Source: Catenulispora sp. EB89
Lineage (GTDB): Bacteria > Actinomycetota > Actinomycetes > Streptomycetales > Catenulisporaceae
NCBI RefSeq assembly: GCF_041261445.1
Contig: NZ_JBGCCU010000006.1
Coordinates: 124,001-188,000 of the forward strand
Length of the DNA stretch: 64,000 nucleotides
Direction: 5' to 3'
Of this stretch, positions 1 through 64,000 are shown one piece after another; positions within the stretch are counted from its first letter, which is position 1; the number at the start of each line of letters is the position of its first letter. The position numbers and the translations under genes are program-made. The notes under the pieces are model-generated. The model was given only the letters and a program-made list of their open reading frames with translations, was not told the origin of the DNA and ran no database searches.

Positions 1-294
1 AGAGCTGTGGAAGTTGATCGCGGACACCCGCGGCACCTGGATCTGGCCGGGAGTCAGAATCACTCCATTGGCGATGCTGAACAGGAAATCCGGGCGTCCG
101 CCCGAGGCGGCGGCTGCAGCGTCAAGATTCTCCCGCCAAGGGATCCGGTGCTCCCGTGCCCACTCTCGGATCTCCTGGTCGTCGGTGATCACCGCTCCGA
201 TGCGGTGGCCTCGCCGCAGTAGCGTCTGCCCACACTCAGCGACCAAGATGCCGCCCCCGATTAGCCAGCAGTCGAACGATTCCGGTTCGCTCAC
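1..294 (-). CDS. Formyltransferase-like N-terminal domain of a PKS/NRPS protein (partial, 3' end outside window)
   Basis: The first 98 codons are visible, from a GTG at 294, and the gene runs off the left edge. The protein starts with a Rossmann-type stretch (WLIGGGILVAECGQTLLRRG), then a segment of the form ITDDQEIREWA..IP and later FLFSIAN....PGQIQVPRVSAINFHSS. This is the pattern of the formyl-transferase-like domain found at the N-terminus of some actinobacterial and cyanobacterial PKS/NRPS proteins, related to the methionyl-tRNA formyltransferase fold. In that setting it often precedes condensation, adenylation or monooxygenase domains, but none can be seen here. It diverges from the dehydrogenase gene at 372 across a 77-bp spacer. 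The family call is fairly secure; the full domain order and whether the domain formylates anything are unknown. Confidence 0.7.
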   Translation of the reverse strand, partial: MSEPESFDCWLIGGGILVAECGQTLLRRGHRIGAVITDDQEIREWAREHRIPWRENLDAAAAASGGRPDFLFSIANGVILTPGQIQVPRVSAINFHSS

Positions 295-371
295 ACTGAA
301 GAGTCTACGGGAACTAGAGTATTTATAGAAGCCTCTTTTGGCGACAGTCGAGACAGTCTACAGTTGGTCCA
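295..371. promoter_or_regulatory. Divergent promoter region with phased TAGA repeats and GACAGTC repeats
   Basis: This short spacer serves both the leftward formyltransferase gene and the rightward dehydrogenase gene. It contains TAGAGTA at 315-321 and TAGAAGC at 326-332, exactly 11 bp apart on the same strand, and GACAGTC at 343-349 and 352-358, 9 bp apart. The 11-mer TAGAGTATTTA (315-325) recurs at 36649-36659 in front of the exporter gene. Direct heptads with an 11-bp period are the arrangement recognised by SARP-type activators, but the match here is partial and no promoter hexamers are clear. Confidence 0.35.
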
Positions 372-1286
372 ATGTTGGAGAGTCATCACCATGGACCGGA
401 CGACGGTCGGGAGCAGACGGATCTGGCCGCGGCGAGGATCCGGTCAGTCGGCGTCGTCGGCGCCGGCACGATGGGCCGCGGCGTCTCCCAGATGTTCGCC
501 GAAGCCGGCATCGACGTGGTCTGCGTCGATGTATCAGAACAGGCCTTGCGCGCAGCCCGCGCCGAGATCGACCGGAACCTCCGGCTGGCGCCGCTGACCC
601 GGGGCTTCCGACCGGACCACGCGGCGGTGGCGGCCCGGATCGAGTTCACCTCTGACTACCAGGCTCTGTCACAGGTCGGATACGTCGTCGAGAACGTGAC
701 CGAGAACTGGACCGTCAAGGCCCAGGTCTACCCGCTACTCGACGCGATCTGCGGGGAAGAATGCGTGCTCGGGGTGAATACGTCGGCGATCCCGATCACG
801 AGGGTGGCCGGTCTCACGGGCCGTGCCGACCGGGTGGTCGGCACGCACATCATGAACCCGGCACCGATGATGCCCACCGTGGAGGTGATCCGCGGCCACC
901 TGACCTCCGCCGAATCCGTCACGTTGACCAGCTCGCTGTTCGCCCGGACGGGAAGACGGTCGGTGGTCGTCAACGACATGCCCGGGTTCGTTACCAACAG
1001 GGTCATGATGCTCACGGTCAACGAGGCCGCCTTCCTGATCCAGGACGGGGTCGCCACGCCTTCCGACGTCGATCGCCTGTTCCGGGAATGCTTCAACCAC
1101 AAGATGGGCCCGCTGGCGACGGCGGACCTGATCGGCCTGGACACCGTGCTCTTTTCCCTTGAAGTCCTCTATGAAGACTTCAAGGACCCGAAATATCGGC
1201 CGTGCCCCTACCTGCGTCGTCTCGTCGACGCCGGTCTGCACGGACGCAAGACCGGCGCGGGCTTCTTCGACTACGAAACGATCTGA
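372..1286 (+). CDS. 3-hydroxyacyl-CoA dehydrogenase family (FkbK/ZmaG-like), extender-unit biosynthesis
   Basis: The protein of 304 aa begins with an NAD-binding fold (VGVVGAGTMGRG, about residues 29-40). It continues with the family motifs NTSAIPITR, THIMNPAPMMPTVEVIRG, NDMPGFVTNR and HKMGPLATADLIGLD, so the fold and probable catalytic residues are intact. Such enzymes oxidise the beta-hydroxyl of an acyl group held on CoA or a free ACP. In FK520, zwittermicin and related clusters a homolog next to a discrete ACP helps make hydroxymalonyl-, methoxymalonyl- or aminomalonyl-ACP. Here the next gene is exactly such an ACP, 26 bp downstream. Because no FkbH-like glyceryl-ACP synthase is visible while a SerRS-like ligase is (32963), oxidation of seryl-ACP is the favoured role. 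The ATG at 372 lacks a good ribosome site, so the start is provisional. Confidence 0.85.
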   Translation: MLESHHHGPDDGREQTDLAAARIRSVGVVGAGTMGRGVSQMFAEAGIDVVCVDVSEQALRAARAEIDRNLRLAPLTRGFRPDHAAVAARIEFTSDYQALSQVGYVVENVTENWTVKAQVYPLLDAICGEECVLGVNTSAIPITRVAGLTGRADRVVGTHIMNPAPMMPTVEVIRGHLTSAESVTLTSSLFARTGRRSVVVNDMPGFVTNRVMMLTVNEAAFLIQDGVATPSDVDRLFRECFNHKMGPLATADLIGLDTVLFSLEVLYEDFKDPKYRPCPYLRRLVDAGLHGRKTGAGFFDYETI

Positions 1287-1312
1287 CCACATCGGAAACG
1301 CGGGAGGAAACG

Positions 1313-1591
1313 ATGGATGCGACCGTGGCGGAAGGCGAAACCCCACTGGACTCCGTGCGGACGTTCGTCGGCAGACACGTCGGCGAGGAGCCGGTCGCGG
1401 ACGACGACGACATCTTCGCCACCGGCAGGGTCAACTCGCTTTTCGCCGTCCAGCTGGTGATGTGGGTGGAGCGGACCTATGACATCGCAGTCGGCCCGGA
1501 GGAGTTGAACGTCGGCAATTTCAACTCCATAAGCGCGGTCGCGGACTTCATCAGTCACAAGACCGCCGCGCGCAGCGATCAGACCAGTTGA
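1313..1591 (+). CDS. Free-standing acyl carrier protein (FkbJ/ZmaH-like)
   Basis: A 92-aa acidic carrier protein preceded by a strong GGGAGGAAACG ribosome site. The phosphopantetheine serine is Ser42 in [12 protein letters not shown]. The NSLFA context, rather than the DSL of ordinary PKS carriers, is typical of the discrete ACPs that hold unusual extender units such as methoxymalonyl or aminomalonyl. It lies between the hydroxyacyl dehydrogenase and the MbtH gene in one rightward operon. The inferred role is to carry an amino acid (probably serine) loaded by the ligase at 32963 while it is oxidised to aminomalonyl, then to hand it to an AT-less PKS module. Carrier identity is secure; the cargo is inference. 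Confidence 0.85.
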
Positions 1592-1629
1592 CTCAGCACG
1601 ACACCCCTTTCCAGCAGAAAGAGACTCTC

Positions 1630-1851
1630 ATGTTCGAGGACGAAGACGGTAGGACCTACAAGGTGGTCATCAACCACGAGGAGCAGTACTCCATCTGGCC
1701 GGCCGAGCGAGAATGTCCCGTGGGATGGCGCGAGTGCGGGCCGACCGGCCCCAAAGCGGACTGCCTGGCCCACATCGAAGAGGTCTGGACGGACATGCGC
1801 CCGCTGAGCCTGCGGAAGTTCATGGAAGCGGCCGCCGACAGCCAGGCGTGA
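1630..1851 (+). CDS. MbtH-like protein
   Basis: A 73-aa protein with the complete MbtH signature: [10 protein letters not shown] near the N-terminus, PVGW, then [18 protein letters not shown]. MbtH-like proteins bind the adenylation domains of NRPS modules as chaperones and are often needed for their folding or activity. The ATG at 1630 was chosen because it gives the usual family length and has a purine-rich stretch just upstream; a TTG at 1588 would add a non-conserved tail. It is the last gene of the 372-1851 operon and the only MbtH in the window, so it probably serves several of the A domains here. Confidence 0.93.
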
Positions 1852-1854
1852 CGA

Positions 1855-1889
1855 TGGGCCGGCAACGGGCGATGCCCGTTGCCGGCCCA
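1855..1889. terminator. Strong hairpin between convergent genes (bidirectional terminator)
   Basis: A perfect inverted repeat with a 16-bp stem (arms 1855-1870 and 1874-1889, GC-rich, ending GGGC) and a 3-nt GAT loop. It sits between the end of the MbtH gene and the end of the convergent NRPS gene at 1901, so it can terminate both transcripts. Confidence 0.8.
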
Positions 1890-1900
1890 CTCGGGGACAG

Positions 1901-4843
1901 TCATCTCATCCGACTCACCAGATCCGAGACCTCACTGAGCGATCCTGCCTCAAGCAGATCTGCGAGCGTGACCTCTATCCCGAGCAGCGAGCGGATTTTG
2001 AGCTGCATCCGGACCACCGACCCCACGCCGATCCCGTCCAGCGGATCGTCGAGGCCGGTCCCGGGACGGCCTGCCTCTTGTGCGCAAAAACTCACCAGAA
2101 GCTGCTCGACGCCAGTTCGCGCAGGTCGATAGGCAACGCTGCGACGGGGCCTCGCAGACGACAACTCCAGCCGGTTGACCTTGCCGTTCGCCGTCAGTGG
2201 GAAGGCGTCGAGCCAGATGAATTCCGCAGGCATCATGTAATCCGGCAGATGCGACGCCAGTCGAGCCCGCCACGTCCTCGCGTCCAACCGGGACTCTTCA
2301 GGCACCGCGGCGAACGCAGTCAGCCGTGCTCGATCCCCCTGCTCCGCCACGACCACGGTTTCGAATCCAACAAGGGCGCTGAGTACCGTTTCCACTTCCT
2401 CCAACTCGACACGGAAACCACGAATCTTCACTTGCCGGTCCATCCGGCCTATGAACTCGAGCATGCCGTCGTCGCGCCATCGAACCCGATCGCCGGTCCT
2501 GTACATCCTCGATCCCGGCGGACCGTAGGGATTGGGTACGAAGCGTTCCGCCGTCTGCGCGGGGCGACACAGGTAGCCCCGAGCCAGACCGGCACCGGCG
2601 GCGTACAGCTGGCCTGAGACGCCCGCCGGGCTGGGAAGCAGACCGGCATCCAGCACGTGGAGTTCGGAGTGGGGCATCGGCCGCCCTATCACTTCGGCTT
2701 CACGAGTCTTGGTGGCGTCCGCCCAACACACGTCCCAGGTCTCAGACAGTCCGTAGACGTTCGCTACCCGCATGGTCGGAAGAGCGCGCGCCGCACGATC
2801 GAGAACAGCCTGGGGCAACGGTTCACCACTGCACAGACACCATTGCACGGCACTGAGCGCTTTCAGCGCCGACGCCGGGAGTTCCAGGATCGCAGACAAC
2901 AGCGACGGCACGATCACCAGCCGCCTGACGCCGTGTTCACCCGCCAGCTCGATCAACCGCCACGCGTCCCGCGACTCAGCGTCTGTCGGAATGACGATCG
3001 TCCCGCCGCTCGACAACGGTGTGAACGTCTCCCAATTGGAATCCATGAATGACGGCGCCGTGGTCAACAGGTACTTTTCGCCCAGAACAGTCGGTTCATA
3101 GGAATCGCACAAGATCCTGGAGACAAGGCTCTTGTGCCGAACCATCACGCCTTTGGGACGGCCGGTCGAACCGCTCGTATAGACGATGTAGGCGAGATCC
3201 TCGGGTGAGGACCTCACGTCGAGATCGGTCTGTGGTTCGGCGCCGGCGGCCTCCAGCAGGTCCTCGAGAATCAGCAGCCGTGCGCAATGCCGGCCGGGTA
3301 CCCGTTCGACCATCTGCCGTGTGGCGATGACCGCGCGGGGCCGACAGTCGTCGAGGATGAGCGCGAGCCGCTCCGGCGGCAGTTCGGAGACCAACGGCAG
3401 GTATGCGGCGCCGACCTTCAGCACGGCGAGGGTCGCCGTGAGCAAGGCCGCGGAACGTTCGAAACACAACGCCACGACGGAGCCGCTTCCGATGCCTTGA
3501 TGCGCGAGCGCGCACGCCAGACGATCGGCGCGGGCATTCAGCTCTTGATAACTCAGTACCGCGCCATCGAAGATCACGGCGGGGGAGTCTGGGGTTCTGC
3601 CGGCTTGGGCCTCGAACAGCTGATGCAGCAACATTCCATACTCCGCGGCGGGCACGGGAGGCTTTGCGAACGTCGCACTGCCAGCGAGGTCCGACGCGGA
3701 TGCCAGTTCCGCCGCCCCGAGGTTCGTCTGGGGGTCGCCGGCGAAGGTGTCAAGCGCCATGACCAGAGCTTCGGCCATGCCGTGGAACGCCTTCTCCGAA
3801 ACCACATCACGGCGCGCAGACAGGATGGCTTGAGGCTCATCAGCGATCGTAAAGGTGAATTCCACCGCAGCATGTTGTGAAGGCGGCGCAGTCAACTCCC
3901 CATGGACCGAGGCCGCCGGGCCGGCGGCTTGAATCGCGGGCCGGAGCACGACCGACGCCGCGTCAAGCGGTGGGAACGGGTGCACTGCCCCCGGCACCAC
4001 GTCAGCCAGTGTGTCCACTTGAGACCGGAACTCAGTAGTGGGGCGATAGTCCAACTCCGTCACCGAGAAGTGCGCTCCGCGGCAAACGGCTACCCCCATC
4101 CGTCGCCGGTCGAGCCACCGGGCCGCGACGGTGTGCACGGCTACGGCTACGGAAAGCTCGGTATCCGGCGCACCGCCGGAAACCGTCGTTGCGAGCCTTT
4201 CAAGGCTCTGCCTGCCGACCCGGATCGGGCTGGACCAGGTCGGCCCGACGAGGGCGGGCCGGGGACGATCGGCGGGAAATTCCGCCTCGGCCGGTATGAG
4301 CCCGGTACGAGATACCGCGGGTTCCTGAAGCAGGATACCCAACAGGTCGCGCGAGTTCCGCGGCCGCACGATCGTCTCGGCCAGACGGGCGGCCAAGGCG
4401 TCGAACCAGCGATGGTCGCCGACGGCCGGGCTGCCGACCAGGACCAGCCTGCCAGATCCCGACCGGTCGCGGTCGAACCGGATGCGGAACAGCGGTCCCG
4501 ACAGCGAGAACGGACGGCTGACGAACTCCTCGAAAGTCTCGACCTCATCGCTGGAGCCTCCCCCGATTAGTACCGGGACCGGAGCTGCCGCACCGACGAG
4601 AGCCAGAAGTTCACCAGTCGCGTCTAGGACGAACGCCGAACGAAGTGCGGCGTTTTCAGTCGCCAGCATCCTGACGGCCGTATACACGGCGTCGGAACCG
4701 ACCGGACCGCGGAAACGCAGAACGCGGACCACAGGCTGTACCGAACCGGGGAAAGCGCGCTCCTGCTCCCAGATCCGCCGTTGGAGAGGCGACGGTTCGC
4801 AGACGAACGGCCGGTCAGACGGGTCAGGGACGGGGCCGTTCAT
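1901..4843 (-). CDS. NRPS module: degenerate C, A (beta-amino-acid-like code), PCP
   Basis: A 980-aa single module, starting at the ATG that overlaps the thioesterase stop (ATGA at 4843). Residues about 10-430 look like a condensation domain, but the HHxxxDG motif is replaced by SPAVGDHRWFD, so the catalytic histidine is missing. The A domain (about 455-935) has intact core motifs (YTSGSTGRPKG, YRTGD, NGKVNR). Its specificity residues read M-D-W-V-L-S-V-D-V-K. The usual Asp235 is absent and Asp lies at 236, as in beta-alanine-type codes (V-D-W-V-I-S-L-A-D-K). A PCP follows with serine in GVGSVV rather than GGxS. The substrate is probably beta-alanine or another beta-amino acid. With a dead C domain it could act as a loading module or as a trans-acting A-PCP. 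Confidence 0.85.
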   Translation of the reverse strand: MNGPVPDPSDRPFVCEPSPLQRRIWEQERAFPGSVQPVVRVLRFRGPVGSDAVYTAVRMLATENAALRSAFVLDATGELLALVGAAAPVPVLIGGGSSDEVETFEEFVSRPFSLSGPLFRIRFDRDRSGSGRLVLVGSPAVGDHRWFDALAARLAETIVRPRNSRDLLGILLQEPAVSRTGLIPAEAEFPADRPRPALVGPTWSSPIRVGRQSLERLATTVSGGAPDTELSVAVAVHTVAARWLDRRRMGVAVCRGAHFSVTELDYRPTTEFRSQVDTLADVVPGAVHPFPPLDAASVVLRPAIQAAGPAASVHGELTAPPSQHAAVEFTFTIADEPQAILSARRDVVSEKAFHGMAEALVMALDTFAGDPQTNLGAAELASASDLAGSATFAKPPVPAAEYGMLLHQLFEAQAGRTPDSPAVIFDGAVLSYQELNARADRLACALAHQGIGSGSVVALCFERSAALLTATLAVLKVGAAYLPLVSELPPERLALILDDCRPRAVIATRQMVERVPGRHCARLLILEDLLEAAGAEPQTDLDVRSSPEDLAYIVYTSGSTGRPKGVMVRHKSLVSRILCDSYEPTVLGEKYLLTTAPSFMDSNWETFTPLSSGGTIVIPTDAESRDAWRLIELAGEHGVRRLVIVPSLLSAILELPASALKALSAVQWCLCSGEPLPQAVLDRAARALPTMRVANVYGLSETWDVCWADATKTREAEVIGRPMPHSELHVLDAGLLPSPAGVSGQLYAAGAGLARGYLCRPAQTAERFVPNPYGPPGSRMYRTGDRVRWRDDGMLEFIGRMDRQVKIRGFRVELEEVETVLSALVGFETVVVAEQGDRARLTAFAAVPEESRLDARTWRARLASHLPDYMMPAEFIWLDAFPLTANGKVNRLELSSARPRRSVAYRPARTGVEQLLVSFCAQEAGRPGTGLDDPLDGIGVGSVVRMQLKIRSLLGIEVTLADLLEAGSLSEVSDLVSRMR

Positions 4844-5613
4844 CACCGGACGGGACGTTCGTCGGGGGACGAAAGCGCCATCGACAACGTGATGTCGTCC
4901 GCCACGGCCGCGATCACCATCGTCCGGTTGTCGCGAACCACGTGATGTCCGCCGGCCATTATTCGGGTGCTGAATCGACTGGCCGTGTGCACCTTCCACG
5001 CCTGCAGCGCCTCTGGCGAGGCCCATATGTCGTCTTGACCCGCGATCGCGGTGATGGGGACGGTGTGCGGTTCGTCGCCGCGCCACAGGTAGGTGTCTAC
5101 AGCGAGCAGGTCTGCCCTGATAGCTGGGAGCATCAGGTTGAGATACTCACGGCTTTCCAGGAACTCCTCCCCCACGCCGCCCGCCCCATGAAGATGCTCG
5201 ACCAGTTCCTCGTCTGTCATCTTCGCCGAACGCGGATCGCCGGTGGACAGTTGGGGCGCGCTGTGTGAGCACGCAAAGATGTGGATGGGGTGGTGAATTC
5301 CTTCTGCACGGAGCCGGTTTGCCGTCTCGTACGCAACGATCGCACCCATGCTGTGCCCGAACAGGGCGTACGGCAGATCCAGATAGGGACGGATGATCTC
5401 CACCGCGTGGTCGACTAGTTCGGCAACCGAGCTCAGCGGCGTCTCGCTGAACCGACTCTCACGCCCCGGCCACTGCAGCGCGGCGACTTGTACGCCTTCG
5501 GGGAACGCATCATGCCAGCCGCGATACATCGAGGCGCCCATGCCCGCGGAAGGGAAGCAAAACAGTCTCGCCCTCGCGGTCGTACGCGGCTTCATGACTA
5601 GACGGTTGCGCAT
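4843..5613 (-). CDS. Type II thioesterase
   Basis: A 256-aa alpha/beta hydrolase of the external thioesterase (TEII) class. It has an N-terminal LFCFPSAGMGASMYRGW segment, a nucleophile elbow GHSMG (YALFGHSMGAIVAYE), an acid region AGQDDIW and a catalytic histidine in GGHHVV. These enzymes remove wrongly acylated or stalled groups from carrier proteins of NRPS and PKS lines. The ATG at 5613 is preferred because GGGGAGG sits six bases upstream; an ATG at 5619 and a TTG at 5628 are in frame but abut or overlap that site. Translation is coupled to the NRPS gene by a 4-base overlap. Confidence 0.9.
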   Translation of the reverse strand: MRNRLVMKPRTTARARLFCFPSAGMGASMYRGWHDAFPEGVQVAALQWPGRESRFSETPLSSVAELVDHAVEIIRPYLDLPYALFGHSMGAIVAYETANRLRAEGIHHPIHIFACSHSAPQLSTGDPRSAKMTDEELVEHLHGAGGVGEEFLESREYLNLMLPAIRADLLAVDTYLWRGDEPHTVPITAIAGQDDIWASPEALQAWKVHTASRFSTRIMAGGHHVVRDNRTMVIAAVADDITLSMALSSPDERPVR

Positions 5614-5634
5614 ACCCATCCTCCCCAAACCGGC

Positions 5635-5693
5635 GTCTTCCTCATCCGGGAAGACTCCGCCAGACGCTTGAAGTATCTACTCGCCAAGATACT
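5635..5693. promoter_or_regulatory. Two inverted repeats upstream of the thioesterase-NRPS operon
   Basis: GTCTTCC at 5635-5641 and GGAAGAC at 5649-5655 form a perfect 7-bp inverted repeat with a 7-bp spacer. AGTATCT at 5672-5678 and AGATACT at 5687-5693 form a second with an 8-bp spacer. Both lie in the leader of the leftward operon starting at 5613. They look like dimeric-regulator operators. The GTCTTC half-site also occurs in palindromes at 7096-7108 and 54606-54624. Confidence 0.35.
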
Positions 5694-5742
5694 ACACAGA
5701 AGCGCTATGCCGTCAGGCGTTCGATGCGTCAGGGGTGATACC

Positions 5743-6948
5743 TCAACACCACACGGACACCACCTCCAGCGCCTGCCGCGGGTTGAGCCGCGGATCGCAC
5801 AGGGTCGTGTACCGGTTCTTCAGCGCGGCCGGGTCCGGCACGTCCGCACCCACACATTCCGTGACCTGGTCGGCGGAGACCTCCAGATGCAAACCGGAGG
5901 CAGGGACGCCGCAGCCGTTCAGCACCCGCCTGAACTGTCGGACCTCCGCGGCGATGTGACTGAGGAATCTGGTCTTGACGCCGTCGGACGTGACGACGGT
6001 GTTGCCGTGCATGGGATCACAAAGCCATACCGGCCGATGGCCGGCAGCCGCCACGGCTCGAACGACGGCGCGGAGCCGGTTCTCCGCGTGCCGCCAACCC
6101 ATCCGGGTGATCAGGACCAATCGGCCGGCGATCCGGAAGGGATCCAGGGCGTCACACGTCCGCACGAGTTCCTCCGGGTCGGCAGAAGGACCCACCTTGC
6201 AGCCGACCGGGTTCTGCACCGGGGCCAGCAGGCGGACATGCGGGCCGTCGGCCCGGCGGGTGCGTTCGCCAATCCATGGCAGGTGAGTCGAGCTCAGATA
6301 TCCACCGCCGGCCTCGCCACCTCGCATCAATGCCTTTTCATAATCGAGCACCAGCGCTTCGTGGCTGCTCCAGGGCCCGGCACCGTCGTTCTCGCGGGCG
6401 TTGTCCAGTAGCCGGTGAATCTGCGCGGCGTGACCGTGGCCTATGACCATGCGCGCGGGATCGTGTTGGCGACCATCGGTCGTCGGGATCTCGGAGTTGA
6501 TCAGGTGTCCGCGGAAGGCGGGCAGGTCACGACCGCCATGGTGCTCGTGTTCGTGGGACCGCGGCTTGGCGAACTGACCCCCGATCCGGCCGATCTGCAG
6601 CACACGCCGGCCGTCTCGCTCGGAAAGCTCCGTGGCCAGCGAGCGCAGCAGGTGAAGCTTTTGGGCGATGTGTGAAGGCGTCCCCTCAGCGAAACTCTCG
6701 GCACAGTCCCCCGCCTGCAGGACCAGTGACTCGCCTTCGGCCGCCGCCGCCAGTCCTTCGCGGAGTTGCCGGAGCTCCGCCGCCGACACCAGAGGCGCGG
6801 CCCGGGACAGTTCCCCCAGCGCCCAGGCCCGATCCGGGTGATCGTCCCAGTCCGGCTGCTGCCATTCCCGGCGGCTTTGTTCATCGAAGTCCTGCGGCGC
6901 AGATCGGGCGCTGCCGCGCTCGCCGGCCTCGGATCGCACTGTCACCAT
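5743..6948 (-). CDS. Class II 3-deoxy-D-arabino-heptulosonate 7-phosphate synthase (PhzC-like)
   Basis: A 401-aa protein with class II (plant/PhzC-type) DAHP synthase motifs in order: QAGDCAESF, GRIGGQFAKPRS, the NPVGCKVGPS substrate loop, WLCDPMHGNT and LHLEVSADQVTECVG. It condenses phosphoenolpyruvate and erythrose 4-phosphate, the entry step of the shikimate pathway. At about 400 aa it is the shorter form usual in secondary-metabolite clusters. There it normally boosts supply of a chorismate-derived or aminoshikimate-derived monomer. No later shikimate-pathway enzyme is visible in the window, so the monomer it supports is unknown. It is monocistronic, 114 bp beyond the thioesterase start and divergent from the ATP-grasp gene. 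Confidence 0.92.
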   Translation of the reverse strand: MVTVRSEAGERGSARSAPQDFDEQSRREWQQPDWDDHPDRAWALGELSRAAPLVSAAELRQLREGLAAAAEGESLVLQAGDCAESFAEGTPSHIAQKLHLLRSLATELSERDGRRVLQIGRIGGQFAKPRSHEHEHHGGRDLPAFRGHLINSEIPTTDGRQHDPARMVIGHGHAAQIHRLLDNARENDGAGPWSSHEALVLDYEKALMRGGEAGGGYLSSTHLPWIGERTRRADGPHVRLLAPVQNPVGCKVGPSADPEELVRTCDALDPFRIAGRLVLITRMGWRHAENRLRAVVRAVAAAGHRPVWLCDPMHGNTVVTSDGVKTRFLSHIAAEVRQFRRVLNGCGVPASGLHLEVSADQVTECVGADVPDPAALKNRYTTLCDPRLNPRQALEVVSVWC

Positions 6949-7246
6949 GATCGTCCGTTCTGCAAGCGTCGGGGCGGTGGGGAGGCAGACCCGCGTGTCG
7001 GATCGGGTCGTGGAGGGGCGATCGTTGAAGCTTTTACGCGCCGAGTGTTGACTCCACGAATTTAGCAGACGCTATGCTGGTTCCGAATCGTTACGATGAG
7101 ATGTCTTCATTGAAGATTGAATACGTCATCGACGCATCGTGTCCGTCGGCGGCTGTTGCGCGATCCGCCCAGTCGCCACCCCATGGGGCCTGCGCCGTAA
7201 CGCCTTCAATGGACGACCATTCGGCACTACGGAAGGACGGGCACCG
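6949..7246. promoter_or_regulatory. Divergent intergenic region, DAHP synthase / ATP-grasp ligase
   Basis: No gene is seen in these 298 bp. A promoter-like pair TTGACT (7048-7053) and TATGCT (7073-7078) points rightward with a 19-bp spacer, longer than ideal. An odd palindrome TCTTCATTGAAGA lies at 7096-7108, just downstream, and shares the half-site TCTTCA with the palindrome at 54606-54624. It is well placed as an operator for the ATP-grasp gene, but this rests on pattern only. Confidence 0.35.
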
Positions 7247-8551
7247 GTGAAGCTCTTGATCGCCAATGCGGTCGACAGCGCCCTTTGGCTCGGTCGCGAC
7301 GCCCGAGACTGGTCTCAGCGTGTTTTCTGGTTCGCCGACGACGGCGACCTGGTCGTGGTCTCGGATACGCCCGACGCCTCCTTCGTGCGACACGTCGCCG
7401 CCGTGAAGTTCATCGACAGTGACCGAATCGCCGTCGTGACCTGCCCTCCCGGGCCCCGGGGCAATCGTGTGATCCAGGTGGAATCGCTAACCCACTCCTC
7501 ATTCATCGCCGACATGTCACCGCACGCCGAGCGGATCACAGAGGTGTTCTCTCTGTTTCCTTCCGCCCTCGTCAGCGAGTGCGCCGCCGTTCTCGGGCTG
7601 ACCGATCGGACCCCGGGAGCAGCGTTCTTCGCGCAGGGCGGCACAGAGATGGCGAACAGCAAGGCTGTCTTCCGGGCGCTGGCCGCGGCTGCAGACGTCG
7701 TCATCGCACCCGGATTCGTGTGCCACACAGAAGCCGACGCAGCCCGCGCCTTGAGCAGCATCACTGAGTCCGGCCACTGCGCGATGGTCAAGCGGGCACA
7801 CAGCGGCGCCGGATTCGGCAATGAGATGGTCTTGCGGCCCGGTTCAAGCTCGCCGGCGAACATCGGGGCGCGCCACGAGTACCGGCTTTCCGACACACCC
7901 GACGCCGTCCGGACCTACTGGCGGAGTCGGTGGTCATGGGCTTCCTCCGAATCCCGGTTCCCAGTGATCGTGGAGGAGCTCCAGAGCGTCCAAACCACGA
8001 TGTATGTCGAAGTGCAGGTCACCGACGAAGCCTGCGCAATCGTCGGCACAGGCGTCTTGTCATATGAGGAGGGCGGGATCGTCTGCGAGACGCTCGGCAA
8101 TCCCGGGCTGGCAGATCCTGCTCTGGACCAAGCATCGGGGAGCGCGCTCCGGCTCGCCGAAATCTACCGGTCGATCGGATACCGCGGTCTCCTCTCCCTG
8201 GACGGCATCGTCACCGACAGCGGGAAGGTGATGTCCACCGAGGTGAACGCGCGCACCACATCGGGTTCGCATCTGCACCATCTCATTGAGCGTGGCGTGG
8301 TGCCGGCGCACACGACCGTGCGCCAACGCCGAGCGGAGCCCGGCTGGGACATCCGTTCAACGGAACATTTCCTCGAAGGTCTGGCAAAGGCAGGTATCAC
8401 TTTCGACCCGACCATCGGGCTGGGAGTCTTCCTGGTCAGCCCCGTCGCGCCCGTCGTCGGCTCCGATTCGTTTCTCTACTGCACAGTCTCTTCCGGCAGT
8501 GACGCAGACTACGTGTCAACCCTTAACGATCTTTTTCTTCCGCGCGTTTAG
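7247..8551 (+). CDS. ATP-grasp ligase, PGM1 (pheganomycin peptide ligase)-like
   Basis: A 434-aa protein from a GTG at 7247 with GGAAGGA eight bases upstream (a 36-codon upstream extension is open but lacks a site). ATP-grasp features are visible: the glycine-rich lysine strand CAMVKRAHSGAGFG (about residues 180-195), the adenine-contact strand VIVEELQS, and the metal-binding end LDGIVTDSG...STEVNARTTSGS. The overall length and C-terminal extension resemble the PGM1 peptide-ligase family, in which an ATP-grasp enzyme joins a nonproteinogenic amino acid to a peptide through an acyl-phosphate. The substrate here is not known. It is a single gene, divergent from DAHP synthase and convergent with the megasynthase line. 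A ligase joining two released fragments, or adding an amino acid after assembly, is an inference. Confidence 0.75.
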   Translation: MKLLIANAVDSALWLGRDARDWSQRVFWFADDGDLVVVSDTPDASFVRHVAAVKFIDSDRIAVVTCPPGPRGNRVIQVESLTHSSFIADMSPHAERITEVFSLFPSALVSECAAVLGLTDRTPGAAFFAQGGTEMANSKAVFRALAAAADVVIAPGFVCHTEADAARALSSITESGHCAMVKRAHSGAGFGNEMVLRPGSSSPANIGARHEYRLSDTPDAVRTYWRSRWSWASSESRFPVIVEELQSVQTTMYVEVQVTDEACAIVGTGVLSYEEGGIVCETLGNPGLADPALDQASGSALRLAEIYRSIGYRGLLSLDGIVTDSGKVMSTEVNARTTSGSHLHHLIERGVVPAHTTVRQRRAEPGWDIRSTEHFLEGLAKAGITFDPTIGLGVFLVSPVAPVVGSDSFLYCTVSSGSDADYVSTLNDLFLPRV

Positions 8552-8567
8552 CCCGCTCGTCATAGAG

Positions 8568-8603
8568 GCAAACGTCGTCGTCTTTAAAGACGACGACGTT
8601 TGC
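8568..8603. terminator. Perfect 36-nt palindrome, bidirectional terminator
   Basis: Two 18-nt arms (8568-8585 and 8586-8603) are exact reverse complements with no unpaired loop, centred on TCTTTAAAGA. It lies between the ends of the convergent ATP-grasp gene (8551) and the megasynthase line (8665), as expected for a two-way terminator. Confidence 0.75.
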
Positions 8604-8664
8604 GTATGTGCCTATCACGAACACCGAATCCCTGCCGGAGCGCTACGACCTTCGCTTCGTCCGG

Positions 8665-11600
8665 TCAAGAGCCAATCACTCTGGACAGACTGTGCCGCAT
8701 CAATATGACGAGTTCCGATAGTTGCGGCTCCTCCAGTACAGTCTCGTGTTCCCCGCGCAGCATCGATTGCTCTACGTTTACCACCCGCCCCCAACCGAGC
8801 GTGGGATCCGCGGTCACTTCGATACTCGAGTCCGTCGCGAACACACTGATCCGGCCGTCGAACGCGGTGGGTTGGTGCCGGTGGTACGCGTGCAGGTTGT
8901 CTCGCGCGACCACAAACATCCGGGCCCGGCGCTCGACATCAGGCCCGCGCGAAAGCAAGCGGTGCTCGACAAGCCATTGTGCGGTTCTCTCGATGCGCTC
9001 GGACAGCGCACCCTGCTCGTAGCCCTCCGGGACGGGAGGCACGCTATCCGTGGTCGTCGCGACGCCCAGCGATTTAAGGATCTCGGAGTCGCCAAAGGCG
9101 ATCTGCTCCCGATCGGTGGCGAAGTCGTCGCCGGGCCGTGGCGGCGCCGCGTCGATCACCCCTGTCCAGGCGACTTCGTCGCCCCTTGCCAGGAGCCGCT
9201 CAGCCATCTCGACCGCGATCGTGCCGCCGATAGACCAGCCGCCGATCAGATACGGGCCCTGAGGCTGGATTCTTGTGGCCTCCGCGAGGTATCGCTCGGC
9301 GAGGTCGCCGATGCTCGGCACGCCCACCTGGTTCTCCACAAGCGACGGCGGCTGGAGTCCGTAGAGCGTCGCCGGCAACCGTCCGACAAGGCTCCGATAA
9401 CCCAGGACGCTACCGCCGAGCGGATGCACCAGGAAGATGTTGCGGTCGCCCTCACCCCCGAGCGGAACCAGGACCTGTTCGGCTGCCGCACCGTCACCGT
9501 CCATGGCATCCGCCAGGTGCTCGATCGTGCCGGTATCGAGGATCGCACTGAGCGACACGGGCCGCTTGAGACTCCGCTCCATCAGCTCGACCACCCGCAG
9601 GGCCAGCAGGGAATCTCCGCCGAGCTCGAAGAAGTCGTCGAAGACCCCGATCGCGTCCAGTCCCAAGACATCGGCCCAAATGGCGGCGATCACGGATTCG
9701 GTCTCAGTGCGCGGCGCCACCGCCACCGTCTTGAGGTCGGGACGGGGATACCGAGGCATCGCCGTCCGTTCGTCCTCCTTCTCATCATGGTCTCGCGCAC
9801 CACCGAGATCACGATCGACCCATGCCGCGAGCCGTGCGCTCAGATCGCTCTTGGAGACCACCGCGCGTGCCGGAAAACCATCGACCAGGATGCGTTCGAA
9901 CAGCTCAGCTGCTTCGACCGAGGTCAACGGCACCGCAAGGTCGGCAGCCGGCCCCACGCCGGCCGCGTCAGCGGTGCCCCACGCGTCCCAGTCGATCGCG
10001 ATCCACGGCACGTCGCGTCGGCGGCGCAGCGACTCCACAAAAGCATCGATGTATGCGTTCCCCGCGGCATAGGCGCCGTAGCCCAGGCCGCCGAGGACTG
10101 CGGACAACGAACCGCTCAACACGCAAAAGTCGAGACCCCGGTCTGCGAAGACGGCCTCGAGCGCGGCCGCCGCATCGACCTTCGACCGGAAATTGCGCTC
10201 GCAGACCTCGGCATCGAGGTCTGCGAGCAACGCGGCGTAGCCCTCTGCCACCACCCCAGAGGCGTTCACCACTCCGCTCACAGCTCCGAACAGCCGCTCG
10301 GTCTCCTCAACGACCCGCTGCACGTCGGCACGATCGCCCACATCGCCCTGGACGAAATGAACGACCGCGCCGAGTTCCTCCAACGAGCTGATGAACGCGT
10401 GGTCCGTGTCCGCCGCGAGAGGCGATCGGCGGACCAGGACCAAGCGGGCACTGAACCGTTCGGCCAAGAACCGCGCGAGACCGCGCCCAACTGTCCCTGT
10501 GCCGCCGAAGAGAATGTAGACGCCCCGCTCTCTCAGCAACGACGGCGCGGCGCCAGTCTGGAGCGGCTCGTAGCCCCGAGTCCAACGGTCCGCGTCGCGC
10601 AATGCGACCAGCACATCCGAGGACTGGCTGCGGATCTCCGCGACGGCACGTCGAGCCACGGCCCAGCTCGGCCCGCCGCCGGTCGCCACATCGACGACAC
10701 GTGAGGTGATCCGTCCCAATTCCTGGTTCATGACGTGGACGAGTGCCGCGCTCATGGCTGCTTCCGGGTCGAGGCCTGTTTCGCCGGCCACCGCCTGTCC
10801 GCCATCAGTTACGACCACGAGAGATTCAACCTCCGTGGCCCGTCCCGACGCCAACACCCGCGCCAGCGCGACCAAGCTGCGATATCCGGCCGACTCTCCG
10901 CTGCCGGGCCCGACGCAGTGCACCACCGAAGACGGCACTGACGACTCACGGCGCAACGTCTCGAAGAGCTCCGTCATACCGGTCAGGTCGGACAGATCCG
11001 CGAAACAGCCGGCTGATGCGGCGGCCGCCCCGGGCCCGGCGAGCACGACGTCCGCCCCTGCGGACCGAAGCTCGGCTACTAGATCGCCGGCCAGCGGGGA
11101 GCTGTCGCAGACAACCAGGTACCGGCTGTCTCGAGTCTTCGGCGAAGCGCTCGCCCTCCGCCATGAAGGCAGATACAAGGCATCTGAGAGCTCACGACGA
11201 ACAGGCACGCTCACCGTCGGGCTCTCGGGCATCCTGGCCGGTTCGACGTAGTAACGACGTTTGTCGAATGCGTATGTCGGCAGGGAGACACGACACCGTC
11301 GAGTTCCGGCGTGCAGGTCCTGCCAGTTCACATCCGCGCCTGCGGCCCACGCATCGGCGATTCTCCGGAGCCAAGCAGCCCGTTCATCGCCGTCCGACTT
11401 TCCGTGGCGCGGCCCGTCGGCGAACCCCGCCCTGGGGTGGACGACACCGTCTGTCCTGTCGGCAACGCCCCGGATGACTCTGTTGTCGTCTCGGGCTCTG
11501 AGCGCATGCACGAGATCCGGGAGATCGCGCGCCACGACCGCCAGCCGGCAGGGCATCGCACGGCGTCCGACCTGCAGTGTGAAGCCGACGTCGGCCAAGT

Positions 11601-14600
11601 TCATCTGGGCATGGGACGCGAGATGGTCGGCGAGGTTCGAAGCGGACCTCTCCAGGGCGGCCGGAGTAGCTGCAGAGAGCACGATGAGCTGCCATTCAGC
11701 CGCGGGGTCGCCCTCTCGCGGAGCCGGCGGCTGGTCGACGACCACGTGGGCGTTCGTTCCTCCGATGCCGAACGCGCTCACCCCGGCGCGCCGCACCGGG
11801 AAGCTCTCAGGCCATGGCCGGAGCTGTGCATTCACGAAGAACGGCGACGACGCGAACCCTATGCCAGGGTTCGGAGACCGGAAGTGCAGGCTCGGGGGAA
11901 TCAGGCCGCGCTGTACCGAGAGCACCGCCTTGATCAGGCCAGCGATGCCGGCTGCGGCGTCGAGGTGCCCGATGGCTGTCTTGACCGAGCCCAGCGCGCA
12001 CCAGGGCTCGTCGTCCACGGCCGGTCCGAAAGCCTTGACCAGCGCGGCGACCTCAATGGGATCGCCGAGCGCCGTACCCGTGCCGTGCGCCTCGAGGCAG
12101 CCGACGGTGCGCGGGTCGATCTTACCGGCTTCATACGCGGTACGCAGCACTCGTTCTTGACCCGAAAGGCTCGGAGCCGTATAGCCGACCTTGTCCGAAC
12201 CATCGTTGTTGGTCGCACAAGCGCTGATCACGGCGTGAACGGTGTCGCCCGCAGCCAGGGCGGCCGCCAGTGGACGAAGCACGACGAAGCCGGATCCCAT
12301 TCCCGGACCGGGCCCTTTCGCGTCCGCGTCGAAGGCGCGACACCGCCCGTCGGGCGACAAAGTGCCGCCGTCGACGTAGCGGTATCCGGTCGGCCGCGCG
12401 GCCACGTTGGTACCGCCCGCCAAGGCGAGGTCGCATTCGCCCAGGCTCAGGGCCTGGACGGCCGCGTTCACCGATACCAGCGAGGTCGAACACGCGGTTT
12501 GAATCGTCAGAGCCGGGCCGCGAAGGTTGAGCCGGTAGGCCGTCCGGGTCGCCGTATGATCCTTCTCCACCGCGATCAGGGCCTGAAGATGGGTCAAGTT
12601 GAGTTCGGCGCTGTTGGCCGCGACATTCTCCCATCCGTACAGGTTGAGGCCGATCCCGCCGAAGACGCCGACGCGGCCGGAATACTGGTCAGGGTCATAG
12701 CCGGCGTCCTGGAGAGCGTCGTGAGCGGTTTCGAGGAAGACCCTTTGCTGTGGATCGATGAGCTCGGTCTCGCGGCCTGCGAGGCCGAAGTACGCCGCGT
12801 CGAACATGTCGACGCCGTCGACCACCCCGACCCGTCTTACATATGACGGATCCGCCATTTCTTCGACGCCCACGCCGGCTGCGAGCAGCTCCTCGTCGGA
12901 GAGGACCCGCGTGGCGTCAACGCCCTCGACCAAGTTCCGCCAGTACTGGTCATAGCCGTCGGCTTCTGGAAATCTGCACGCCATGCCGATGATCGCCATC
13001 GGTTCAAAGCCGCCCGCACCGCCCTTTCGCCGGCCGGCCGACGGTGCCGGGTCCTCGTCTTCAGCCCCGACGTGGGCCATCGGATGTTCAACGACCATGG
13101 CGGGGTCCTCGCCCGCGGACAAAAAGCGGGCAAGCGATTCGACAGTCGGATTGGCGAACAGATCGAGGAGTTCCAGACGACGGCCGAGCCGCTCGGCGAT
13201 CGCGGCCTGGACCCGGACCAGACCGAGCGAATGACCACCCAGGTCGAAGAAGTTCGCATCACGCGCGATCCGGTCCAGGCCCAGCACTTCTCGCCAGATG
13301 TCGGCGACGGCTGATTCGTCGGGCCGTCCGAGGAGACCCGTTGCCGATCCGGCCGTCGCCGAACCCGCTGTTCCGGCCGTCGCCGAACGGCCGGCCATGG
13401 CCGAGGCCAACCGGCCCCGCGTCGTCCACAAGGCCCGGTCGCCGGTCGGCACCAGCTCTACAGGACGCCCGTCGACGGTGATGGCGACGCGATGCCCGTC
13501 ATCGATCGACGGCGTCGCGGCCAGATAGACCTGACCAGGCTGGCCCGGAACCACCGGTTCACAACAGCTGTCCAGCAGGAAGACTCCAGAGCGCAGGAAC
13601 GGTTCGAGGCCGGCGTGCGCCAATGAGTCGCCTTCCAAGACAGCCCCGGCACAAGGGACGCCCCAGGGTGCGTAGAGGACCAACGCCTTGTCTCGTCCTT
13701 GCCGCGACAATGGTTTCTCAAGCGTTGTCAGAATCCGGCAAGACACAGTAGTGCCCGGGTACCGGTGGTCCTGCCCGTCATCGCCTGTGGTCACCGCCAA
13801 AGTCACGCCGGACGGAGTCTGCCGGCTCGCCACGGGATCGGCAGACGGGATCAGGACGCTGCCTCCCCAACAGAGAGGAAGGAGAATCGACCATCCGACG
13901 GCCACGGGGTCCTCCGTGAACGGCGTCACCATGGCCAGTTCGTTCGAGCTCAGGACTCCGCGCGCCCAGTACACGGCGTCCGCAGCCGCGGCAGCGGTCA
14001 CCGCGTACCCGGTCCTCTGCGAGCCTGCGGGCTCGGGGGTGCCGTCGACCGGCAGCGCGGTGATCCGGACATCGTCGCCCTCTGGCGTGACCACGAACCG
14101 GATATCGCGCGGGACTTCGCCGTCGTCGACCACGGCCAGAGCGCCACCGGCGATCAGGGGCGCCAGAACCGCAGGGGCCGCCAGTCTCCCGGTTGAGGCG
14201 AGGCTGACCGCCACCGGCTCATCGGCTCGGAGCCCGGACCCCAGGAGCGCGTCAGCGATCTTGTGGGCTTCGGATCTGAGTTCCTGATAAGTCAGACGGC
14301 CGTCATCGCTCACGACGGCCGGCGCGTTGGGCAGCCTGTCGGCTTGGACATCGACAAGCTGGCCCACAGTCATGGCCTGGCTATCGCCAAGCACGTTCCT
14401 GGCACCCAACCCGAGTGCCGCCTGCCGCTCCTGGAGACTGGCCAATCTCAGTTCCGACAAGCGAACGCCGGGCTGACCCGCCACGGCCTCGAAGATCCGT
14501 GTCAACTGACGGCCCGCGCGGCGAACGGTTTCGGCCGTGAAAGCACTGGTCAGGTACTCGAACGTACAGGCCAGAGCGCCGCCGGACTCCACCACGTCAA

Positions 14601-15759
14601 GCATCAGATCCACTTTGGCGGTTCCGTTGAACCTCGGTTCGAACGAACCGGTCAGGCCTGCGAAGTCCACGTCCTCCGCGGGGGCGTTCTGCAGCACGAG
14701 CATCGTCTGGAAGAGCGGGGTACGGCTCAGGTCACGAGCGACGTCGAGAGCTGCTACCACACGCTCGAAGGGAACCTCCTGCAGCTCGAAGGCTTCCAGT
14801 GAGGTCGTCCGCACCCGCTTGAGGACATCAAGATACGAGGGGTCTCCTGACAGATCGGTCCGCAGAGCGACGGTATTGAGGAAGCACCCGATGATCGGTT
14901 CCAGCTCCGGCCGGGTACGGCCCGCCACCGAGGTGCCCACGACGACGTCCTCCTGGCCCTGAAGCCGGGCCAGTAACATGGTGAACGCCGCGAGGATCAT
15001 CATGAACATCGTGGCGTGTTCCTCAGCGGCCACGACACGCAGCTTGTCCATGACATCGGCGGGGATCTCGAAGGTGTGCCGACCGCCGGCGAAGTTGTGT
15101 GCGGCCTGGTTCGGCATATCGCGCGGGATTTCGTTCCGGGTGACTCCGGCCAGCTTGGCACGCCAATATTCGAGTTCTGCTTCGAATGTGGCGGTGTCGC
15201 AATACTCGCGCTGCCAGACCGAATAGTCGGGGTACTGAATCGCGATCGGGGCCAGGTGGACGGGCGAACCTTCCACCTGTGCGCTATAAAGGCTGGTAAA
15301 CTCGCGAAGGAAGATGTCGAGCGACCAGCCGTCGCAGATGATGTGGTGCACCGACACGGCCAGTACGTGCTCCCGGTCTCCGAGCCTGATGAGCGTCGCT
15401 CGAATGAGTCGGTCCGCTTCCAGGTCGAAGTGTTCTTTGCTGTCGGCTTCGAGCTGCGCGGACAGCTCGTGCGCCCGTCGGTCGGCCGGCATCGGCCCCA
15501 AATCGACCTCGGACAAAGTCAGGGGCAAGTTCTCTTCGACCATCTGCACAGGACGGCCGTCGATGACCGGAAAGCTGGTCCGCAGCGCGTCATGCCGTTC
15601 GACCACCGTGTCGAGGGCTGTGCGCAGCGCGGACGTATCCACCGGCCCGTTCAGCCGCAAGGCCATCGAGATGTTGAAGGTGGGCGCGGTCCGGTCTAGC
15701 TGCTGGATAAGCCAGAACCGCTCTTGTGCGAACGAAAGCGGAAACGCGCATGCGCTCAT
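8665..15759 (-). CDS. Hybrid NRPS-PKS: C, pseudo-A, PCP, KS, (no AT), KR, ACP, TE
   Basis: A 2364-aa terminal megasynthase starting at an ATG that overlaps the upstream stop (ATGA). The C domain has HHIICDGWS near residue 136. Residues about 480-800 align with an adenylation domain in outline only (LTYQELRSEAHKIADALL at its start), but the ATP-binding loop, the tyrosine-containing A5 and the A10 lysine are gone. An intact PCP (GGHSLGL, about 840) follows. The KS (TACSTS about 1088; EAHGTGT; KTAIGHLDAAAG) is complete. The normal KS-AT linker then runs straight into the post-AT linker (VSLPTYAFDKRRYYV), with the AT core missing. The KR (GGTGTVGRG; S and YAAGN) looks active. An ACP (GGDSLLAL) and a type I TE (GGWSIGG, about 2176) end the chain. 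Both the amino acid and the extender unit must therefore come in trans. Confidence 0.92.
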   Translation of the reverse strand: MSACAFPLSFAQERFWLIQQLDRTAPTFNISMALRLNGPVDTSALRTALDTVVERHDALRTSFPVIDGRPVQMVEENLPLTLSEVDLGPMPADRRAHELSAQLEADSKEHFDLEADRLIRATLIRLGDREHVLAVSVHHIICDGWSLDIFLREFTSLYSAQVEGSPVHLAPIAIQYPDYSVWQREYCDTATFEAELEYWRAKLAGVTRNEIPRDMPNQAAHNFAGGRHTFEIPADVMDKLRVVAAEEHATMFMMILAAFTMLLARLQGQEDVVVGTSVAGRTRPELEPIIGCFLNTVALRTDLSGDPSYLDVLKRVRTTSLEAFELQEVPFERVVAALDVARDLSRTPLFQTMLVLQNAPAEDVDFAGLTGSFEPRFNGTAKVDLMLDVVESGGALACTFEYLTSAFTAETVRRAGRQLTRIFEAVAGQPGVRLSELRLASLQERQAALGLGARNVLGDSQAMTVGQLVDVQADRLPNAPAVVSDDGRLTYQELRSEAHKIADALLGSGLRADEPVAVSLASTGRLAAPAVLAPLIAGGALAVVDDGEVPRDIRFVVTPEGDDVRITALPVDGTPEPAGSQRTGYAVTAAAAADAVYWARGVLSSNELAMVTPFTEDPVAVGWSILLPLCWGGSVLIPSADPVASRQTPSGVTLAVTTGDDGQDHRYPGTTVSCRILTTLEKPLSRQGRDKALVLYAPWGVPCAGAVLEGDSLAHAGLEPFLRSGVFLLDSCCEPVVPGQPGQVYLAATPSIDDGHRVAITVDGRPVELVPTGDRALWTTRGRLASAMAGRSATAGTAGSATAGSATGLLGRPDESAVADIWREVLGLDRIARDANFFDLGGHSLGLVRVQAAIAERLGRRLELLDLFANPTVESLARFLSAGEDPAMVVEHPMAHVGAEDEDPAPSAGRRKGGAGGFEPMAIIGMACRFPEADGYDQYWRNLVEGVDATRVLSDEELLAAGVGVEEMADPSYVRRVGVVDGVDMFDAAYFGLAGRETELIDPQQRVFLETAHDALQDAGYDPDQYSGRVGVFGGIGLNLYGWENVAANSAELNLTHLQALIAVEKDHTATRTAYRLNLRGPALTIQTACSTSLVSVNAAVQALSLGECDLALAGGTNVAARPTGYRYVDGGTLSPDGRCRAFDADAKGPGPGMGSGFVVLRPLAAALAAGDTVHAVISACATNNDGSDKVGYTAPSLSGQERVLRTAYEAGKIDPRTVGCLEAHGTGTALGDPIEVAALVKAFGPAVDDEPWCALGSVKTAIGHLDAAAGIAGLIKAVLSVQRGLIPPSLHFRSPNPGIGFASSPFFVNAQLRPWPESFPVRRAGVSAFGIGGTNAHVVVDQPPAPREGDPAAEWQLIVLSAATPAALERSASNLADHLASHAQMNLADVGFTLQVGRRAMPCRLAVVARDLPDLVHALRARDDNRVIRGVADRTDGVVHPRAGFADGPRHGKSDGDERAAWLRRIADAWAAGADVNWQDLHAGTRRCRVSLPTYAFDKRRYYVEPARMPESPTVSVPVRRELSDALYLPSWRRASASPKTRDSRYLVVCDSSPLAGDLVAELRSAGADVVLAGPGAAAASAGCFADLSDLTGMTELFETLRRESSVPSSVVHCVGPGSGESAGYRSLVALARVLASGRATEVESLVVVTDGGQAVAGETGLDPEAAMSAALVHVMNQELGRITSRVVDVATGGGPSWAVARRAVAEIRSQSSDVLVALRDADRWTRGYEPLQTGAAPSLLRERGVYILFGGTGTVGRGLARFLAERFSARLVLVRRSPLAADTDHAFISSLEELGAVVHFVQGDVGDRADVQRVVEETERLFGAVSGVVNASGVVAEGYAALLADLDAEVCERNFRSKVDAAAALEAVFADRGLDFCVLSGSLSAVLGGLGYGAYAAGNAYIDAFVESLRRRRDVPWIAIDWDAWGTADAAGVGPAADLAVPLTSVEAAELFERILVDGFPARAVVSKSDLSARLAAWVDRDLGGARDHDEKEDERTAMPRYPRPDLKTVAVAPRTETESVIAAIWADVLGLDAIGVFDDFFELGGDSLLALRVVELMERSLKRPVSLSAILDTGTIEHLADAMDGDGAAAEQVLVPLGGEGDRNIFLVHPLGGSVLGYRSLVGRLPATLYGLQPPSLVENQVGVPSIGDLAERYLAEATRIQPQGPYLIGGWSIGGTIAVEMAERLLARGDEVAWTGVIDAAPPRPGDDFATDREQIAFGDSEILKSLGVATTTDSVPPVPEGYEQGALSERIERTAQWLVEHRLLSRGPDVERRARMFVVARDNLHAYHRHQPTAFDGRISVFATDSSIEVTADPTLGWGRVVNVEQSMLRGEHETVLEEPQLSELVILMRHSLSRVIGS

Positions 15760-18700
15760 CGTGACTCTCCCATGTCGCCGGCGCCGATGCGGAAACGGCT
15801 GCGGTCCACCCGGGTCAACGGCACGCCCTCTTCGACGGCGGCGGACTGTACCTCGATCCTTTCGGCGAGACCGGCGACTGTGGGGTGGCGAAGGAACGTC
15901 CCCAACGGTATGGAGACCGACAGCGACCGGACCATACGAGCCACGATCCTGGTGGCCACCAGGGAGTGACCCCCGAGCTCGAAGAAGTCGTCGAAGACCC
16001 CGACGCGGTCCAAGCCCAGTGTCTCCGCCCACAGCCCGGCTATCGTCTCTTCGGTCGCGTTCCGCGGAGCTACGTAGGCCGTCTGTAGCAAAGGCCTGTT
16101 ATGCATTCGCCCCTGAGGAGTCGCTTCCGACTCTGCTCGGCGGGGTGTCTTGGTGACCCACTGGTCGAGCCGATCGCGCAGGGGACCCGTCGAATTCACC
16201 AGTCTGGGGGGGAATCCGCTGGCGAGCACCCGGTCGAATGCCAAGGCGCCTTCGGCGGGGCTGAGTACATATTCCGACAGCGACTGCCCGCGGAGTCCGT
16301 TGGGCAACGGCCCGCCGGAATCCCATGCCTCCCAGGCCACTGCCGTCCATGGCGTGGCCCCGAATCGGGTCGCCTGAGTCGCGAACAAGTCCACGTAGCC
16401 GTTGGCGGCGGCATAGGGCCCGTGGCCGATTCCCCCCAACACCGAGGCCAACGATGACGACACGACGCAGAAGTCCAAGCGGCGGTCCCCCAAGGCCTCC
16501 CGCAGTGATCGCATGACCGCGGCCTTGGGCTTGAAGTGCGCTTCCACGAGGTCGGCGGAGACATCCTCGATTCCCGCGAACGCCTCCGGCGCGGTCAGCC
16601 CCGCGACGTGGACCACCCCGTGGAGTGCGCCGAAGCGTCGAACCGCACCGTCCAGCGCGGTGCGCAGCTCGGCCGGGTCCGCCGCATCAGCCGCAAAGAT
16701 CGCGACTTCCGCACCAAGCGTCTCCAGTTCCGCCACGACCGCGGCGACCTCGGCGGTACCCGGAGCACGCTGGATGACCGCCAACCGGACCCCCGACGTC
16801 CGAGCGAGGCGGCGCGCGACATTCGAACCGACGAATCCTAGCCCGCCCACCAGGGCGTAGACGCCACCCGATCGCAGGACTGGTTTCCGTTCCTGCGATA
16901 TCCGGACCTGTTCATAGTCCGCCACGAGACGTTCTGCGCCACGATAGGCGACAACGGGTTCGTCCGGCGCCGTCGCGATTTCTCCGGCGATGGTCTCGGC
17001 GAGCCTGTCGGGATCCCCCTCGTGGGCGAGATCGATCACCCGGCAGGTCACTCCGGGCAAGTCCTGCGAAACCACCCGGGCCAGCGCGGCGACCGCGGAA
17101 TTCCCCGGCCTTAGCAGAGGTTCGCCTGCCACCGCTTGGCCGTAGGCGGTGATCACACAGATATCAGTGCCGGCGCCCGCTCGCCTGGACGACACCGCCT
17201 GCCCGAGTGCGAACAGCGAGCGCAACGCGGTCAATTCGTCGGAGTCGGCCGGAGAGCTCGCCCCGACGCAATGCACGATCCGGTCCGGCATGCCACCCGG
17301 GTCGTCGCAGACCAGCCCGAGCAGGCGTTCGAGGTCGTCGCGGTCGGTGAGCGCCACTCGGTGGTGAACACTTGACCCGACAGGATGGTGATCGCCGTCG
17401 GTGGCAGTGATGACGCGGGCGCCCCCGCTGCTGAACCGCGCGGCGAGACGCTCGGAGAACTGGTGCCCGTGCCCCAAGATCAGCACGCTTTCCGGCGCTT
17501 CCGATGGCGGGACCGCGGTACGGCGCCACGATGGGAGGTAGAACCATTCGGCGACGTCCGTCGCACGGCCCGAACCGGATGAGCACCGGTCCACAGCTGT
17601 CGGCTCGACCCAATACCGCTCACGTTCGAAGGGATAAGTGGGCAGCGGGACACGGTGCGGCGCTGCATCCGCGCGCCGATCATGGAAGCCCTGCCAATCC
17701 ACCTCGACGCCAGCGACCCACAGCCGACCCAGCGCGGTGGTGAAATGCTCGTGGTCGTCAGCCTGATCCGTCAGGGCGGCCGACGACGACGGCAGCGTTG
17801 ACAGCACCACGCCCGTCGGGGCATCGCCGCGGCCGGGATGCTGCTGGACCAAGCTGCCGAGGGCTTTGCCGGGCCCGACCTCCAAAAACACCGGATGCGG
17901 CAGCCGCCACAGTTCGGCGAGGTTGTCCGCGAAACGCACTGTGCTGTGCAAGTGTGTGGCCCAGTATTCGGGGCTCTTGGCCTCGGGCTCGGTGAGCCAC
18001 GTTCCAGTGACGTTCGACAGTATGGGTATCCGGGGTGCGGCGAGTTCGAACCGGCGCACGACGCCGGTCAGATCAGCGGCGATCGGGCGCATCATGGGCG
18101 AGTGGAACGCGTGCTCGGTGCGCAGCCGACGGGTCGCGACGCCTTGCTCTGTGAAGGCCGCCTCAGCTGCGGCCACCGCCTCCGCCGGACCGGCGATCAC
18201 CGTGAGGTAGCGACCGTCTTCGGCGGCGATGGAGACGTCGGAAGAGAGTGTTTTCGTCACGGAGTCGGCGTCCAGCAGAACAGCGCTCATGGCACCGGGC
18301 GGCAAGTCCTCGATGGCCGAGGCCCGGCGAGCCACCAGCTCCAGAACGTCTTCCACTGTGAACACGCCAGACAGGCAGGCCGCCACATACTCGCCGATGC
18401 TGTATCCGACCATCGCGGTCGGCTCCACCCCCGCGGCGAGCAGAAGACAGCCCAGCGCGTACTCGGCCATGAACACCAGTGGCTGTGCCACAGCAGTCCG
18501 GTCCATTTCCGGGTTCGCTTCTCCGGAGACGGCAGCCGGTCTGAATCCTCCCTTGTCATGGTCCGTACTGTCGATGCGCGCTCTTTCTAAGAGAAGAGGG
18601 CGCAGATCCCTGCCCAGATGGCCGGCCAAGATTTGTGAGCATTCATCAATCACCGCACGAAATACGGGCTCGCGCTGGTAGAGCTTCGCCGTCATACCTG

Positions 18701-20330
18701 GATAGTGGTCGCCCACGCCCGAGAACATGAACACTGTCGACCGAGCTCCCGAGGGGACCGTGCCGTCGAAAAGGTCGGCGGTTCCCGAGTCGAGCGCCGA
18801 GGCGGCAAATTCCGGATCCCGGGCTATCACCGCACGTCGATGTGCGAACCGCAATCGGCCAACCTGGAGAGTCCAGGCCACATCGGACAACTTGAGCCGC
18901 GGATCCGACCGCAACCGCGCGGCCAGTTCCCGCGACGACTGTCGCAAAGCCGCCTCCGATCGAGCTGACAGCACGATCGCCTGCGGATCGGCCTCACGTC
19001 CCGATCCGGTGGCCTCGCCGCGCTGCTCCAAAGCCGGTGGCTGTTCCACGATGACATGGGCATTCGTCCCTCCCAGCCCGAATGAGCTGACGCCGGCGCG
19101 GCGCGGACCGTCGACGGGCCACTCCCGCAAGACGGTGTTGACGAAGAAAGGGGTCGAGGCGAACTCGATGGACGGGTTCGGCCGGACGAAATTCAGGCTC
19201 GGCGGCACCAGGCCCGCCGCCACCGACAGCACCGTCTTGATCAAGCCTATGACCCCGGCGGCGGCGTCGAGGTGGCCGATGGCGGTCTTGACCGAGCCCA
19301 AAGCGCACCACTGGCCCGATCCGCCGCCGAAAGCCTCGGTGAGAGCCGTGACTTCAACAGGGTCCCCCAACGGGGTCGCAGCACCGTGCGCCTCGACGTA
19401 ACCGATGGTTTCCGGGGCAACCTCCGCCACCGCCAACGCCTCTGCGATCACCCGGGCTTGGCCTGACACACTCGGAGCGGTGAACCCCACCCGGTCGGCA
19501 CCGTCGTTGTTGACCGCCGAGCCCAGGATCACCCCCCGGATCGTGTCGCCTTCGGCCAGCGCGTCTTCCAGCCTCCGCAGCACCACCGCGCCGACGCCGC
19601 TCCCCGGCACCGTCCCGGTCGCGTCGGCGTCGAAGGCACGACAATGGCCGTCGGAGGATGCCACGCCGGTACCGCTGTCGAGATAGCCCTCGCCGGCGCC
19701 CCGCAGAGAGACCCCGCCTGCGAGCGCCATGTCACACTCACCGGAGAGAATCGACTGGCAGGCCAAGTGCACGGCCACCAGTGAGCTGGAGCAGGCGCTT
19801 TGCACGGTGATGGCCGGCCCGCGCAGGTCGAGCTTGTAGGCGACACGGGTGGCCAGGTGATCCTTGTCCAGCGAGATCATCAGCTCCAACGGGCTGACGT
19901 CATCGAGCTCAGCCAGGTTCGGAGCTATGTTGTTGAGGAGATACGAACTCAGACCCACCGCGCCGAAGACACCCACGTATGTGTCAGGATCAGTCGCGCC
20001 GTGGCCGGCGTCCTGCAACGCCTGGGCAGCACATTCAAGAAACAGCCGCTGCTGGGGATCGAGCATTTCGGCTTCCCTCGAGTGGTAGCCGAAATAGCCC
20101 GCGTCGAACCGGTCGAGATCCGGTAGGACACCCGCGCGCCGCACATAGCGAGGATCAGCCATCTCCGCCTCGGTCACACCGCTGGCGCGCAGGTCCTCCT
20201 CCGTCAAGTCGCGGATGCACTCCCGTCCTTCCGCGAGATTCGACCAGAAGGCCTCCGGATGCGCGGCGCCCGGGACACGGCAAGCCATGCCGATCACGGC
20301 GACTGCGTTCTTGACATCACTTCTGCGCAT
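15756..20330 (-). CDS. Type I PKS module: KS, AT (malonyl), KR, ACP
   Basis: A single PKS module of about 1524 aa. The KS has SACSSSL and KTAIGHLDAA; its second motif reads EAHGAATPLGD, unusual but with the histidine kept. The AT has GYSIGEY, where Tyr replaces the usual His before the nucleophile, and AFHSPMM, the malonyl-type signature. The KR has GGLGFVG and a complete S...YAAAN set, so a beta-hydroxyl is expected. The ACP (GGHSLVAT) is intact. Three ATGs are in frame; the one at 20330 is chosen because AAGGA lies seven bases upstream (20345 and 20333 are alternatives). The gene overlaps both neighbours, showing translational coupling within a single four-gene line. It would add one reduced C2 unit before the terminal protein. 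Confidence 0.92.
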   Translation of the reverse strand: MRRSDVKNAVAVIGMACRVPGAAHPEAFWSNLAEGRECIRDLTEEDLRASGVTEAEMADPRYVRRAGVLPDLDRFDAGYFGYHSREAEMLDPQQRLFLECAAQALQDAGHGATDPDTYVGVFGAVGLSSYLLNNIAPNLAELDDVSPLELMISLDKDHLATRVAYKLDLRGPAITVQSACSSSLVAVHLACQSILSGECDMALAGGVSLRGAGEGYLDSGTGVASSDGHCRAFDADATGTVPGSGVGAVVLRRLEDALAEGDTIRGVILGSAVNNDGADRVGFTAPSVSGQARVIAEALAVAEVAPETIGYVEAHGAATPLGDPVEVTALTEAFGGGSGQWCALGSVKTAIGHLDAAAGVIGLIKTVLSVAAGLVPPSLNFVRPNPSIEFASTPFFVNTVLREWPVDGPRRAGVSSFGLGGTNAHVIVEQPPALEQRGEATGSGREADPQAIVLSARSEAALRQSSRELAARLRSDPRLKLSDVAWTLQVGRLRFAHRRAVIARDPEFAASALDSGTADLFDGTVPSGARSTVFMFSGVGDHYPGMTAKLYQREPVFRAVIDECSQILAGHLGRDLRPLLLERARIDSTDHDKGGFRPAAVSGEANPEMDRTAVAQPLVFMAEYALGCLLLAAGVEPTAMVGYSIGEYVAACLSGVFTVEDVLELVARRASAIEDLPPGAMSAVLLDADSVTKTLSSDVSIAAEDGRYLTVIAGPAEAVAAAEAAFTEQGVATRRLRTEHAFHSPMMRPIAADLTGVVRRFELAAPRIPILSNVTGTWLTEPEAKSPEYWATHLHSTVRFADNLAELWRLPHPVFLEVGPGKALGSLVQQHPGRGDAPTGVVLSTLPSSSAALTDQADDHEHFTTALGRLWVAGVEVDWQGFHDRRADAAPHRVPLPTYPFERERYWVEPTAVDRCSSGSGRATDVAEWFYLPSWRRTAVPPSEAPESVLILGHGHQFSERLAARFSSGGARVITATDGDHHPVGSSVHHRVALTDRDDLERLLGLVCDDPGGMPDRIVHCVGASSPADSDELTALRSLFALGQAVSSRRAGAGTDICVITAYGQAVAGEPLLRPGNSAVAALARVVSQDLPGVTCRVIDLAHEGDPDRLAETIAGEIATAPDEPVVAYRGAERLVADYEQVRISQERKPVLRSGGVYALVGGLGFVGSNVARRLARTSGVRLAVIQRAPGTAEVAAVVAELETLGAEVAIFAADAADPAELRTALDGAVRRFGALHGVVHVAGLTAPEAFAGIEDVSADLVEAHFKPKAAVMRSLREALGDRRLDFCVVSSSLASVLGGIGHGPYAAANGYVDLFATQATRFGATPWTAVAWEAWDSGGPLPNGLRGQSLSEYVLSPAEGALAFDRVLASGFPPRLVNSTGPLRDRLDQWVTKTPRRAESEATPQGRMHNRPLLQTAYVAPRNATEETIAGLWAETLGLDRVGVFDDFFELGGHSLVATRIVARMVRSLSVSIPLGTFLRHPTVAGLAERIEVQSAAVEEGVPLTRVDRSRFRIGAGDMGESR

Positions 20331-23300
20331 CATCGTGTCCTTCATCGCAAGGCTCGAAAGGTCGCACCGGGCCGTCGGGACGGCCCCGCCGCTGTCGGGA
20401 CGCTTTCCGGCGGGCCTCAGCCCTCCGGCGGGCTGTCTGCGTGGCCGTGCTCACGTCCCCACGCACGGCGCCCGCCTGTGCGGCGACGGACGGACGGGCC
20501 AGGAGATCGGTGATCGTCAACTCGGCGAAACGCGGATCGTCACGGACGAGCCGAGCATGCAGCCTCAGCAACAGCAAGGAGTCCCCTCCGATGTCGAAGA
20601 AGTTCTCCTCGCGGCCGACTGCGTCCGCGCCTAGCACCTCGCACCAGGCCCGGGCGATTTGGCGCTCCGTGTCGTTCGCCATCACGGACTCAGGGCCCGG
20701 CACTGTGTGCACCGCCGGCGCGGACAAAGCCCGCCGATCCAGCTTGCCACTGGGCGACAACGGCAAGCGGTCCAGCAGCACCACGACTGACGGCACTGCT
20801 TGGGAAGGCAGCCTGGCCGCCATCAGCTCCTTGATTTCCTGCGGAGCCGGGCCGCCTTTCCGACAGACCACGTACCCGATGAGCCGTTCACCGCCATGAT
20901 GGCCCGCTATCACCGCAGCGGCCGCGTCCCGCACCCCGGGCAAAGCCCGCAAACCGGCTTCCACCTCGCCGAGCTCGATCCGTACGCCGCGGATCTTGAC
21001 CTGATCGTCGTCTCGTCCGAGGAACTCGACGTCGCCGGACTCGCCTCGACGCACCCTGTCGCCCGTGCGATACATCCGAGCCCCCGGGAACCCCTGAGGA
21101 TCCGGGACGAACCGCTCAGCGGTGAGGCCGGGGCGGCCGTGATAGCCGCGGGCGAGCTGGATGCCGGACAGGTACAGCTCTCCCGGGCAGCCCAATGGCA
21201 GTTCGCGAAGACCACCGTCCAGAACCCGCAGACGCGTGTTGGCGACCGGCGCGCCGATGGTCACGACCGGCCCGTCCGATGGACGGCACTCCCCCTCGGT
21301 GACATCGATGGCGGCTTCCGTAGGACCGTATTGATTAAACAACTTCGCCTGCGGCAGTTTCGCGAACACTCGATCGCGCAGCTCAGGAGTGAGCGCCTCG
21401 CCACCGCACAGCACCACCTTCAGACTGGGACAACATTCGGGGCCGATCGCGTCCAGGAAGGGGCCCAGCAAAGACGGAACCATCTGTATGACCGTGACGC
21501 CTTCGCGTTCGATCAACTCGACCAGGTAGCCGGGGTCCAGATGCCCCCCAGGCCGGGCTATGATGAGCGTCGCTCCTGCCGAGAGCGGCCACAGCACCTC
21601 CCGCACCGACACGTCGAATCCGGTGGGTGCTTTGACGAGCACGCGATCGGCTGCCCCCAGTCCATGGGCCTCTTGCATGACGCCTATACGGTTCACGAGA
21701 CCGGCGTGGGTGTTCACAACGCCTTTGGGCTCCCCGGTCGAACCGCTCGTATACAACAGGTACGCCGCGTGCGCCCCAGTGACCGTCTCGCTGCCGCTGC
21801 TCTCGACCACGGAAGCGTCCAGAGCCTCGTGGACGGAGATCGCGGGCACGCCGGCCGGCAGCAATTCCGGAGCGGGACTACCCACGACGACAGCCGGAGT
21901 CGCATCATCGAGCATCATGCGTATTCGAGCCGCGGGATAGGAGGGATCGACGCACAAGAAGGCCGCCCCCAGCCTCACGGCAGCCAGCATCGCGCAGACC
22001 AGGTCGATTCCGCGATCGAGACAGAGCGCCACGACGCTCTCCGGTCCTACGCCATAGCCGCTCAAATGTGCGGCGAGCCGCGCTGTCCGGGAACCGACCT
22101 CGCTGTAGCTGAAACCGACGCCCCCGTCGCGAACCGCCATCGCGTCAGCCCGGGTCCCCATGGCGACGTCGAGCCAGTCGGCCAGCGTACCCTCCGCGGT
22201 GAATCGGCCGCCGGTATCATTGATCCGATCGATCAGGGCACGTTCTTCGGCCGGGAGAACCTCTGTCTCCAGCGCGGATCGGTCGGACGCCAAGGCCACA
22301 AGCGCCTCACGCCAGCGCTGCGACCAGCGCCCACCGGCGAGGATCCGCCGATCGTAGGTGAATTCGGCTATGAGTTCATCATCGTTCTCGGTGCACGTCA
22401 GCATGGCGCCGTAGTGATCGGCTCCCGAAACCGCCGGCTCGGTGGAGTCGCCTCGGACGTGTCCGTAGCCGATCCAGACAGCGCCCGGCTCATTGGGGAC
22501 CTGGTTCGCGACGGCTGATCGACGGCGAGGCTGTTCGGCCAACACGCGGACGAGCGCGTGGCCGTTCGGCCGGTCCAACAAGCCAGGCGGCACGACCAGC
22601 ACTTCGTCATCCGACGCCTTGGACGCCGCCTCGGCGGGTATGCGAAGTCCGAAGCCGCCGTCCACCCCGCTGCACCGACCAATCACGACGGCGAGCGCGG
22701 CCAGGCAGTGCTGGGCAAGCGTGGAACCTGAACCGGCGACGTTCCCTCGGACCAAGGCCAGATCGGCGTCGGCCACCACGACGGTCTCCGTGGCCCGGCC
22801 GGTCTGCGGAGCAAGCGGAGGCGGCATAGGCGCGGGCATTATCGCGTGTGGCGCAGACGGAAACGATGCGAACCCATCCTCCACCAAATCCGTCAAGGCC
22901 CTGATGAACCCTCGGCCCAGCCGCGCTGCCTCCCCGGCATCGACATAGCGCTCGTCATGGATGAGTTCGACGGTCATCTCGTCGCCTGCCGGAAACCGGG
23001 AGACCGTGACGCACAGTGGCAGCTCGATCGGTTCGACCGCATCTTGGGCGAGCACCGTGACGGCTCCGCCTCCGACGTCGTTCAGGACCCGGAAGTGGAC
23101 ATAGTTGAAGAGCACATCGAAGGGCCGGACCCGGTGGTTCATCCGCTGGATCTCGGCGAGCGGGAACCTTCGGTAGGGCAGGACCTCAATCTCGTGCTCG
23201 AACACGGCTCCCAGATACTCCGCGGAACTGTCCGCCGTCATGGGGATCCGGAATGGAATCGTGTTGAGGAATACTCCCAACCCGGACTCGGCACCTCGTC

Positions 23301-24159
23301 GTTCTGGCCGGCCGTTGACGACCAGGCCGGTGACCGGTTCGGAATATCCGAATTCCCGGGCCAGGAAGAGCATGTGCGCGCCGAGCAACACCGATTTGAA
23401 CGGAACACGGGCTCCGGTGGCCGCGTCCTGGATCCGGCTGATCAGCCCCGGGGGGACCACCGTGACGTTTCTCGCTTGGAGCGCGGCCTCAGGATTCCGC
23501 ACCGGCAGAGGACGACCCTGGATTTCCTTCAGCTCCCGACGCCAGAACTCCCGATGCCGGTCGTCCGCGACAGCGGCCTTCTCCAACGCGATGAATTCCG
23601 CGAAGAACTCTGGGGGCGCCTGCGTACCGGTCGCGTCCACACCGTCGAGCAGTTCCGCATAGCGTGACAGCCACTGGGCCATCGCCGTCGCCGCGCTCCA
23701 TCCGTCGAGAATCGCATGGTGAAAGTGAAGGACGATCTTCATGAGATCGTCGGCGAGGCGATAGACCCTGACACGCAGAAGCGGCGGCATCGCCAGATCG
23801 ATCCTGCGCAACCGCTCTACGTCGATATCCGCCTGCACTTGAGCACGCTGATCGTCGGCCGGGAGATCTCGTAGGTCCCGCGTCAGCCATGGCACCGGCG
23901 CCGTCTGCCATACAGTCTGGATCGGCTCCGGATATGCCGAAACGTCGATGGATGTCCGCAACACAGGATGCTCGGCCACGAGCTCGGCGAACGCGGCTCG
24001 CAGCAGCAAGTCGTCGCACCGGGCGCGAACGTCGTAGAGCAGGAAGTCCTCGTAGAACTGGTGGTCGGAATCAGCCTGACTCAGAAAGACCATGCCTTCC
24101 TGCATCGCCGAAAGCGGATACTCCGCGACGGCTGTCAAAGCCTCTGTATCAGTCCACAT
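20317..24159 (-). CDS. NRPS module: C, half-C remnant, A, PCP
   Basis: A 1280-aa module starting at 24159 behind an excellent GGAGGA site (an upstream GTG/ATG extension is not needed). The C domain (about 10-430) has HHAILDGW. About 200 residues then resemble only the C-terminal half of a second condensation domain (LAQHCLAALAVVIGRCSG..., ending ELIAEFTYDRRILAG). The A domain (about 660-1130; YTSGSTGEPKG, YGPTEAAID, YRTGDR, SGKLDR) reads D-V-R-Q-L-G-Q-I-D-K in the specificity positions, which matches no code I recognise; the ends resemble serine-type codes but Arg239 is odd. A PCP (GGDSLLLL) and an Arg-rich C-terminal tail follow. The preceding protein ends in its own C domain, so two C domains meet at this junction. 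Confidence 0.9.
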   Translation of the reverse strand: MWTDTEALTAVAEYPLSAMQEGMVFLSQADSDHQFYEDFLLYDVRARCDDLLLRAAFAELVAEHPVLRTSIDVSAYPEPIQTVWQTAPVPWLTRDLRDLPADDQRAQVQADIDVERLRRIDLAMPPLLRVRVYRLADDLMKIVLHFHHAILDGWSAATAMAQWLSRYAELLDGVDATGTQAPPEFFAEFIALEKAAVADDRHREFWRRELKEIQGRPLPVRNPEAALQARNVTVVPPGLISRIQDAATGARVPFKSVLLGAHMLFLAREFGYSEPVTGLVVNGRPERRGAESGLGVFLNTIPFRIPMTADSSAEYLGAVFEHEIEVLPYRRFPLAEIQRMNHRVRPFDVLFNYVHFRVLNDVGGGAVTVLAQDAVEPIELPLCVTVSRFPAGDEMTVELIHDERYVDAGEAARLGRGFIRALTDLVEDGFASFPSAPHAIMPAPMPPPLAPQTGRATETVVVADADLALVRGNVAGSGSTLAQHCLAALAVVIGRCSGVDGGFGLRIPAEAASKASDDEVLVVPPGLLDRPNGHALVRVLAEQPRRRSAVANQVPNEPGAVWIGYGHVRGDSTEPAVSGADHYGAMLTCTENDDELIAEFTYDRRILAGGRWSQRWREALVALASDRSALETEVLPAEERALIDRINDTGGRFTAEGTLADWLDVAMGTRADAMAVRDGGVGFSYSEVGSRTARLAAHLSGYGVGPESVVALCLDRGIDLVCAMLAAVRLGAAFLCVDPSYPAARIRMMLDDATPAVVVGSPAPELLPAGVPAISVHEALDASVVESSGSETVTGAHAAYLLYTSGSTGEPKGVVNTHAGLVNRIGVMQEAHGLGAADRVLVKAPTGFDVSVREVLWPLSAGATLIIARPGGHLDPGYLVELIEREGVTVIQMVPSLLGPFLDAIGPECCPSLKVVLCGGEALTPELRDRVFAKLPQAKLFNQYGPTEAAIDVTEGECRPSDGPVVTIGAPVANTRLRVLDGGLRELPLGCPGELYLSGIQLARGYHGRPGLTAERFVPDPQGFPGARMYRTGDRVRRGESGDVEFLGRDDDQVKIRGVRIELGEVEAGLRALPGVRDAAAAVIAGHHGGERLIGYVVCRKGGPAPQEIKELMAARLPSQAVPSVVVLLDRLPLSPSGKLDRRALSAPAVHTVPGPESVMANDTERQIARAWCEVLGADAVGREENFFDIGGDSLLLLRLHARLVRDDPRFAELTITDLLARPSVAAQAGAVRGDVSTATQTARRRAEARRKASRQRRGRPDGPVRPFEPCDEGHDDAQK

Positions 24160-27100
24160 GGGCCGCTCCTCCGCTCTCGGGCCCGGCACCGTCGGCAGGT
24201 CCGAAGGCCAGTTGACACAATCGGCCGACATTCGCCGCCGGTTCGGCCGCCGCCACAGTGATCAAGCGGAAGTAGGCGTCGAGCAGTACGCGGATGTCGT
24301 CGGGTTCGAAGACGTCCAACGCGAATTCGGCGAAACCGTGGAAGTGGCCTCGCGGCTCCTGATACAGAGCGAAGGTCAGATCGAGCTTCGATGTCGCGTT
24401 GTTGACACCGACGACGTCGATGTCCAGGCCGTGTGCAACAAGCGCGGCCCCGGGCGAGTTCTCCACCACGAGAGCGATCTGGTAGAGCGGGTTGCGGGCC
24501 GAGTCTCGTTCGATCCGCAGCTCTCGGACGACGCGTTCGAACGGTACGTGCGCATGGTTGTAAGCGTCGAGGCAGGTCTCTCGCACGTCGGCGATCAGCT
24601 CGCGGAACGAGCGGTTCGGGTCGACCTGGCAACGGAGCGCCAGCGGGTTCACGAACAGCCCGATGATCCGCTCCAGATCCGGCGTGTCCCGGTTGGCAGT
24701 CAACGTGCCTATACAGATGTCTCGCTGTCCCGAGGCGCCGTACACCATGGCGTACAATGCCGCCGCGAACACCATGAACGGCGTCGCTCGGCAGTCGGAT
24801 GCCAACTCCTCGACACCCGCGGTCGCCTCGGCGGAGAGCTCGAAGCTGAGCGCCCGGCCGCGGAACGTCGGAACGGGCGGTCTGGCTTTCGCTGAGCGCA
24901 GGGCGACAGCCGGTGTGTCGGCGAGCTGCTCTATCCAATAGCGCATCGAAGCATCCGCCGAGTTCTGGCTTAATTCAGTGTGCTGACGTTCGGCGTAGTC
25001 GATATACTGCACGGCTAGCTCCGCGAGCGGGGGCTCTCCTCCCGTTGCGAAGGCCGAGTAGAGCTTGAACAGCTCATCGAGGAACAAGCCAGTGGACCAA
25101 TGGTCGGAGACGATGTGGTGAAAGCCGAATACCAGCAGGTGGCGGCGCGGTCCCAGAACAACGAGTTGCAGAAGGATCGGAGATCCCGCCTCGATGTCGA
25201 TCACGGTCTGCGCGGCCAGATCGACCAGCCGATCAGTTTGTGCCGCCGCCTTCTGCTCGGGCAGGCTCGACAAGTCCACGACCGGGATGTCGAAAGGCAG
25301 CGTCGGCAGGATTTCCTGATACGGACGCACGCCGGCGTAACGGAATGCCGTCCGCAGCGACCATTGACGGCGGACCAGTTCTCGAGCAGCGGCGTTCAAA
25401 GCGGCGAGGTCGAGATCGCCATCCAGACGGCAGGTGTTGAGCATCGTCCACATCGGATTGTGCGGCTGCATCCGTACGTAGAACCAAATCCGTTCCTGTG
25501 CTGCGGACAGTGGTCCTGTCGTACCGGAGATCCGCTCGGGCTTCCTCGGCCCGGCCACATCCTGCTCGCGGTCGATTCCGGCATCGACGACACGTGCCAG
25601 GTCGCCGAGGACGGGGTGTTCGAGCAGGTCCCGAACAGAGATCTCGACCGAATACAGCGCTCGGAGTCGGGACGCCACTCGGCTCGCGATGAGGGAATGA
25701 CCGCCCATGGCGAAGAAATCATCGTCCGGCGCCACTTCCTCCACGCCGAGCACGTCCCGCCAGATCTGCGCGATCTCCTGCTCGGTCGCAGTGGTGACGC
25801 TCCGGCTGGGCCCCGCCGGTTCGGTCGATCCCGTCGGCACCGGCGGCTCGGCACCGGACGCTGGTACAGCGGACGAGTCCGGACGCAGGTCGATTTCGCG
25901 CGCACGTACTCGGCCCAGTGCCCGGACATACTGATCAACCATCGATTCGGTCATCGGCTCCGTCGGCACGAGGACGACCGAGCAATCCGGCAGGCCACCG
26001 AGACGGGCGGACAGGTATCGGGACACCGCCGGTGCCCCCTCGCCCTCCACGTGGACCAAGCAGGCGGTACCAGACTCTGATGCCTGCTCGACCACCGCGA
26101 CAAGGCCATCCGCACGTTCGATCGACTCAGGAAAACCGACTCCCGACGACGCGTTGTGGAAGAACAGCGACACATCGGGATCCGTTATGACGGCGACCTG
26201 CGAAGTGTCTCGCGATCGCTGGAGCCACCGGGCCGCCAGGGGACTCTCGCCCACGATGGCGCAGCGCGCCGAACGCGGGACCCAGCCCCCCTCACCCGTT
26301 TCCGGAATCGGCACCGGGACCGCTTCCCAACGCAGTCCGCCGCGCAGCGCGACCTCGCACCCCCGCGACTGAGTCCGGCACTCGGTCGCCAGCAGCCGGC
26401 CGGCCTGGACGCTCTCGGGATCGTCGCCGACATCAACGGTTAGCAGCGAGACCCGGGATCGGCCTAGGACTTCATGCTGCAAGCGTGCGGCGTCGATGGC
26501 CCCGGTATCCGTCACGCGGTCACTGCTCTCCACCCGCGCGGCCCCCCGAACCGCCCCGACCACTCGAATACCGCCCACACCGGAGACGATCGCCGATTCG
26601 ATCAGGTCCCCGAGTCCGACACCCGCCGGTCCGCGGTCGAGCGCGCGCACATCAGCCACCGTCAGCAGGCCGTCTCCGGCGGCATCGAGCGTCTCGAGCC
26701 ACTGCGTCGTGTCGGTCAGCCCGCAACCCGCGTTGGCGAGCGTCGCGGTATCGATGCTGGTCACCATGCCGGGACCGGTGTCGGCCGGCTTCGCGAGTTC
26801 GGCTGCGACGTCGAGTCCGAGCGGACCCGACGCGACGACCAAGGCGACGCCCGGGCAACGCCGTCCGACAAGCTCGCGCCGGGACCACGACCAGGCACGA
26901 ATCCCGGCTTCAGCGACCGAGGGCGGTTCCTTTTCCTTTTCCTGGTGCCAGAAACTCCTACTGTCGAAGCGCACAGGGGGCAGCGGAACGCGAGCGCCGG
27001 GCCGCGCGCTCACAGACCGCCAGTCCACTGGGCTTCCCTCGACCCACAGGCGAGCAACCCCGCGGTGCAGGGAAGACACCTCTTCGGTACCCGCGGCGAG

Positions 27101-29572
27101 CGTCGGCACCGCCGGTACGCGCCCGGGCAGACCTCGTATCAAATGGCTGAGAGCGGTGCCGGGGCCGACCTCGACGAAGTGATCCGCTCCGGCCTGGACC
27201 GCACAGGACAGTCCCGCCGCGAACAAAACCGGCGCACGCAGGTGCCGGACCCAATAGTCGGGCCGGTCCACAGCGGCTTCGGCCGACCAACCGCCGGTGA
27301 CGTTGGAAAGGTACGGACGCTCCGGCTCCCGTAGTCGCACCCTTCGCAGCTCATCCGAGAATTCCCTCAGAATCGGCTCCATCGCCGCCGAGTGGAACGC
27401 GTGCGAAGTCCGCAGTCGCCGGCTTGACACGCCGTGCGCTGACAAGCGGTCCTCGAGGTCACGCACAGCGTCGAAGGAGCCCGACACCACACACTGACGC
27501 GGACCGTTCACGGCCGCCACTTCCACCCCTGGGAGCAAGTACTGTTCCAAGCGGGCAAGCGGCGTGCTGACCGCCGCCATCGCGCCACGGGGCAGGCCGC
27601 CGATCAGGCGGCCGCGGGTCGTCACCAACCGCAGAGCGTCGTCGAGATCGAAGACACCGGCCAGACAGGCGGCCACATACTCGCCGATGCTGTGGCCGAT
27701 CATCGTGACCGGCTGGATGCCCCACGCCTGCAAGGTCTGCGCCGTCGCATATTCAAGCGCGAACAGCGCGGGTTGGACAACCGCCGTGGACTCCAGGTCG
27801 GATGCCGCCGACGTCTGTCCACGCATGCCCAGCAGCATTCTCAAGTCGTGACTCAGGTGTGGACGAACCAAGTCCGCGCACATATCGAACTCGCGCCGGA
27901 ACACCGGCTCGGCCGCGTACAGGTCAGCACCCATGCCGGCGTATTGCGAGCCCTGCCCAGGGAACAAGAAGACGGGATGCGACAGTTGACGGGCCTGCGA
28001 CACCGAACCCTTGATGTGCTCGTCGCTGCGCCGCAGCGCGGAGACGGCAGACCGCCGATCCGCTGCGACCACCGCTAGGCGCTCAGAAAGCTGCGGCCGT
28101 CCGGTCCGAAGAGTCCAGGCCGAATCGGCCAATGACAGCTCGGTGTCGGCCTCCAGCCGATCCGCGAGATCATCGGCCATACGGGCCAGCGCACTCGGGG
28201 AACGCGCGGAGAGCACCAACGTCTGGACGCCGGCGAGCTCCGGCTCCGCCCGCCGGGCCCGGTCGGGAGCTTGTTCCACAATCACGTGCGCGTTGGTTCC
28301 CCCGATCCCGAACGAACTCACCCCGGCTCGCCGGGGTCCGTCGGGGAGCGGCCAGGATCGCAGCGAGGTATTGACGAAGAACGGACTCGACGCGAAATCT
28401 ATATCCGGGTTGGGACGACGGAAGTGCAGACTGGGCGGGACCATCCCGTGTTCGACAGACAAAACGACCTTGATGAGCGCGGCTATCCCGGCCGCCGCGT
28501 CCAGGTGCCCGATGTTCGTCTTCACCGAGCCCAGCGCGCACCACTGGGTCCGACCACCCGGCGATCCGAACGCTTCCGTCAGCGCCGCCACTTCGATCGG
28601 ATCGCCCAGGGGTGTGGCCGTGCCATGCGCTTCCACGTAGCCGATCGTCTCCGGCCCCACCTCCGCGACGCTTTGCGCGCTGCGGATGACCCTGGACTGA
28701 CCCGACGGGCTCGGGGCGGTATAGCCGATCTTGCCCGCCCCGTCGTTGTTCACCGCGGTGCCGCGGATCACGGCCCGCACGGTATCGCCGTCCGCGAGCG
28801 CGTCTTCAAGGCGGCGCAGCACGACCACACCGACGCCGTTTCCCGTCACGGTGCCGCTGGCCTCGGCGTCGAAGGTACGGCACCGGCCGTCCAGTGAAGC
28901 TATGCCCTCCCCCGGACCATAGCCGACGCGCTGGGGCACCCGGACAGAGACACCTCCGGCGATCGCCATGTCGCAATCGCCGGCGAGAAGCGCCTGACAA
29001 GCTTGGTGCACTGCGACGAGCGAACTCGAACAGGCAGTCTGGACGGTGATCGCCGGACCGCGAAGATTGAGTTTATAGGCCACCCGCGTCGCCAGATAGT
29101 CCTTCTCGTTGCCGAGCGCGATCGAGAACTCGCCCACCGTCCGGGTCAGCGACGCGTCGTTCAAAAGGTTCAGCGGATATAGCGAGATGCCCGCCGAAGC
29201 GAACACTCCGATGAGGCCGTCGAACAACGCCGGCTCGCAACCCGCATCGTGGAAGGCCTGTACCGCAGTCTCGAGGAACAGCCGCTGCTGCGGATCGATG
29301 AGCGCGGCCTCGCGCGGACTGTAGTCGAAGTACCCTGCATCGAACAGATCTTCGCCTTCGATGAACGCCCCGCGCCGGACATACCCCGGTTCCAACCGCG
29401 CCGGATCAAGACCGGATCCAAGCAGCTCCTCGTCCGTGACGTCGGTGATGGACTCCATCCCAGCGCAGAGGTTGCGCCAGTACTGCGCGACATCCGCCGC
29501 GCCGGGGAAGCGCCCGGCCATGCCCACCACGGCCACCGCCAGACCGCCCAAGTCACCACCACCGATACTCAC
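24149..29572 (-). CDS. Hybrid PKS-NRPS: KS, AT (malonyl), degenerate KR, ACP, C
   Basis: A 1807-aa protein from a GTG at 29572, first gene of the four-gene leftward line. The KS (TACSSS, EAHGTAT, KTNIGHLDAA) and AT (GHSIGEY; SHAFHS, malonyl type) look active. Residues about 890-1215 occupy the place of a KR but lack the NADP-binding glycine motif and the Ser/Tyr/Asn catalytic set, so no reduction is expected. An ACP (GGHSLIAS, about 1290) leads to a terminal C domain with HHIVSDHWS, where the usual final Gly of HHxxxDG is His. A protein that begins with a KS and has no loading unit must receive its chain from another protein, perhaps one of the A-PCP proteins or the formyltransferase-linked protein at the left edge. 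Confidence 0.9.
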   Translation of the reverse strand: MSIGGGDLGGLAVAVVGMAGRFPGAADVAQYWRNLCAGMESITDVTDEELLGSGLDPARLEPGYVRRGAFIEGEDLFDAGYFDYSPREAALIDPQQRLFLETAVQAFHDAGCEPALFDGLIGVFASAGISLYPLNLLNDASLTRTVGEFSIALGNEKDYLATRVAYKLNLRGPAITVQTACSSSLVAVHQACQALLAGDCDMAIAGGVSVRVPQRVGYGPGEGIASLDGRCRTFDAEASGTVTGNGVGVVVLRRLEDALADGDTVRAVIRGTAVNNDGAGKIGYTAPSPSGQSRVIRSAQSVAEVGPETIGYVEAHGTATPLGDPIEVAALTEAFGSPGGRTQWCALGSVKTNIGHLDAAAGIAALIKVVLSVEHGMVPPSLHFRRPNPDIDFASSPFFVNTSLRSWPLPDGPRRAGVSSFGIGGTNAHVIVEQAPDRARRAEPELAGVQTLVLSARSPSALARMADDLADRLEADTELSLADSAWTLRTGRPQLSERLAVVAADRRSAVSALRRSDEHIKGSVSQARQLSHPVFLFPGQGSQYAGMGADLYAAEPVFRREFDMCADLVRPHLSHDLRMLLGMRGQTSAASDLESTAVVQPALFALEYATAQTLQAWGIQPVTMIGHSIGEYVAACLAGVFDLDDALRLVTTRGRLIGGLPRGAMAAVSTPLARLEQYLLPGVEVAAVNGPRQCVVSGSFDAVRDLEDRLSAHGVSSRRLRTSHAFHSAAMEPILREFSDELRRVRLREPERPYLSNVTGGWSAEAAVDRPDYWVRHLRAPVLFAAGLSCAVQAGADHFVEVGPGTALSHLIRGLPGRVPAVPTLAAGTEEVSSLHRGVARLWVEGSPVDWRSVSARPGARVPLPPVRFDSRSFWHQEKEKEPPSVAEAGIRAWSWSRRELVGRRCPGVALVVASGPLGLDVAAELAKPADTGPGMVTSIDTATLANAGCGLTDTTQWLETLDAAGDGLLTVADVRALDRGPAGVGLGDLIESAIVSGVGGIRVVGAVRGAARVESSDRVTDTGAIDAARLQHEVLGRSRVSLLTVDVGDDPESVQAGRLLATECRTQSRGCEVALRGGLRWEAVPVPIPETGEGGWVPRSARCAIVGESPLAARWLQRSRDTSQVAVITDPDVSLFFHNASSGVGFPESIERADGLVAVVEQASESGTACLVHVEGEGAPAVSRYLSARLGGLPDCSVVLVPTEPMTESMVDQYVRALGRVRAREIDLRPDSSAVPASGAEPPVPTGSTEPAGPSRSVTTATEQEIAQIWRDVLGVEEVAPDDDFFAMGGHSLIASRVASRLRALYSVEISVRDLLEHPVLGDLARVVDAGIDREQDVAGPRKPERISGTTGPLSAAQERIWFYVRMQPHNPMWTMLNTCRLDGDLDLAALNAAARELVRRQWSLRTAFRYAGVRPYQEILPTLPFDIPVVDLSSLPEQKAAAQTDRLVDLAAQTVIDIEAGSPILLQLVVLGPRRHLLVFGFHHIVSDHWSTGLFLDELFKLYSAFATGGEPPLAELAVQYIDYAERQHTELSQNSADASMRYWIEQLADTPAVALRSAKARPPVPTFRGRALSFELSAEATAGVEELASDCRATPFMVFAAALYAMVYGASGQRDICIGTLTANRDTPDLERIIGLFVNPLALRCQVDPNRSFRELIADVRETCLDAYNHAHVPFERVVRELRIERDSARNPLYQIALVVENSPGAALVAHGLDIDVVGVNNATSKLDLTFALYQEPRGHFHGFAEFALDVFEPDDIRVLLDAYFRLITVAAAEPAANVGRLCQLAFGPADGAGPESGGAAHVD

Positions 29573-29774
29573 GAGACCACGCTCCAGCCCGATGAAAGCC
29601 GAGCCACCGGTGAAGTATTCGATGTCACTACTTGCCCCCTGACCAGGGTAACCGCCTCGCGGGCCACAGACAGTGCCGACTGCGCTGTCCGATTCACCGC
29701 GTCATGGAGCATGATGATAGTAGAGAGTCGTTAGAGAGTGCCAGGGAATACTTCATCGAATACGGCGGTGCACC
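29573..29774. promoter_or_regulatory. Divergent promoter with SARP-like TAGAGAG repeats
   Basis: TAGAGAG occurs at 29721-29727 and again at 29732-29738, a direct repeat with an 11-bp period. Exactly 8 bp after the second copy lies AATACT (29747-29752), a plausible -10 hexamer, and the P450 gene starts at 29775. This is the geometry described for SARP activators of Streptomyces antibiotic clusters (heptads one helical turn apart, the downstream one 8 bp from the -10). The region also has to serve the leftward PKS gene. No SARP gene is in the window. Confidence 0.45.
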
Positions 29775-31007
29775 GTGAACCAACACTTCGGACAACAGGG
29801 CGCGGCGGACCGCGCAGGTATGGAGACCGACTTCGCCGGCCCGGTGCCGCCGCCGCACGACGTCGGCGCGTACTGGGATCCTTTGCTCCACTCCGGCAGC
29901 CCGGCTCGCAACCCTTGCGGTCACGGCGGCGGATTCTGGGCGCTGGGCCGGTATCAGGACGCCCAGCGGATACTGCGCGAGCCCCGACTTTTCAGCTCGG
30001 AAGGCGGAAACATGTTGAGCGTCCTGGACGGCGGAGGGGATCCGGCTGCGGGCCGCATGCTGGTCGTCACGGATCCGCCTCGGCACACCGACCTGCGCGG
30101 CATCCTGGCCCGGCACTTCAGTCCCCGAGCACTGCGATCGCTCGAACCCGCGATCGCCGGCACCGTGGACATGCTGCTCGACGACGTCATAGGCCGTGGC
30201 GAATGCGACTTCGTGAGCCAGGTCGCCGAAAAGCTTCCCGTGAAGGTCATCTGCGAGTTGCTGGGGGTGCCGCAGCAGGATCAGGACTGGATGATCGAGC
30301 GAACGACGACCGCATTCGCCGGCGGCTCGGCCACCGAGCCGCTCCAGGCGCGGATCGCGTACGGCGAGATCATGCTCTACTACAGCCGACTGGCCCGGGA
30401 CCGGCGCTCCGAACCACGCGAGGACCTGATCAGCGTGCTGGCCGCCGCCCGAATCGAGGGGCGTGAGCTGACCGCTGCGGAGCTGGCCCTGAATTGCGTC
30501 AACCTGGTCATCGGCGGAAACGAGACCACTCGCTACGCCGCGGCGAGCGCGGTGTTGGCCTTCGCCCTGCACCCCGAGCAGTTCCGGCTCGTGCAGGACG
30601 GGACGGCCAGTGTGTCCGAAGCGGTGGACGAGGTACTCCGGTGGGCCACGCCTGCTCAACACGTCATGCGCACCGTGCGCGACGAAACGCTACTTGGCGA
30701 CAGCTGCCTGCGCCCAGGTGATGCGGTCACAGTCTGGCTGGCCGCGGCCAACCGGGACCCCGAGGTGTTTCCTGATCCTGCGCGCTTCGACGTGACCCGG
30801 TCGGCGAAGCGGAATCTCACCTTCGGGACCGGTGTCCATACCTGCCTCGGCATCCACCTCGCGCTGCTGGAGCTGCGGATCCTGATTGCACGGCTGGCGC
30901 ACCGTGTCGACCGGATCGCCCTTGCCGGATCCGGTCGATGGCTCGAGTCGAACTTCCTGTCCGGTCTGACCGGGCTACCCGTCGTCCTCGAGCCCCGAGT
31001 CGCCTGA
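29775..31007 (+). CDS. Cytochrome P450
   Basis: A 410-aa soluble bacterial P450. The I-helix oxygen-activation motif is GGNETTR (about residue 248), the K-helix motif is EVLRW (about 287), and the heme loop is FGTGVHTCLG with the axial cysteine near 357. A PPRHTDLRGILARHFSPRAL segment matches the C-helix region. The GGNETT form is common in P450s that hydroxylate carrier-bound amino acids or late peptide intermediates, but the substrate cannot be read from sequence. The GTG at 29775 fits the promoter just upstream; an ATG at 29820 is an alternative. It stands alone, divergent from the four-gene assembly line, and would need ferredoxin partners from elsewhere. Confidence 0.95.
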   Translation: MNQHFGQQGAADRAGMETDFAGPVPPPHDVGAYWDPLLHSGSPARNPCGHGGGFWALGRYQDAQRILREPRLFSSEGGNMLSVLDGGGDPAAGRMLVVTDPPRHTDLRGILARHFSPRALRSLEPAIAGTVDMLLDDVIGRGECDFVSQVAEKLPVKVICELLGVPQQDQDWMIERTTTAFAGGSATEPLQARIAYGEIMLYYSRLARDRRSEPREDLISVLAAARIEGRELTAAELALNCVNLVIGGNETTRYAAASAVLAFALHPEQFRLVQDGTASVSEAVDEVLRWATPAQHVMRTVRDETLLGDSCLRPGDAVTVWLAAANRDPEVFPDPARFDVTRSAKRNLTFGTGVHTCLGIHLALLELRILIARLAHRVDRIALAGSGRWLESNFLSGLTGLPVVLEPRVA

Positions 31008-31027
31008 GCGAATTCGGTGCCGCATTC

Positions 31028-31064
31028 CGGTGGGCGTCGCGGGCACGGCTCGCGACGCCCACCG
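31028..31064. terminator. Hairpin between convergent P450 and A-PCP genes
   Basis: A perfect 14-bp stem (31028-31041 with 31051-31064) and a 9-nt loop lie between the P450 stop (31007) and the end of the leftward A-PCP gene (31082). Confidence 0.7.
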
Positions 31065-31081
31065 ACCGGGTCCGCGACCGG

Positions 31082-32896
31082 TCAGCCGGCTGCCGCGTCG
31101 GCCACTTCCGCCAGTTCGCCGATCGTCTGGTTGCGGAAGAGATCGACCAGGGAGAACACCAGCCCGCGCTCCTCGGCCTGGGTCACGACACCGATGCATA
31201 GGATCGAGTCGCCGCCGAGGCTGAAGAAGTTGTCATCGACTCCCACCTCGGACAACCCGAGCACATCGCACCAGATATCGGCCAGGACCTTCTCCGTGTT
31301 GGTGGACGGCGGGCGCAGTGCCTCGAAGACGGCACCGCGGCCTGATGCCTGCCCCAGGAGCCTGTCCATGTCCGTCTTCCCGGTGGCCGTCAGGGGGAAC
31401 CGGTCGACCGCGAAGAGCCGCGTCGGAATCATGTACGAAGGCAGCCTCCGTTCCAGACGCTTCTTGATCTCCTCCGGCGCCGTGGGCTCGTCGCCCGCGG
31501 CTATGAAGAAGGCCACCAGCTGGGTGAAGCCGGAAGCGTCCACGCGTCCCGTGACCACCGCGTCCCGTATCCCGGGATCGGTACGCAACGCGTATTCCAC
31601 CTCGCCCGGCTCTACGCGGAAACCGCGCACCTTGATCTGACGGTCGAGCCTGCCCACGAACTCCAGGGCCCCGCCCGGACCGCGCCGAACGCTGTCCCCG
31701 GTCCGGTACAGCCGTGCACCGTAGGCCTCGGCGGAGGGATCCGGAACGAAACGCTCCGCCGTCAGCCCCGGACGGCCCAGGTAACCGTGAGCGACACCGC
31801 TGCCGCCGATGTACAGCTGCGCCGTCTCACCCGGGGACGATGGTTCGAGACCGTCGTCGTAGAGCCGCAGGCTTGTGCCACCGATCTCGCGTCCGATCGG
31901 AACGGCGGCGCCGTTCCGCACCGCTCCCGCCGGTAGGACCGCGCAGGTCGCGAAGGTAGTCGTCTCCGTCGGGCCATAGCAGTGGACGAGCCGCGAATCC
32001 CGCTGCCGGATGTTCAAAAGACGCTCGACGCGCTCTGCCGATGCCGCTTCCCCTCCGAACAGCAGCTGCTTCAACCCCGCCACCGCGCCGGGATCAACGT
32101 CGACCAGTTCATTGAACAGGGCAGTGGTGAGAAACATGGTGTCCGCTCCCAGAAGCGGGATCTGCTCGGTCAGATCCAACGCAGTGGTCCCGCTTTCAGG
32201 GAAGGCGACACATCCTCCGTTCAGAAGCGGTGCCCAGATCTCAAACGTGGCAGCGTCGAATCCGAGCGCCGCGAATTGCAGGACCACGGACCCTGGACCG
32301 AGGTCCAGAAACGGCAGACCATGGGCGAGCCGCAGGATGTTTCGATGAGACACGGCCACCCCTTTAGGCCGGCCGCTTGTTCCCGAGGTGAACATCACGT
32401 AGGCCAGGGAATCGCTGGTCGCCTGGTCACGAGTCCAAGGGAGGCCACCATCGCCGGCGGCGACCAGATCGTGGATCATCACCGTGCGTCGGCCGTCGGA
32501 CCTGAACGGCGCGGCGGTCGCCGGTTCCGCGATGATGAGCGACACGTGTGTGTCCTGGCACATCGCTTGTATCCGATCGGCCGGATACCCGGGATCCAGT
32601 GGAACGTACGCCGCTCCCGTCTTCAAAACACCCAGCATCCCGGCCACGAGTTCGGCAGATCCGCGCACCGCCAGGCCCACGAAATCCCCGGCCACGACTC
32701 CAAGCTCGGCGAGTGCGATCGCGACGCTATCGGCCTGCTTCTCCAACGCCGCATAGGTGATGCTGTACTCGGTGCCGCGCACAGCCGGAGCTGCGGGCTT
32801 CGACTGCGCATGTAAGGCGAACGCCGCCGGTACAGTCTGCATTCGCTCTCCTGCGGGACCACCCACGGATCGGGTTGGTGCCGTCGTCGCAGGCAT
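31082..32896 (-). CDS. Stand-alone NRPS loading didomain: A (Val/Ile-like code), PCP
   Basis: About 604 aa with only adenylation and carrier domains. The A domain has FTSGTSGRPKG, CYGPTETTTF, YRTGDSVRRG and the A10 lysine in TATGKTDMDR. Its specificity residues read D-A-F-M-L-G-C-T-F-K, close to valine/isoleucine codes such as D-A-F-W-I-G-G-T-F-K, so a small branched or hydrophobic amino acid is likely. The PCP serine is in GGDSILC. With no C domain it must deliver its amino acid to a condensation domain on another protein, possibly the C domain beside the dead A domain at 8665-15759. ATG 32896 was chosen; a GTG at 32962 directly after the upstream stop is also possible. It is last in the exporter-ACAD-ligase operon. 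Confidence 0.88.
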   Translation of the reverse strand: MPATTAPTRSVGGPAGERMQTVPAAFALHAQSKPAAPAVRGTEYSITYAALEKQADSVAIALAELGVVAGDFVGLAVRGSAELVAGMLGVLKTGAAYVPLDPGYPADRIQAMCQDTHVSLIIAEPATAAPFRSDGRRTVMIHDLVAAGDGGLPWTRDQATSDSLAYVMFTSGTSGRPKGVAVSHRNILRLAHGLPFLDLGPGSVVLQFAALGFDAATFEIWAPLLNGGCVAFPESGTTALDLTEQIPLLGADTMFLTTALFNELVDVDPGAVAGLKQLLFGGEAASAERVERLLNIRQRDSRLVHCYGPTETTTFATCAVLPAGAVRNGAAVPIGREIGGTSLRLYDDGLEPSSPGETAQLYIGGSGVAHGYLGRPGLTAERFVPDPSAEAYGARLYRTGDSVRRGPGGALEFVGRLDRQIKVRGFRVEPGEVEYALRTDPGIRDAVVTGRVDASGFTQLVAFFIAAGDEPTAPEEIKKRLERRLPSYMIPTRLFAVDRFPLTATGKTDMDRLLGQASGRGAVFEALRPPSTNTEKVLADIWCDVLGLSEVGVDDNFFSLGGDSILCIGVVTQAEERGLVFSLVDLFRNQTIGELAEVADAAAG

Positions 32897-32962
32897 CTCC
32901 ACAATATCGTCCTTTCGGCCGGGATGAACCAAGACCGCCGCGTACGGCGCCTCGGGAGGCAC

Positions 32963-34126
32963 TCACAGCTCGATCGGCCAAGCCCGCGGGTCGAGCCCAT
33001 GCCGGGCCACGAACGCGAGTACGAAACGTTCCAGTCCGAAGCCCACACAGGCTGTATATGCGACGTCTTGGTCTTCGGCTCGGATGGCGAACGCTTCCCC
33101 GAAGAACCGCTCGTGGAAGTTGAAAGATCCCACGGCGACCTCGCGACCCGCGCCGACGCCCAGGATCAATTCGTATTTGAGTTCATGCATACGCTGAGAC
33201 CAAGCCTTGGAAGCACTGTCTCCCAAGAAGAACGGATCGCTGGCGACTTCGCAGCGCCCTGACAGACCCAGTTCCTCGACCAGACCCGCGGCGGCCTGGA
33301 GGAACCGGCGGCGGCAGTCGACGACGAACTCGCGGGATCCGACGAACACGGTCTCGCGAATGGTGAAGTTCCACAGGCGTTCGAGCCCTCGCCGGTAATG
33401 TGATTCGAAGCGGAACGACTTGCCTCGTGCCGTATACGTACTACCGGCCTGCGGCACCGTGGTCGCTGAAAGCTGTTGATATGTGTGAAAGCACATGGTA
33501 GGCGGGAGCGAGTAGTCGGTATTCCGACAGAAGTCGAGGATACGGACCGCTTCGGGATCTGCGCGAACCTCCCGCCCGAAAGCGTTATACACGTCCATGT
33601 CAGTGTGCAGTCTGGTGACGAACATCAGATGTTGGGGGAAAGACTCGAGATAACCGCAACGACGCAGGGTCTCGGTCGCGATCACCGTCGGATACTGATA
33701 TTCGACCCCGCCCAGTTCGTCCACCGCTATCCGGCGGAGACGGCCGTCGAGGTAGGCGGCCAGCGGAATGAGCGGATCGGACAGCGCCACCATGCCCTCG
33801 CCCATCTCCACAGCGGCACCGGCAGCGATCATCGCGGCGAAGGGGTCGTCTTCCGTCAAGGGAACCGACGTCGTCGTCCACAAGACCCGGGGCTCCACCA
33901 CGCGCTGCATGACCACATCGTTGACCGCCATGGCGTTGACCTTCCGCGCCAGATCATCGATCGCGGTCCCCGGAGAAACGATCAATGCGACGGCCACTAC
34001 GTCCCTGTCGCTGCGTACCAGGGTGAAGTCCGAAATCGCGGCGGAGACGAAGAGTATCCGCTTGGCGAGCTCGGGTTCCAGCCGGAGCGGAACCGGCGTT
34101 TCCAGCTCGACGATCGTCTCAGTCAC
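32963..34126 (-). CDS. Amino acid:[carrier protein] ligase (seryl-tRNA synthetase-like)
   Basis: A 387-aa class II aminoacyl-tRNA synthetase-like protein without the tRNA-binding coiled coil of true SerRS. Motif 2 is visible as RGLERLWNFTIRETVFVG and motif 3 as CVGFGLERF (about 361-367). MCFHTYQQL and the Cys in YTACVGFG fit the zinc-binding cysteines of the family. Known relatives activate glycine or alanine with ATP and load them on small carrier proteins instead of tRNA. The GTG start overlaps the acyl-CoA dehydrogenase stop, and the product is the natural partner of the free ACP at 1313. Given its SerRS ancestry and the two oxidising enzymes in the cluster, I infer that it makes seryl-ACP for aminomalonyl-ACP; glycine or alanine remain possible. 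Confidence 0.85.
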   Translation of the reverse strand: MTETIVELETPVPLRLEPELAKRILFVSAAISDFTLVRSDRDVVAVALIVSPGTAIDDLARKVNAMAVNDVVMQRVVEPRVLWTTTSVPLTEDDPFAAMIAAGAAVEMGEGMVALSDPLIPLAAYLDGRLRRIAVDELGGVEYQYPTVIATETLRRCGYLESFPQHLMFVTRLHTDMDVYNAFGREVRADPEAVRILDFCRNTDYSLPPTMCFHTYQQLSATTVPQAGSTYTARGKSFRFESHYRRGLERLWNFTIRETVFVGSREFVVDCRRRFLQAAAGLVEELGLSGRCEVASDPFFLGDSASKAWSQRMHELKYELILGVGAGREVAVGSFNFHERFFGEAFAIRAEDQDVAYTACVGFGLERFVLAFVARHGLDPRAWPIEL

Positions 34127-35273
34127 CGGTGGGCACTCCGATCAGCGTGGCGATGATGTTCCGCTGGATGTCCGAGGTGCCCGCGTAGATCCGGCCCGCC
34201 AGTGCGTCCCGTACTTCACGTTCGATTCCGTACTCACTCACATAACCCCGCGCTCCATAGACTTGTTGAGCGTCCAAGCTGCTTGCCACAGCGCTCTCAC
34301 TGATGTACAGCTTGGCGATTGCCGACTCCAACAAGGCCACCCGGCCTTCGCCCTTGAGCCAGGCAGCTCGATACAACGCCAAACGGCTGAGCTCAGCACG
34401 TATCCGCATATCCGCAATCTTGTGCGAAACCGCCTGATACGAACCGATCGGACGCCCGAATTGCCTCCGGGAGCCCGCGTAGGCGGCGGCATCCTCGGCC
34501 ATCCACTCCAGAGCCCCGACCTGTGGCGCGAACATGAAGATCCGTTCCCACTCGATCCCTGAGGTGAACAGCCCATAACCGCCGCCGATACCGCCGAGAA
34601 TCGCTTCGGCCGGTACCCGGCAGTCCCTTAGCAAGACCCGCCCCATCGACGTGGCTCTCACTCCTGGTTTCGACAGACCGGTGACCTCCAACCCTGCCGT
34701 CCCCCGAGGGACCAGGAAGGCTGTCAGCGCCGACTGAGAGCGTTCTTGGGCGGTCCGGGCGAACACGATGAAGACATCGGCATCCACCGCGTTGCTGATG
34801 AAGGTCTTCGTCCCGTTCAGCGCATAGCCGCCGGCGACGGCCTGCGCCGTGGTGCTCAGCGCCATGACGTCGGATCCGGCATCCGGTTCGGTCAGCGCCT
34901 GGGACCCGACCAGCGACCCGTCGGCCAAGCCGGGCAGAAACCGCTGTTTCTGCTCCTCCGTACCGTGTGCAAGAATGTGCACGGCGCACGCCCACAACTG
35001 ATTTCCGATAGCGAAGACCAGCCCGTTGTCCCGGCAGCCATATCCCAGCGCCTCCAAGCCGATCGCGATCGAAAACGGGTCCAGGCCGGCCCCACCGTAT
35101 TCCGGAGGTATCGGCCAGCCGAGGATGCCGAACCGTGCGCATTCGCGCCATTCTTTGAGCGGCAAGCGAGCCGACTCATCGGATTCCGCCGCGGTGGTTC
35201 CGAGGCATGTTCGCGCGAACTCGCGCACCCGACTGCGCAGAGCCCGCTGATCGGCTGTAAGGCGAAAATCCAT
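34119..35273 (-). CDS. Acyl-CoA dehydrogenase family flavoenzyme (ZmaI/FkbI-like)
   Basis: A 384-aa FAD enzyme with ALTEPDAGSDV, GTKTFISNA, RRQFGRPIGSYQAV and the C-terminal YAGTSDIQRN motif. The Glu that is catalytic in medium-chain dehydrogenases (YEGT) is Ala here; a Glu in the IEWERIF helix could serve instead, as in isovaleryl-CoA dehydrogenases. Homologs in zwittermicin and FK520 clusters oxidise carrier-bound intermediates of unusual extender units. The gene overlaps the carrier-protein ligase by 8 bp, which ties it to carrier-bound amino acid chemistry rather than fatty acid oxidation. The proposed reaction is oxidation of the serine-derived aldehyde to the carboxylate of aminomalonyl-ACP. 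Confidence 0.85.
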   Translation of the reverse strand: MDFRLTADQRALRSRVREFARTCLGTTAAESDESARLPLKEWRECARFGILGWPIPPEYGGAGLDPFSIAIGLEALGYGCRDNGLVFAIGNQLWACAVHILAHGTEEQKQRFLPGLADGSLVGSQALTEPDAGSDVMALSTTAQAVAGGYALNGTKTFISNAVDADVFIVFARTAQERSQSALTAFLVPRGTAGLEVTGLSKPGVRATSMGRVLLRDCRVPAEAILGGIGGGYGLFTSGIEWERIFMFAPQVGALEWMAEDAAAYAGSRRQFGRPIGSYQAVSHKIADMRIRAELSRLALYRAAWLKGEGRVALLESAIAKLYISESAVASSLDAQQVYGARGYVSEYGIEREVRDALAGRIYAGTSDIQRNIIATLIGVPTGD

Positions 35274-35285
35274 CTCACTCCATGG

Positions 35286-36641
35286 TCATGAGGTGGCGGT
35301 CGTCACGGCGGCGCCGGAGTCCAGTGACGATTCGCCGGTGGGAAGCTCGTGCAGCGACCAGACCGACGATCCGATGAAGCCGAGTGTGGCCAGATTCCAG
35401 GACACCGCGGCGATCAGCAGTGGCATGCGATATCCATGGTGCGCGGCGAGTTGGCCACCGATCAGCGCTCCAATCGGCATCATGCCCCAGCCGAGCATGG
35501 TCATAGTGGACCCGATCCGCCCGAGCATCCGGGTCGGGACCGAGGCCTGCATCACGCTTTGCATCGATGCGTTGAAAACCGGGGAGAACAGGCCGGCCAC
35601 CGCGAAGGGCAGCACGATGAAAGGAATCGAAACCGCCCCGCGGGGCAGGAAGGGGATCAGCAGCATCGGCAGATTGCCCACCAGCGAACTGACGATCATG
35701 GAACGCCCGACGCCGGTCCGGCGGATGACCGTGGGCGCGGTCAGAGCCGCCGCCAGGCTGACCGACCCGTAGAAGACCAGCGGCAGGCCGAGGAACCCGG
35801 CCGAGATTCCCAAGTCGCGGACGGCGAAGAGTACGAAGACCGCGTTCCAGACCCCGTTCGCAAAGTTGCCGAACGCGGCGACCGCGATCATGGGGCGCAG
35901 ATACCGGCTCCGGAGAAGGACGTCGAGCCCTTCTTTGATCTGAGCGAAGTGTGACCCCGCTTCACTGTCCCCAGCCTGTCCTTCTTCCCGTATGGGCGTC
36001 AGGACCAAGATAAGCGCCGCGATTGTCCATGTCGTGCAGTCCACCACGATCGCGGTCGGCGCGCTGAGCAGAGCAACCAAAGCCCCTGCCAATCCCGGCC
36101 CGACGGCCATGGCGAGTGACTGGCTCATCCGGATGAGGCTGTTGGCCTCAAGGAGATGGTCCGGCCCCACCAGCGTCGGCACGATCGCCGGGCCTGCCGA
36201 GGTATTGAAGACCGAAGCAGTGCCGACCCCGCCGGCCACGGCGAACAACATCCACACGTGCAGAACACCCGCCGCATGCGCGATCGGAATGACGGACAGC
36301 TGCAAAGCACTCGCGACCGCGCTGAGCATGAGGACCGAACGCCGCTTGAGCCTGTCGACCCACACCCCCGCGGACAGACCGATCACGAGCCACGGCACCC
36401 ATTGAGTCGCCTCGAGGAGTCCGACTTGGAACGCGCTGGCGTGGAGGGTGATGACGGCAGTGAGCGGCAGCGCCAGCCCGGTGACCGCGGTTCCCATCAG
36501 TGAGATCGTGGCCGAGGCCCAGACCCTGGCGAATTGGGGCTCGGTCCGCAAGACACCCAACGGCAGCCGGCGCAGCAGTACCCGGCCCCCCGTCCTATCG
36601 ACGGTCGAGGTGGTCTTGTCGGCCATCCAAGCCCCCTTCAT
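35286..36641 (-). CDS. MFS efflux transporter
   Basis: A 451-aa integral membrane protein with about twelve hydrophobic segments and the MFS loop motif GVWVDRLKRR between helices 2 and 3. It resembles the enterobactin-exporter/macrolide-efflux type of the superfamily. As first gene of the operon carrying the extender-unit and A-PCP genes it is the likely exporter or self-resistance pump for the product. Two starts are plausible: ATG 36641 with CTAAGGA just upstream, and ATG 36626 with AAGGGGG six bases upstream. Confidence 0.9.
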   Translation of the reverse strand: MKGAWMADKTTSTVDRTGGRVLLRRLPLGVLRTEPQFARVWASATISLMGTAVTGLALPLTAVITLHASAFQVGLLEATQWVPWLVIGLSAGVWVDRLKRRSVLMLSAVASALQLSVIPIAHAAGVLHVWMLFAVAGGVGTASVFNTSAGPAIVPTLVGPDHLLEANSLIRMSQSLAMAVGPGLAGALVALLSAPTAIVVDCTTWTIAALILVLTPIREEGQAGDSEAGSHFAQIKEGLDVLLRSRYLRPMIAVAAFGNFANGVWNAVFVLFAVRDLGISAGFLGLPLVFYGSVSLAAALTAPTVIRRTGVGRSMIVSSLVGNLPMLLIPFLPRGAVSIPFIVLPFAVAGLFSPVFNASMQSVMQASVPTRMLGRIGSTMTMLGWGMMPIGALIGGQLAAHHGYRMPLLIAAVSWNLATLGFIGSSVWSLHELPTGESSLDSGAAVTTATS

Positions 36642-36882
36642 GCATCCTTAGAGTATTTACGCACGCGACCGCAACCTATCACAACACTCAGACGACGGAT
36701 ACATCAACCCTGACGAGTCTGCCCATGACGTCGAGAAAACGTCACCGAGTCCTCGACACCGGGTTCTACCTCCCTACGCAGCAGGCTAGCGCGTCGTACG
36801 TCGCCAGCGGCGGCATCGGCGAAGACAGTACGACTCAGCCAGACTGTTGCACAGAATCTCTAGGCTGCTTAAAGTCTCCAGC
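36642..36882. promoter_or_regulatory. Divergent region between exporter and Dap operons
   Basis: No gene is seen. TAGAGTATTTA lies at 36649-36659 (reverse complement TAAATACTCTA, just ahead of the exporter start) and is identical to 315-325 in the first divergent promoter. No matching -10/-35 pair is convincing. Confidence 0.3.
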
Positions 36883-37983
36883 GTGGAAGAGTACCAAAGA
36901 CCGGGCTCGGCGGCCTGGAGCCGACTCGGACAGCTGAGCAGCGAGCAACTCGCCGGCCTGGTGTCGAGCATCGGCGACACGCCGGTGAGACGTCTGGAGT
37001 TCACCGTTGACGGAGGACGCGAGGCAGAGCTTGTCCTCAAGTTGGAAGGCTTCAACCCCGGCGGATCCATCAAGGACAGAACTGCCCTGAGACTGTTCAC
37101 AGGCTTGCGGGAACAGGGATGCCTCAAGCCAGGCGATACCGTGGTGGAATCGACCTCGGGAAACCTCGGGGTGGCCCTGGCCTACCTCGCGAGAGCATTC
37201 GGCTACCGCTTCCATGCGGTAGTGGACCCGCACATTACTGCGGAGAATCTCGCAGTCCTGACTTCCCTGGGCGCGCGGGTGGACATCGTCGAACGGCCGG
37301 ACGAGCACGGTAGCTTCCTGCCCGCGAGATTAGCGCGGGTCCGTGAGCTGTGCGCTGCTCGGCCCCACTATGTCTGGACGAACCAATACGGCAGCGGACT
37401 GAACCCGTTGGCACACTACGCCACGACGGCGCCCGAGATCGATACACAGTGCGGCGAGCGGCTGCAGGCCGTCATCGCGGCGGTGTCGACCGGCGGGACC
37501 CTGGCCGGCCTCGCTCGCTACTTCCGGGAGCACCGTCCGGACGTCGTCGTCGTAGCCGTCGACGTCATCGGCTCGAGCGCACTCGGCGGGCCATTGGGAC
37601 CGCGCCGCCTCAACGGCATCGGCTCGAGTCGGCCTTCGGAATTCCTTGCCGCCGGGACGTACGACGAGTTGGTCTATGTCAGCGATCTGGAAGCCGTGAC
37701 CAGCTGCCACGAACTCTGGAACCGTACTGGAATCAAAGTAGGTGCTTCCAGCGGGGCGGCTATAGCCGGCGCCGCGCATTTGCTCGCCCGGCGAGAGCTG
37801 ACCCAGATCGCTTGTATCTGCCCGGACGACGGCACCAAATACGACACATCTATTTACCAGCCAGCGTGGTTGGCGAAAGCGGGTCTTGACATCTCGCAGA
37901 GCTCCGCACCGTTCTCAACGATCCGGACGACAGAGCCTTCCGGCTCACGATCCGACTCGGCTCCTCGAACCTTGGCCAGGTGA
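36883..37983 (+). CDS. sbnA: SbnA-like PLP enzyme, N-(2-amino-2-carboxyethyl)-L-glutamate synthase
   Basis: A cysteine-synthase-fold enzyme of about 366 aa. The PLP lysine is in NPGGSIKDR (about residue 64), followed by ESTSGNLGVALA, the phosphate loop STGGTLAG and KVGASSGAA. With the SbnB-like gene one base after its stop, it matches the staphyloferrin B/zwittermicin pair that makes L-2,3-diaminopropionate (Dap): SbnA joins O-phosphoserine and glutamate, and SbnB releases Dap. The C-terminal 30 residues are not conserved-looking. Start uncertain: GTG 36883 is used; a TTG at 36847 is also open and neither has a good ribosome site. First gene of the rightward Dap/A-PCP/methyltransferase operon. 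Confidence 0.88.
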   Translation: MEEYQRPGSAAWSRLGQLSSEQLAGLVSSIGDTPVRRLEFTVDGGREAELVLKLEGFNPGGSIKDRTALRLFTGLREQGCLKPGDTVVESTSGNLGVALAYLARAFGYRFHAVVDPHITAENLAVLTSLGARVDIVERPDEHGSFLPARLARVRELCAARPHYVWTNQYGSGLNPLAHYATTAPEIDTQCGERLQAVIAAVSTGGTLAGLARYFREHRPDVVVVAVDVIGSSALGGPLGPRRLNGIGSSRPSEFLAAGTYDELVYVSDLEAVTSCHELWNRTGIKVGASSGAAIAGAAHLLARRELTQIACICPDDGTKYDTSIYQPAWLAKAGLDISQSSAPFSTIRTTEPSGSRSDSAPRTLAR

Positions 37984-37984
37984 T

Positions 37985-39016
37985 ATGAGCACTTCGATAT
38001 TGTATTTATCCGAACACGAAGTCACTGTGGCACTCCGTTCCTGTGATGCGGTGAAGGCGGTGGCCGAAGCCCTCATGGCCCATTCACGGGGTGAAACCTT
38101 GCTCCCGGCCGAAGCCGCGCTCCGGTGGACATCGCCTGATGGCGAACCGGCACGCAGTCTGGCCTTGCCTGGCGGCGTCCCAGCGGACCCCTTCGCCTAT
38201 GGGATAAAGATCATTAATGCTTCGCTCGGCAATGTGCGACGAGGACTTCCCCGGGCCAGCGGACTGACGCTCATGTTCGACGCGCAGACAGCACGAGTGG
38301 CCGCTGTTTTGGCGTCCGGCCCGATCTCCGCTACACGGACCGCGGCCGTTTCGTATCTCGCCGTCCGCGAACTGTCCACCCGGTCGGCGCACGATGTCGC
38401 CATCATCGGAGCCGGAGCTTTGGCCCGAGCCCATATGGATCTGGTCTCCGAGCAGATGCCGCAGTTCGAGACCTTCCATGTTTTCGACATCGAACGCGGA
38501 CGTGCGGAAGCCCTCGCGGAAGAGTATCGCGAACGGCTGAAGGGCCGTGGCGCTCAGATACAGCTTGCGCGATCTGCCGAAGAGGCGGTCAGGGCCGCAG
38601 ACGTCGTCATCCCCGTCACGACCACGAACCAGGGGTACATCGAGTACGCCTGGCTGCGGCCGGGAGCCCTCGTGATCAACGTCTCCCTGGACGACGTCCA
38701 ACCGGAGGTCATCATGCGGGCCGACCGGCTGGTCGTGGACGACTGGTCACTTGTCGCCGACGACACGACTCGTGTACTGGGGCGGCTGATCCGCGCCAGG
38801 AGCGTCGTCGCTCCCGGCGCCGAACCGGCCGATGGCGGACGGCGGGTGGACGCCGAACTCGGCGCGGTCCTGGCTGGAACCGCGCCCGGCCGAAACCGTG
38901 AAGAAGAGCGTGTCGTCGTCAACCCCTTTGGGATGGGTATCGGAGATGTGGCCGTGGCCGACGCCGTGCTCCGCACCTCCCGCTCTCTCGGTCTCGGAAT
39001 GGAGTTGGAGCGTTGA
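37985..39016 (+). CDS. sbnB: SbnB-like 2,3-diaminopropionate-forming dehydrogenase (ornithine cyclodeaminase family)
   Basis: A 343-aa member of the ornithine cyclodeaminase/mu-crystallin family with the substrate lysine region YGIKIINASLGN, ISATRTAAVS, and a Rossmann site VAIIGAGALARAH. SbnB-type enzymes oxidatively cleave the SbnA product to Dap, alpha-ketoglutarate and ammonium with NAD. The gene starts one base after the SbnA stop and ends overlapping the next gene (TTGA). This tight triplet of genes indicates that Dap, or a Dap derivative, is a monomer of the product. Confidence 0.9.
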   Translation: MSTSILYLSEHEVTVALRSCDAVKAVAEALMAHSRGETLLPAEAALRWTSPDGEPARSLALPGGVPADPFAYGIKIINASLGNVRRGLPRASGLTLMFDAQTARVAAVLASGPISATRTAAVSYLAVRELSTRSAHDVAIIGAGALARAHMDLVSEQMPQFETFHVFDIERGRAEALAEEYRERLKGRGAQIQLARSAEEAVRAADVVIPVTTTNQGYIEYAWLRPGALVINVSLDDVQPEVIMRADRLVVDDWSLVADDTTRVLGRLIRARSVVAPGAEPADGGRRVDAELGAVLAGTAPGRNREEERVVVNPFGMGIGDVAVADAVLRTSRSLGLGMELER

Positions 39017-40761
39017 ATCGAACGCGTCATGAATCTCAAGCTGTCGGCAATCCCGGACCGGAGATTCCGACCTTGTCTGAGACGGTCGCGGCCCAAGCCC
39101 TCCTGACACCGGACGCACCGGCGCTCGAAGATGCCGATGGTGTCTTGACATACGGCGAATTGCACCGGTCTATCGTCTCCTCAGCGTGCATGCTGCTGGA
39201 AGCCGGAATCGGCTCCGAGGAGATCATCGGGGTTTGGGGAGACCGGACACGGCAAGCGATCACGGCGATCCTGACGGTGCTCGCGGCCGGAGCGGCCTTC
39301 CTCCCGTTGGATTCGGCATACCCGCTCGAACGGCTGGACATGATGGTGCAGGACTCTGGGACCCGCGTGGTCCTGGGAGACGGTCCTGAGCTCCGCAGCC
39401 GCGTTCGCACCATTCCATTCGAGCAGCTGGCTTCTCTACCCGCCGCGAAGGCGGTTCTCCGGCCGCCGCCTTTGGACAGTCTGGCTTACGTCATCTACAC
39501 ATCAGGGTCAACGGGTCGGCCCAAGGGCGTTATGGTCCCGCACCGCGGTATCTCCAACGTCATCGCCGCCCAACGGGAGATACTCAATCTGAGCCCGTCC
39601 GACCGCGTCCTGCAGTTCGCTTCGTTCAGCTTCGACCCGATCGTGTTCGAAATGGCTCTCGCGTTCGGCGCCGGCGCAACCCTCGTCCTGGCACCGCGGC
39701 CTCACCTACGTCCGGGCGAGCCGTTAGCGGCCACGCTGGAAAACCGCGACGTGACAGTAGTCGTCGTACCACCTTCGAGCCTCGCGGTCACTCCCGTGCC
39801 TCACAACCCGATCCTCACCACCATCTTCGTCGGTGGAGAAGCCTGTTCCGAGCATGTCGCAGAGCGCTGGCGCCAGCAGCGCCGGTTCTTCAACGGATAC
39901 GGCCCGACCGAAGCCACGATCTGGAACACCACCGAGTTGGTGGAAGACCCGGGAACACCGTCGATCGGACACCCGAACAGCGGCGTGACCGCGACGGTAT
40001 TCGACGACGACCTCCAACCCGCGCCCTGCGGCGCCACCGGCGAACTCTACCTCGGCGGCGTCCAGGTGGCGCGCGGGTACCTTGGCGATCCGCGGCTGAC
40101 GGCCGAGAGGTTCGTACCTGACCCCGGCGGTCACGGTGCGCGCATGTACCGCACAGGCGATCTCGTCACCGCTGGCGAAGATCACCGCCTGCACTTCCTG
40201 GGCAGGTCCGACAATCAGGTCAAGGTCCGCGGCTTCCGCATCGAGCTCGGTGAGGTCGAAGCGGCGTTGACCAGGATACCCGGAATCCTCGAAGCGGTGG
40301 TGGCGGTCACCGAATTCGACACTGTCAAACGTTTGACAGCTCACTACCAGAGCGAGAGCATCATTGATCACGTCACGCTGAGGAATCAGCTGATCGAGTG
40401 GCTGCCCCTGCACCTGGTCCCGGGAGTATTCACGAGGTGGCCGGAGCTGCCCAGAACGCCCAACGGGAAGATAGACCGGGATCTCCTCTGGACAGCGACA
40501 CCATCGACGACCGCGTCCCCCTCCCCCGACATAGAAACCACGCTGGTGCGGCTCTTGTGCCGGATCTGCGCCCGAGTACTCGCCATCGCCTCCGTCGATC
40601 CCGAGCAGGACTTCTTCGAACAAGGCGGGGACTCCCTGCTGGCCACCCAGTTCGTGAACCAGATTCGGGACGTGCTCAACGTCAAGGTGACGTTGATGGA
40701 TGTCTTCGATGCCGAGAGTCTGCGACAGCTGAGCGACACCCTGTCCAGTCGGCTGACCTGA
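39013..40761 (+). CDS. Stand-alone NRPS loading didomain: A (unassigned code), PCP
   Basis: A 582-aa A-PCP protein starting at a TTG that overlaps the SbnB stop, with GGAGTTGGAG just upstream. The A domain has YTSGSTGRPKG, GYGPTEATIW, YRTGDLV and the A10 lysine (TPNGKIDRD). Specificity residues read D-P-F-V-F-G-G-I-W-K, a hydrophobic pocket that does not match a code I know. The PCP serine is in GGDSLLAT. Position directly after the Dap genes suggests Dap as substrate, but the pocket does not look polar, so this is uncertain. Like the A-PCP at 31082, it has no C domain and must act in trans. The next gene is a free N-methyltransferase that probably methylates its bound amino acid. Confidence 0.88.
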   Translation: MNRTRHESQAVGNPGPEIPTLSETVAAQALLTPDAPALEDADGVLTYGELHRSIVSSACMLLEAGIGSEEIIGVWGDRTRQAITAILTVLAAGAAFLPLDSAYPLERLDMMVQDSGTRVVLGDGPELRSRVRTIPFEQLASLPAAKAVLRPPPLDSLAYVIYTSGSTGRPKGVMVPHRGISNVIAAQREILNLSPSDRVLQFASFSFDPIVFEMALAFGAGATLVLAPRPHLRPGEPLAATLENRDVTVVVVPPSSLAVTPVPHNPILTTIFVGGEACSEHVAERWRQQRRFFNGYGPTEATIWNTTELVEDPGTPSIGHPNSGVTATVFDDDLQPAPCGATGELYLGGVQVARGYLGDPRLTAERFVPDPGGHGARMYRTGDLVTAGEDHRLHFLGRSDNQVKVRGFRIELGEVEAALTRIPGILEAVVAVTEFDTVKRLTAHYQSESIIDHVTLRNQLIEWLPLHLVPGVFTRWPELPRTPNGKIDRDLLWTATPSTTASPSPDIETTLVRLLCRICARVLAIASVDPEQDFFEQGGDSLLATQFVNQIRDVLNVKVTLMDVFDAESLRQLSDTLSSRLT

Positions 40762-40796
40762 TCGGGACTCGGCGACGCCGCGTCGAAAGGTGAACC

Positions 40797-42335
40797 ATGA
40801 AGGCAGATCGATCTGTGATGAGTGAGATGGAACAAGCCATCGCGTCACATCGCGCGGTGCGTGTCTGCGCTGTCGAGGAGGTGCAGACGCCGGGCCCTGA
40901 GGCCGACGTCATCGCGTACGTATGCCCTGAGCCGAGCCTGCGCGACGCCGAGTGGGGCGACCAGCGTCTGGCCGAATGGCGTGGCCTGTACGAGCATACG
41001 TATCAAGGCAGCCTGGCGGCGGGCGATCCGGATCTGAACCTCGCCGGATGGCTCAGCAGCTATACAGGAAGCCCTTTGAAACGCACCGACATGGCCGCGT
41101 GGCTGGACACCACCGAGGAGCGCATCGCCGCGCTGCGGCCCGGCAGAGTCATCGAAGTCGGCTGTGGATCCGGCATGATACTTCGCCGTGTTCTCAAGCA
41201 CTGCACGGCCTACTCCGGCACGGACATCTCGCCAACAGCCGTCGACTACCTTCAGCAGGCGCTGGACCATTCTCCGGACACGACGACACCGCTCCTGCTG
41301 TGGACCGCGCCCGCGCATCAAAGCTTCACCGCGGAAACCGAGTACGACACCGTCGTCATGAATTCAGTGATCCAGTACTTCCCGTCAGTCGAGTATCTCG
41401 ACAAGACTCTGGAGCTCGCGATCAACGCGACCGCGGACGGCGGTCACATCTTCATCGGCGACGTCCGAAGCCTCCCGCTCCTTGAGCTCTTCCACACTTC
41501 GGTCGAACTGCTGAAAACCCGACCGGAGACGGAAGTCGGAAGCTTCCGAGCGCAGATCCAGCGCATGGCAGACCAAGAGCGGGAGCTCTGCCTGAGTCCC
41601 GGCTACTTTTCCATGCTCAGCCGTCGCAATCCCCGCGTCACGGGAGTCCGCATACTCCTCAAGCGCGGACGTTACCGCAACGAAGTCAGCCGGTTCCGAT
41701 ACGACGTCATTCTCCGGATCGGCCGAACAGCCTCGACTGAACCGCTGAGCGCCGAGGAGATCCTCCACTGGCCGGATAGCGGTCTGCCGTTGCAGAGCTT
41801 CGGCGAGAGACTGTCGGCCTGGCGAGGGCCACGCCTGACGATCCGAGAGATCCCCAATGCCAGACTGTCCTCGCTTATCGCGCTACAGCACGCGATAGCA
41901 GCGGCGGATCCCTGCACCCCGGTCGGAGAAGTGGTTACGCATTCGAACGGCTCCACCGTGGCCGGCATCGATCCCGAGGACCTATGGGATCTGGCCCGCG
42001 ACAACGGGTACCATCTCGACCTGAGTTGGAGCGCCGGTAACCCGAACGGGTTGTTCGACGCATACTTCGACCGCGAGCCGCCGACGGGCACTGTCCACCG
42101 GCTGGAGCAGGACCTGTGCGCGTATGACGTCTCAAGACATGCGAACGACCCACTGTGGGAACGCCTTTGTGGTGCCCTCCTCACAGAGCTGACCCTGGAT
42201 CTGCGCGAGTCCGGTACGAAGCTTCCGGACCGTTTCGCGTTCCTGCATGCGCTGCCAGAAACCCCTGACGGCCAACCGGACAGATCAGCGCTGCGCCGGC
42301 TGCCGTGGGATCTCACGATGGCGGTACCCGGCTAA
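40797..42335 (+). CDS. Stand-alone NRPS-type N-methyltransferase flanked by A-domain remnants
   Basis: A 512-aa protein whose core is an NRPS N-methyltransferase. SAM motif I is VIEVGCGSG (118-126), then YSGTDIS, MNSVIQYFP and GHIFIGDVRSLPLLELF, all typical of methyltransferases normally buried inside adenylation domains. The first 45 residues (MEQAIASHRAVRVCAVEEV...IAYVCP) and the last 30 (FAFLHALPETPDGQPDRSAL) match the parts of an A-domain C-terminal subdomain that normally surround such an insert. The A10 lysine is Gln, and no A-domain core is present. The gene thus looks like an interrupted A domain that lost its catalytic core and now acts in trans, presumably on the amino acid held by the preceding A-PCP. 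Confidence 0.85.
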   Translation: MKADRSVMSEMEQAIASHRAVRVCAVEEVQTPGPEADVIAYVCPEPSLRDAEWGDQRLAEWRGLYEHTYQGSLAAGDPDLNLAGWLSSYTGSPLKRTDMAAWLDTTEERIAALRPGRVIEVGCGSGMILRRVLKHCTAYSGTDISPTAVDYLQQALDHSPDTTTPLLLWTAPAHQSFTAETEYDTVVMNSVIQYFPSVEYLDKTLELAINATADGGHIFIGDVRSLPLLELFHTSVELLKTRPETEVGSFRAQIQRMADQERELCLSPGYFSMLSRRNPRVTGVRILLKRGRYRNEVSRFRYDVILRIGRTASTEPLSAEEILHWPDSGLPLQSFGERLSAWRGPRLTIREIPNARLSSLIALQHAIAAADPCTPVGEVVTHSNGSTVAGIDPEDLWDLARDNGYHLDLSWSAGNPNGLFDAYFDREPPTGTVHRLEQDLCAYDVSRHANDPLWERLCGALLTELTLDLRESGTKLPDRFAFLHALPETPDGQPDRSALRRLPWDLTMAVPG

Positions 42336-42356
42336 GCTGCGGACGGTCGTGGCCTC

Positions 42357-42848
42357 CTACCGGCGGCGGGTACGTTTTTTGGCGCTCGGTAGCTGGCCAC
42401 GACGCCGTGCTGTGTTCACCCACGCCTGAGCGGTATACCGGGGAACGCCGAAGGCGTCGGCCAACGCGCCGATGGTCGGGTATTCGTGGAAAGCCTCCAC
42501 GAAGCCGGCCGGCATGGTCCGATAAGCCCGCTCGGATCCCGGCTCGGCCGACGGCCGAACAGCAGCCGGAACGCTGACGCGAGCCGGTGCGGAGCTTTCG
42601 CCTACCGGCCTGACCACTCCAGTCGGCTGATCCGACGAGGCGGCAGAGGTATCAGTCTCAGCGAAGGTACTCTGCGGAAGAGCCCGCAGTAACAGCTCCA
42701 TTGCTTCGGAAGGCGTCACCCCGCCGCCCGGCGCAGCCTTCAGGTGCAGCTCCGTGATGAGTGGCACACCTGCGGAAACATCCACCTTCACAGTGGTCTC
42801 GATCGCGCGATCGTCATCAGACGTCACGGTAACCGTGTATCTAGTCAC
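42357..42848 (-). CDS. Small HTH-containing protein of unknown function
   Basis: About 163 aa from a GTG at 42848 with GGAGGA ten bases upstream; the frame is open back to an ATG at 42935. Residues 1-40 form a beta-rich RYTVTVTSDDDRAIETTVKVDV stretch (a split motif: strand, acidic turn, strand). A disordered Ser/Pro linker follows, then a C-terminal helix-turn-helix (IGALADAFGVPRYTAQAWV) and a basic tail. It resembles small DNA-binding proteins scattered in actinomycete genomes, with no assigned role. It is the only candidate DNA-binding protein in the biosynthetic part, convergent with the methyltransferase gene, but nothing shows that it controls the cluster. Confidence 0.7.
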   Translation of the reverse strand: MTRYTVTVTSDDDRAIETTVKVDVSAGVPLITELHLKAAPGGGVTPSEAMELLLRALPQSTFAETDTSAASSDQPTGVVRPVGESSAPARVSVPAAVRPSAEPGSERAYRTMPAGFVEAFHEYPTIGALADAFGVPRYTAQAWVNTARRRGQLPSAKKRTRRR

Positions 42849-43019
42849 TGCGATCCCGTCCTCCGGAATTGTCAGGCGTCCGCTCCCACCCCGCCTTCGG
42901 CGTCCGCTCCAGTCACACCCGCAGAATCTACACATAGAGTCTGCATAAGGATTCTATCCCAGCCGGCACGGCCGATGATACCGGCTGACTCACCGGCCGC
43001 GCCTGACTGAGCAATCACT

Positions 43020-46000
43020 TCACAACAGCCATCGCCGAACAGCCAGCGCCACGGTGCGAACCTCCGGACGCGCGAGGATCGAGGCATGATCGCCGTCAGC
43101 TGAAATCACTGTAAGGGATTGCAGCAAGGAACCCCATCCAAGGTCGGTCTCATGGTCTCGGACGGCAGCGAGCGGCCCGTCGTGCTGTCTGGTCGCCCGC
43201 ACCAGTAGAGCCTCGATGTCGGAGGAATCGGGGCGGTAAGCGTTGAGTTCGGCTCCGTGTGCCGCCGCGACACTCACCGTGCGCCGCAGTATTCCGTCTC
43301 CCTGCGCGTCGTCCAACGCCCGCACCAGGGAGTGCATGCCGGCCGCGGCAGCCGCGTCGCGCGCAGCTTTGTCGCGCTCCTCCGGCGCCAAGCTGAGGAA
43401 CTCGGAATAGCTGTGGGCGGGATAGACCCCCGCCTGCCGCAACCAGTTCCATATGAGAGTCGACATCAGGTCTTCCTCAGTCGAGATGGGGAACAGATCA
43501 CCGGTAGGCGCCGGCGAATCGATAAGGAGCAACCGGACCTGTTCCCCCTCGCTCCGCAGCTGCCTGGCCACCTCGTAAGCCACCACGCCACCGAATGACC
43601 ATCCACCAATGCGGTAAGGACCCTTCACAGCCGCCTGCTTGATGGTCCGCACATGCCGCGCGGCGAGTTCCTCGACACTGGAAGTCGACGGGTCCTGAAC
43701 GGTGAGCCGGTTGTCGTCGCAGGCCAGAACGCTGATGTCACCCAGCGCGTCGGCCAATGGCGCGTAGCTTAGGACTCCTCCACCTTGCGGATGGATCAGG
43801 ATCAGAGGAGGGCCCGAGCGGGCAGCGAGCTCCACCAGCGCCACGGATCCAGGAGCTGCCACCAACGGCGCGAGACGGCCTGGGGTCGGCGCATGTGCGA
43901 TGACATACGGCGGGAGCGCCACCCCCGTCTCTTCTTCGATGCGCCTGAGGAGGCGGACCCCCAGAAGCGAGTGACCCCCCTGGTTGAAGAAATCAGTACG
44001 CGGTGTCGCTTCGATCCCCAAGACTTCGGACCACAACCGGCATAGGACGCGTTCGATCCCATCGCGGGATTCGTCATCGATCCGCTCGCCGTCGGGAATG
44101 GCAGGATTTCGGCCTGCTTCGTCTTCGGAATCGGAGGACACCCTGCTGCGCGCCTGGTCGACGTGTCCAGGCCTGGCGAGTCCTCGCTCGGCGACCCACA
44201 ACCGCTGACGGTCTTCGAAGGATCCCCTGGAAACCACGATCCAGCTCAAGCCCTCGGCCGCCAAAACCCGGCCCATCGCCTCGATCGCCTCTTCGGCACT
44301 GAGTTCGAAAGCGTCCAGGCTGGAACGGCCGCCGTCGCGAAAGCTGGTCGCCCCCACTCCAGGCCAGCCGTCCCAGCTCACGGTTACCCAGCGGGTCGCA
44401 GTGCGCCTGCCGGCCTCGGAGCTGAATCCGTCCAGGACCGCGTTCGCTGCCGCGTAGGCGCCGAGTCCCAACCCTCCCAATACACCGGCATTCGACGAGA
44501 AGAGCACGCAGAAATCAAGCTCGGTGCCCGCGAGCACTTCAGCCAAGGCACGCGCGCCGCCCACCTTGGGCAGGAGTTGTTCAAGCAGGTCCTCGCGATC
44601 CGTCGCGGACCCACGACGCGGAACCGAGCGTCCCCTGGTGACCGCAGCCAAGTGGAACACACCATCCAACCGTCCGAAGCTGCGCTTCGCTTCCTCGACG
44701 GCCCTGCGTACGTCCTCCACTCGGCTGACGTCACCGGACACATGGCGCACGGCTGCCGCGTCCCTCGTGTACGGCGGTGTGTCTTCGGGTCGTCGACGGG
44801 AGAGCAGCACCACATTCGCCCCGACCTTGTCGATCAGGTGGCTCACGAGCAGCTGTCCGATCCGACCGAGTCCACCGGTGAGCAGGTAGGTCTTGCCCGC
44901 TGCCGGCACTCTCGGCCCCGGCTCGGAGCGGAGCCCGACTTGCACGAAATTCCTGACGAATCGGTGTGCTCCCCGATATGCGACCACGCGATCGGTCGAA
45001 TCGGCGGAGATCTCCGCGACCAGCGTGCCCGGGTCTGCTGCATTCGCAGGATCGCTGCCGGGGTCCAGGATGATCCAATCGAACCATTCGAGTTCCTGGG
45101 CCAGACTGATGCACAAACCGGCGAGCTGTCGCCGCTCGGGGCAAACACAGTCCCCGCCGTTGACCTCGTGCAACCCGTTCCCCACGATGACGAACCGGAT
45201 CCGTGAGGCACTGTCGCCGTCAAATCGACGGACCAGTTCCAGAAAACCCGCGGCCCGATCGGCTTCGCCCTCGACCGGATCGCCACAGGGCTCGTCGTCG
45301 ACACCGAAGACCACAGTCGTCGGCCGCCAGGCCGGGTCCTCGGGCATGCCGACCCAATGGCCTCCTGGCATCCGGTGCGCCACCGTGACTTCATGATCCG
45401 CGAGGCCGAGAAGGGCGGCCAAGTCTCCAGGGTCGCTGAGTCCGGCGAGCAAGATTCGGCCGGCCGCACCCGCGCTCAAAGAAAGAGGCGACACCGACGG
45501 CCGCCAGACCGGCGCGTAGAACCAATCGTCGAGCGGCCGTGCTCGTGGCGGCTCGGCACCGGCGGAAGGCTGGCGATCGTTGGCGAAGGGATAGGTTGGC
45601 AACGGTACCCGGCCGCGCGGTGTGGTTCGGTCTTCGATCCCATGGATCGTCGCGCCGTATTCCCAGACACGCGCCACCGCCAACGCGACGAGGCGTGAGT
45701 CGTCGCGGTCCGGCGGACAGACCGTCACCACCCCTTCCCGCGAGCCTTTCGCACGGGACACCAGCGAACTGAGATCGTGGCCCGGGCCCACTTCGACCAG
45801 GATCGGGGTCGGCTCCAAGCTCAGGGCCGTCCTGATACCCGCAGCAAAATTCACCGGCTCACGCAGTTGGCGAACCCAATAGTCGGGATCGGTGAACTGC
45901 GCGGCGTCGGCCCAGTCACCGGTCAGGTTGGAGATCAGAGGCGTCTTCGGGCGGTGGAAAGACGTCGACGCCATGTGAGACCGGAAGCCCGGCAACCCGG

Positions 46001-48134
46001 GATCGAGCAATGCCGAGTGCGCCGCCGCCGCGATGGGCACCCTGCGCACTTCCACCTGCTGCACCTGGAGCTTCCGCTCGAATGCGTCGATATCCTGATG
46101 GCTCCCCGAGACCACAGTGAAGTCGTCGGTATTGATCGCCGCGATGGACAAGCCCGCAGGCAAGACCGCGGCGACCGCGGAAGCGGGCAATGCCACGCTG
46201 AGCATCGTCCCGTCCGCACGGTCCAGCACCTGCGATCTCGCTTCGACCGCGGCGGCCGCGGTCCGCAGGTCGAAGACACCGGCGGCCAGCGCAGCCGAAT
46301 ACTCTCCCAGACTGTGACCGATCAGTGCCGCGGGCCGCACACCTCGGGCGAGCAAGGCCTCGGAAAGCGCGTATTCGAAAGCGAAGATCGCCTGCAGCGT
46401 GATGGAAAAGGGCACGGCGTCCCGCACTTGGTCCACGAGGAATCGGCGTACCGAAGCCCGAGTGTGTTCGCTGTAGGCTGCGACACATTCTTCCAGTCGC
46501 TGACGGAATATCGGTTCGGACGCCATCAGAGCCGTAGCGGCCCCGGCGTGAAGTGTCCCGCCGCCCGGGAACATGAAGACCACGGGAAGCTCCGCACCCG
46601 ACCGCCGGGTACCGCCGGACACGCCGAGTTCTGAAATAAGCTGCTCCACGCTCCCCGCGGCGAAGGCACTGCGATATTCCATCGGCCGGCGGCCACGGGC
46701 CAGGGTGAAGGCGACGTCCGCGAGTCCGGTCGTGCCGCTTGCGGCGAGATGATCGGCGAGCTGGCGGCGTCGGCGGTCGACCGCTTCGGCACTGGCCCCG
46801 GACAGCATGATGACTTCCGGGACATGAGCCGAGTCGGGTGCCGACCGCACGGGCGGTTCTTCGACGACCACGTGGGTATTGGTGCCGCCGATCCCGAAGC
46901 TGCTCACCCCTGCTATCCGCAAGCCGGCCGTTTCCCATTTCTCGAGCTTCCGGCAGATCTCGAAAGGCGATTCGTCCAATCGGAGCTCGGCATTGGCCTC
47001 CTCGAAATGCATTGTCGGCACGAAGAGCCCGTCACGAACCATAAGGCAGGTCTTAATGAAGCCTGTGATACCCGCTGCGATGTCGAGATGCCCGACATTA
47101 CCCTTCACCGAGCCCAGCCGGACCAGGTTGTCGACGCCTGCGAATACCTGTCGAAGCGCGGCGATCTCGATCGCGTCACCCAACGCGGTGCCGGTGCCGT
47201 GGGCCTCGATATAGCCAACTTCGGAAGCCTTCAACTCCGCGGTCCGGTGGGCATCGCCGACCGCTCCGGCCTGGCCCACCGCGCTCGGCGCGCTATAGCT
47301 GACCTTTTCGCTTCCGTCGTTGTTGAAGCCGTATCCGCGCATCACGGCGTGAATCGTGTCCCGATCGGCCACCGCATCGTCCAGCCGTTTCAAGACCACC
47401 GCGGCGACGCCGTTGCCGGGCACGGTGCCGCCCGAACGCCGGTCGAACGGCCGGCACCGTCCATCCGGCGAGAGTATTCCGCCGCTGGTATAGATGTATC
47501 CCCTGACTTGAGGTGTTTTCACCGCCGCGCCCCCCGCGACGGCCAGGTCGCAGTCACCGGCGAGCAGACTCTGCGCCGCCAAGATGACGCTCAAGAGCGA
47601 AGTGGAACACGCCGACTGGACCGTCATGGCGGGTCCCGTCAAGTTCAACTTGTACGCTGCCCGTGTCGCCAGGAAATCGTTGTCGTTCCACAGCGAGACC
47701 CGCCAGGCCTCATCAGAGTCCGGATCCGTCGGAACAGCGAGCCGCGAGACGTGGGTATTGGTGCCCGCGCCGGCGAACACACCCACTCGTTGCGCGCCGG
47801 CAACACTGTATCCGGCATGCTCCAGCGCAGACCACACCACATGCAAGAAACGTCGCTGCTGAGGATCCATCACAGCCGCTTCACTCGGCGCGATTCCGAA
47901 GAACGCGGCGTCGAAGTCTTCGGCGTGCTCCAGCGTCCCACGGGCCGCTACGTAGCCGGTCGACCGGATTCGGACCCGATCGCCGCCGGCAGCCACGAGC
48001 TGCTCCTCGCTGAACCGGCTCAGGCATTCCTCGCCTTCCTTCAACCGCGACCAGAGCTCGTCGACCGTACTCGCGGCTGGGAACTCGCCCGCCATTCCGA
48101 CGACCGCGATCTCGGTGCCTCGGGATACGGTCAT
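43020..48134 (-). CDS. Type I PKS terminal module: KS, AT, KR, ACP, TE
   Basis: A 1704-aa protein starting at an ATG that overlaps the upstream NRPS stop. The KS (SACSTSL, EAHGTGT, KGNVGHLDIA) is intact. The AT has GHSLGEY but an unusual specificity motif (AAAAHSALL instead of HAFHS or YASHS), so its extender unit is uncertain, though malonyl is most likely. The KR (GGLGRIG; SSNAG..., GAYAAAN) looks active. The ACP (GGHSLLGV) is followed by a type I TE with GGWSFGG (about residue 1513) and a distal HASI histidine. This is the second TE-terminated module in the window; fed by the NRPS at 48131 it would release a Ser-Gly-type chain extended by one reduced C2 unit. Confidence 0.92.
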   Translation of the reverse strand: MTVSRGTEIAVVGMAGEFPAASTVDELWSRLKEGEECLSRFSEEQLVAAGGDRVRIRSTGYVAARGTLEHAEDFDAAFFGIAPSEAAVMDPQQRRFLHVVWSALEHAGYSVAGAQRVGVFAGAGTNTHVSRLAVPTDPDSDEAWRVSLWNDNDFLATRAAYKLNLTGPAMTVQSACSTSLLSVILAAQSLLAGDCDLAVAGGAAVKTPQVRGYIYTSGGILSPDGRCRPFDRRSGGTVPGNGVAAVVLKRLDDAVADRDTIHAVMRGYGFNNDGSEKVSYSAPSAVGQAGAVGDAHRTAELKASEVGYIEAHGTGTALGDAIEIAALRQVFAGVDNLVRLGSVKGNVGHLDIAAGITGFIKTCLMVRDGLFVPTMHFEEANAELRLDESPFEICRKLEKWETAGLRIAGVSSFGIGGTNTHVVVEEPPVRSAPDSAHVPEVIMLSGASAEAVDRRRRQLADHLAASGTTGLADVAFTLARGRRPMEYRSAFAAGSVEQLISELGVSGGTRRSGAELPVVFMFPGGGTLHAGAATALMASEPIFRQRLEECVAAYSEHTRASVRRFLVDQVRDAVPFSITLQAIFAFEYALSEALLARGVRPAALIGHSLGEYSAALAAGVFDLRTAAAAVEARSQVLDRADGTMLSVALPASAVAAVLPAGLSIAAINTDDFTVVSGSHQDIDAFERKLQVQQVEVRRVPIAAAAHSALLDPGLPGFRSHMASTSFHRPKTPLISNLTGDWADAAQFTDPDYWVRQLREPVNFAAGIRTALSLEPTPILVEVGPGHDLSSLVSRAKGSREGVVTVCPPDRDDSRLVALAVARVWEYGATIHGIEDRTTPRGRVPLPTYPFANDRQPSAGAEPPRARPLDDWFYAPVWRPSVSPLSLSAGAAGRILLAGLSDPGDLAALLGLADHEVTVAHRMPGGHWVGMPEDPAWRPTTVVFGVDDEPCGDPVEGEADRAAGFLELVRRFDGDSASRIRFVIVGNGLHEVNGGDCVCPERRQLAGLCISLAQELEWFDWIILDPGSDPANAADPGTLVAEISADSTDRVVAYRGAHRFVRNFVQVGLRSEPGPRVPAAGKTYLLTGGLGRIGQLLVSHLIDKVGANVVLLSRRRPEDTPPYTRDAAAVRHVSGDVSRVEDVRRAVEEAKRSFGRLDGVFHLAAVTRGRSVPRRGSATDREDLLEQLLPKVGGARALAEVLAGTELDFCVLFSSNAGVLGGLGLGAYAAANAVLDGFSSEAGRRTATRWVTVSWDGWPGVGATSFRDGGRSSLDAFELSAEEAIEAMGRVLAAEGLSWIVVSRGSFEDRQRLWVAERGLARPGHVDQARSRVSSDSEDEAGRNPAIPDGERIDDESRDGIERVLCRLWSEVLGIEATPRTDFFNQGGHSLLGVRLLRRIEEETGVALPPYVIAHAPTPGRLAPLVAAPGSVALVELAARSGPPLILIHPQGGGVLSYAPLADALGDISVLACDDNRLTVQDPSTSSVEELAARHVRTIKQAAVKGPYRIGGWSFGGVVAYEVARQLRSEGEQVRLLLIDSPAPTGDLFPISTEEDLMSTLIWNWLRQAGVYPAHSYSEFLSLAPEERDKAARDAAAAAGMHSLVRALDDAQGDGILRRTVSVAAAHGAELNAYRPDSSDIEALLVRATRQHDGPLAAVRDHETDLGWGSLLQSLTVISADGDHASILARPEVRTVALAVRRWLL

Positions 48135-51100
48135 GCGGGCCTCCGTGCGTCCAGACGGCGACGCAGGCGGTCACGCCCCGCCGACACGCGCGCCGCCTCC
48201 AGCGCCGGGTCGGCGGCGTCGGACGACTCCCGCCCGGCGATGAATCGGGCTTGGCTGGCCACAGTCGGGAACTGGAACAGATCCACTACCGACCCGGGCC
48301 AGCCCGATGTCTCAGCCAGACGGGCATGCAGTCTGATCACCAGCAACGAGTGACCTCCGACGTCGAAGAAATTGTCGTGCACTCCTACCGAGCCCAGGCC
48401 CAGCAGCTCACACCAAACCTTCGCGACAGCCGGCTCTAACGGTTCCGATGGTCCGGTGCTTGGCGCCGCAGTCTTCACTGCCGAGGGCTTGAAGTCGGCG
48501 CCGACGGACAACGCCTTGCGGTCTGTCTTGCCGTTGGGAGTACGAGGTAGTTCGTCCACAACGGCCAGACGACTGGGCAGATACTGCGCCGGCAGGCTGC
48601 GGGCCGCGTAATCCCTGATCTCGGCGAGATCACCGGCCCGGCCTTCTCGCTCTCGCAAGACCAGGAAGGCTGCCAACTCGTTCTCCCCGCGATCGGACAC
48701 GACCGCCGCAGCCACCGCCGTAACGTTCGGATGCGAGCCCAGGGCGTGTTCCACTTCTCCCAGTTCGATCCGCATGCCACGCACCTTGACCTGGTCGTCT
48801 CGCCGTCCGAAGAGTTCCAGCCGGCCCTGCGCGGTCCAGCGCCCCACGTCGCCGGTCCGGTAGAGCCGCCCGCCGCCGGCGCCTGTCGGGTCGGGCACGA
48901 AGCGGTCGGCGGTCAGGCCGGCCCTGCCGAGATAGCCGCGGGCCAGCCCCGTCCCCGCGATGGCGACTTCGCCCCGGACCCCAACTGGGGACGGCATTCC
49001 CCACGGATCAAGCACATAAATCGCCGTGTTGGCGATCGGCGTGCCCACGCCGGTCTCACGGCCCGTAACCGCGCCACGGCTCGACCAAATCGTCGTTTCG
49101 GTCGGGCCATACACGTTCCATACCCGCAGGCCCAGCCGAATCAGGGCTTCGGCCACGGCCGCCGGCAGCGCCTCGCCGCCCGTCCAGGCCTGCATGCCCG
49201 GTCGGCCGCGCCAGCCGGACTCGATAAGCAGGCGCCACACCGTCGGCGTGGCCTGCAGGACAGTCGACTCCTCACGATCCATGAGAGCCCCGAGTTCCTT
49301 GGGATCAAGCACTTCCGCAGCCGCCGCGAGCACGAGCGTGCCACCGACGGCCAGAGGGAGGAACAGCTCCAGTCCCGCGATGTCGAAGGACACCGTGGTG
49401 ATCGCGGTCAGTCGATCGTCGGCTGACAGTCCCGGTTCCTCTTGGAAAGAGCGAATGAGATTGACGACGTTGCGGTGGGTGTTCATCGAGCCCTTGGGCC
49501 GTCCTGTCGACCCGCTGGTATAGATCACATACGCCAGATTGTCCGGATGAACCCGCACCCGCGGCGCCTGAGCTGGCAACGCCGCGATCAACGGCCAATC
49601 CCGATCCAAACACACCACCGAACCACCGAACCCCCGCACCCGCCCCAGCAAAGACTCCTGCGTCAACACCACCGAAGCCCCACTGTCCTGAAACATGTAC
49701 TCCAACCGCTCCGCCGGATACCCCGGATCCAACGGCACATAAGCCGCCCCGGCCTTCAACACCCCCAACAACGCCACCACAAGATCAAACGAACGCTCCA
49801 CACACACAGCCACCCGCGACTCCGGACCCACCCCCGAATCCCCCAACAAGCGCGCCACCCGCGCAGAACGCTCATCCAACTCCCGAAAACTCAAACCCTC
49901 CCCACCAAACCGCAACGCCACCCGATCCGGAGTCCGCGCCACCTGCTCCGACACCAACTCATGCACCAACACCCCACCACCGAACTCAACCCCCGTCGCA
50001 TTCCACCCCCCCAACAACGCCACCTCACCGGGGGAAATGGACTGGATCTGGGACATCGGGGTGTCGATGTCGTCGAGCAACGACTCGACGAGAGTCTGGA
50101 ACCGCTCGGCGAACAGCGAGATCGTTTCGGCCGAGAACAGGTCCTTCGCGTACTCGATGGAGCAGCCCAAACTGTCCGGCGATTCGTCGACGAACAGAGT
50201 CAGATCCAGTTTCGCGGTATCGTTGTACACCAGCCGATCAGTCATCTCCAGGCCGCCAAAACGACGAACCGTGCCCGCCTCCTGGTACACGAACATCACC
50301 TGGAAGACGGGGTTCCTGCTGGTATCGCGCGGTGGATCCATGACTTCGACCAGGCGCTCAAACGGGAGGCTCTGATGCTGGAAACCGCCGAGCGACGATT
50401 TCCGGGCCCGCGCCACCGCTCCGCGAAAGGTCGGATCACCGCTAAGGTCGACGCGGAGGGCCAGAGAGTTGAGGAAGCAACCAACCAGACGGTCGAGCTC
50501 AGCCCGCGTACGAACCGTCATCGGAACGCCGACGACCAAGTCGGTCTGTCCGGACTGCCGGGCCAAGAAGATCTGGAACGCGGCCAGCACGGTCATGAAC
50601 ATCGACGCCTGCATGTGTGCTGCCAGCTCGTGGAACCGGTCGAGGACCGTCTTAGGAAGACTGAACCTGTACAGCCCGCCTTCATACGACGGGTAGGCCG
50701 GCCGCAGTCGATCACCCGGTAGTTCCAGGTAGGCGGGCGCCCCGTCCAAATGCTTCTGCCAGTAGGCGAGTTCGGCCGCGTAAGCGCCGCCTTCACTGCG
50801 GTCACGCTGCCAGGCTGCGTAATCGAGATACTGGATCGAAAGCGGAGGAAGCGTCCGCCCGGCGTACAGCGCTCCAAGGTCGTCGAGCAAGATGCCATAC
50901 GATGCCGCGTCGCTGGCGATGTGCGGCGTCACCAGAAGAAGCAAGTGTTCTCGTTCACCAGCCCGGATGAGGGTGGCGCGGACCACCGGACCGGTCTCCA
51001 GGTCGAATGGACGTCGGGTTTCCTCACGCACGACGTCCTGGACCCGTCCGGGCCGCTCGACCAGTGGATGCCCACGCAAATCGACCGTGCCCAGTTGAAT

Positions 51101-54100
51101 CGGGCCGGCAGGTCGCACCCGCTGGACTGGCGAACCGTCGACCATCGCGTACGTGGTGCGAAGGATCTCGTGCCGTTCCACCAGGCTGTCGAGGGCCGAT
51201 GAGAAGCGGTCGAAATCGAGCTCCCCCGTCAGCTCCGCCAAGTGGCTTACGTTGTAGAACGGGTTGTGCTGGTCCAACTGCTGAAGGAACCAGAGGCGGA
51301 CCTGCTCAAACGACAGCACGCCGCCGCGGGCCCGGTCGCCGGACACCGGCATGATCTCATCGCTTTCCTGCCCGATGGCGACCAGCGTGTCGATCCGATA
51401 GGCCAGAGCGGCAACCGTGGGGTCCTCAAAGAACGACCGGATCGGAAGGTCGACCCCGAATCCGCTGCGGCATGCGGTCACAACACGCACCGCCATGAGC
51501 GATTGCCCACCGAGAGCAAAGAAATCGTCGTCGACCCCGATTTCGGCGGCGCCGAGCACCTGCCGCCAGATCGCGGCGACCTGGTGCTCGGTCGCGCTCC
51601 TCGGCCCAACGAACTCCGTCGCCACTGCACGCGTGAATTGCGGCTTGGGCAAGGCCTTCCGATCGAGCTTGTCACTCGGGGTGCGAGGCAAAGCCTCCAT
51701 GACGGTGAAAAAACTGGGCACCATGTAGTCGGGCAGCGTCCGGGCCAGAGCAGTCCGCAAGACCTCGGGATCGAGCTTGCCACCCGGTGACAGCGGCGTC
51801 ACGTAGGCGGCGAGTCGTGCATGCTGTGTTCCCGCGTCGACCGCGACGACTGCGGCTTCCCGCACCCCGGCGACCTCGGCCAGCGCGGCCTCGATCTCGG
51901 CCACCTCGATCCGGAATCCGCGAATCTTGACCTGGTGGTCGAGCCGCCCCAGATACTCCAGGACGCCATCTTCTCGCCACACGGCCAGGTCACCGGTCCG
52001 GTAAAGCACAGCGCCCGTCGCCCCGCCGGTATCCGGCACGAAGCGCTCGGCTGTCAGCCCCGCCCGGTTCAAATAGCCACGACTCACCTGGACGCCGCCG
52101 ATGTACAGCTCGCCGGGGATGCCAACGCCCGTCGGGAGCATGTCCGCGTCGAGGACGTGCACAGTGGTGTTCGCGAACGGCCGGCCGATGGGTGCCGAGG
52201 ACCCGTCTTCCATCGTGCACTGCCAGGCCGTCACGTCCACTGCGGCCTCCGTCGGGCCGTAAAGGTCGTGAAGGTCGATCGCGGTCAGTTCTCCGAGCGC
52301 GCGGTCACGAAGCTGCGGCGACAAGGCCTCGCCGCTGCACATCACCTTTCTCAGAGAACCGGAACTGGCGGGCGTGCGGCTGTCGAGGAACGGACCGAAC
52401 GCCGATGGCACGAAGTGGGCTACTGTGACACCCTCGGCATCGATCAGGCTCGAAAGGTATTCGGGGTCCTGATCACCGCGTGGCCGGGCGAGCACCAGTC
52501 GGGCCCCCACCGACAAAGGCCAGAACAACTCCCACACTGACACGTCGAAGCTGGTCGGCGTCCGCTGCAGGACAGTGTCATGACCATCGAGGTCATACAG
52601 GCGCTGCATGTGATTCAGGAAGTTGACGACGTTGCGGTGGGTGTTCATCGAGCCCTTGGGCCGTCCTGTCGACCCGCTGGTATAGATCACATACGCCAGA
52701 TTGTCCGGATGAACCCGCACCCGCGGCGCCTGAGCTGGCAACGCCGCGATCAACGGCCAATCCCGATCCAAACACACCACCGAACCACCGAACCCCCGCA
52801 CCCGCCCCAGCAAAGACTCCTGCGTCAACACCACCGAAGCCCCACTGTCCTGAAACATGTACTCCAACCGCTCCGCCGGATACCCCGGATCCAACGGCAC
52901 ATAAGCCGCCCCGGCCTTCAACACCCCCAACAACGCCACCACAAGATCAAACGAACGCTCCACACACACAGCCACCCGCGACTCCGGACCCACCCCCGAA
53001 TCCCCCAACAAGCGCGCCACCCGCGCAGAACGCTCATCCAACTCCCGAAAACTCAAACCCTCCCCACCAAACCGCAACGCCACCCGATCCGGAGTCCGCG
53101 CCACCTGCTCCGACACCAACTCATGCACCAACACCCCACCACCGAACTCAACCCCCGTCGCATTCCACCCCCCCAACAACGCCACCTCACCGGGAGTGAC
53201 GACGGGTAGCTCCTCGAGGGCGGCGTCCGGCTGCGAAACAGCGGCGGACAGCAAGGTGCCGTAGTGCGCGATCATCCGACGGATCGCCTGCTCGTCGTAT
53301 CGATCGCTGAACGTGACCGAACCGTGCACCGACTCCTCGACATCGACGAACAAGTCGAGGTCGAAGGGCGACGCACCGTTCTCGATCTCCTCCACTTCCA
53401 CCACGATTCCCGCTACAGCCGGCGGCACAGGGCTCTTGCCGCCCATGGTGAAAGCAATGCTGAAAAAGGGCGTAGTCCCGGGTACACGCCGCGGCTTCAG
53501 CTCTTCGACGAGCTTGTCGAAAGGCACGTCGCGGTGTTCGTAGGCCTCGACGAAGCTGGTACGAACAGCGCGTACCACATCGCGAAACGTCCGGCACGCA
53601 GCCAGATCAGTTCGCAGAACGATCGTCTCCACGAAGAAGCCGACCGCGTCGGACAGCTCCGGCCGGTCACGCGTGCTGAAGAAGGTCCCAACGACGACAT
53701 CTTTGCGGCCCGTGTAGCGGCTCAACAGCACCTTGAACGCAGCGACCGCGATCACGTAGGCAGTAGCCCGCTCCGCCTGCGCGAGTTCGGTCACCGCGCC
53801 CGACCATTCGGAACCGAAATCGAACGGCGTGTTGGAACCAGCCGCAGATCGGCCGACTTCTCCGGAAGCCCCCCACCCGATGGGCAACTGCTCCGGTTCC
53901 GGCACGCCACGAAGCTTGTGGACCCAGTAATCCAGAGACTCTGCGTTGGAAGTTCCCGCTTCGAGATCGACAGCTTCCTGGAACCCTTCACGCGCGCCCG
54001 GATCAAAGACCTGCAGATCCTCCCCTGCCACCGCGGCGTCATAGTCTGCCGCGATCGCGTCCAGGACCAGCCTGATCGACGGGGGGTCGCACGCTATGTG

Positions 54101-54529
54101 ATGCACGACGAAGATCAAAGCGTGATGCGTTTCGTCTAGGCGGGCCAGCACAAACCGGCACGGCGGCTCACCTGCGAGGTCGAAGGCCTTTTGAGCAGCG
54201 GCTCGAGCCAGCTTTCGCACTTCAGCACGCTTATCGGCCTCAAGCCGGGCCCCGACATCGACGAACGCGACAGCCGGAGCCTTCCCCTGCACACGCCGGG
54301 GTTCGCCATCGATCGACTGGAAGACCGTCCGCAAAGCGGCGTGCCGACTCACCACCGAATCGACCGACTGTTGGAGCAGTGTGGCATCCAGCACGCCGTG
54401 AAGCCAGACGATGTGCGCGATGTTGTATGCGGGACTGTCGGGATCAAGTTGTTGCAGGAACCACAGGCGGCCCTGCCCGGCCGAGAGCGGAGCTGAGGAA
54501 GGAAGCTGATCCGCGCAAGACATCTTCAT
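48131..54529 (-). CDS. NRPS bimodule: C, A (Ser), PCP, C, A (Gly), PCP
   Basis: A 2132-aa protein with two complete modules. A1 specificity residues D-V-W-H-M-S-L-V-D-K match serine; A2 residues D-I-L-Q-W-G-V-I-W-K are close to the glycine code D-I-L-Q-L-G-L-I-W-K. C1 has HHIACDPPS and C2 has PHIASDA, so both depart from HHxxxDG (final Gly lost in both, first His lost in C2), although the second His and the Asp remain. PCP serines are in GGQSLMAV and GGHSLLVI. The linkers plus N-terminal parts of A1 and A2 are encoded by an identical 572-bp repeat. It starts with a C domain, so it probably condenses a donor delivered in trans or a starter acyl group, and passes its chain to the TE-ended PKS module that overlaps its stop. 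Confidence 0.93.
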   Translation of the reverse strand: MKMSCADQLPSSAPLSAGQGRLWFLQQLDPDSPAYNIAHIVWLHGVLDATLLQQSVDSVVSRHAALRTVFQSIDGEPRRVQGKAPAVAFVDVGARLEADKRAEVRKLARAAAQKAFDLAGEPPCRFVLARLDETHHALIFVVHHIACDPPSIRLVLDAIAADYDAAVAGEDLQVFDPGAREGFQEAVDLEAGTSNAESLDYWVHKLRGVPEPEQLPIGWGASGEVGRSAAGSNTPFDFGSEWSGAVTELAQAERATAYVIAVAAFKVLLSRYTGRKDVVVGTFFSTRDRPELSDAVGFFVETIVLRTDLAACRTFRDVVRAVRTSFVEAYEHRDVPFDKLVEELKPRRVPGTTPFFSIAFTMGGKSPVPPAVAGIVVEVEEIENGASPFDLDLFVDVEESVHGSVTFSDRYDEQAIRRMIAHYGTLLSAAVSQPDAALEELPVVTPGEVALLGGWNATGVEFGGGVLVHELVSEQVARTPDRVALRFGGEGLSFRELDERSARVARLLGDSGVGPESRVAVCVERSFDLVVALLGVLKAGAAYVPLDPGYPAERLEYMFQDSGASVVLTQESLLGRVRGFGGSVVCLDRDWPLIAALPAQAPRVRVHPDNLAYVIYTSGSTGRPKGSMNTHRNVVNFLNHMQRLYDLDGHDTVLQRTPTSFDVSVWELFWPLSVGARLVLARPRGDQDPEYLSSLIDAEGVTVAHFVPSAFGPFLDSRTPASSGSLRKVMCSGEALSPQLRDRALGELTAIDLHDLYGPTEAAVDVTAWQCTMEDGSSAPIGRPFANTTVHVLDADMLPTGVGIPGELYIGGVQVSRGYLNRAGLTAERFVPDTGGATGAVLYRTGDLAVWREDGVLEYLGRLDHQVKIRGFRIEVAEIEAALAEVAGVREAAVVAVDAGTQHARLAAYVTPLSPGGKLDPEVLRTALARTLPDYMVPSFFTVMEALPRTPSDKLDRKALPKPQFTRAVATEFVGPRSATEHQVAAIWRQVLGAAEIGVDDDFFALGGQSLMAVRVVTACRSGFGVDLPIRSFFEDPTVAALAYRIDTLVAIGQESDEIMPVSGDRARGGVLSFEQVRLWFLQQLDQHNPFYNVSHLAELTGELDFDRFSSALDSLVERHEILRTTYAMVDGSPVQRVRPAGPIQLGTVDLRGHPLVERPGRVQDVVREETRRPFDLETGPVVRATLIRAGEREHLLLLVTPHIASDAASYGILLDDLGALYAGRTLPPLSIQYLDYAAWQRDRSEGGAYAAELAYWQKHLDGAPAYLELPGDRLRPAYPSYEGGLYRFSLPKTVLDRFHELAAHMQASMFMTVLAAFQIFLARQSGQTDLVVGVPMTVRTRAELDRLVGCFLNSLALRVDLSGDPTFRGAVARARKSSLGGFQHQSLPFERLVEVMDPPRDTSRNPVFQVMFVYQEAGTVRRFGGLEMTDRLVYNDTAKLDLTLFVDESPDSLGCSIEYAKDLFSAETISLFAERFQTLVESLLDDIDTPMSQIQSISPGEVALLGGWNATGVEFGGGVLVHELVSEQVARTPDRVALRFGGEGLSFRELDERSARVARLLGDSGVGPESRVAVCVERSFDLVVALLGVLKAGAAYVPLDPGYPAERLEYMFQDSGASVVLTQESLLGRVRGFGGSVVCLDRDWPLIAALPAQAPRVRVHPDNLAYVIYTSGSTGRPKGSMNTHRNVVNLIRSFQEEPGLSADDRLTAITTVSFDIAGLELFLPLAVGGTLVLAAAAEVLDPKELGALMDREESTVLQATPTVWRLLIESGWRGRPGMQAWTGGEALPAAVAEALIRLGLRVWNVYGPTETTIWSSRGAVTGRETGVGTPIANTAIYVLDPWGMPSPVGVRGEVAIAGTGLARGYLGRAGLTADRFVPDPTGAGGGRLYRTGDVGRWTAQGRLELFGRRDDQVKVRGMRIELGEVEHALGSHPNVTAVAAAVVSDRGENELAAFLVLREREGRAGDLAEIRDYAARSLPAQYLPSRLAVVDELPRTPNGKTDRKALSVGADFKPSAVKTAAPSTGPSEPLEPAVAKVWCELLGLGSVGVHDNFFDVGGHSLLVIRLHARLAETSGWPGSVVDLFQFPTVASQARFIAGRESSDAADPALEAARVSAGRDRLRRRLDARRPA
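49461..50032. repeat. 572-bp direct repeat, copy in module 2 (A2)
   Basis: By eye identical base for base to 52623-53194, flanked by immediate mismatches. It encodes the end of the C-A linker through A3 of the A domain (SPGEVALL... to MNTHRNVVN), about 190 residues. Codon choice inside it differs from the flanks: on the top strand it is strikingly A/C-rich with long CCACC/AACACC runs. Confidence 0.9.
52623..53194. repeat. 572-bp direct repeat, copy in module 1 (A1)
   Basis: Second copy of the sequence at 49461-50032, in the same orientation, 3162 bp away. The identity at silent positions shows recent gene conversion or segment replacement between the Ser and Gly modules, leaving the substrate-pocket region (A4-A5) of each untouched. 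Confidence 0.9.
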
Positions 54530-54844
54530 GGTTCTGCAATCCCCACTGTAGACACTTCAGACGGCAGCCAACACACTACAGTACAGTCTCTAAGGAAGCC
54601 CGAAAAGTCTTCACTGTGAAGACTCTGGCGCAGGCTACCGCCCAGGTGTACGTTGCCGATGACCAGAGGCGACGCCGGGGCAGAGGTATCGCACACGCCT
54701 GGCTGAAGCCTTTGTTACGCATGAGAAGCGGCCCGGACAGCCGCCGCAGTTCCGCGTACCCCGGTGCCGCATCGCATCGGCGACTGACAAGCCGCGATCG
54801 ATCCTCGATGCCCCCGTTTTCACTCCCCGACCCTGGCGGCGAAC
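54530..54844. promoter_or_regulatory. Divergent region with a 19-bp operator-like palindrome
   Basis: No gene is seen in these 315 bp between the leftward NRPS line and the rightward PhzF-like gene. AGTCTTCACTGTGAAGACT at 54606-54624 is a perfect odd palindrome (9-bp arms). TAGAGAC (reverse strand) and a TACAGTACAGTCTC run lie just to its left, similar to elements in the other divergent spacers. Confidence 0.45.
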
Positions 54845-55762
54845 ATGAAGATCAGCATCGTTGATGCCTTCACCGACCGGCCGTTCACAGGCAACCCTGC
54901 TGCGGTCTGCGTCCTGCCAGAAGGCACCTGGCCACCGAAGCACTGGCTGCAGGCCGTCGCCGCGGAGATGAATTTGTCCGAGACCGCGTTCCTCAAGCCT
55001 TCTCCAGCACGGCCTGAGAGCGAGTGGGAGCTGCGCTGGTTCACGCCCGCAACGGAGTCTCTACTATGCGGGCATGCAACTCTGGCGGCCACCCACGTAT
55101 TGGCGTCCGACGGCTACGCCGTAGGCTTGATAGTGTTCAATACACGCAGCGGTCTACTCTCAGCGGAGGCGCAACCGGATGGCTTGATACGTTTGGACTT
55201 CCCACTCAACACACCTACCCCCACCGATAGCCACGCGACTTTGACGTCAGCGCTGGGAATCAATCCGACCGGCGTCTACAAGGTCGACAAGCTGTCGCAT
55301 CTTCTCGCGGAGCTACCCGATGAGGCTTCAGTACGGGGGCTCACCCCCGACCCGGCCATGATCATGGCCCTACCCGAGCGGGCCTTGATCGCCACGGCCC
55401 GCGCGGACCAGCCGAACTGTGGCTATGACTTCGTCTCCCGCTTCTTCGCACCAAGAATCGGCATCCCGGAAGACCCGGTCACCGGCAGCGCCCACACCGC
55501 TCTTGCACCGTTCTGGAGTCGGCGACTGGGTGCCGGAGCGCTAAAAGGGCTGCAGGTTTCAGCCAGAGGCGGCCTGGTCGAAACCGAAGTAGTGGGGAAC
55601 CGGGTGCTTCTTGCCGGTCGGGCCGTCAGGGTTTTCAACGGCGACTTGACCCATGGGAGTGCCGCCGCAATACGCCTCGGGCCCGATGCCAGACAGGGAG
55701 GGGAAGGCGATCGCGACGTGGTGTGGGGGCGTGAATCCAGCCCGCGGTTCGGTGTCAGGTAG
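54845..55762 (+). CDS. PhzF-family isomerase/epimerase-like protein
   Basis: A 305-aa protein of the PhzF (diaminopimelate-epimerase-fold) family. The catalytic glutamate is Glu46 in MNLSETAFL; LCGHATLAATH and EDPVTGSAHTALAP are the conserved substrate-contact loops. PhzF isomerises a chorismate-derived intermediate in phenazine synthesis, while most relatives have unknown substrates. A class II DAHP synthase lies in the same cluster, but no other phenazine gene does, so a phenazine is not implied. The gene is divergent from the second assembly line and probably marks the right edge of the cluster. The last 30 residues look unconserved. Confidence 0.88.
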   Translation: MKISIVDAFTDRPFTGNPAAVCVLPEGTWPPKHWLQAVAAEMNLSETAFLKPSPARPESEWELRWFTPATESLLCGHATLAATHVLASDGYAVGLIVFNTRSGLLSAEAQPDGLIRLDFPLNTPTPTDSHATLTSALGINPTGVYKVDKLSHLLAELPDEASVRGLTPDPAMIMALPERALIATARADQPNCGYDFVSRFFAPRIGIPEDPVTGSAHTALAPFWSRRLGAGALKGLQVSARGGLVETEVVGNRVLLAGRAVRVFNGDLTHGSAAAIRLGPDARQGGEGDRDVVWGRESSPRFGVR

Positions 55763-55849
55763 GCGGCCGGCGGTAATGGTGTCGTCGCTTTCGATATGGC
55801 GGCCGTCAAGCGGCGTGACTGCGGCGTCGTCGGTCGCGCAGTCGCCGGA

Positions 55850-55940
55850 CATGCTTCGGAGCCGAAAGTTGATCGATTCGATGACGTTGGTGGTTCTGCT
55901 ATGGGTTAATCTCTTCGCAAGGCCGCGGCCCTTGCTATCA
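55850..55940 (-). pseudogene. IS256-family transposase C-terminal remnant
   Basis: The reverse strand encodes RGLAKRLTHSRTTNVIESINFRLR. The TTNVIESIN.RLR core is typical of the C-terminal part of IS256/Mutator transposases (for example the actinobacterial TTNAIESVNARIRRA form). The flanking frame gives no further transposase sequence, so this is a decayed fragment. Confidence 0.5.
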
Positions 55941-56289
55941 GGAGGCACATGACCCCGTTCGCCCAGCCTTGGTGAGCGAGGTCTTGGGCTGGCCAAACCC
56001 TGCTCAGCGAGGGCCGCGCCAGCTTGACCAGCCTGCTCGCCTGCCAACGGAGCACGGCGATAGCCTCGATGTGCCGGTCCTGGTGCCCATCGAGACCGCT
56101 CGCGTCCTGCTGGTAGCCAGCCTTTGCGCCGTCGGACGGCGCGTCTGCGCGATCCGCTGCTCGGCGCCCGAGTCCTGGCCAAGGTCGACGACGGCCACTA
56201 ACACTCCGCTGACACACAGGCGCTGAAGTCCCCACGCTGGTGCGGGCCGTGACCCGTGTCTCCGGCGAGAATGCCTCGCCAGGTCAAGA

Positions 56290-56385
56290 GACGACCGGTT
56301 GGCGATCGCCGGTTACCGCTGGACGCTCTGTGCCCTCGCCGCCGCACCTGGAGCCCTAGCCCACTACGACTGGCCGCGACGCCAG
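56290..56385 (+). pseudogene. IS110-like transposase C-terminal remnant
   Basis: The forward frame reads AIAGYRWTLCALAAAPGALA followed by HYDWPRR, resembling the YRWAL..LTASPGARAHYD.RR segment near the C-terminus of IS110-family transposases. The rest is missing or scrambled. Confidence 0.4.
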
Positions 56386-56685
56386 ACGAAATACCTCGCT
56401 CTCCCATGGTTCAAGCTCGCCACAGCCCTGGAGCGCTCCAGAGTCCGGCCTTGCGCTTGGTTGGCGGTTTTGAACACAGGGCCCTGTGTAACAGCGCCCC
56501 ATCTGCCTACTGCTGTCTTGGTGTAAGCAGTAGGGAACGAGTAGCCGAGCAATGCATCCTGCTTGTGTGGATGGCGATCGCCCCATGACGGATCGCCGCC
56601 GATGGTTCTAAAACGACCGAGGCTAGCTGGGGCGATCAAAGGCAGCCGTATCGATACAAAACCTTTCAGAATAAGAGGTGCCAGA

Positions 56686-57585
56686 GTGCCATACGCTGGA
56701 TCAGTTCAAGGTGAGCGTTCCCTGGTGTTCGTTCCAGGCCTCGCCACGACGAGTCGGCTCTTTTCGATCGTCGCAGCCAACCTCGCACGCGACCACCGCG
56801 TCGTAACGGTCGATTTGCCGGGCCATGGAGAATATAGGCAGGACGCGGAGCTGGCATCTCTGGCAGCGGCGGCCGACGCCGTCCGGGCGGTGATCGACAC
56901 CTTGTCTCTTCGGAACGCGGTGTTGGTCGGGTGGGAGCTCGGATCGGATGTGGCTTACACGTTTCTCCAACTCTTCGGCACCGACCAAGTTTCGGCGGTC
57001 ATCTCGATGGAAGAGAGTGCCCATATTGCGGGAGGAAGCGCCCGGGCTAACGGCCGGCAAGAAGATTTCACACCCGGAACAGGAGATGCGCAGGCAACGA
57101 GATCAGAGGCCGTCGAAATCACCAGGAAACTGATTCGCACCCTAAGGACTGCGAGAAATCTGGACTCCAAAATGCTCGCTGAACTGGAGAGTGACGCGCT
57201 GGCGTGCGATCCCAGGGCTCTTCAGTCCCTCCTGGCAGAGGCACGCGTTCGTGGCCGACAAGACTGGTCCACCATCAAAGTACCGACGCTCTTCGTTCGT
57301 GGCGCCAACACTTCCGCATTGCCCTTCGGAAGCGAAGCGCAGATTATCGATCCAGCTCGAGGAACAGAGCTCATCGTAATTCCAAATAGTGGGAATTTGC
57401 CATTCCTCGACGAGCCATCCCTCTTCTGCGATAAGCTACGGAGCTTCATGACCCAGTACGCCCCTCGAATGGCGCCGCAAGGTCTGTCACGATCCTGCGT
57501 ACGGGTGCGCTCTCGCCGTCAGATTCCGTCCGGCGCTTCTTACGGAAGTCGCGCTACTTCGCCATACCGTACCCATATCTGGTAA
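56686..57585 (+). CDS. Alpha/beta hydrolase-fold protein lacking nucleophile and catalytic His
   Basis: About 299 aa from a GTG at 56686 with AAGAGG seven bases upstream; the frame is open back to 56563 with an ATG at 56602. It follows the alpha/beta hydrolase plan: LVFVPGLATTSRLFSIVAANL (split: strand, oxyanion loop, helix), HRVVTVDLPGHGEY, the nucleophile elbow, and a C-terminal PNSGNLPFLDEP. The elbow reads VGWELGS, so the GxSxG serine is Glu, and the usual GHxP histidine is Asn. It is therefore unlikely to be a hydrolase and may be a pseudoenzyme or a decaying gene. Base composition is less GC-rich than the cluster. Nothing links it to the biosynthetic genes. Confidence 0.65.
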   Translation: MPYAGSVQGERSLVFVPGLATTSRLFSIVAANLARDHRVVTVDLPGHGEYRQDAELASLAAAADAVRAVIDTLSLRNAVLVGWELGSDVAYTFLQLFGTDQVSAVISMEESAHIAGGSARANGRQEDFTPGTGDAQATRSEAVEITRKLIRTLRTARNLDSKMLAELESDALACDPRALQSLLAEARVRGRQDWSTIKVPTLFVRGANTSALPFGSEAQIIDPARGTELIVIPNSGNLPFLDEPSLFCDKLRSFMTQYAPRMAPQGLSRSCVRVRSRRQIPSGASYGSRATSPYRTHIW

Positions 57586-58905
57586 ATTCCGCACTGAGCT
57601 ATGCCGCGGCATACAATCAAGCGACACCAGGCGCGTAGGCTCCATCCACGGGCTGTTCGCCATGCTCGGAACCGAGACATCGGTCTACCCCGATTCGACA
57701 CCGCGATCCTCCTGCTGCTATTGAACTGCGGTGCTTAGATCGTAAACTACGCATAATCCTGGGCCTGCGAAATACCTGATACCGCGGTCCTTGATGGGCG
57801 AGGATTGCGCCGGATATGCGGACCGACGGAACGCGAGGCACTGCTCAGCAATATTTTCGCCCAGCCGGAGCAAGCCACCGAATGAGCACCGCGATCGTCA
57901 GCGCGCCGCACCGTTCAAGGCAAGGAAACACTGTAAAGCCGCAATGGTGTCGACCCACCTCTTAGGGGCCCTCATGACCGGTGCTCTGCAGCACGGTTCC
58001 GGCAACCGCGTACATAGTCGAGTATGCACTCGGTCTCACAGCCGATCGGGCAGACAGCCTCGGTGCTCGCGAGTCCGGCAGCGGCCTGGCCTGTCATAGC
58101 TGACCCGCTCCGACTTCTGACCATGCTCTCCCCGCGTTACAGCAGGTCAGCTTCTGGTCGTGACATGCTGTCAAGTAGTGAAGGCTCACCGAGCTTGGCC
58201 GTGGGGTCAGTGGCTTGATACATGTGAAGCACTCGTGACCTTCCCGGATAGCACCCTGGCCTCGGACGTTCATTGCCGTGGGCTGAGGCACCCTCTGGGT
58301 GGGCGGCTCGGGCCAGTTGGACCGCCGATGCCTCGCGCGTCCATGCATCGCGGCACCGTTGCTCCAATTACCGTGCACAACCATAGCTCTCCGACCGCAA
58401 ATTTCTATCAAGAAGCTGGTCGGCAATTCTTGGTGCGAGGTTTTGGCATCCAGGGCCCGTACACCGGGTAGCCGCTGAGGTCGGCCCACATTCCATTCGA
58501 CGATCCTTCTGGTGGCCATGTGACATGCGTGCGTCGAGCAGGTAGTGGAAGCACCACGAGAAACAAGAACCCGATGCCAACTCGTGCTGCCAGATGCCAA
58601 CCAGGGCCAGAAACTCTCCCTGGACCTTCCCTGGACCACAATCGCGTTGAGTCCGGCGGTCGAAGTCGGCGTGATCTCGATGGTCCAGGATGGTCCAGGG
58701 AGATGGCCCAGGGTGGTCGAGGCGCTGATCCGGCAAGCCACAGGAAACACCGGTGCCGACCTGGGCCGCTGCAAGATTCGTCGCGGTTACCTCGAACAGC
58801 CGAATCCTTCCCGCAACCCCGGCGCGACCACGAACCCCTCCCCCATTACGATGCGGAATTTCACGCATCGTGCATGTTGTGGATCACGCCTTGTACCTCG
58901 AATGG
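57586..58905. other. Gene-poor region, no supportable gene
   Basis: About 1.3 kb of mixed composition. The longest open frames (for example 58094-58774 on the reverse strand) lack codon bias, a ribosome site and any recognisable motif, so no gene is called. The only structure found is the CCTGGACC repeat cluster at 58618-58700. Confidence 0.5.
58618..58700. repeat. CCTGGACC repeat cluster (two direct, two inverted copies)
   Basis: CCCTGGACC occurs at 58618-58626 and 58629-58637 (11-bp period). Its reverse complement GGTCCAGG occurs at 58682-58689 and 58692-58699 (10-bp period). The same motif recurs at 62661-62681 beside the tRNA-Arg. Helically phased short repeats near integrase genes are typical of integrase arm sites. 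Confidence 0.6.
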
Positions 58906-58912
58906 CGGGGCT

Positions 58913-58963
58913 GCGGACTCTTAATCCGCGGGTCTCGAGTCCAAGTCTCCCCCGGAGCCTCCA
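58913..58963 (+). other. tRNA-Lys(CUU)-like fragment, possible attachment-site remnant
   Basis: GCGGA (58913-58917) and TCCGC (58925-58929) enclose a 7-nt loop CTCTTAA with anticodon CTT (58920-58922). Downstream are a T-loop-like TCCAAGT and a CCA at 58961-58963. No D arm or 5' acceptor strand is present upstream, so this is not a working tRNA. It lies 135 bp past the end of the integrase at 59099 and may be an old att site. Confidence 0.4.
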
Positions 58964-59098
58964 CGCCCGAACTGGGCGTTTCGCACTAATCGCACTACTC
59001 TCCTGATGGCCGGTGGGTCCCGGGTGGGGCCGAGGTGCGCCAGCGCGCCACCCGAGACCAGTTGTCTCAAATAGCGAGGTTCCTGTATCAGATTCCTG

Positions 59099-60529
59099 CT
59101 ATACAGCGGCCATCGTCGACTCCGGACCCTCATCGCGATGTTTGATCGGCCGGCCCTGTGGGGCATCCATCGAGGTTCGTTGCCCCCGAGTTCGCCTACC
59201 AGTGTTGACGTTGCCGCGATGCGCCCGGTGGTCAGGTTTGTCGGGGCGGCGGATCCGTCGGGTGCCGGGTACCAGGCGCCCGGCCTTGAGGACGAGCGCA
59301 GCGGTGTCTTCGGCGGCTTTGCGTGCCACCTCCGGCAGGACGCTGACATAGGTGTCGGCGGTGGTGACGATGGAGGAGTGGCCGAGCTGGTCTTGTACCA
59401 CCTTCAGATCCGCTCCGGCCTGTAGCGCCAGCGACGCCGCGCCGTGTCGGAGGTCGTGGAGCCGCACCGGTGGCAGACCGGACGCGTCGAGAAGCTTCAG
59501 GAAGACCCTGGTGAGCCGGTCCGGTGTCAGCGGCGTGCCGGTCGTGGTGGTGAACACGTACCCTGACGGCTCCACTCCGAGCTGCTGATACTCGGCCTGC
59601 TGCCGCACTCGATGCCGACGTAGCACCGCCACGGTGGTGCGGTCCAGCGCCACCACCCGCCGAGACGTCGGGGTCTTGGTGGGACACTGCACCACCCGGC
59701 CGCCGACGTTCTGCACCTGATGCGTCACGAACATGGTGGCCGAGTCCAAGTCCAGGTCGCACCACCGCAACCCAGCAGCCTCACCGCGACGCAGCCCGCG
59801 CAATGCGATCAGATGGAACACCGCATACAGCCGATGCTCCCGGATCCCGGCCAGGAACGCGGCGGTCTGCCCCGCCGTCCACACCGCCACCGTCGGCCGC
59901 TCCCCCGTGGCCTGCCACACCGCGATCCGATCCGGTGTCCACACCACCGCCAGCGGACGGCGGATCCTCGGCAGCCGCATCGCTTTCGCCGGGTTCGCGT
60001 CGATCAGCTGCTCCCTCAACGCGGCGTTTAGCGCGGTGCGTAGCGTCGCGTGGATCCGCTGCACGGTGGCATCGGTGACCGGACGGCCCCACACCGCAGA
60101 ATGCCGCCTCACCCCGGCTAGCATCGTCTCCACCTGTCTCGGGCTCAGCGCAGCCAGCGGAACCGCACCCAGATACGGGATCAGGTGGTTGGTGCAGATC
60201 GCCTGGTAGGAACGCAGCGTCGAGGGCCGCACGGTGATTCGTGTGTCCAGCCAGGTGTTGAGCCACTCCCGCACCAGGACACCGGCCGATGCCGCAGAGG
60301 CAGGGCCGAGCAGTTCCTCCAACGCCTCACAAGCTGCCGCCTTGGAGGCGAACCCACCACGGCGCACCCGACGCCGGCCCGCGGCGCCAGCAGGCAGCTC
60401 CACCGCCACGTACCAGGAACCGTGCCCCCGCTCACCAAGCCGCGGACACCGCAAGCCCCACTTCGTCGACGAGCCCGGTATGCGACAGCCACACCGTTTG
60501 AATACAGAACCCTGCGATACCGAAGACAT
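59099..60529 (-). CDS. int: Tyrosine site-specific integrase (first of a divergent pair)
   Basis: A 476-aa tyrosine recombinase from the ATG at 60529. An N-terminal SVFKRCGCR segment precedes a core-binding domain (LVREWLNTWLDTR...LRSYQAICTNHLIPYLG). The catalytic residues are visible: Arg in LRGLRRGEA, HDLRHG, LGHSSIVTTADTY with the His and the nucleophilic Tyr. The Arg/Gly-rich last 60 residues are not conserved. It belongs to the class used by actinomycete integrative elements and phages. It points away from the second integrase and towards the tRNA-Lys-like fragment at 58913. No excisionase, replication or transfer gene is visible beside it. Confidence 0.92.
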   Translation of the reverse strand: MSSVSQGSVFKRCGCRIPGSSTKWGLRCPRLGERGHGSWYVAVELPAGAAGRRRVRRGGFASKAAACEALEELLGPASAASAGVLVREWLNTWLDTRITVRPSTLRSYQAICTNHLIPYLGAVPLAALSPRQVETMLAGVRRHSAVWGRPVTDATVQRIHATLRTALNAALREQLIDANPAKAMRLPRIRRPLAVVWTPDRIAVWQATGERPTVAVWTAGQTAAFLAGIREHRLYAVFHLIALRGLRRGEAAGLRWCDLDLDSATMFVTHQVQNVGGRVVQCPTKTPTSRRVVALDRTTVAVLRRHRVRQQAEYQQLGVEPSGYVFTTTTGTPLTPDRLTRVFLKLLDASGLPPVRLHDLRHGAASLALQAGADLKVVQDQLGHSSIVTTADTYVSVLPEVARKAAEDTAALVLKAGRLVPGTRRIRRPDKPDHRAHRGNVNTGRRTRGQRTSMDAPQGRPIKHRDEGPESTMAAV

Positions 60530-60913
60530 GGCGAGGATCACCGACCTTTCCCGAGCGAATGTCGGCGCGGCGATCGCCGCGCCAGAACAGCGATCCCCGG
60601 CCAGACCCCGCAACTGTCGTCTGGGACCCGAACCTCACCCTGCCCCGGTGGCCGATTGCTCCGAACAGCCCACAATCGCGCCCAGCATCAGCGAAATCGC
60701 TCGCAGTAACGTCGATTTCAACTCTGCATCAAGTACTTGACGGATGGGCCCATGCAGAGCGTCCATGGATGCCGCACCGAATGATCCATCGGATTTCGCC
60801 CGCGGGCGATCCGATGCCTTGACGTCAACTGCTAACGATTCACTTCTCGGCCTGCACGTCCCGCGCAGGCCAGACCACGCCTAACTCATTCGCTACTGAC
60901 AAGGGGGGCCTGC
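60530..60913. other. Divergent spacer between the two integrases
   Basis: 384 bp with no convincing gene. It must hold both integrase promoters, but no clear hexamers are seen. A GGGG-rich ribosome site (AAGGGGGGCC) lies just ahead of 60914. Confidence 0.5.
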
Positions 60914-62491
60914 ATGGCCAACAATCCGATCTTCAAGAAGTGCGGCTGCCGTGGCCCGGTCACCGACCCCGACGGGCACCCGGTGCTCGGAGCCGATGGG
61001 AAGCCGCGGATGCGTCGGCTGGGCTCAGGCTGCCCCCAGCTGCGGCGGACGAATGGGCGCTGGAACTCCAACCACGGCAGCTGGCACTTCCAGATGGAAG
61101 TGGCCACCGCACCGGATGCGCCGCGCGCGCATCTGACCCAGGGCGGTATCGCCACCTTCGACAAGGCCCAGGAAGCCGTGGAACGGATCCGAGCGCTGGT
61201 CGCCGTCGCCGACGAGCTGGACGACGTGCCCGGCGCCGCCGACAAGCTGCGGGCAGACATCGTGGAGCGGATCCGGGTGGCGTTGAAGGCGAAGATGCCG
61301 CTTCCGGAGGTGGAGGAGATCCGCAAGGCCGCACGGCTCGGTCAGCCGGTGATGAACAAGCTCACCGTCGGGGAGTGGCTGACCGAGTGGATCGGCGCCA
61401 AGAACAGCCTGTCGCGCGGCACCGTGGTCAGCTACCAGACCCACATCGACAACTACCTCATCCCCCACCTCGGAGACATCCCGTTGGACCGGCTTCGAGT
61501 CGCGCACGTGCATGCCATGTTCACCGCGATCGCTAGCGAGGCCGAAGCGATCCCAGCCGCGAACACCGCCCGCCGCGAAGTCGAGAACCAGATCAAGGCC
61601 GCCCGGAAACGAGGCGATCGGGCGGTGGTACGGGAGTTGAAGACAAAGCTGGCATCCATGCCGCCGTTCCGAAGACCAGCAAACGCCGCAACCCGGCAAC
61701 GGATCCGCGCGACACTACGCTCGGGACTGTCCGCCGCCTGCACCCAGCAGCTGATCACCGTGAACGTCGCCGCCCTGGCCGACCTGGAGCCAGGGAAGCG
61801 ACCGAAAGCCCTGGTCTGGACACCGGTCCGGGAAACACGATGGCGCGAGAACGGGCAGATACCGTCACCGGTAATGGTGTGGACCCGAAGCCAAACCGCA
61901 GCGTTCCTGCACCGGGCAAAAGGTCACGAGCTCTACGCCCTATTCCACCTGATCGCCTTCACCGGACTGCGGCGGGGCGAGGCCCTCGGCCAGCGCTGGA
62001 TCGACCTCGACTCGTCTGCAAAGACCATGAGCGTGGTGCAGCAGGTCACCGAGGTCGACGGCGTAATCCACACCAGCACTCCGAAATCCGATGCAGGCGA
62101 GCGGGACGTCGCCTTGGACGACACCACCGTCGCCGCGATCAAGGCCTGGCGCCGGCACCAAGCCGAACTACGGCTTGCCGCTGGGACAGGCTGGAAGGAC
62201 ACCGGGCTCGTCTTCACCACCGCCGACGGCGGCGAACTCACGCCGTCATGGGTGAGCGACCAGTTCCGGCTACTGATCACCGAAGCCGACCTGCCACCGA
62301 TCCGACTTCACGACCTCCGACACGGCGCCGCGACCCTGGCACTCGCGGCTGGCATCGACGTCAAAGTAGTCTCCGAGATGCTCGGGCACTCCACCACAAC
62401 GATCACCCGCGACACCTACACCAGCGTCTTCGACGAGTTGAAGCACGCCGCCGCCAACGCCATCGCCCAAGCCATCAACACCGCCACATGA
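60914..62491 (+). CDS. int: Tyrosine site-specific integrase (second of a divergent pair)
   Basis: A 525-aa tyrosine recombinase with a strong AAGGGGGG ribosome site. It shares with the first integrase an N-terminal IFKKCGCR motif and the same core-binding layout (LTVGEWLTEWIGAK...YQTHIDNYLIPHLG). Catalytic motifs are FTGLRRGEA (about 353), HDLRHG (about 467) and LGHSTTTITRDTY (about 491-503). An insert of about 40 residues (ARREVENQIKAARKRGDRAV) sits between the two halves. It is transcribed towards the 3' end of tRNA-Arg(UCU), 281 bp away, the usual position of an integrase relative to its attachment site. The element it mobilised would lie to the left of the tRNA. Confidence 0.93.
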   Translation: MANNPIFKKCGCRGPVTDPDGHPVLGADGKPRMRRLGSGCPQLRRTNGRWNSNHGSWHFQMEVATAPDAPRAHLTQGGIATFDKAQEAVERIRALVAVADELDDVPGAADKLRADIVERIRVALKAKMPLPEVEEIRKAARLGQPVMNKLTVGEWLTEWIGAKNSLSRGTVVSYQTHIDNYLIPHLGDIPLDRLRVAHVHAMFTAIASEAEAIPAANTARREVENQIKAARKRGDRAVVRELKTKLASMPPFRRPANAATRQRIRATLRSGLSAACTQQLITVNVAALADLEPGKRPKALVWTPVRETRWRENGQIPSPVMVWTRSQTAAFLHRAKGHELYALFHLIAFTGLRRGEALGQRWIDLDSSAKTMSVVQQVTEVDGVIHTSTPKSDAGERDVALDDTTVAAIKAWRRHQAELRLAAGTGWKDTGLVFTTADGGELTPSWVSDQFRLLITEADLPPIRLHDLRHGAATLALAAGIDVKVVSEMLGHSTTTITRDTYTSVFDELKHAAANAIAQAINTAT

Positions 62492-62517
62492 CTTAAACGC
62501 CGACGGGCACGAACGAG

Positions 62518-62556
62518 AAACCGGCCGCAGGGACGTATCGTCCCTGCGGCCGGTTT
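62518..62556 (+). terminator. Rho-independent-type terminator after the second integrase
   Basis: A perfect 18-bp stem (62518-62535 with 62539-62556) with a 3-nt TAT loop, ending in GGTTTTC, 27 bp after the integrase stop. Confidence 0.85.
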
Positions 62557-62641
62557 TCGTGTTCCACGGCATCTTCGCCGATCCATCGGCTGATCGAGGC
62601 CCAGGTGAGCGGCCTGATCAATACCCGACGACGGCGCTTCC

Positions 62642-62681
62642 GAGCCCACTTTGAGCCCACCCTGGACCATCCCTGGACCAT
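62642..62681. repeat. Two pairs of 11-bp-phased direct repeats next to tRNA-Arg
   Basis: GAGCCCAC at 62642-62649 and 62653-62660, then CCTGGACCAT at 62661-62670 and 62672-62681. All have an 11-bp period and lie between the integrase and the 3' end of the tRNA. The second motif is shared with 58618-58700. They are candidates for integrase arm-type binding sites. Confidence 0.65.
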
Positions 62682-62772
62682 TCACCTGACGGTCCGTCAA
62701 GATGTCCAGACCAGTCGAGTAGCGAATCTACAAAACACCAGGTCAACGACATAGTCGAAACGACTCGATCTG

Positions 62773-62845
62773 TGCCCCCGGCAGGATTCGAACCTGCGAC
62801 CATCGGATTAGAAGTCCGGTGCTCTATCCACTGAGCTACGAGGGC
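62773..62845 (-). tRNA. tRNA-Arg (UCU)
   Basis: The reverse strand folds as a full tRNA of 73 nt without an encoded CCA. Acceptor strands GCCCTCG and CGGGGGC pair (one G-U), the D arm is GCTCAGTGGATAGAGC, the anticodon loop CTTCTAA gives UCU, and the T arm is GCAGGTTCGAATCCTGC. Its 3' end faces the integrase at 60914, so it is the probable integration target. Confidence 0.95.
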
Positions 62846-62914
62846 CTGGCGGCGACGCGGGCTCATCTTAGCGGGTCGGGGGTGGGTTCCAGCTTGACGT
62901 TTCCGGGTGGTGTG

Positions 62915-62938
62915 CGGCCCCGCTTGGTGGCGGGGCCG
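62915..62938 (-). terminator. Hairpin terminator of the low-complexity gene
   Basis: CGGCCCCGC (62915-62923) and GCGGGGCCG (62930-62938) form a 9-bp GC stem with a TTGGTG loop, 8 bp beyond the stop of the leftward gene at 62947. Confidence 0.55.
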
Positions 62939-62946
62939 GTGGGTGG

Positions 62947-64000
62947 TCAGGCTTCGGGGGTGAGGATGGTGTGCAGGTCGCGGCGGGCGGCGGCGAGGAT
63001 CGCTCGGGCCTGGTCGCGGTGGGTGGGGTCGGGGGTGTTCACGGCCGACTGGTAGGCGTTGGTGAGTTTGCGGAGGGCGCGGTCGGCGCCGTTCAGCGCT
63101 TCTTGGGTGGCGCGGAGGTTGGTGCGGCGGGTGCGCTGCTCGGGGGTGAGGTCGCGGGAGTCGCGGGCGGCTCGGCGTGCTTCGTGGCGGGCGGCGCGGT
63201 GCTGGGCGTGGGACTCGGCGTGGTGCTGGTCGCGGTGGGTGGACCGGCGCTCCTCGCGGTACGCGCGGGCTTCGGCGCGGCGCTGGTCACGGCGGGCGGC
63301 GTGGCGCTCCTCGTGGTGGGGGGCGCGGTGCTCGGCGTGGTGGTGGTGGTGGCAGTGGGCGCTGGGGTCGGGGGTGGTGCGGGGGTCGAGGTCGGGGCGG
63401 CGGGTGCCGCGGGGGGTGGAGTCGCGGTCGGCGAAGTCGGGACCGGTGAAGTCGCTGCGGAAGCGGCGGGACGGGCCGAAGTCATCGCGGGTGCGGCGGG
63501 GAGAACCGTACTCACCGCGGGAGCGGTGGCCGGGGCCGAAGTCGGGGCCGGCGAAATCGCTGCGGGAGCGGCGGGACGGGCCGAAGTCACCGCCGGTGCG
63601 GCGAAGAGAGCCGAACTCACTGCGGGAGCGGCGGCCAGGGCCGAAGTCGCGGTCGGCGGAGTCGCCGCGAGAGCGACGAGAAGGGCCGAAGTGACCGCGG
63701 GAGCGGTGGCCGGGGGCGAAGTCGGGGTCGGCGAAGTCGGGGCGGGCGAAGGCTTCGGGGCTGGGGCCGCGGCGGGCGGAGCCGAACTCGCGCGGGTCGA
63801 ACCCGCGGCGGTCGAAGTTGCGGTCGCGGGAGTCGCGGCGGTCACGGCCACGTCGGTCGGAGCCGCGGCGGCCGGAATCGCGCTCGCTGGAGCCGCGCTC
63901 ACGGGGGCCGCGCTCGCCGAAGTCGCGCGGGCCGAAGTGGCCACGGCGCTCCGGGCCGCACTCCATGTGGGAGTCGCGCGGGGCGAACTCCGGGCGGGGG
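62947..64000 (-). CDS. Low-complexity Arg/Gly/Asp/Ser-rich protein with His cluster (partial, 5' end outside window)
   Basis: The frame stays open to the right edge, beyond the ATG at 63966 and with the same repetitive style (EFAPRDSH), so the gene is probably cut by the window end. The N-terminal two thirds are imperfect repeats of the form DFGPSRRSRSDF/DFGPGHRSRGE, of very biased composition, surely disordered. A His-rich stretch follows (HCHHHHHAEHRAPHHEERH), then Arg/Ala/His-rich sequence. The last 70 residues (from LTPEQRTRRTN to LHTILTPEA) look like an ordinary helical domain. No family is recognised. The repeats give open frames in other registers, which are shadows. Confidence 0.6.
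   Translation of the reverse strand, partial: PRPEFAPRDSHMECGPERRGHFGPRDFGERGPRERGSSERDSGRRGSDRRGRDRRDSRDRNFDRRGFDPREFGSARRGPSPEAFARPDFADPDFAPGHRSRGHFGPSRRSRGDSADRDFGPGRRSRSEFGSLRRTGGDFGPSRRSRSDFAGPDFGPGHRSRGEYGSPRRTRDDFGPSRRFRSDFTGPDFADRDSTPRGTRRPDLDPRTTPDPSAHCHHHHHAEHRAPHHEERHAARRDQRRAEARAYREERRSTHRDQHHAESHAQHRAARHEARRAARDSRDLTPEQRTRRTNLRATQEALNGADRALRKLTNAYQSAVNTPDPTHRDQARAILAAARRDLHTILTPEA

Follow-up and report, generated by a model that had tools for sequence, protein, structure and literature searches.

A seryl-tRNA synthetase-like ligase as the predicted loading enzyme of an aminomalonyl-ACP pathway in Catenulispora and other actinomycetes

A hybrid NRPS/PKS cluster of Catenulispora sp. 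EB89 contains a seryl-tRNA synthetase (SerRS)-like ligase gene that overlaps an acyl-CoA dehydrogenase (ACAD) gene, together with a 3-hydroxyacyl-CoA dehydrogenase (HAD), a free-standing acyl carrier protein (ACP) and an acyltransferase (AT) with a GYSIG motif. It is quite likely that the ligase loads serine onto the ACP, that the HAD and the ACAD convert the product to aminomalonyl-ACP and that the GYSIG AT uses this unit.

The window, that is, the whole stretch of 64,000 nucleotides that was analysed (C6:124001-188000), comes from a genome of 11.9 Mb and was identified as a hybrid NRPS/PKS cluster by family scans of its larger or suspected ORFs. The relevant features are the following:

372..1286, plus strand: HAD (3HCDH_N, E 3e-49; 3HCDH, E 1e-31)
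1313..1591, plus strand: free-standing ACP of 92 amino acids (PP-binding, E 2e-6)
20345..15756, minus strand: KS-AT-KR-T protein, whose AT domain (17901..18734; GYSIG...HAFH) is the predicted user of an ACP-bound extender
31082..32962, minus strand: A-T didomain that follows the ligase immediately, with the code DAFFLGCTFK, not serine-like
32963..34126, minus strand: SerRS-like amino acid:carrier-protein ligase, 387 amino acids, GTG start, class II core intact
34119..35273, minus strand: ACAD (P0002), 384 amino acids, ATG start
35286..36641, minus strand: MFS-type transporter, upstream of the ACAD-ligase pair (best model TIGR00900, below its cut-off)
36847-39016: SbnA/SbnB-like genes, assigned by family models, with a separate A-T protein adjoining
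39013..40761, plus strand: A-T didomain, code DPFVFGGIWK, not serine-like
48131..54529, minus strand: C-A-T-C-A-T NRPS, A1 serine-type (DVWHMSLVDK), A2 glycine-type (DILQWGVIWK)

The minus-strand genes run in the order transporter, ACAD, ligase and A-T didomain. The ACAD and ligase genes share 8 bp (34119-34126), and the start of the didomain (32962) abuts the end of the ligase (32963). This didomain probably serves the assembly line as a further loading unit. On the plus strand the HAD and the ACP (372-1591) are followed by MbtH; unlike in the other 17 loci with the same gene set, this pair lies 32-33 kb from the ACAD-ligase pair and on the opposite strand.

The ligase, whose 8-bp overlap with the ACAD was noted in the original prediction, is confirmed together with its neighbour as an ORF. 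It matches the NCBIfam model PRK07080, 'amino acid--[acyl-carrier-protein] ligase', with an E value of 3e-47, at 161 of 357 bits and thus below the curated cut-off, as a homologue rather than an equivalog member. Matches to the serine--tRNA ligase models PRK00960 (E 2e-35) and TIGR00415 (E 2e-28) and to PF00587 (23.8 of 29.3 bits) are likewise below curated cut-offs. In the PDB the ligase matches Bll0957 (E 1e-34) and the M. kandleri SerRS (E 2e-24), and these matches and the structural comparison place a SerRS-type class II aminoacyl-tRNA synthetase catalytic core in the protein. Residues C212, E241 and C360, which we take to be the zinc-site positions of its relatives, align and do not vary in any of the 36 close or the 25 distant rows.

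The window ligase shares the class II core, the Cys-Glu-Cys positions, K317 and the fold with Bll0957 and the PRK07080 ligases, at 27-28% identity in the structural alignment. Unlike them, it possesses its own N-terminal domain of ~75 residues and is linked to extender-unit genes. This domain is modelled with a pLDDT of 88 and has no match in the PDB at E<=0.001, while residues 241-250 and 298-310 of the active-site region have a pLDDT below 50. The solved relative Bll0957 carries the title glycine:[carrier protein] ligase, and the characterised relatives of the enzyme load glycine or alanine. In one account, amino acid:carrier-protein ligases are grouped under SerRS, GlyRS and AlaRS and add Ser, Gly and Ala (PMC9437257). 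The window enzyme is predicted to aminoacylate a carrier protein and not tRNA. The ligase is labelled 'hypothetical protein' in two annotated Streptomyces plasmids, and a search of viral contigs found no relatives.

One scan of species genomes yielded five ligase loci. Matches at E<=1e-3 were found in 35 of the 394 genomes of the class, and matches at E<=1e-50 in five families in 2 of 14, 9 of 341, 0 of 35, 9 of 250 and 10 of 394 genomes; the centre genomes are counted in the class and the family searches alike. Three plasmid loci (L118, L119, L121) were added from among the 30 matches listed of 87 records, and three duplicates, recognised by contigs of the same length, were set aside (L003=G852, L005=G539, L006=G767). 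This gave 36 close ligase loci, the window included, in stretches of 16-64 kb. In the tree the 36 close ligases make up a single clade (99/99) to which none of 25 distant ligases belongs, one more distant row having been dropped as too short. Some close rows are related to each other (G606/G623/G627, L003/G914, G664/G662, G057/G1240, and the C16 paralogue/G401).

These loci fall into three groups by gene content. Group I, the cassette loci, comprises 18 of the 36, the window included; here an ACAD adjoins the ligase and both a HAD and an ACP are present, the four genes lying within about 3 kb in 17 of the 18. Eight loci show the order HAD-ACP-ACAD-ligase-AT (L003, L004, L118, L119, G449, G664, G662, G914) and nine the order ACAD-ligase-HAD-ACP (L005, L007, G606, G623, G531, G627, G837, G1082, G1048). 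Group I is not a single clade in the ligase tree. Group II (7 of 36: G057, G384, G095, G842, G1240, G1016, G1136) has a HAD and an ACP, with the HAD of G095 located 7 kb away on the other strand; an ACAD 32-35% identical to that of the window is present in five loci, and none is in view in two. The remaining 11 loci, group III, give no match to the window HAD or ACP, and at least one of them, a paralogue in the same genome (C16), has its own ACP. The lack of a visible HAD at these 11 loci, six of which have a weak ACAD-like match, means that the clade serves other purposes too, as perhaps does a ligase-ACAD pair without a HAD.

Distant ligases served as a control. Within up to 1.5 kb of them a HAD was found in 0 of 26 loci, an ACAD in 1 of 26 and an ACP in 1 of 26. 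For six distant loci, a longer stretch of about 20 kb was compared; the corresponding numbers are 0, 1 (a partial match) and 1, and weak ACAD-like matches in two of these six are of the other ACAD type described below.

The HAD retains S138, H159, E171 and N209, as do all 17 group I rows that could be read and all 7 rows of group II; the aligned reading of the L004 HAD contains one stop, and this row was left out of the count. The true start of the window HAD may be further in than 372. The best NCBIfam match of the ACP is PRK07081, at 36 of 72 bits, and its presumed attachment serine is Ser42 in VNSLF (1436-1438). In the 17 other group I loci the ACP lies <=2 kb from the ligase, centre to centre, as against 32 kb in the window. 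We infer that the 92-residue ACP is the partner of the ligase.

The ACAD has its best PDB match in the prolyl-ACP dehydrogenase 4irn (E 4e-100), which we take to be AnaB, and its best NCBIfam models are PigA and RedW, both below their cut-offs. PigA, RedW and AnaB are thus the nearest characterised enzymes; unlike them, the window ACAD stands beside a SerRS-like ligase and has a HAD in the same cluster. It carries Glu243 in WERIF and no Glu in IYAGT. The same pattern, with the Glu in the W/Y-E-R motif and that of IxEGT missing, is seen in 18 of 18 group I ACADs, while the reverse, an IxEGT Glu and none in W/Y-E-R, holds for 5 of 5 group II ACADs and 3 of 3 ACADs from FkbH cassettes. The Glu of these motifs is presumably the catalytic base. 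Apart from the window's own, group I ACADs are 47-58% identical to the window enzyme, which shows only 31% identity to the FkbH-cassette type. The group I branch (support 100/100) also includes two ACADs that adjoin A-domain/carrier genes, those of L120 and the second ACAD of L119. By its sequence, then, the ACAD is of the prolyl-carrier-dehydrogenase type and not of the FkbH-cassette type, and could differ from the latter in its chemistry. The original prediction had seen equivalents of the ACP and of both zwittermicin oxidases; the HAD, ACP and ACAD are indeed real genes, with the ACAD belonging to this other type.

Among the zwittermicin acyltransferases, ZmaF, which uses aminomalonyl-ACP, has the motif GYSLG and ZmaA-AT, which uses hydroxymalonyl-ACP, has GYSFG, while CoA-fed ATs in the same motif table have GHS (PMC4207774). 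The window contains three ATs, with GHSIG (29572 ORF), GHSLG and AAAH (48134 ORF), and GYSIG and HAFH (20345..15756). Of the 18 group I loci, 14 show an AT (the window, L003, L004, L005, L007, G449, G664, G531, G662, G837, G914, G1082, L118, L119), and in all 14 a GYS[ILV]G AT is present. It is placed <=2.5 kb from the ligase in 11 of them and farther off in G531 (20 kb), G1082 (9.5 kb) and the window (15 kb). The counts are based on tblastn, since a motif-pattern scan misses the ATs of L118 and L119; tblastn found no AT in the stretches examined of G606, G623, G627 and G1048, and a GHSAG pattern match in G1048 was discarded as lacking tblastn support. Group II ATs with a readable motif have GHSxG; the one exception, with GYSLG, is encoded on the opposite strand in G1016.

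The GYSxG motif was also considered as proof of aminomalonyl and rejected as such. It marks ACP-fed hydroxymalonyl as well and occurs beside FkbH cassettes, and alone it therefore does not say 'amino'. In four annotated loci (L122, L123, L124, L126) a HAD, an ACP, an ACAD and a 'HAD-IIIC family phosphatase', read here as FkbH by its family and place, stand in a row. L125 has the ACAD and the phosphatase with a HAD about 7 kb away and no AT in view, and the unannotated L127 and L128 show HAD, ACAD and FkbH matches in the same order. The ATs of L123, L124, L126, L127 and L128 contain GYS[LI]G, and that of L122 contains GHSIG.

The FkbH cassettes, which provide hydroxymalonyl- or methoxymalonyl-ACP, thus share with the ligase cassettes a row of HAD, ACP, ACAD and loading enzyme. 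They differ in having FkbH where the ligase stands and, in the three cassettes whose enzymes were compared, in their type of ACAD. As FkbH takes the ligase's place within cassettes of like order, the ligase occupies the loading-enzyme position. No match to five annotated FkbH-type proteins was found in the window at E<=1e-5, in line with the original prediction, and none is in view in 35 of the 36 close ligase loci. The sole match is in G1082, which combines a ligase cassette with a second ACAD and, after it, an FkbH-like protein (52% identical to that of L124). This stretch further contains a single HAD and, besides a discrete AT (GHSLG/RPFH), a KS-AT protein with GYSIG. The conserved linkage, the GYSxG ATs, the presence of FkbH in the same slot and the occurrence of both in G1082 make it very probable that loading is the role of the ligase. 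The original proposal of the ligase as the entry to the extender unit is thereby supported, with 18 of 36 loci linked and a GYSxG AT in each of the 14 of these that show an AT.

A-domain codes were read by hand from the sequence against GrsA positions. Besides the codes listed above, the 24231 ORF gives DVRQLGQIDK and the 5086 ORF MDWVLSVDVK; a protein 1.4-4.4 kb left of the window has an A domain with DVWLLGGIAK, not serine-like. The degenerate A region of the 16032 ORF stands outside this count. The only serine-like code belongs to module 1 of the NRPS. No stand-alone serine A domain of the ZmaJ kind is present among the A domains found in the window and in 18 kb of sequence on its left side, and the 12 kb to its right (L011) give no A-domain match. 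The absence of a stand-alone domain thus agrees with what had been predicted, but a serine-type A domain does exist in the window, inside a C-A-T module.

In the proposed pathway the ligase would use ATP to activate L-serine and would then attach the serine to the phosphopantetheine arm of the free-standing ACP (1313-1591). The HAD would oxidise the β-hydroxyl of seryl-ACP to the aldehyde, and the ACAD would oxidise the hydrated aldehyde to the acid, yielding aminomalonyl-ACP, from which the GYSIG AT of the KS-AT-KR-T protein (20345-15756) would bring the unit into the chain. Serine is the proteinogenic amino acid that gives aminomalonate by oxidation at C3. It is the best fit because the HAD needs a β-hydroxyl and the extender AT needs a malonate-type acid. 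We infer the serine substrate, the order of the oxidations, the aminomalonyl product and the partnership with the ACP.

The likeness of the ACAD to 4irn, PigA and RedW, with the shared Glu position and no IxEGT Glu, and the weak ACAD-like match without a HAD beside 6 of 11 group III ligases would also fit a pathway in which the ligase loads serine but the HAD and the ACAD end at another serine-derived unit, such as an aldehyde or a dehydrogenated aminoacyl group. However, plain α,β-desaturation would need no HAD, and the GYSxG AT, which is present in each of the 14 cassette loci that show an AT, needs a malonate-type acid, so that such an end point appears unlikely. That the ligase loads Gly or Ala onto the ACP or another carrier, while the HAD and the ACAD act on a different substrate, is quite improbable. 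The title of Bll0957 would agree with it, and conserved pocket positions do not separate Ser from Gly, but Gly- or Ala-ACP offers the HAD nothing to oxidise and the four genes are found together in 18 of 36 loci, 17 of these 18 without an FkbH match.

The SbnA/SbnB-like pair (36847-39016) could supply 2,3-diaminopropionate to the ligase, and 3 of 18 cassette loci (the window, G837, G1048) have an SbnA-like match, as do L006 and G783, where it is close to the ligase but no HAD is present. Yet 15 of the 18 cassette loci have no SbnA-like match in the stretch examined, the HAD requires a hydroxyl, and in the window a separate A-T protein sits beside SbnA/B, making this substrate very improbable. 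The serine-type A domain of the NRPS (54529..48131) raises the idea that serine reaches the ACP in trans, from module 1 or from an A-T didomain, and that the ligase serves elsewhere; this A domain is embedded in a C-A-T module, though, and the ligase is a conserved neighbour of the ACAD, with the HAD and ACP, and loading in trans is hardly to be expected. Loading of serine by the ligase on the way to aminomalonyl-ACP is the reading that we retain.

Colibactin clbD/clbF represent another aminomalonyl pathway. For zwittermicin, a free ACP, a HAD, an ACAD and a GYSxG AT are described in aminomalonyl-ACP formation and use (ZmaG, ZmaH, ZmaI, ZmaJ; AT ZmaF) (PMC4207774, PMC6395733). The window shares this set, ZmaG and ZmaI being likened to its oxidases by description and not by sequence. 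While zwittermicin serine is loaded by the seryl-AMP-forming A-domain enzyme ZmaJ, the window would employ an unrelated ligase derived from an aminoacyl-tRNA synthetase, and its AT is in cis where ZmaF is discrete. Among the papers listed by searches of the open literature, with most subscription journals outside it, none joins a SerRS-like ligase to aminomalonyl. The novelty lies in the exchange of two parts of an established pathway design, the loading enzyme and the type of ACAD, and in its breadth.

The cassettes probably represent a second route to aminomalonyl-ACP in at least five named actinomycete families. In this route a synthetase-derived ligase would occupy the slot of FkbH or ZmaJ and a prolyl-carrier-type dehydrogenase that of FkbI, with the HAD, ACP and GYSxG AT kept, so that both ends would have been recruited from aminoacyl-carrier chemistry. 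If this is true, an enzyme of the aminoacyl-tRNA synthetase fold feeds a polyketide extender pathway, which gives carrier-protein ligases a concrete biosynthetic role. The ACAD-ligase pair together with a GYSxG AT would provide a genome-mining handle for products with an α-amino group in their polyketide part; with the ligase filed as a 'hypothetical protein', such clusters may be missed. Aminomalonyl is a rare unit that brings nitrogen into antibiotic-like molecules, and an A-domain-free loader might also help to introduce it into engineered synthases.

The PKS/NRPS machinery of the window includes the last assembly-line protein and a further acyltransferase (AT):
8665-16032, minus strand, last PKS/NRPS protein
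45783-46580, minus strand, AT with GHSLG and AAAH motifs

The former protein runs C, A (degenerate), T, KS, KR, T and TE, with no recognisable AT between KS and KR, and its module seems to need both an A domain and an AT in trans. The further AT has AAAH where HAFH or YASH would stand, which resembles the GAAH motif given for the zwittermicin acyltransferase ZmaA-AT (PMC4207774).

Other genes in and beside the window, up to its right end, are the following:
36847-42335, plus strand, second precursor block (SbnA/SbnB-like pair, A-T didomain, methyltransferase protein)
locus L010, roughly 1.4-11 kb beyond the window's left edge, plus window 1-294, an A-T protein and formyltransferase-like, PabA-like amidotransferase and amidinotransferase-like proteins
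59099-62491, opposite strands, two integrase-like proteins, recognised by eye only

The SbnA/SbnB-like pair, which scores below the NCBIfam cut-offs, would serve 2,3-diaminopropionate formation. The L010 and window 1-294 proteins are named by eye only; the biosynthetic cluster probably continues to the left of the window. The integrase-like pair is possibly part of an integrated element.

The ligase itself carries an additional domain:
33902-34126, minus strand, N-terminal domain, first 75 residues

This domain of ~75 residues is present across the close ligase clade and is missing from most distant ligases. A confident predicted model gives it a strand-helix-strand-strand-helix fold, for which a PDB search at E≤0.001 returned no match.

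Related genes were found at other loci:
L008 13597-16456 (own genome, contig C16), second close ligase, with genes for an ACP and a nucleotidyltransferase-like protein downstream
L004 7665-8543, HAD of the Nocardia locus
L041-L044, L105, L108, L110 and L111, six group II loci (G057, G384, G842, G1016, G1136 and G1240)

The L008 ligase shows 43% identity to the window ligase and is near-identical to one in G401, of the same genus; upstream lies a weak ACAD-like match, and no HAD was found near it. The Nocardia HAD match spans 293 residues with one stop within the aligned reading, perhaps a sequence error or a broken gene. SbnA-like genes lie near the close ligases of L006 and L103 (G783), where HAD and ACP matches were absent, and these ligases perhaps load a different amino acid. 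Each of these six group II loci has a HAD and an ACP with the ligase, in four of them the ACAD resembles the FkbH-cassette type, and G384, G842, G1016 and G1136 have an AT with LPAHSPAI or LPAHSAAI; these loci may represent an independent version of the pathway.
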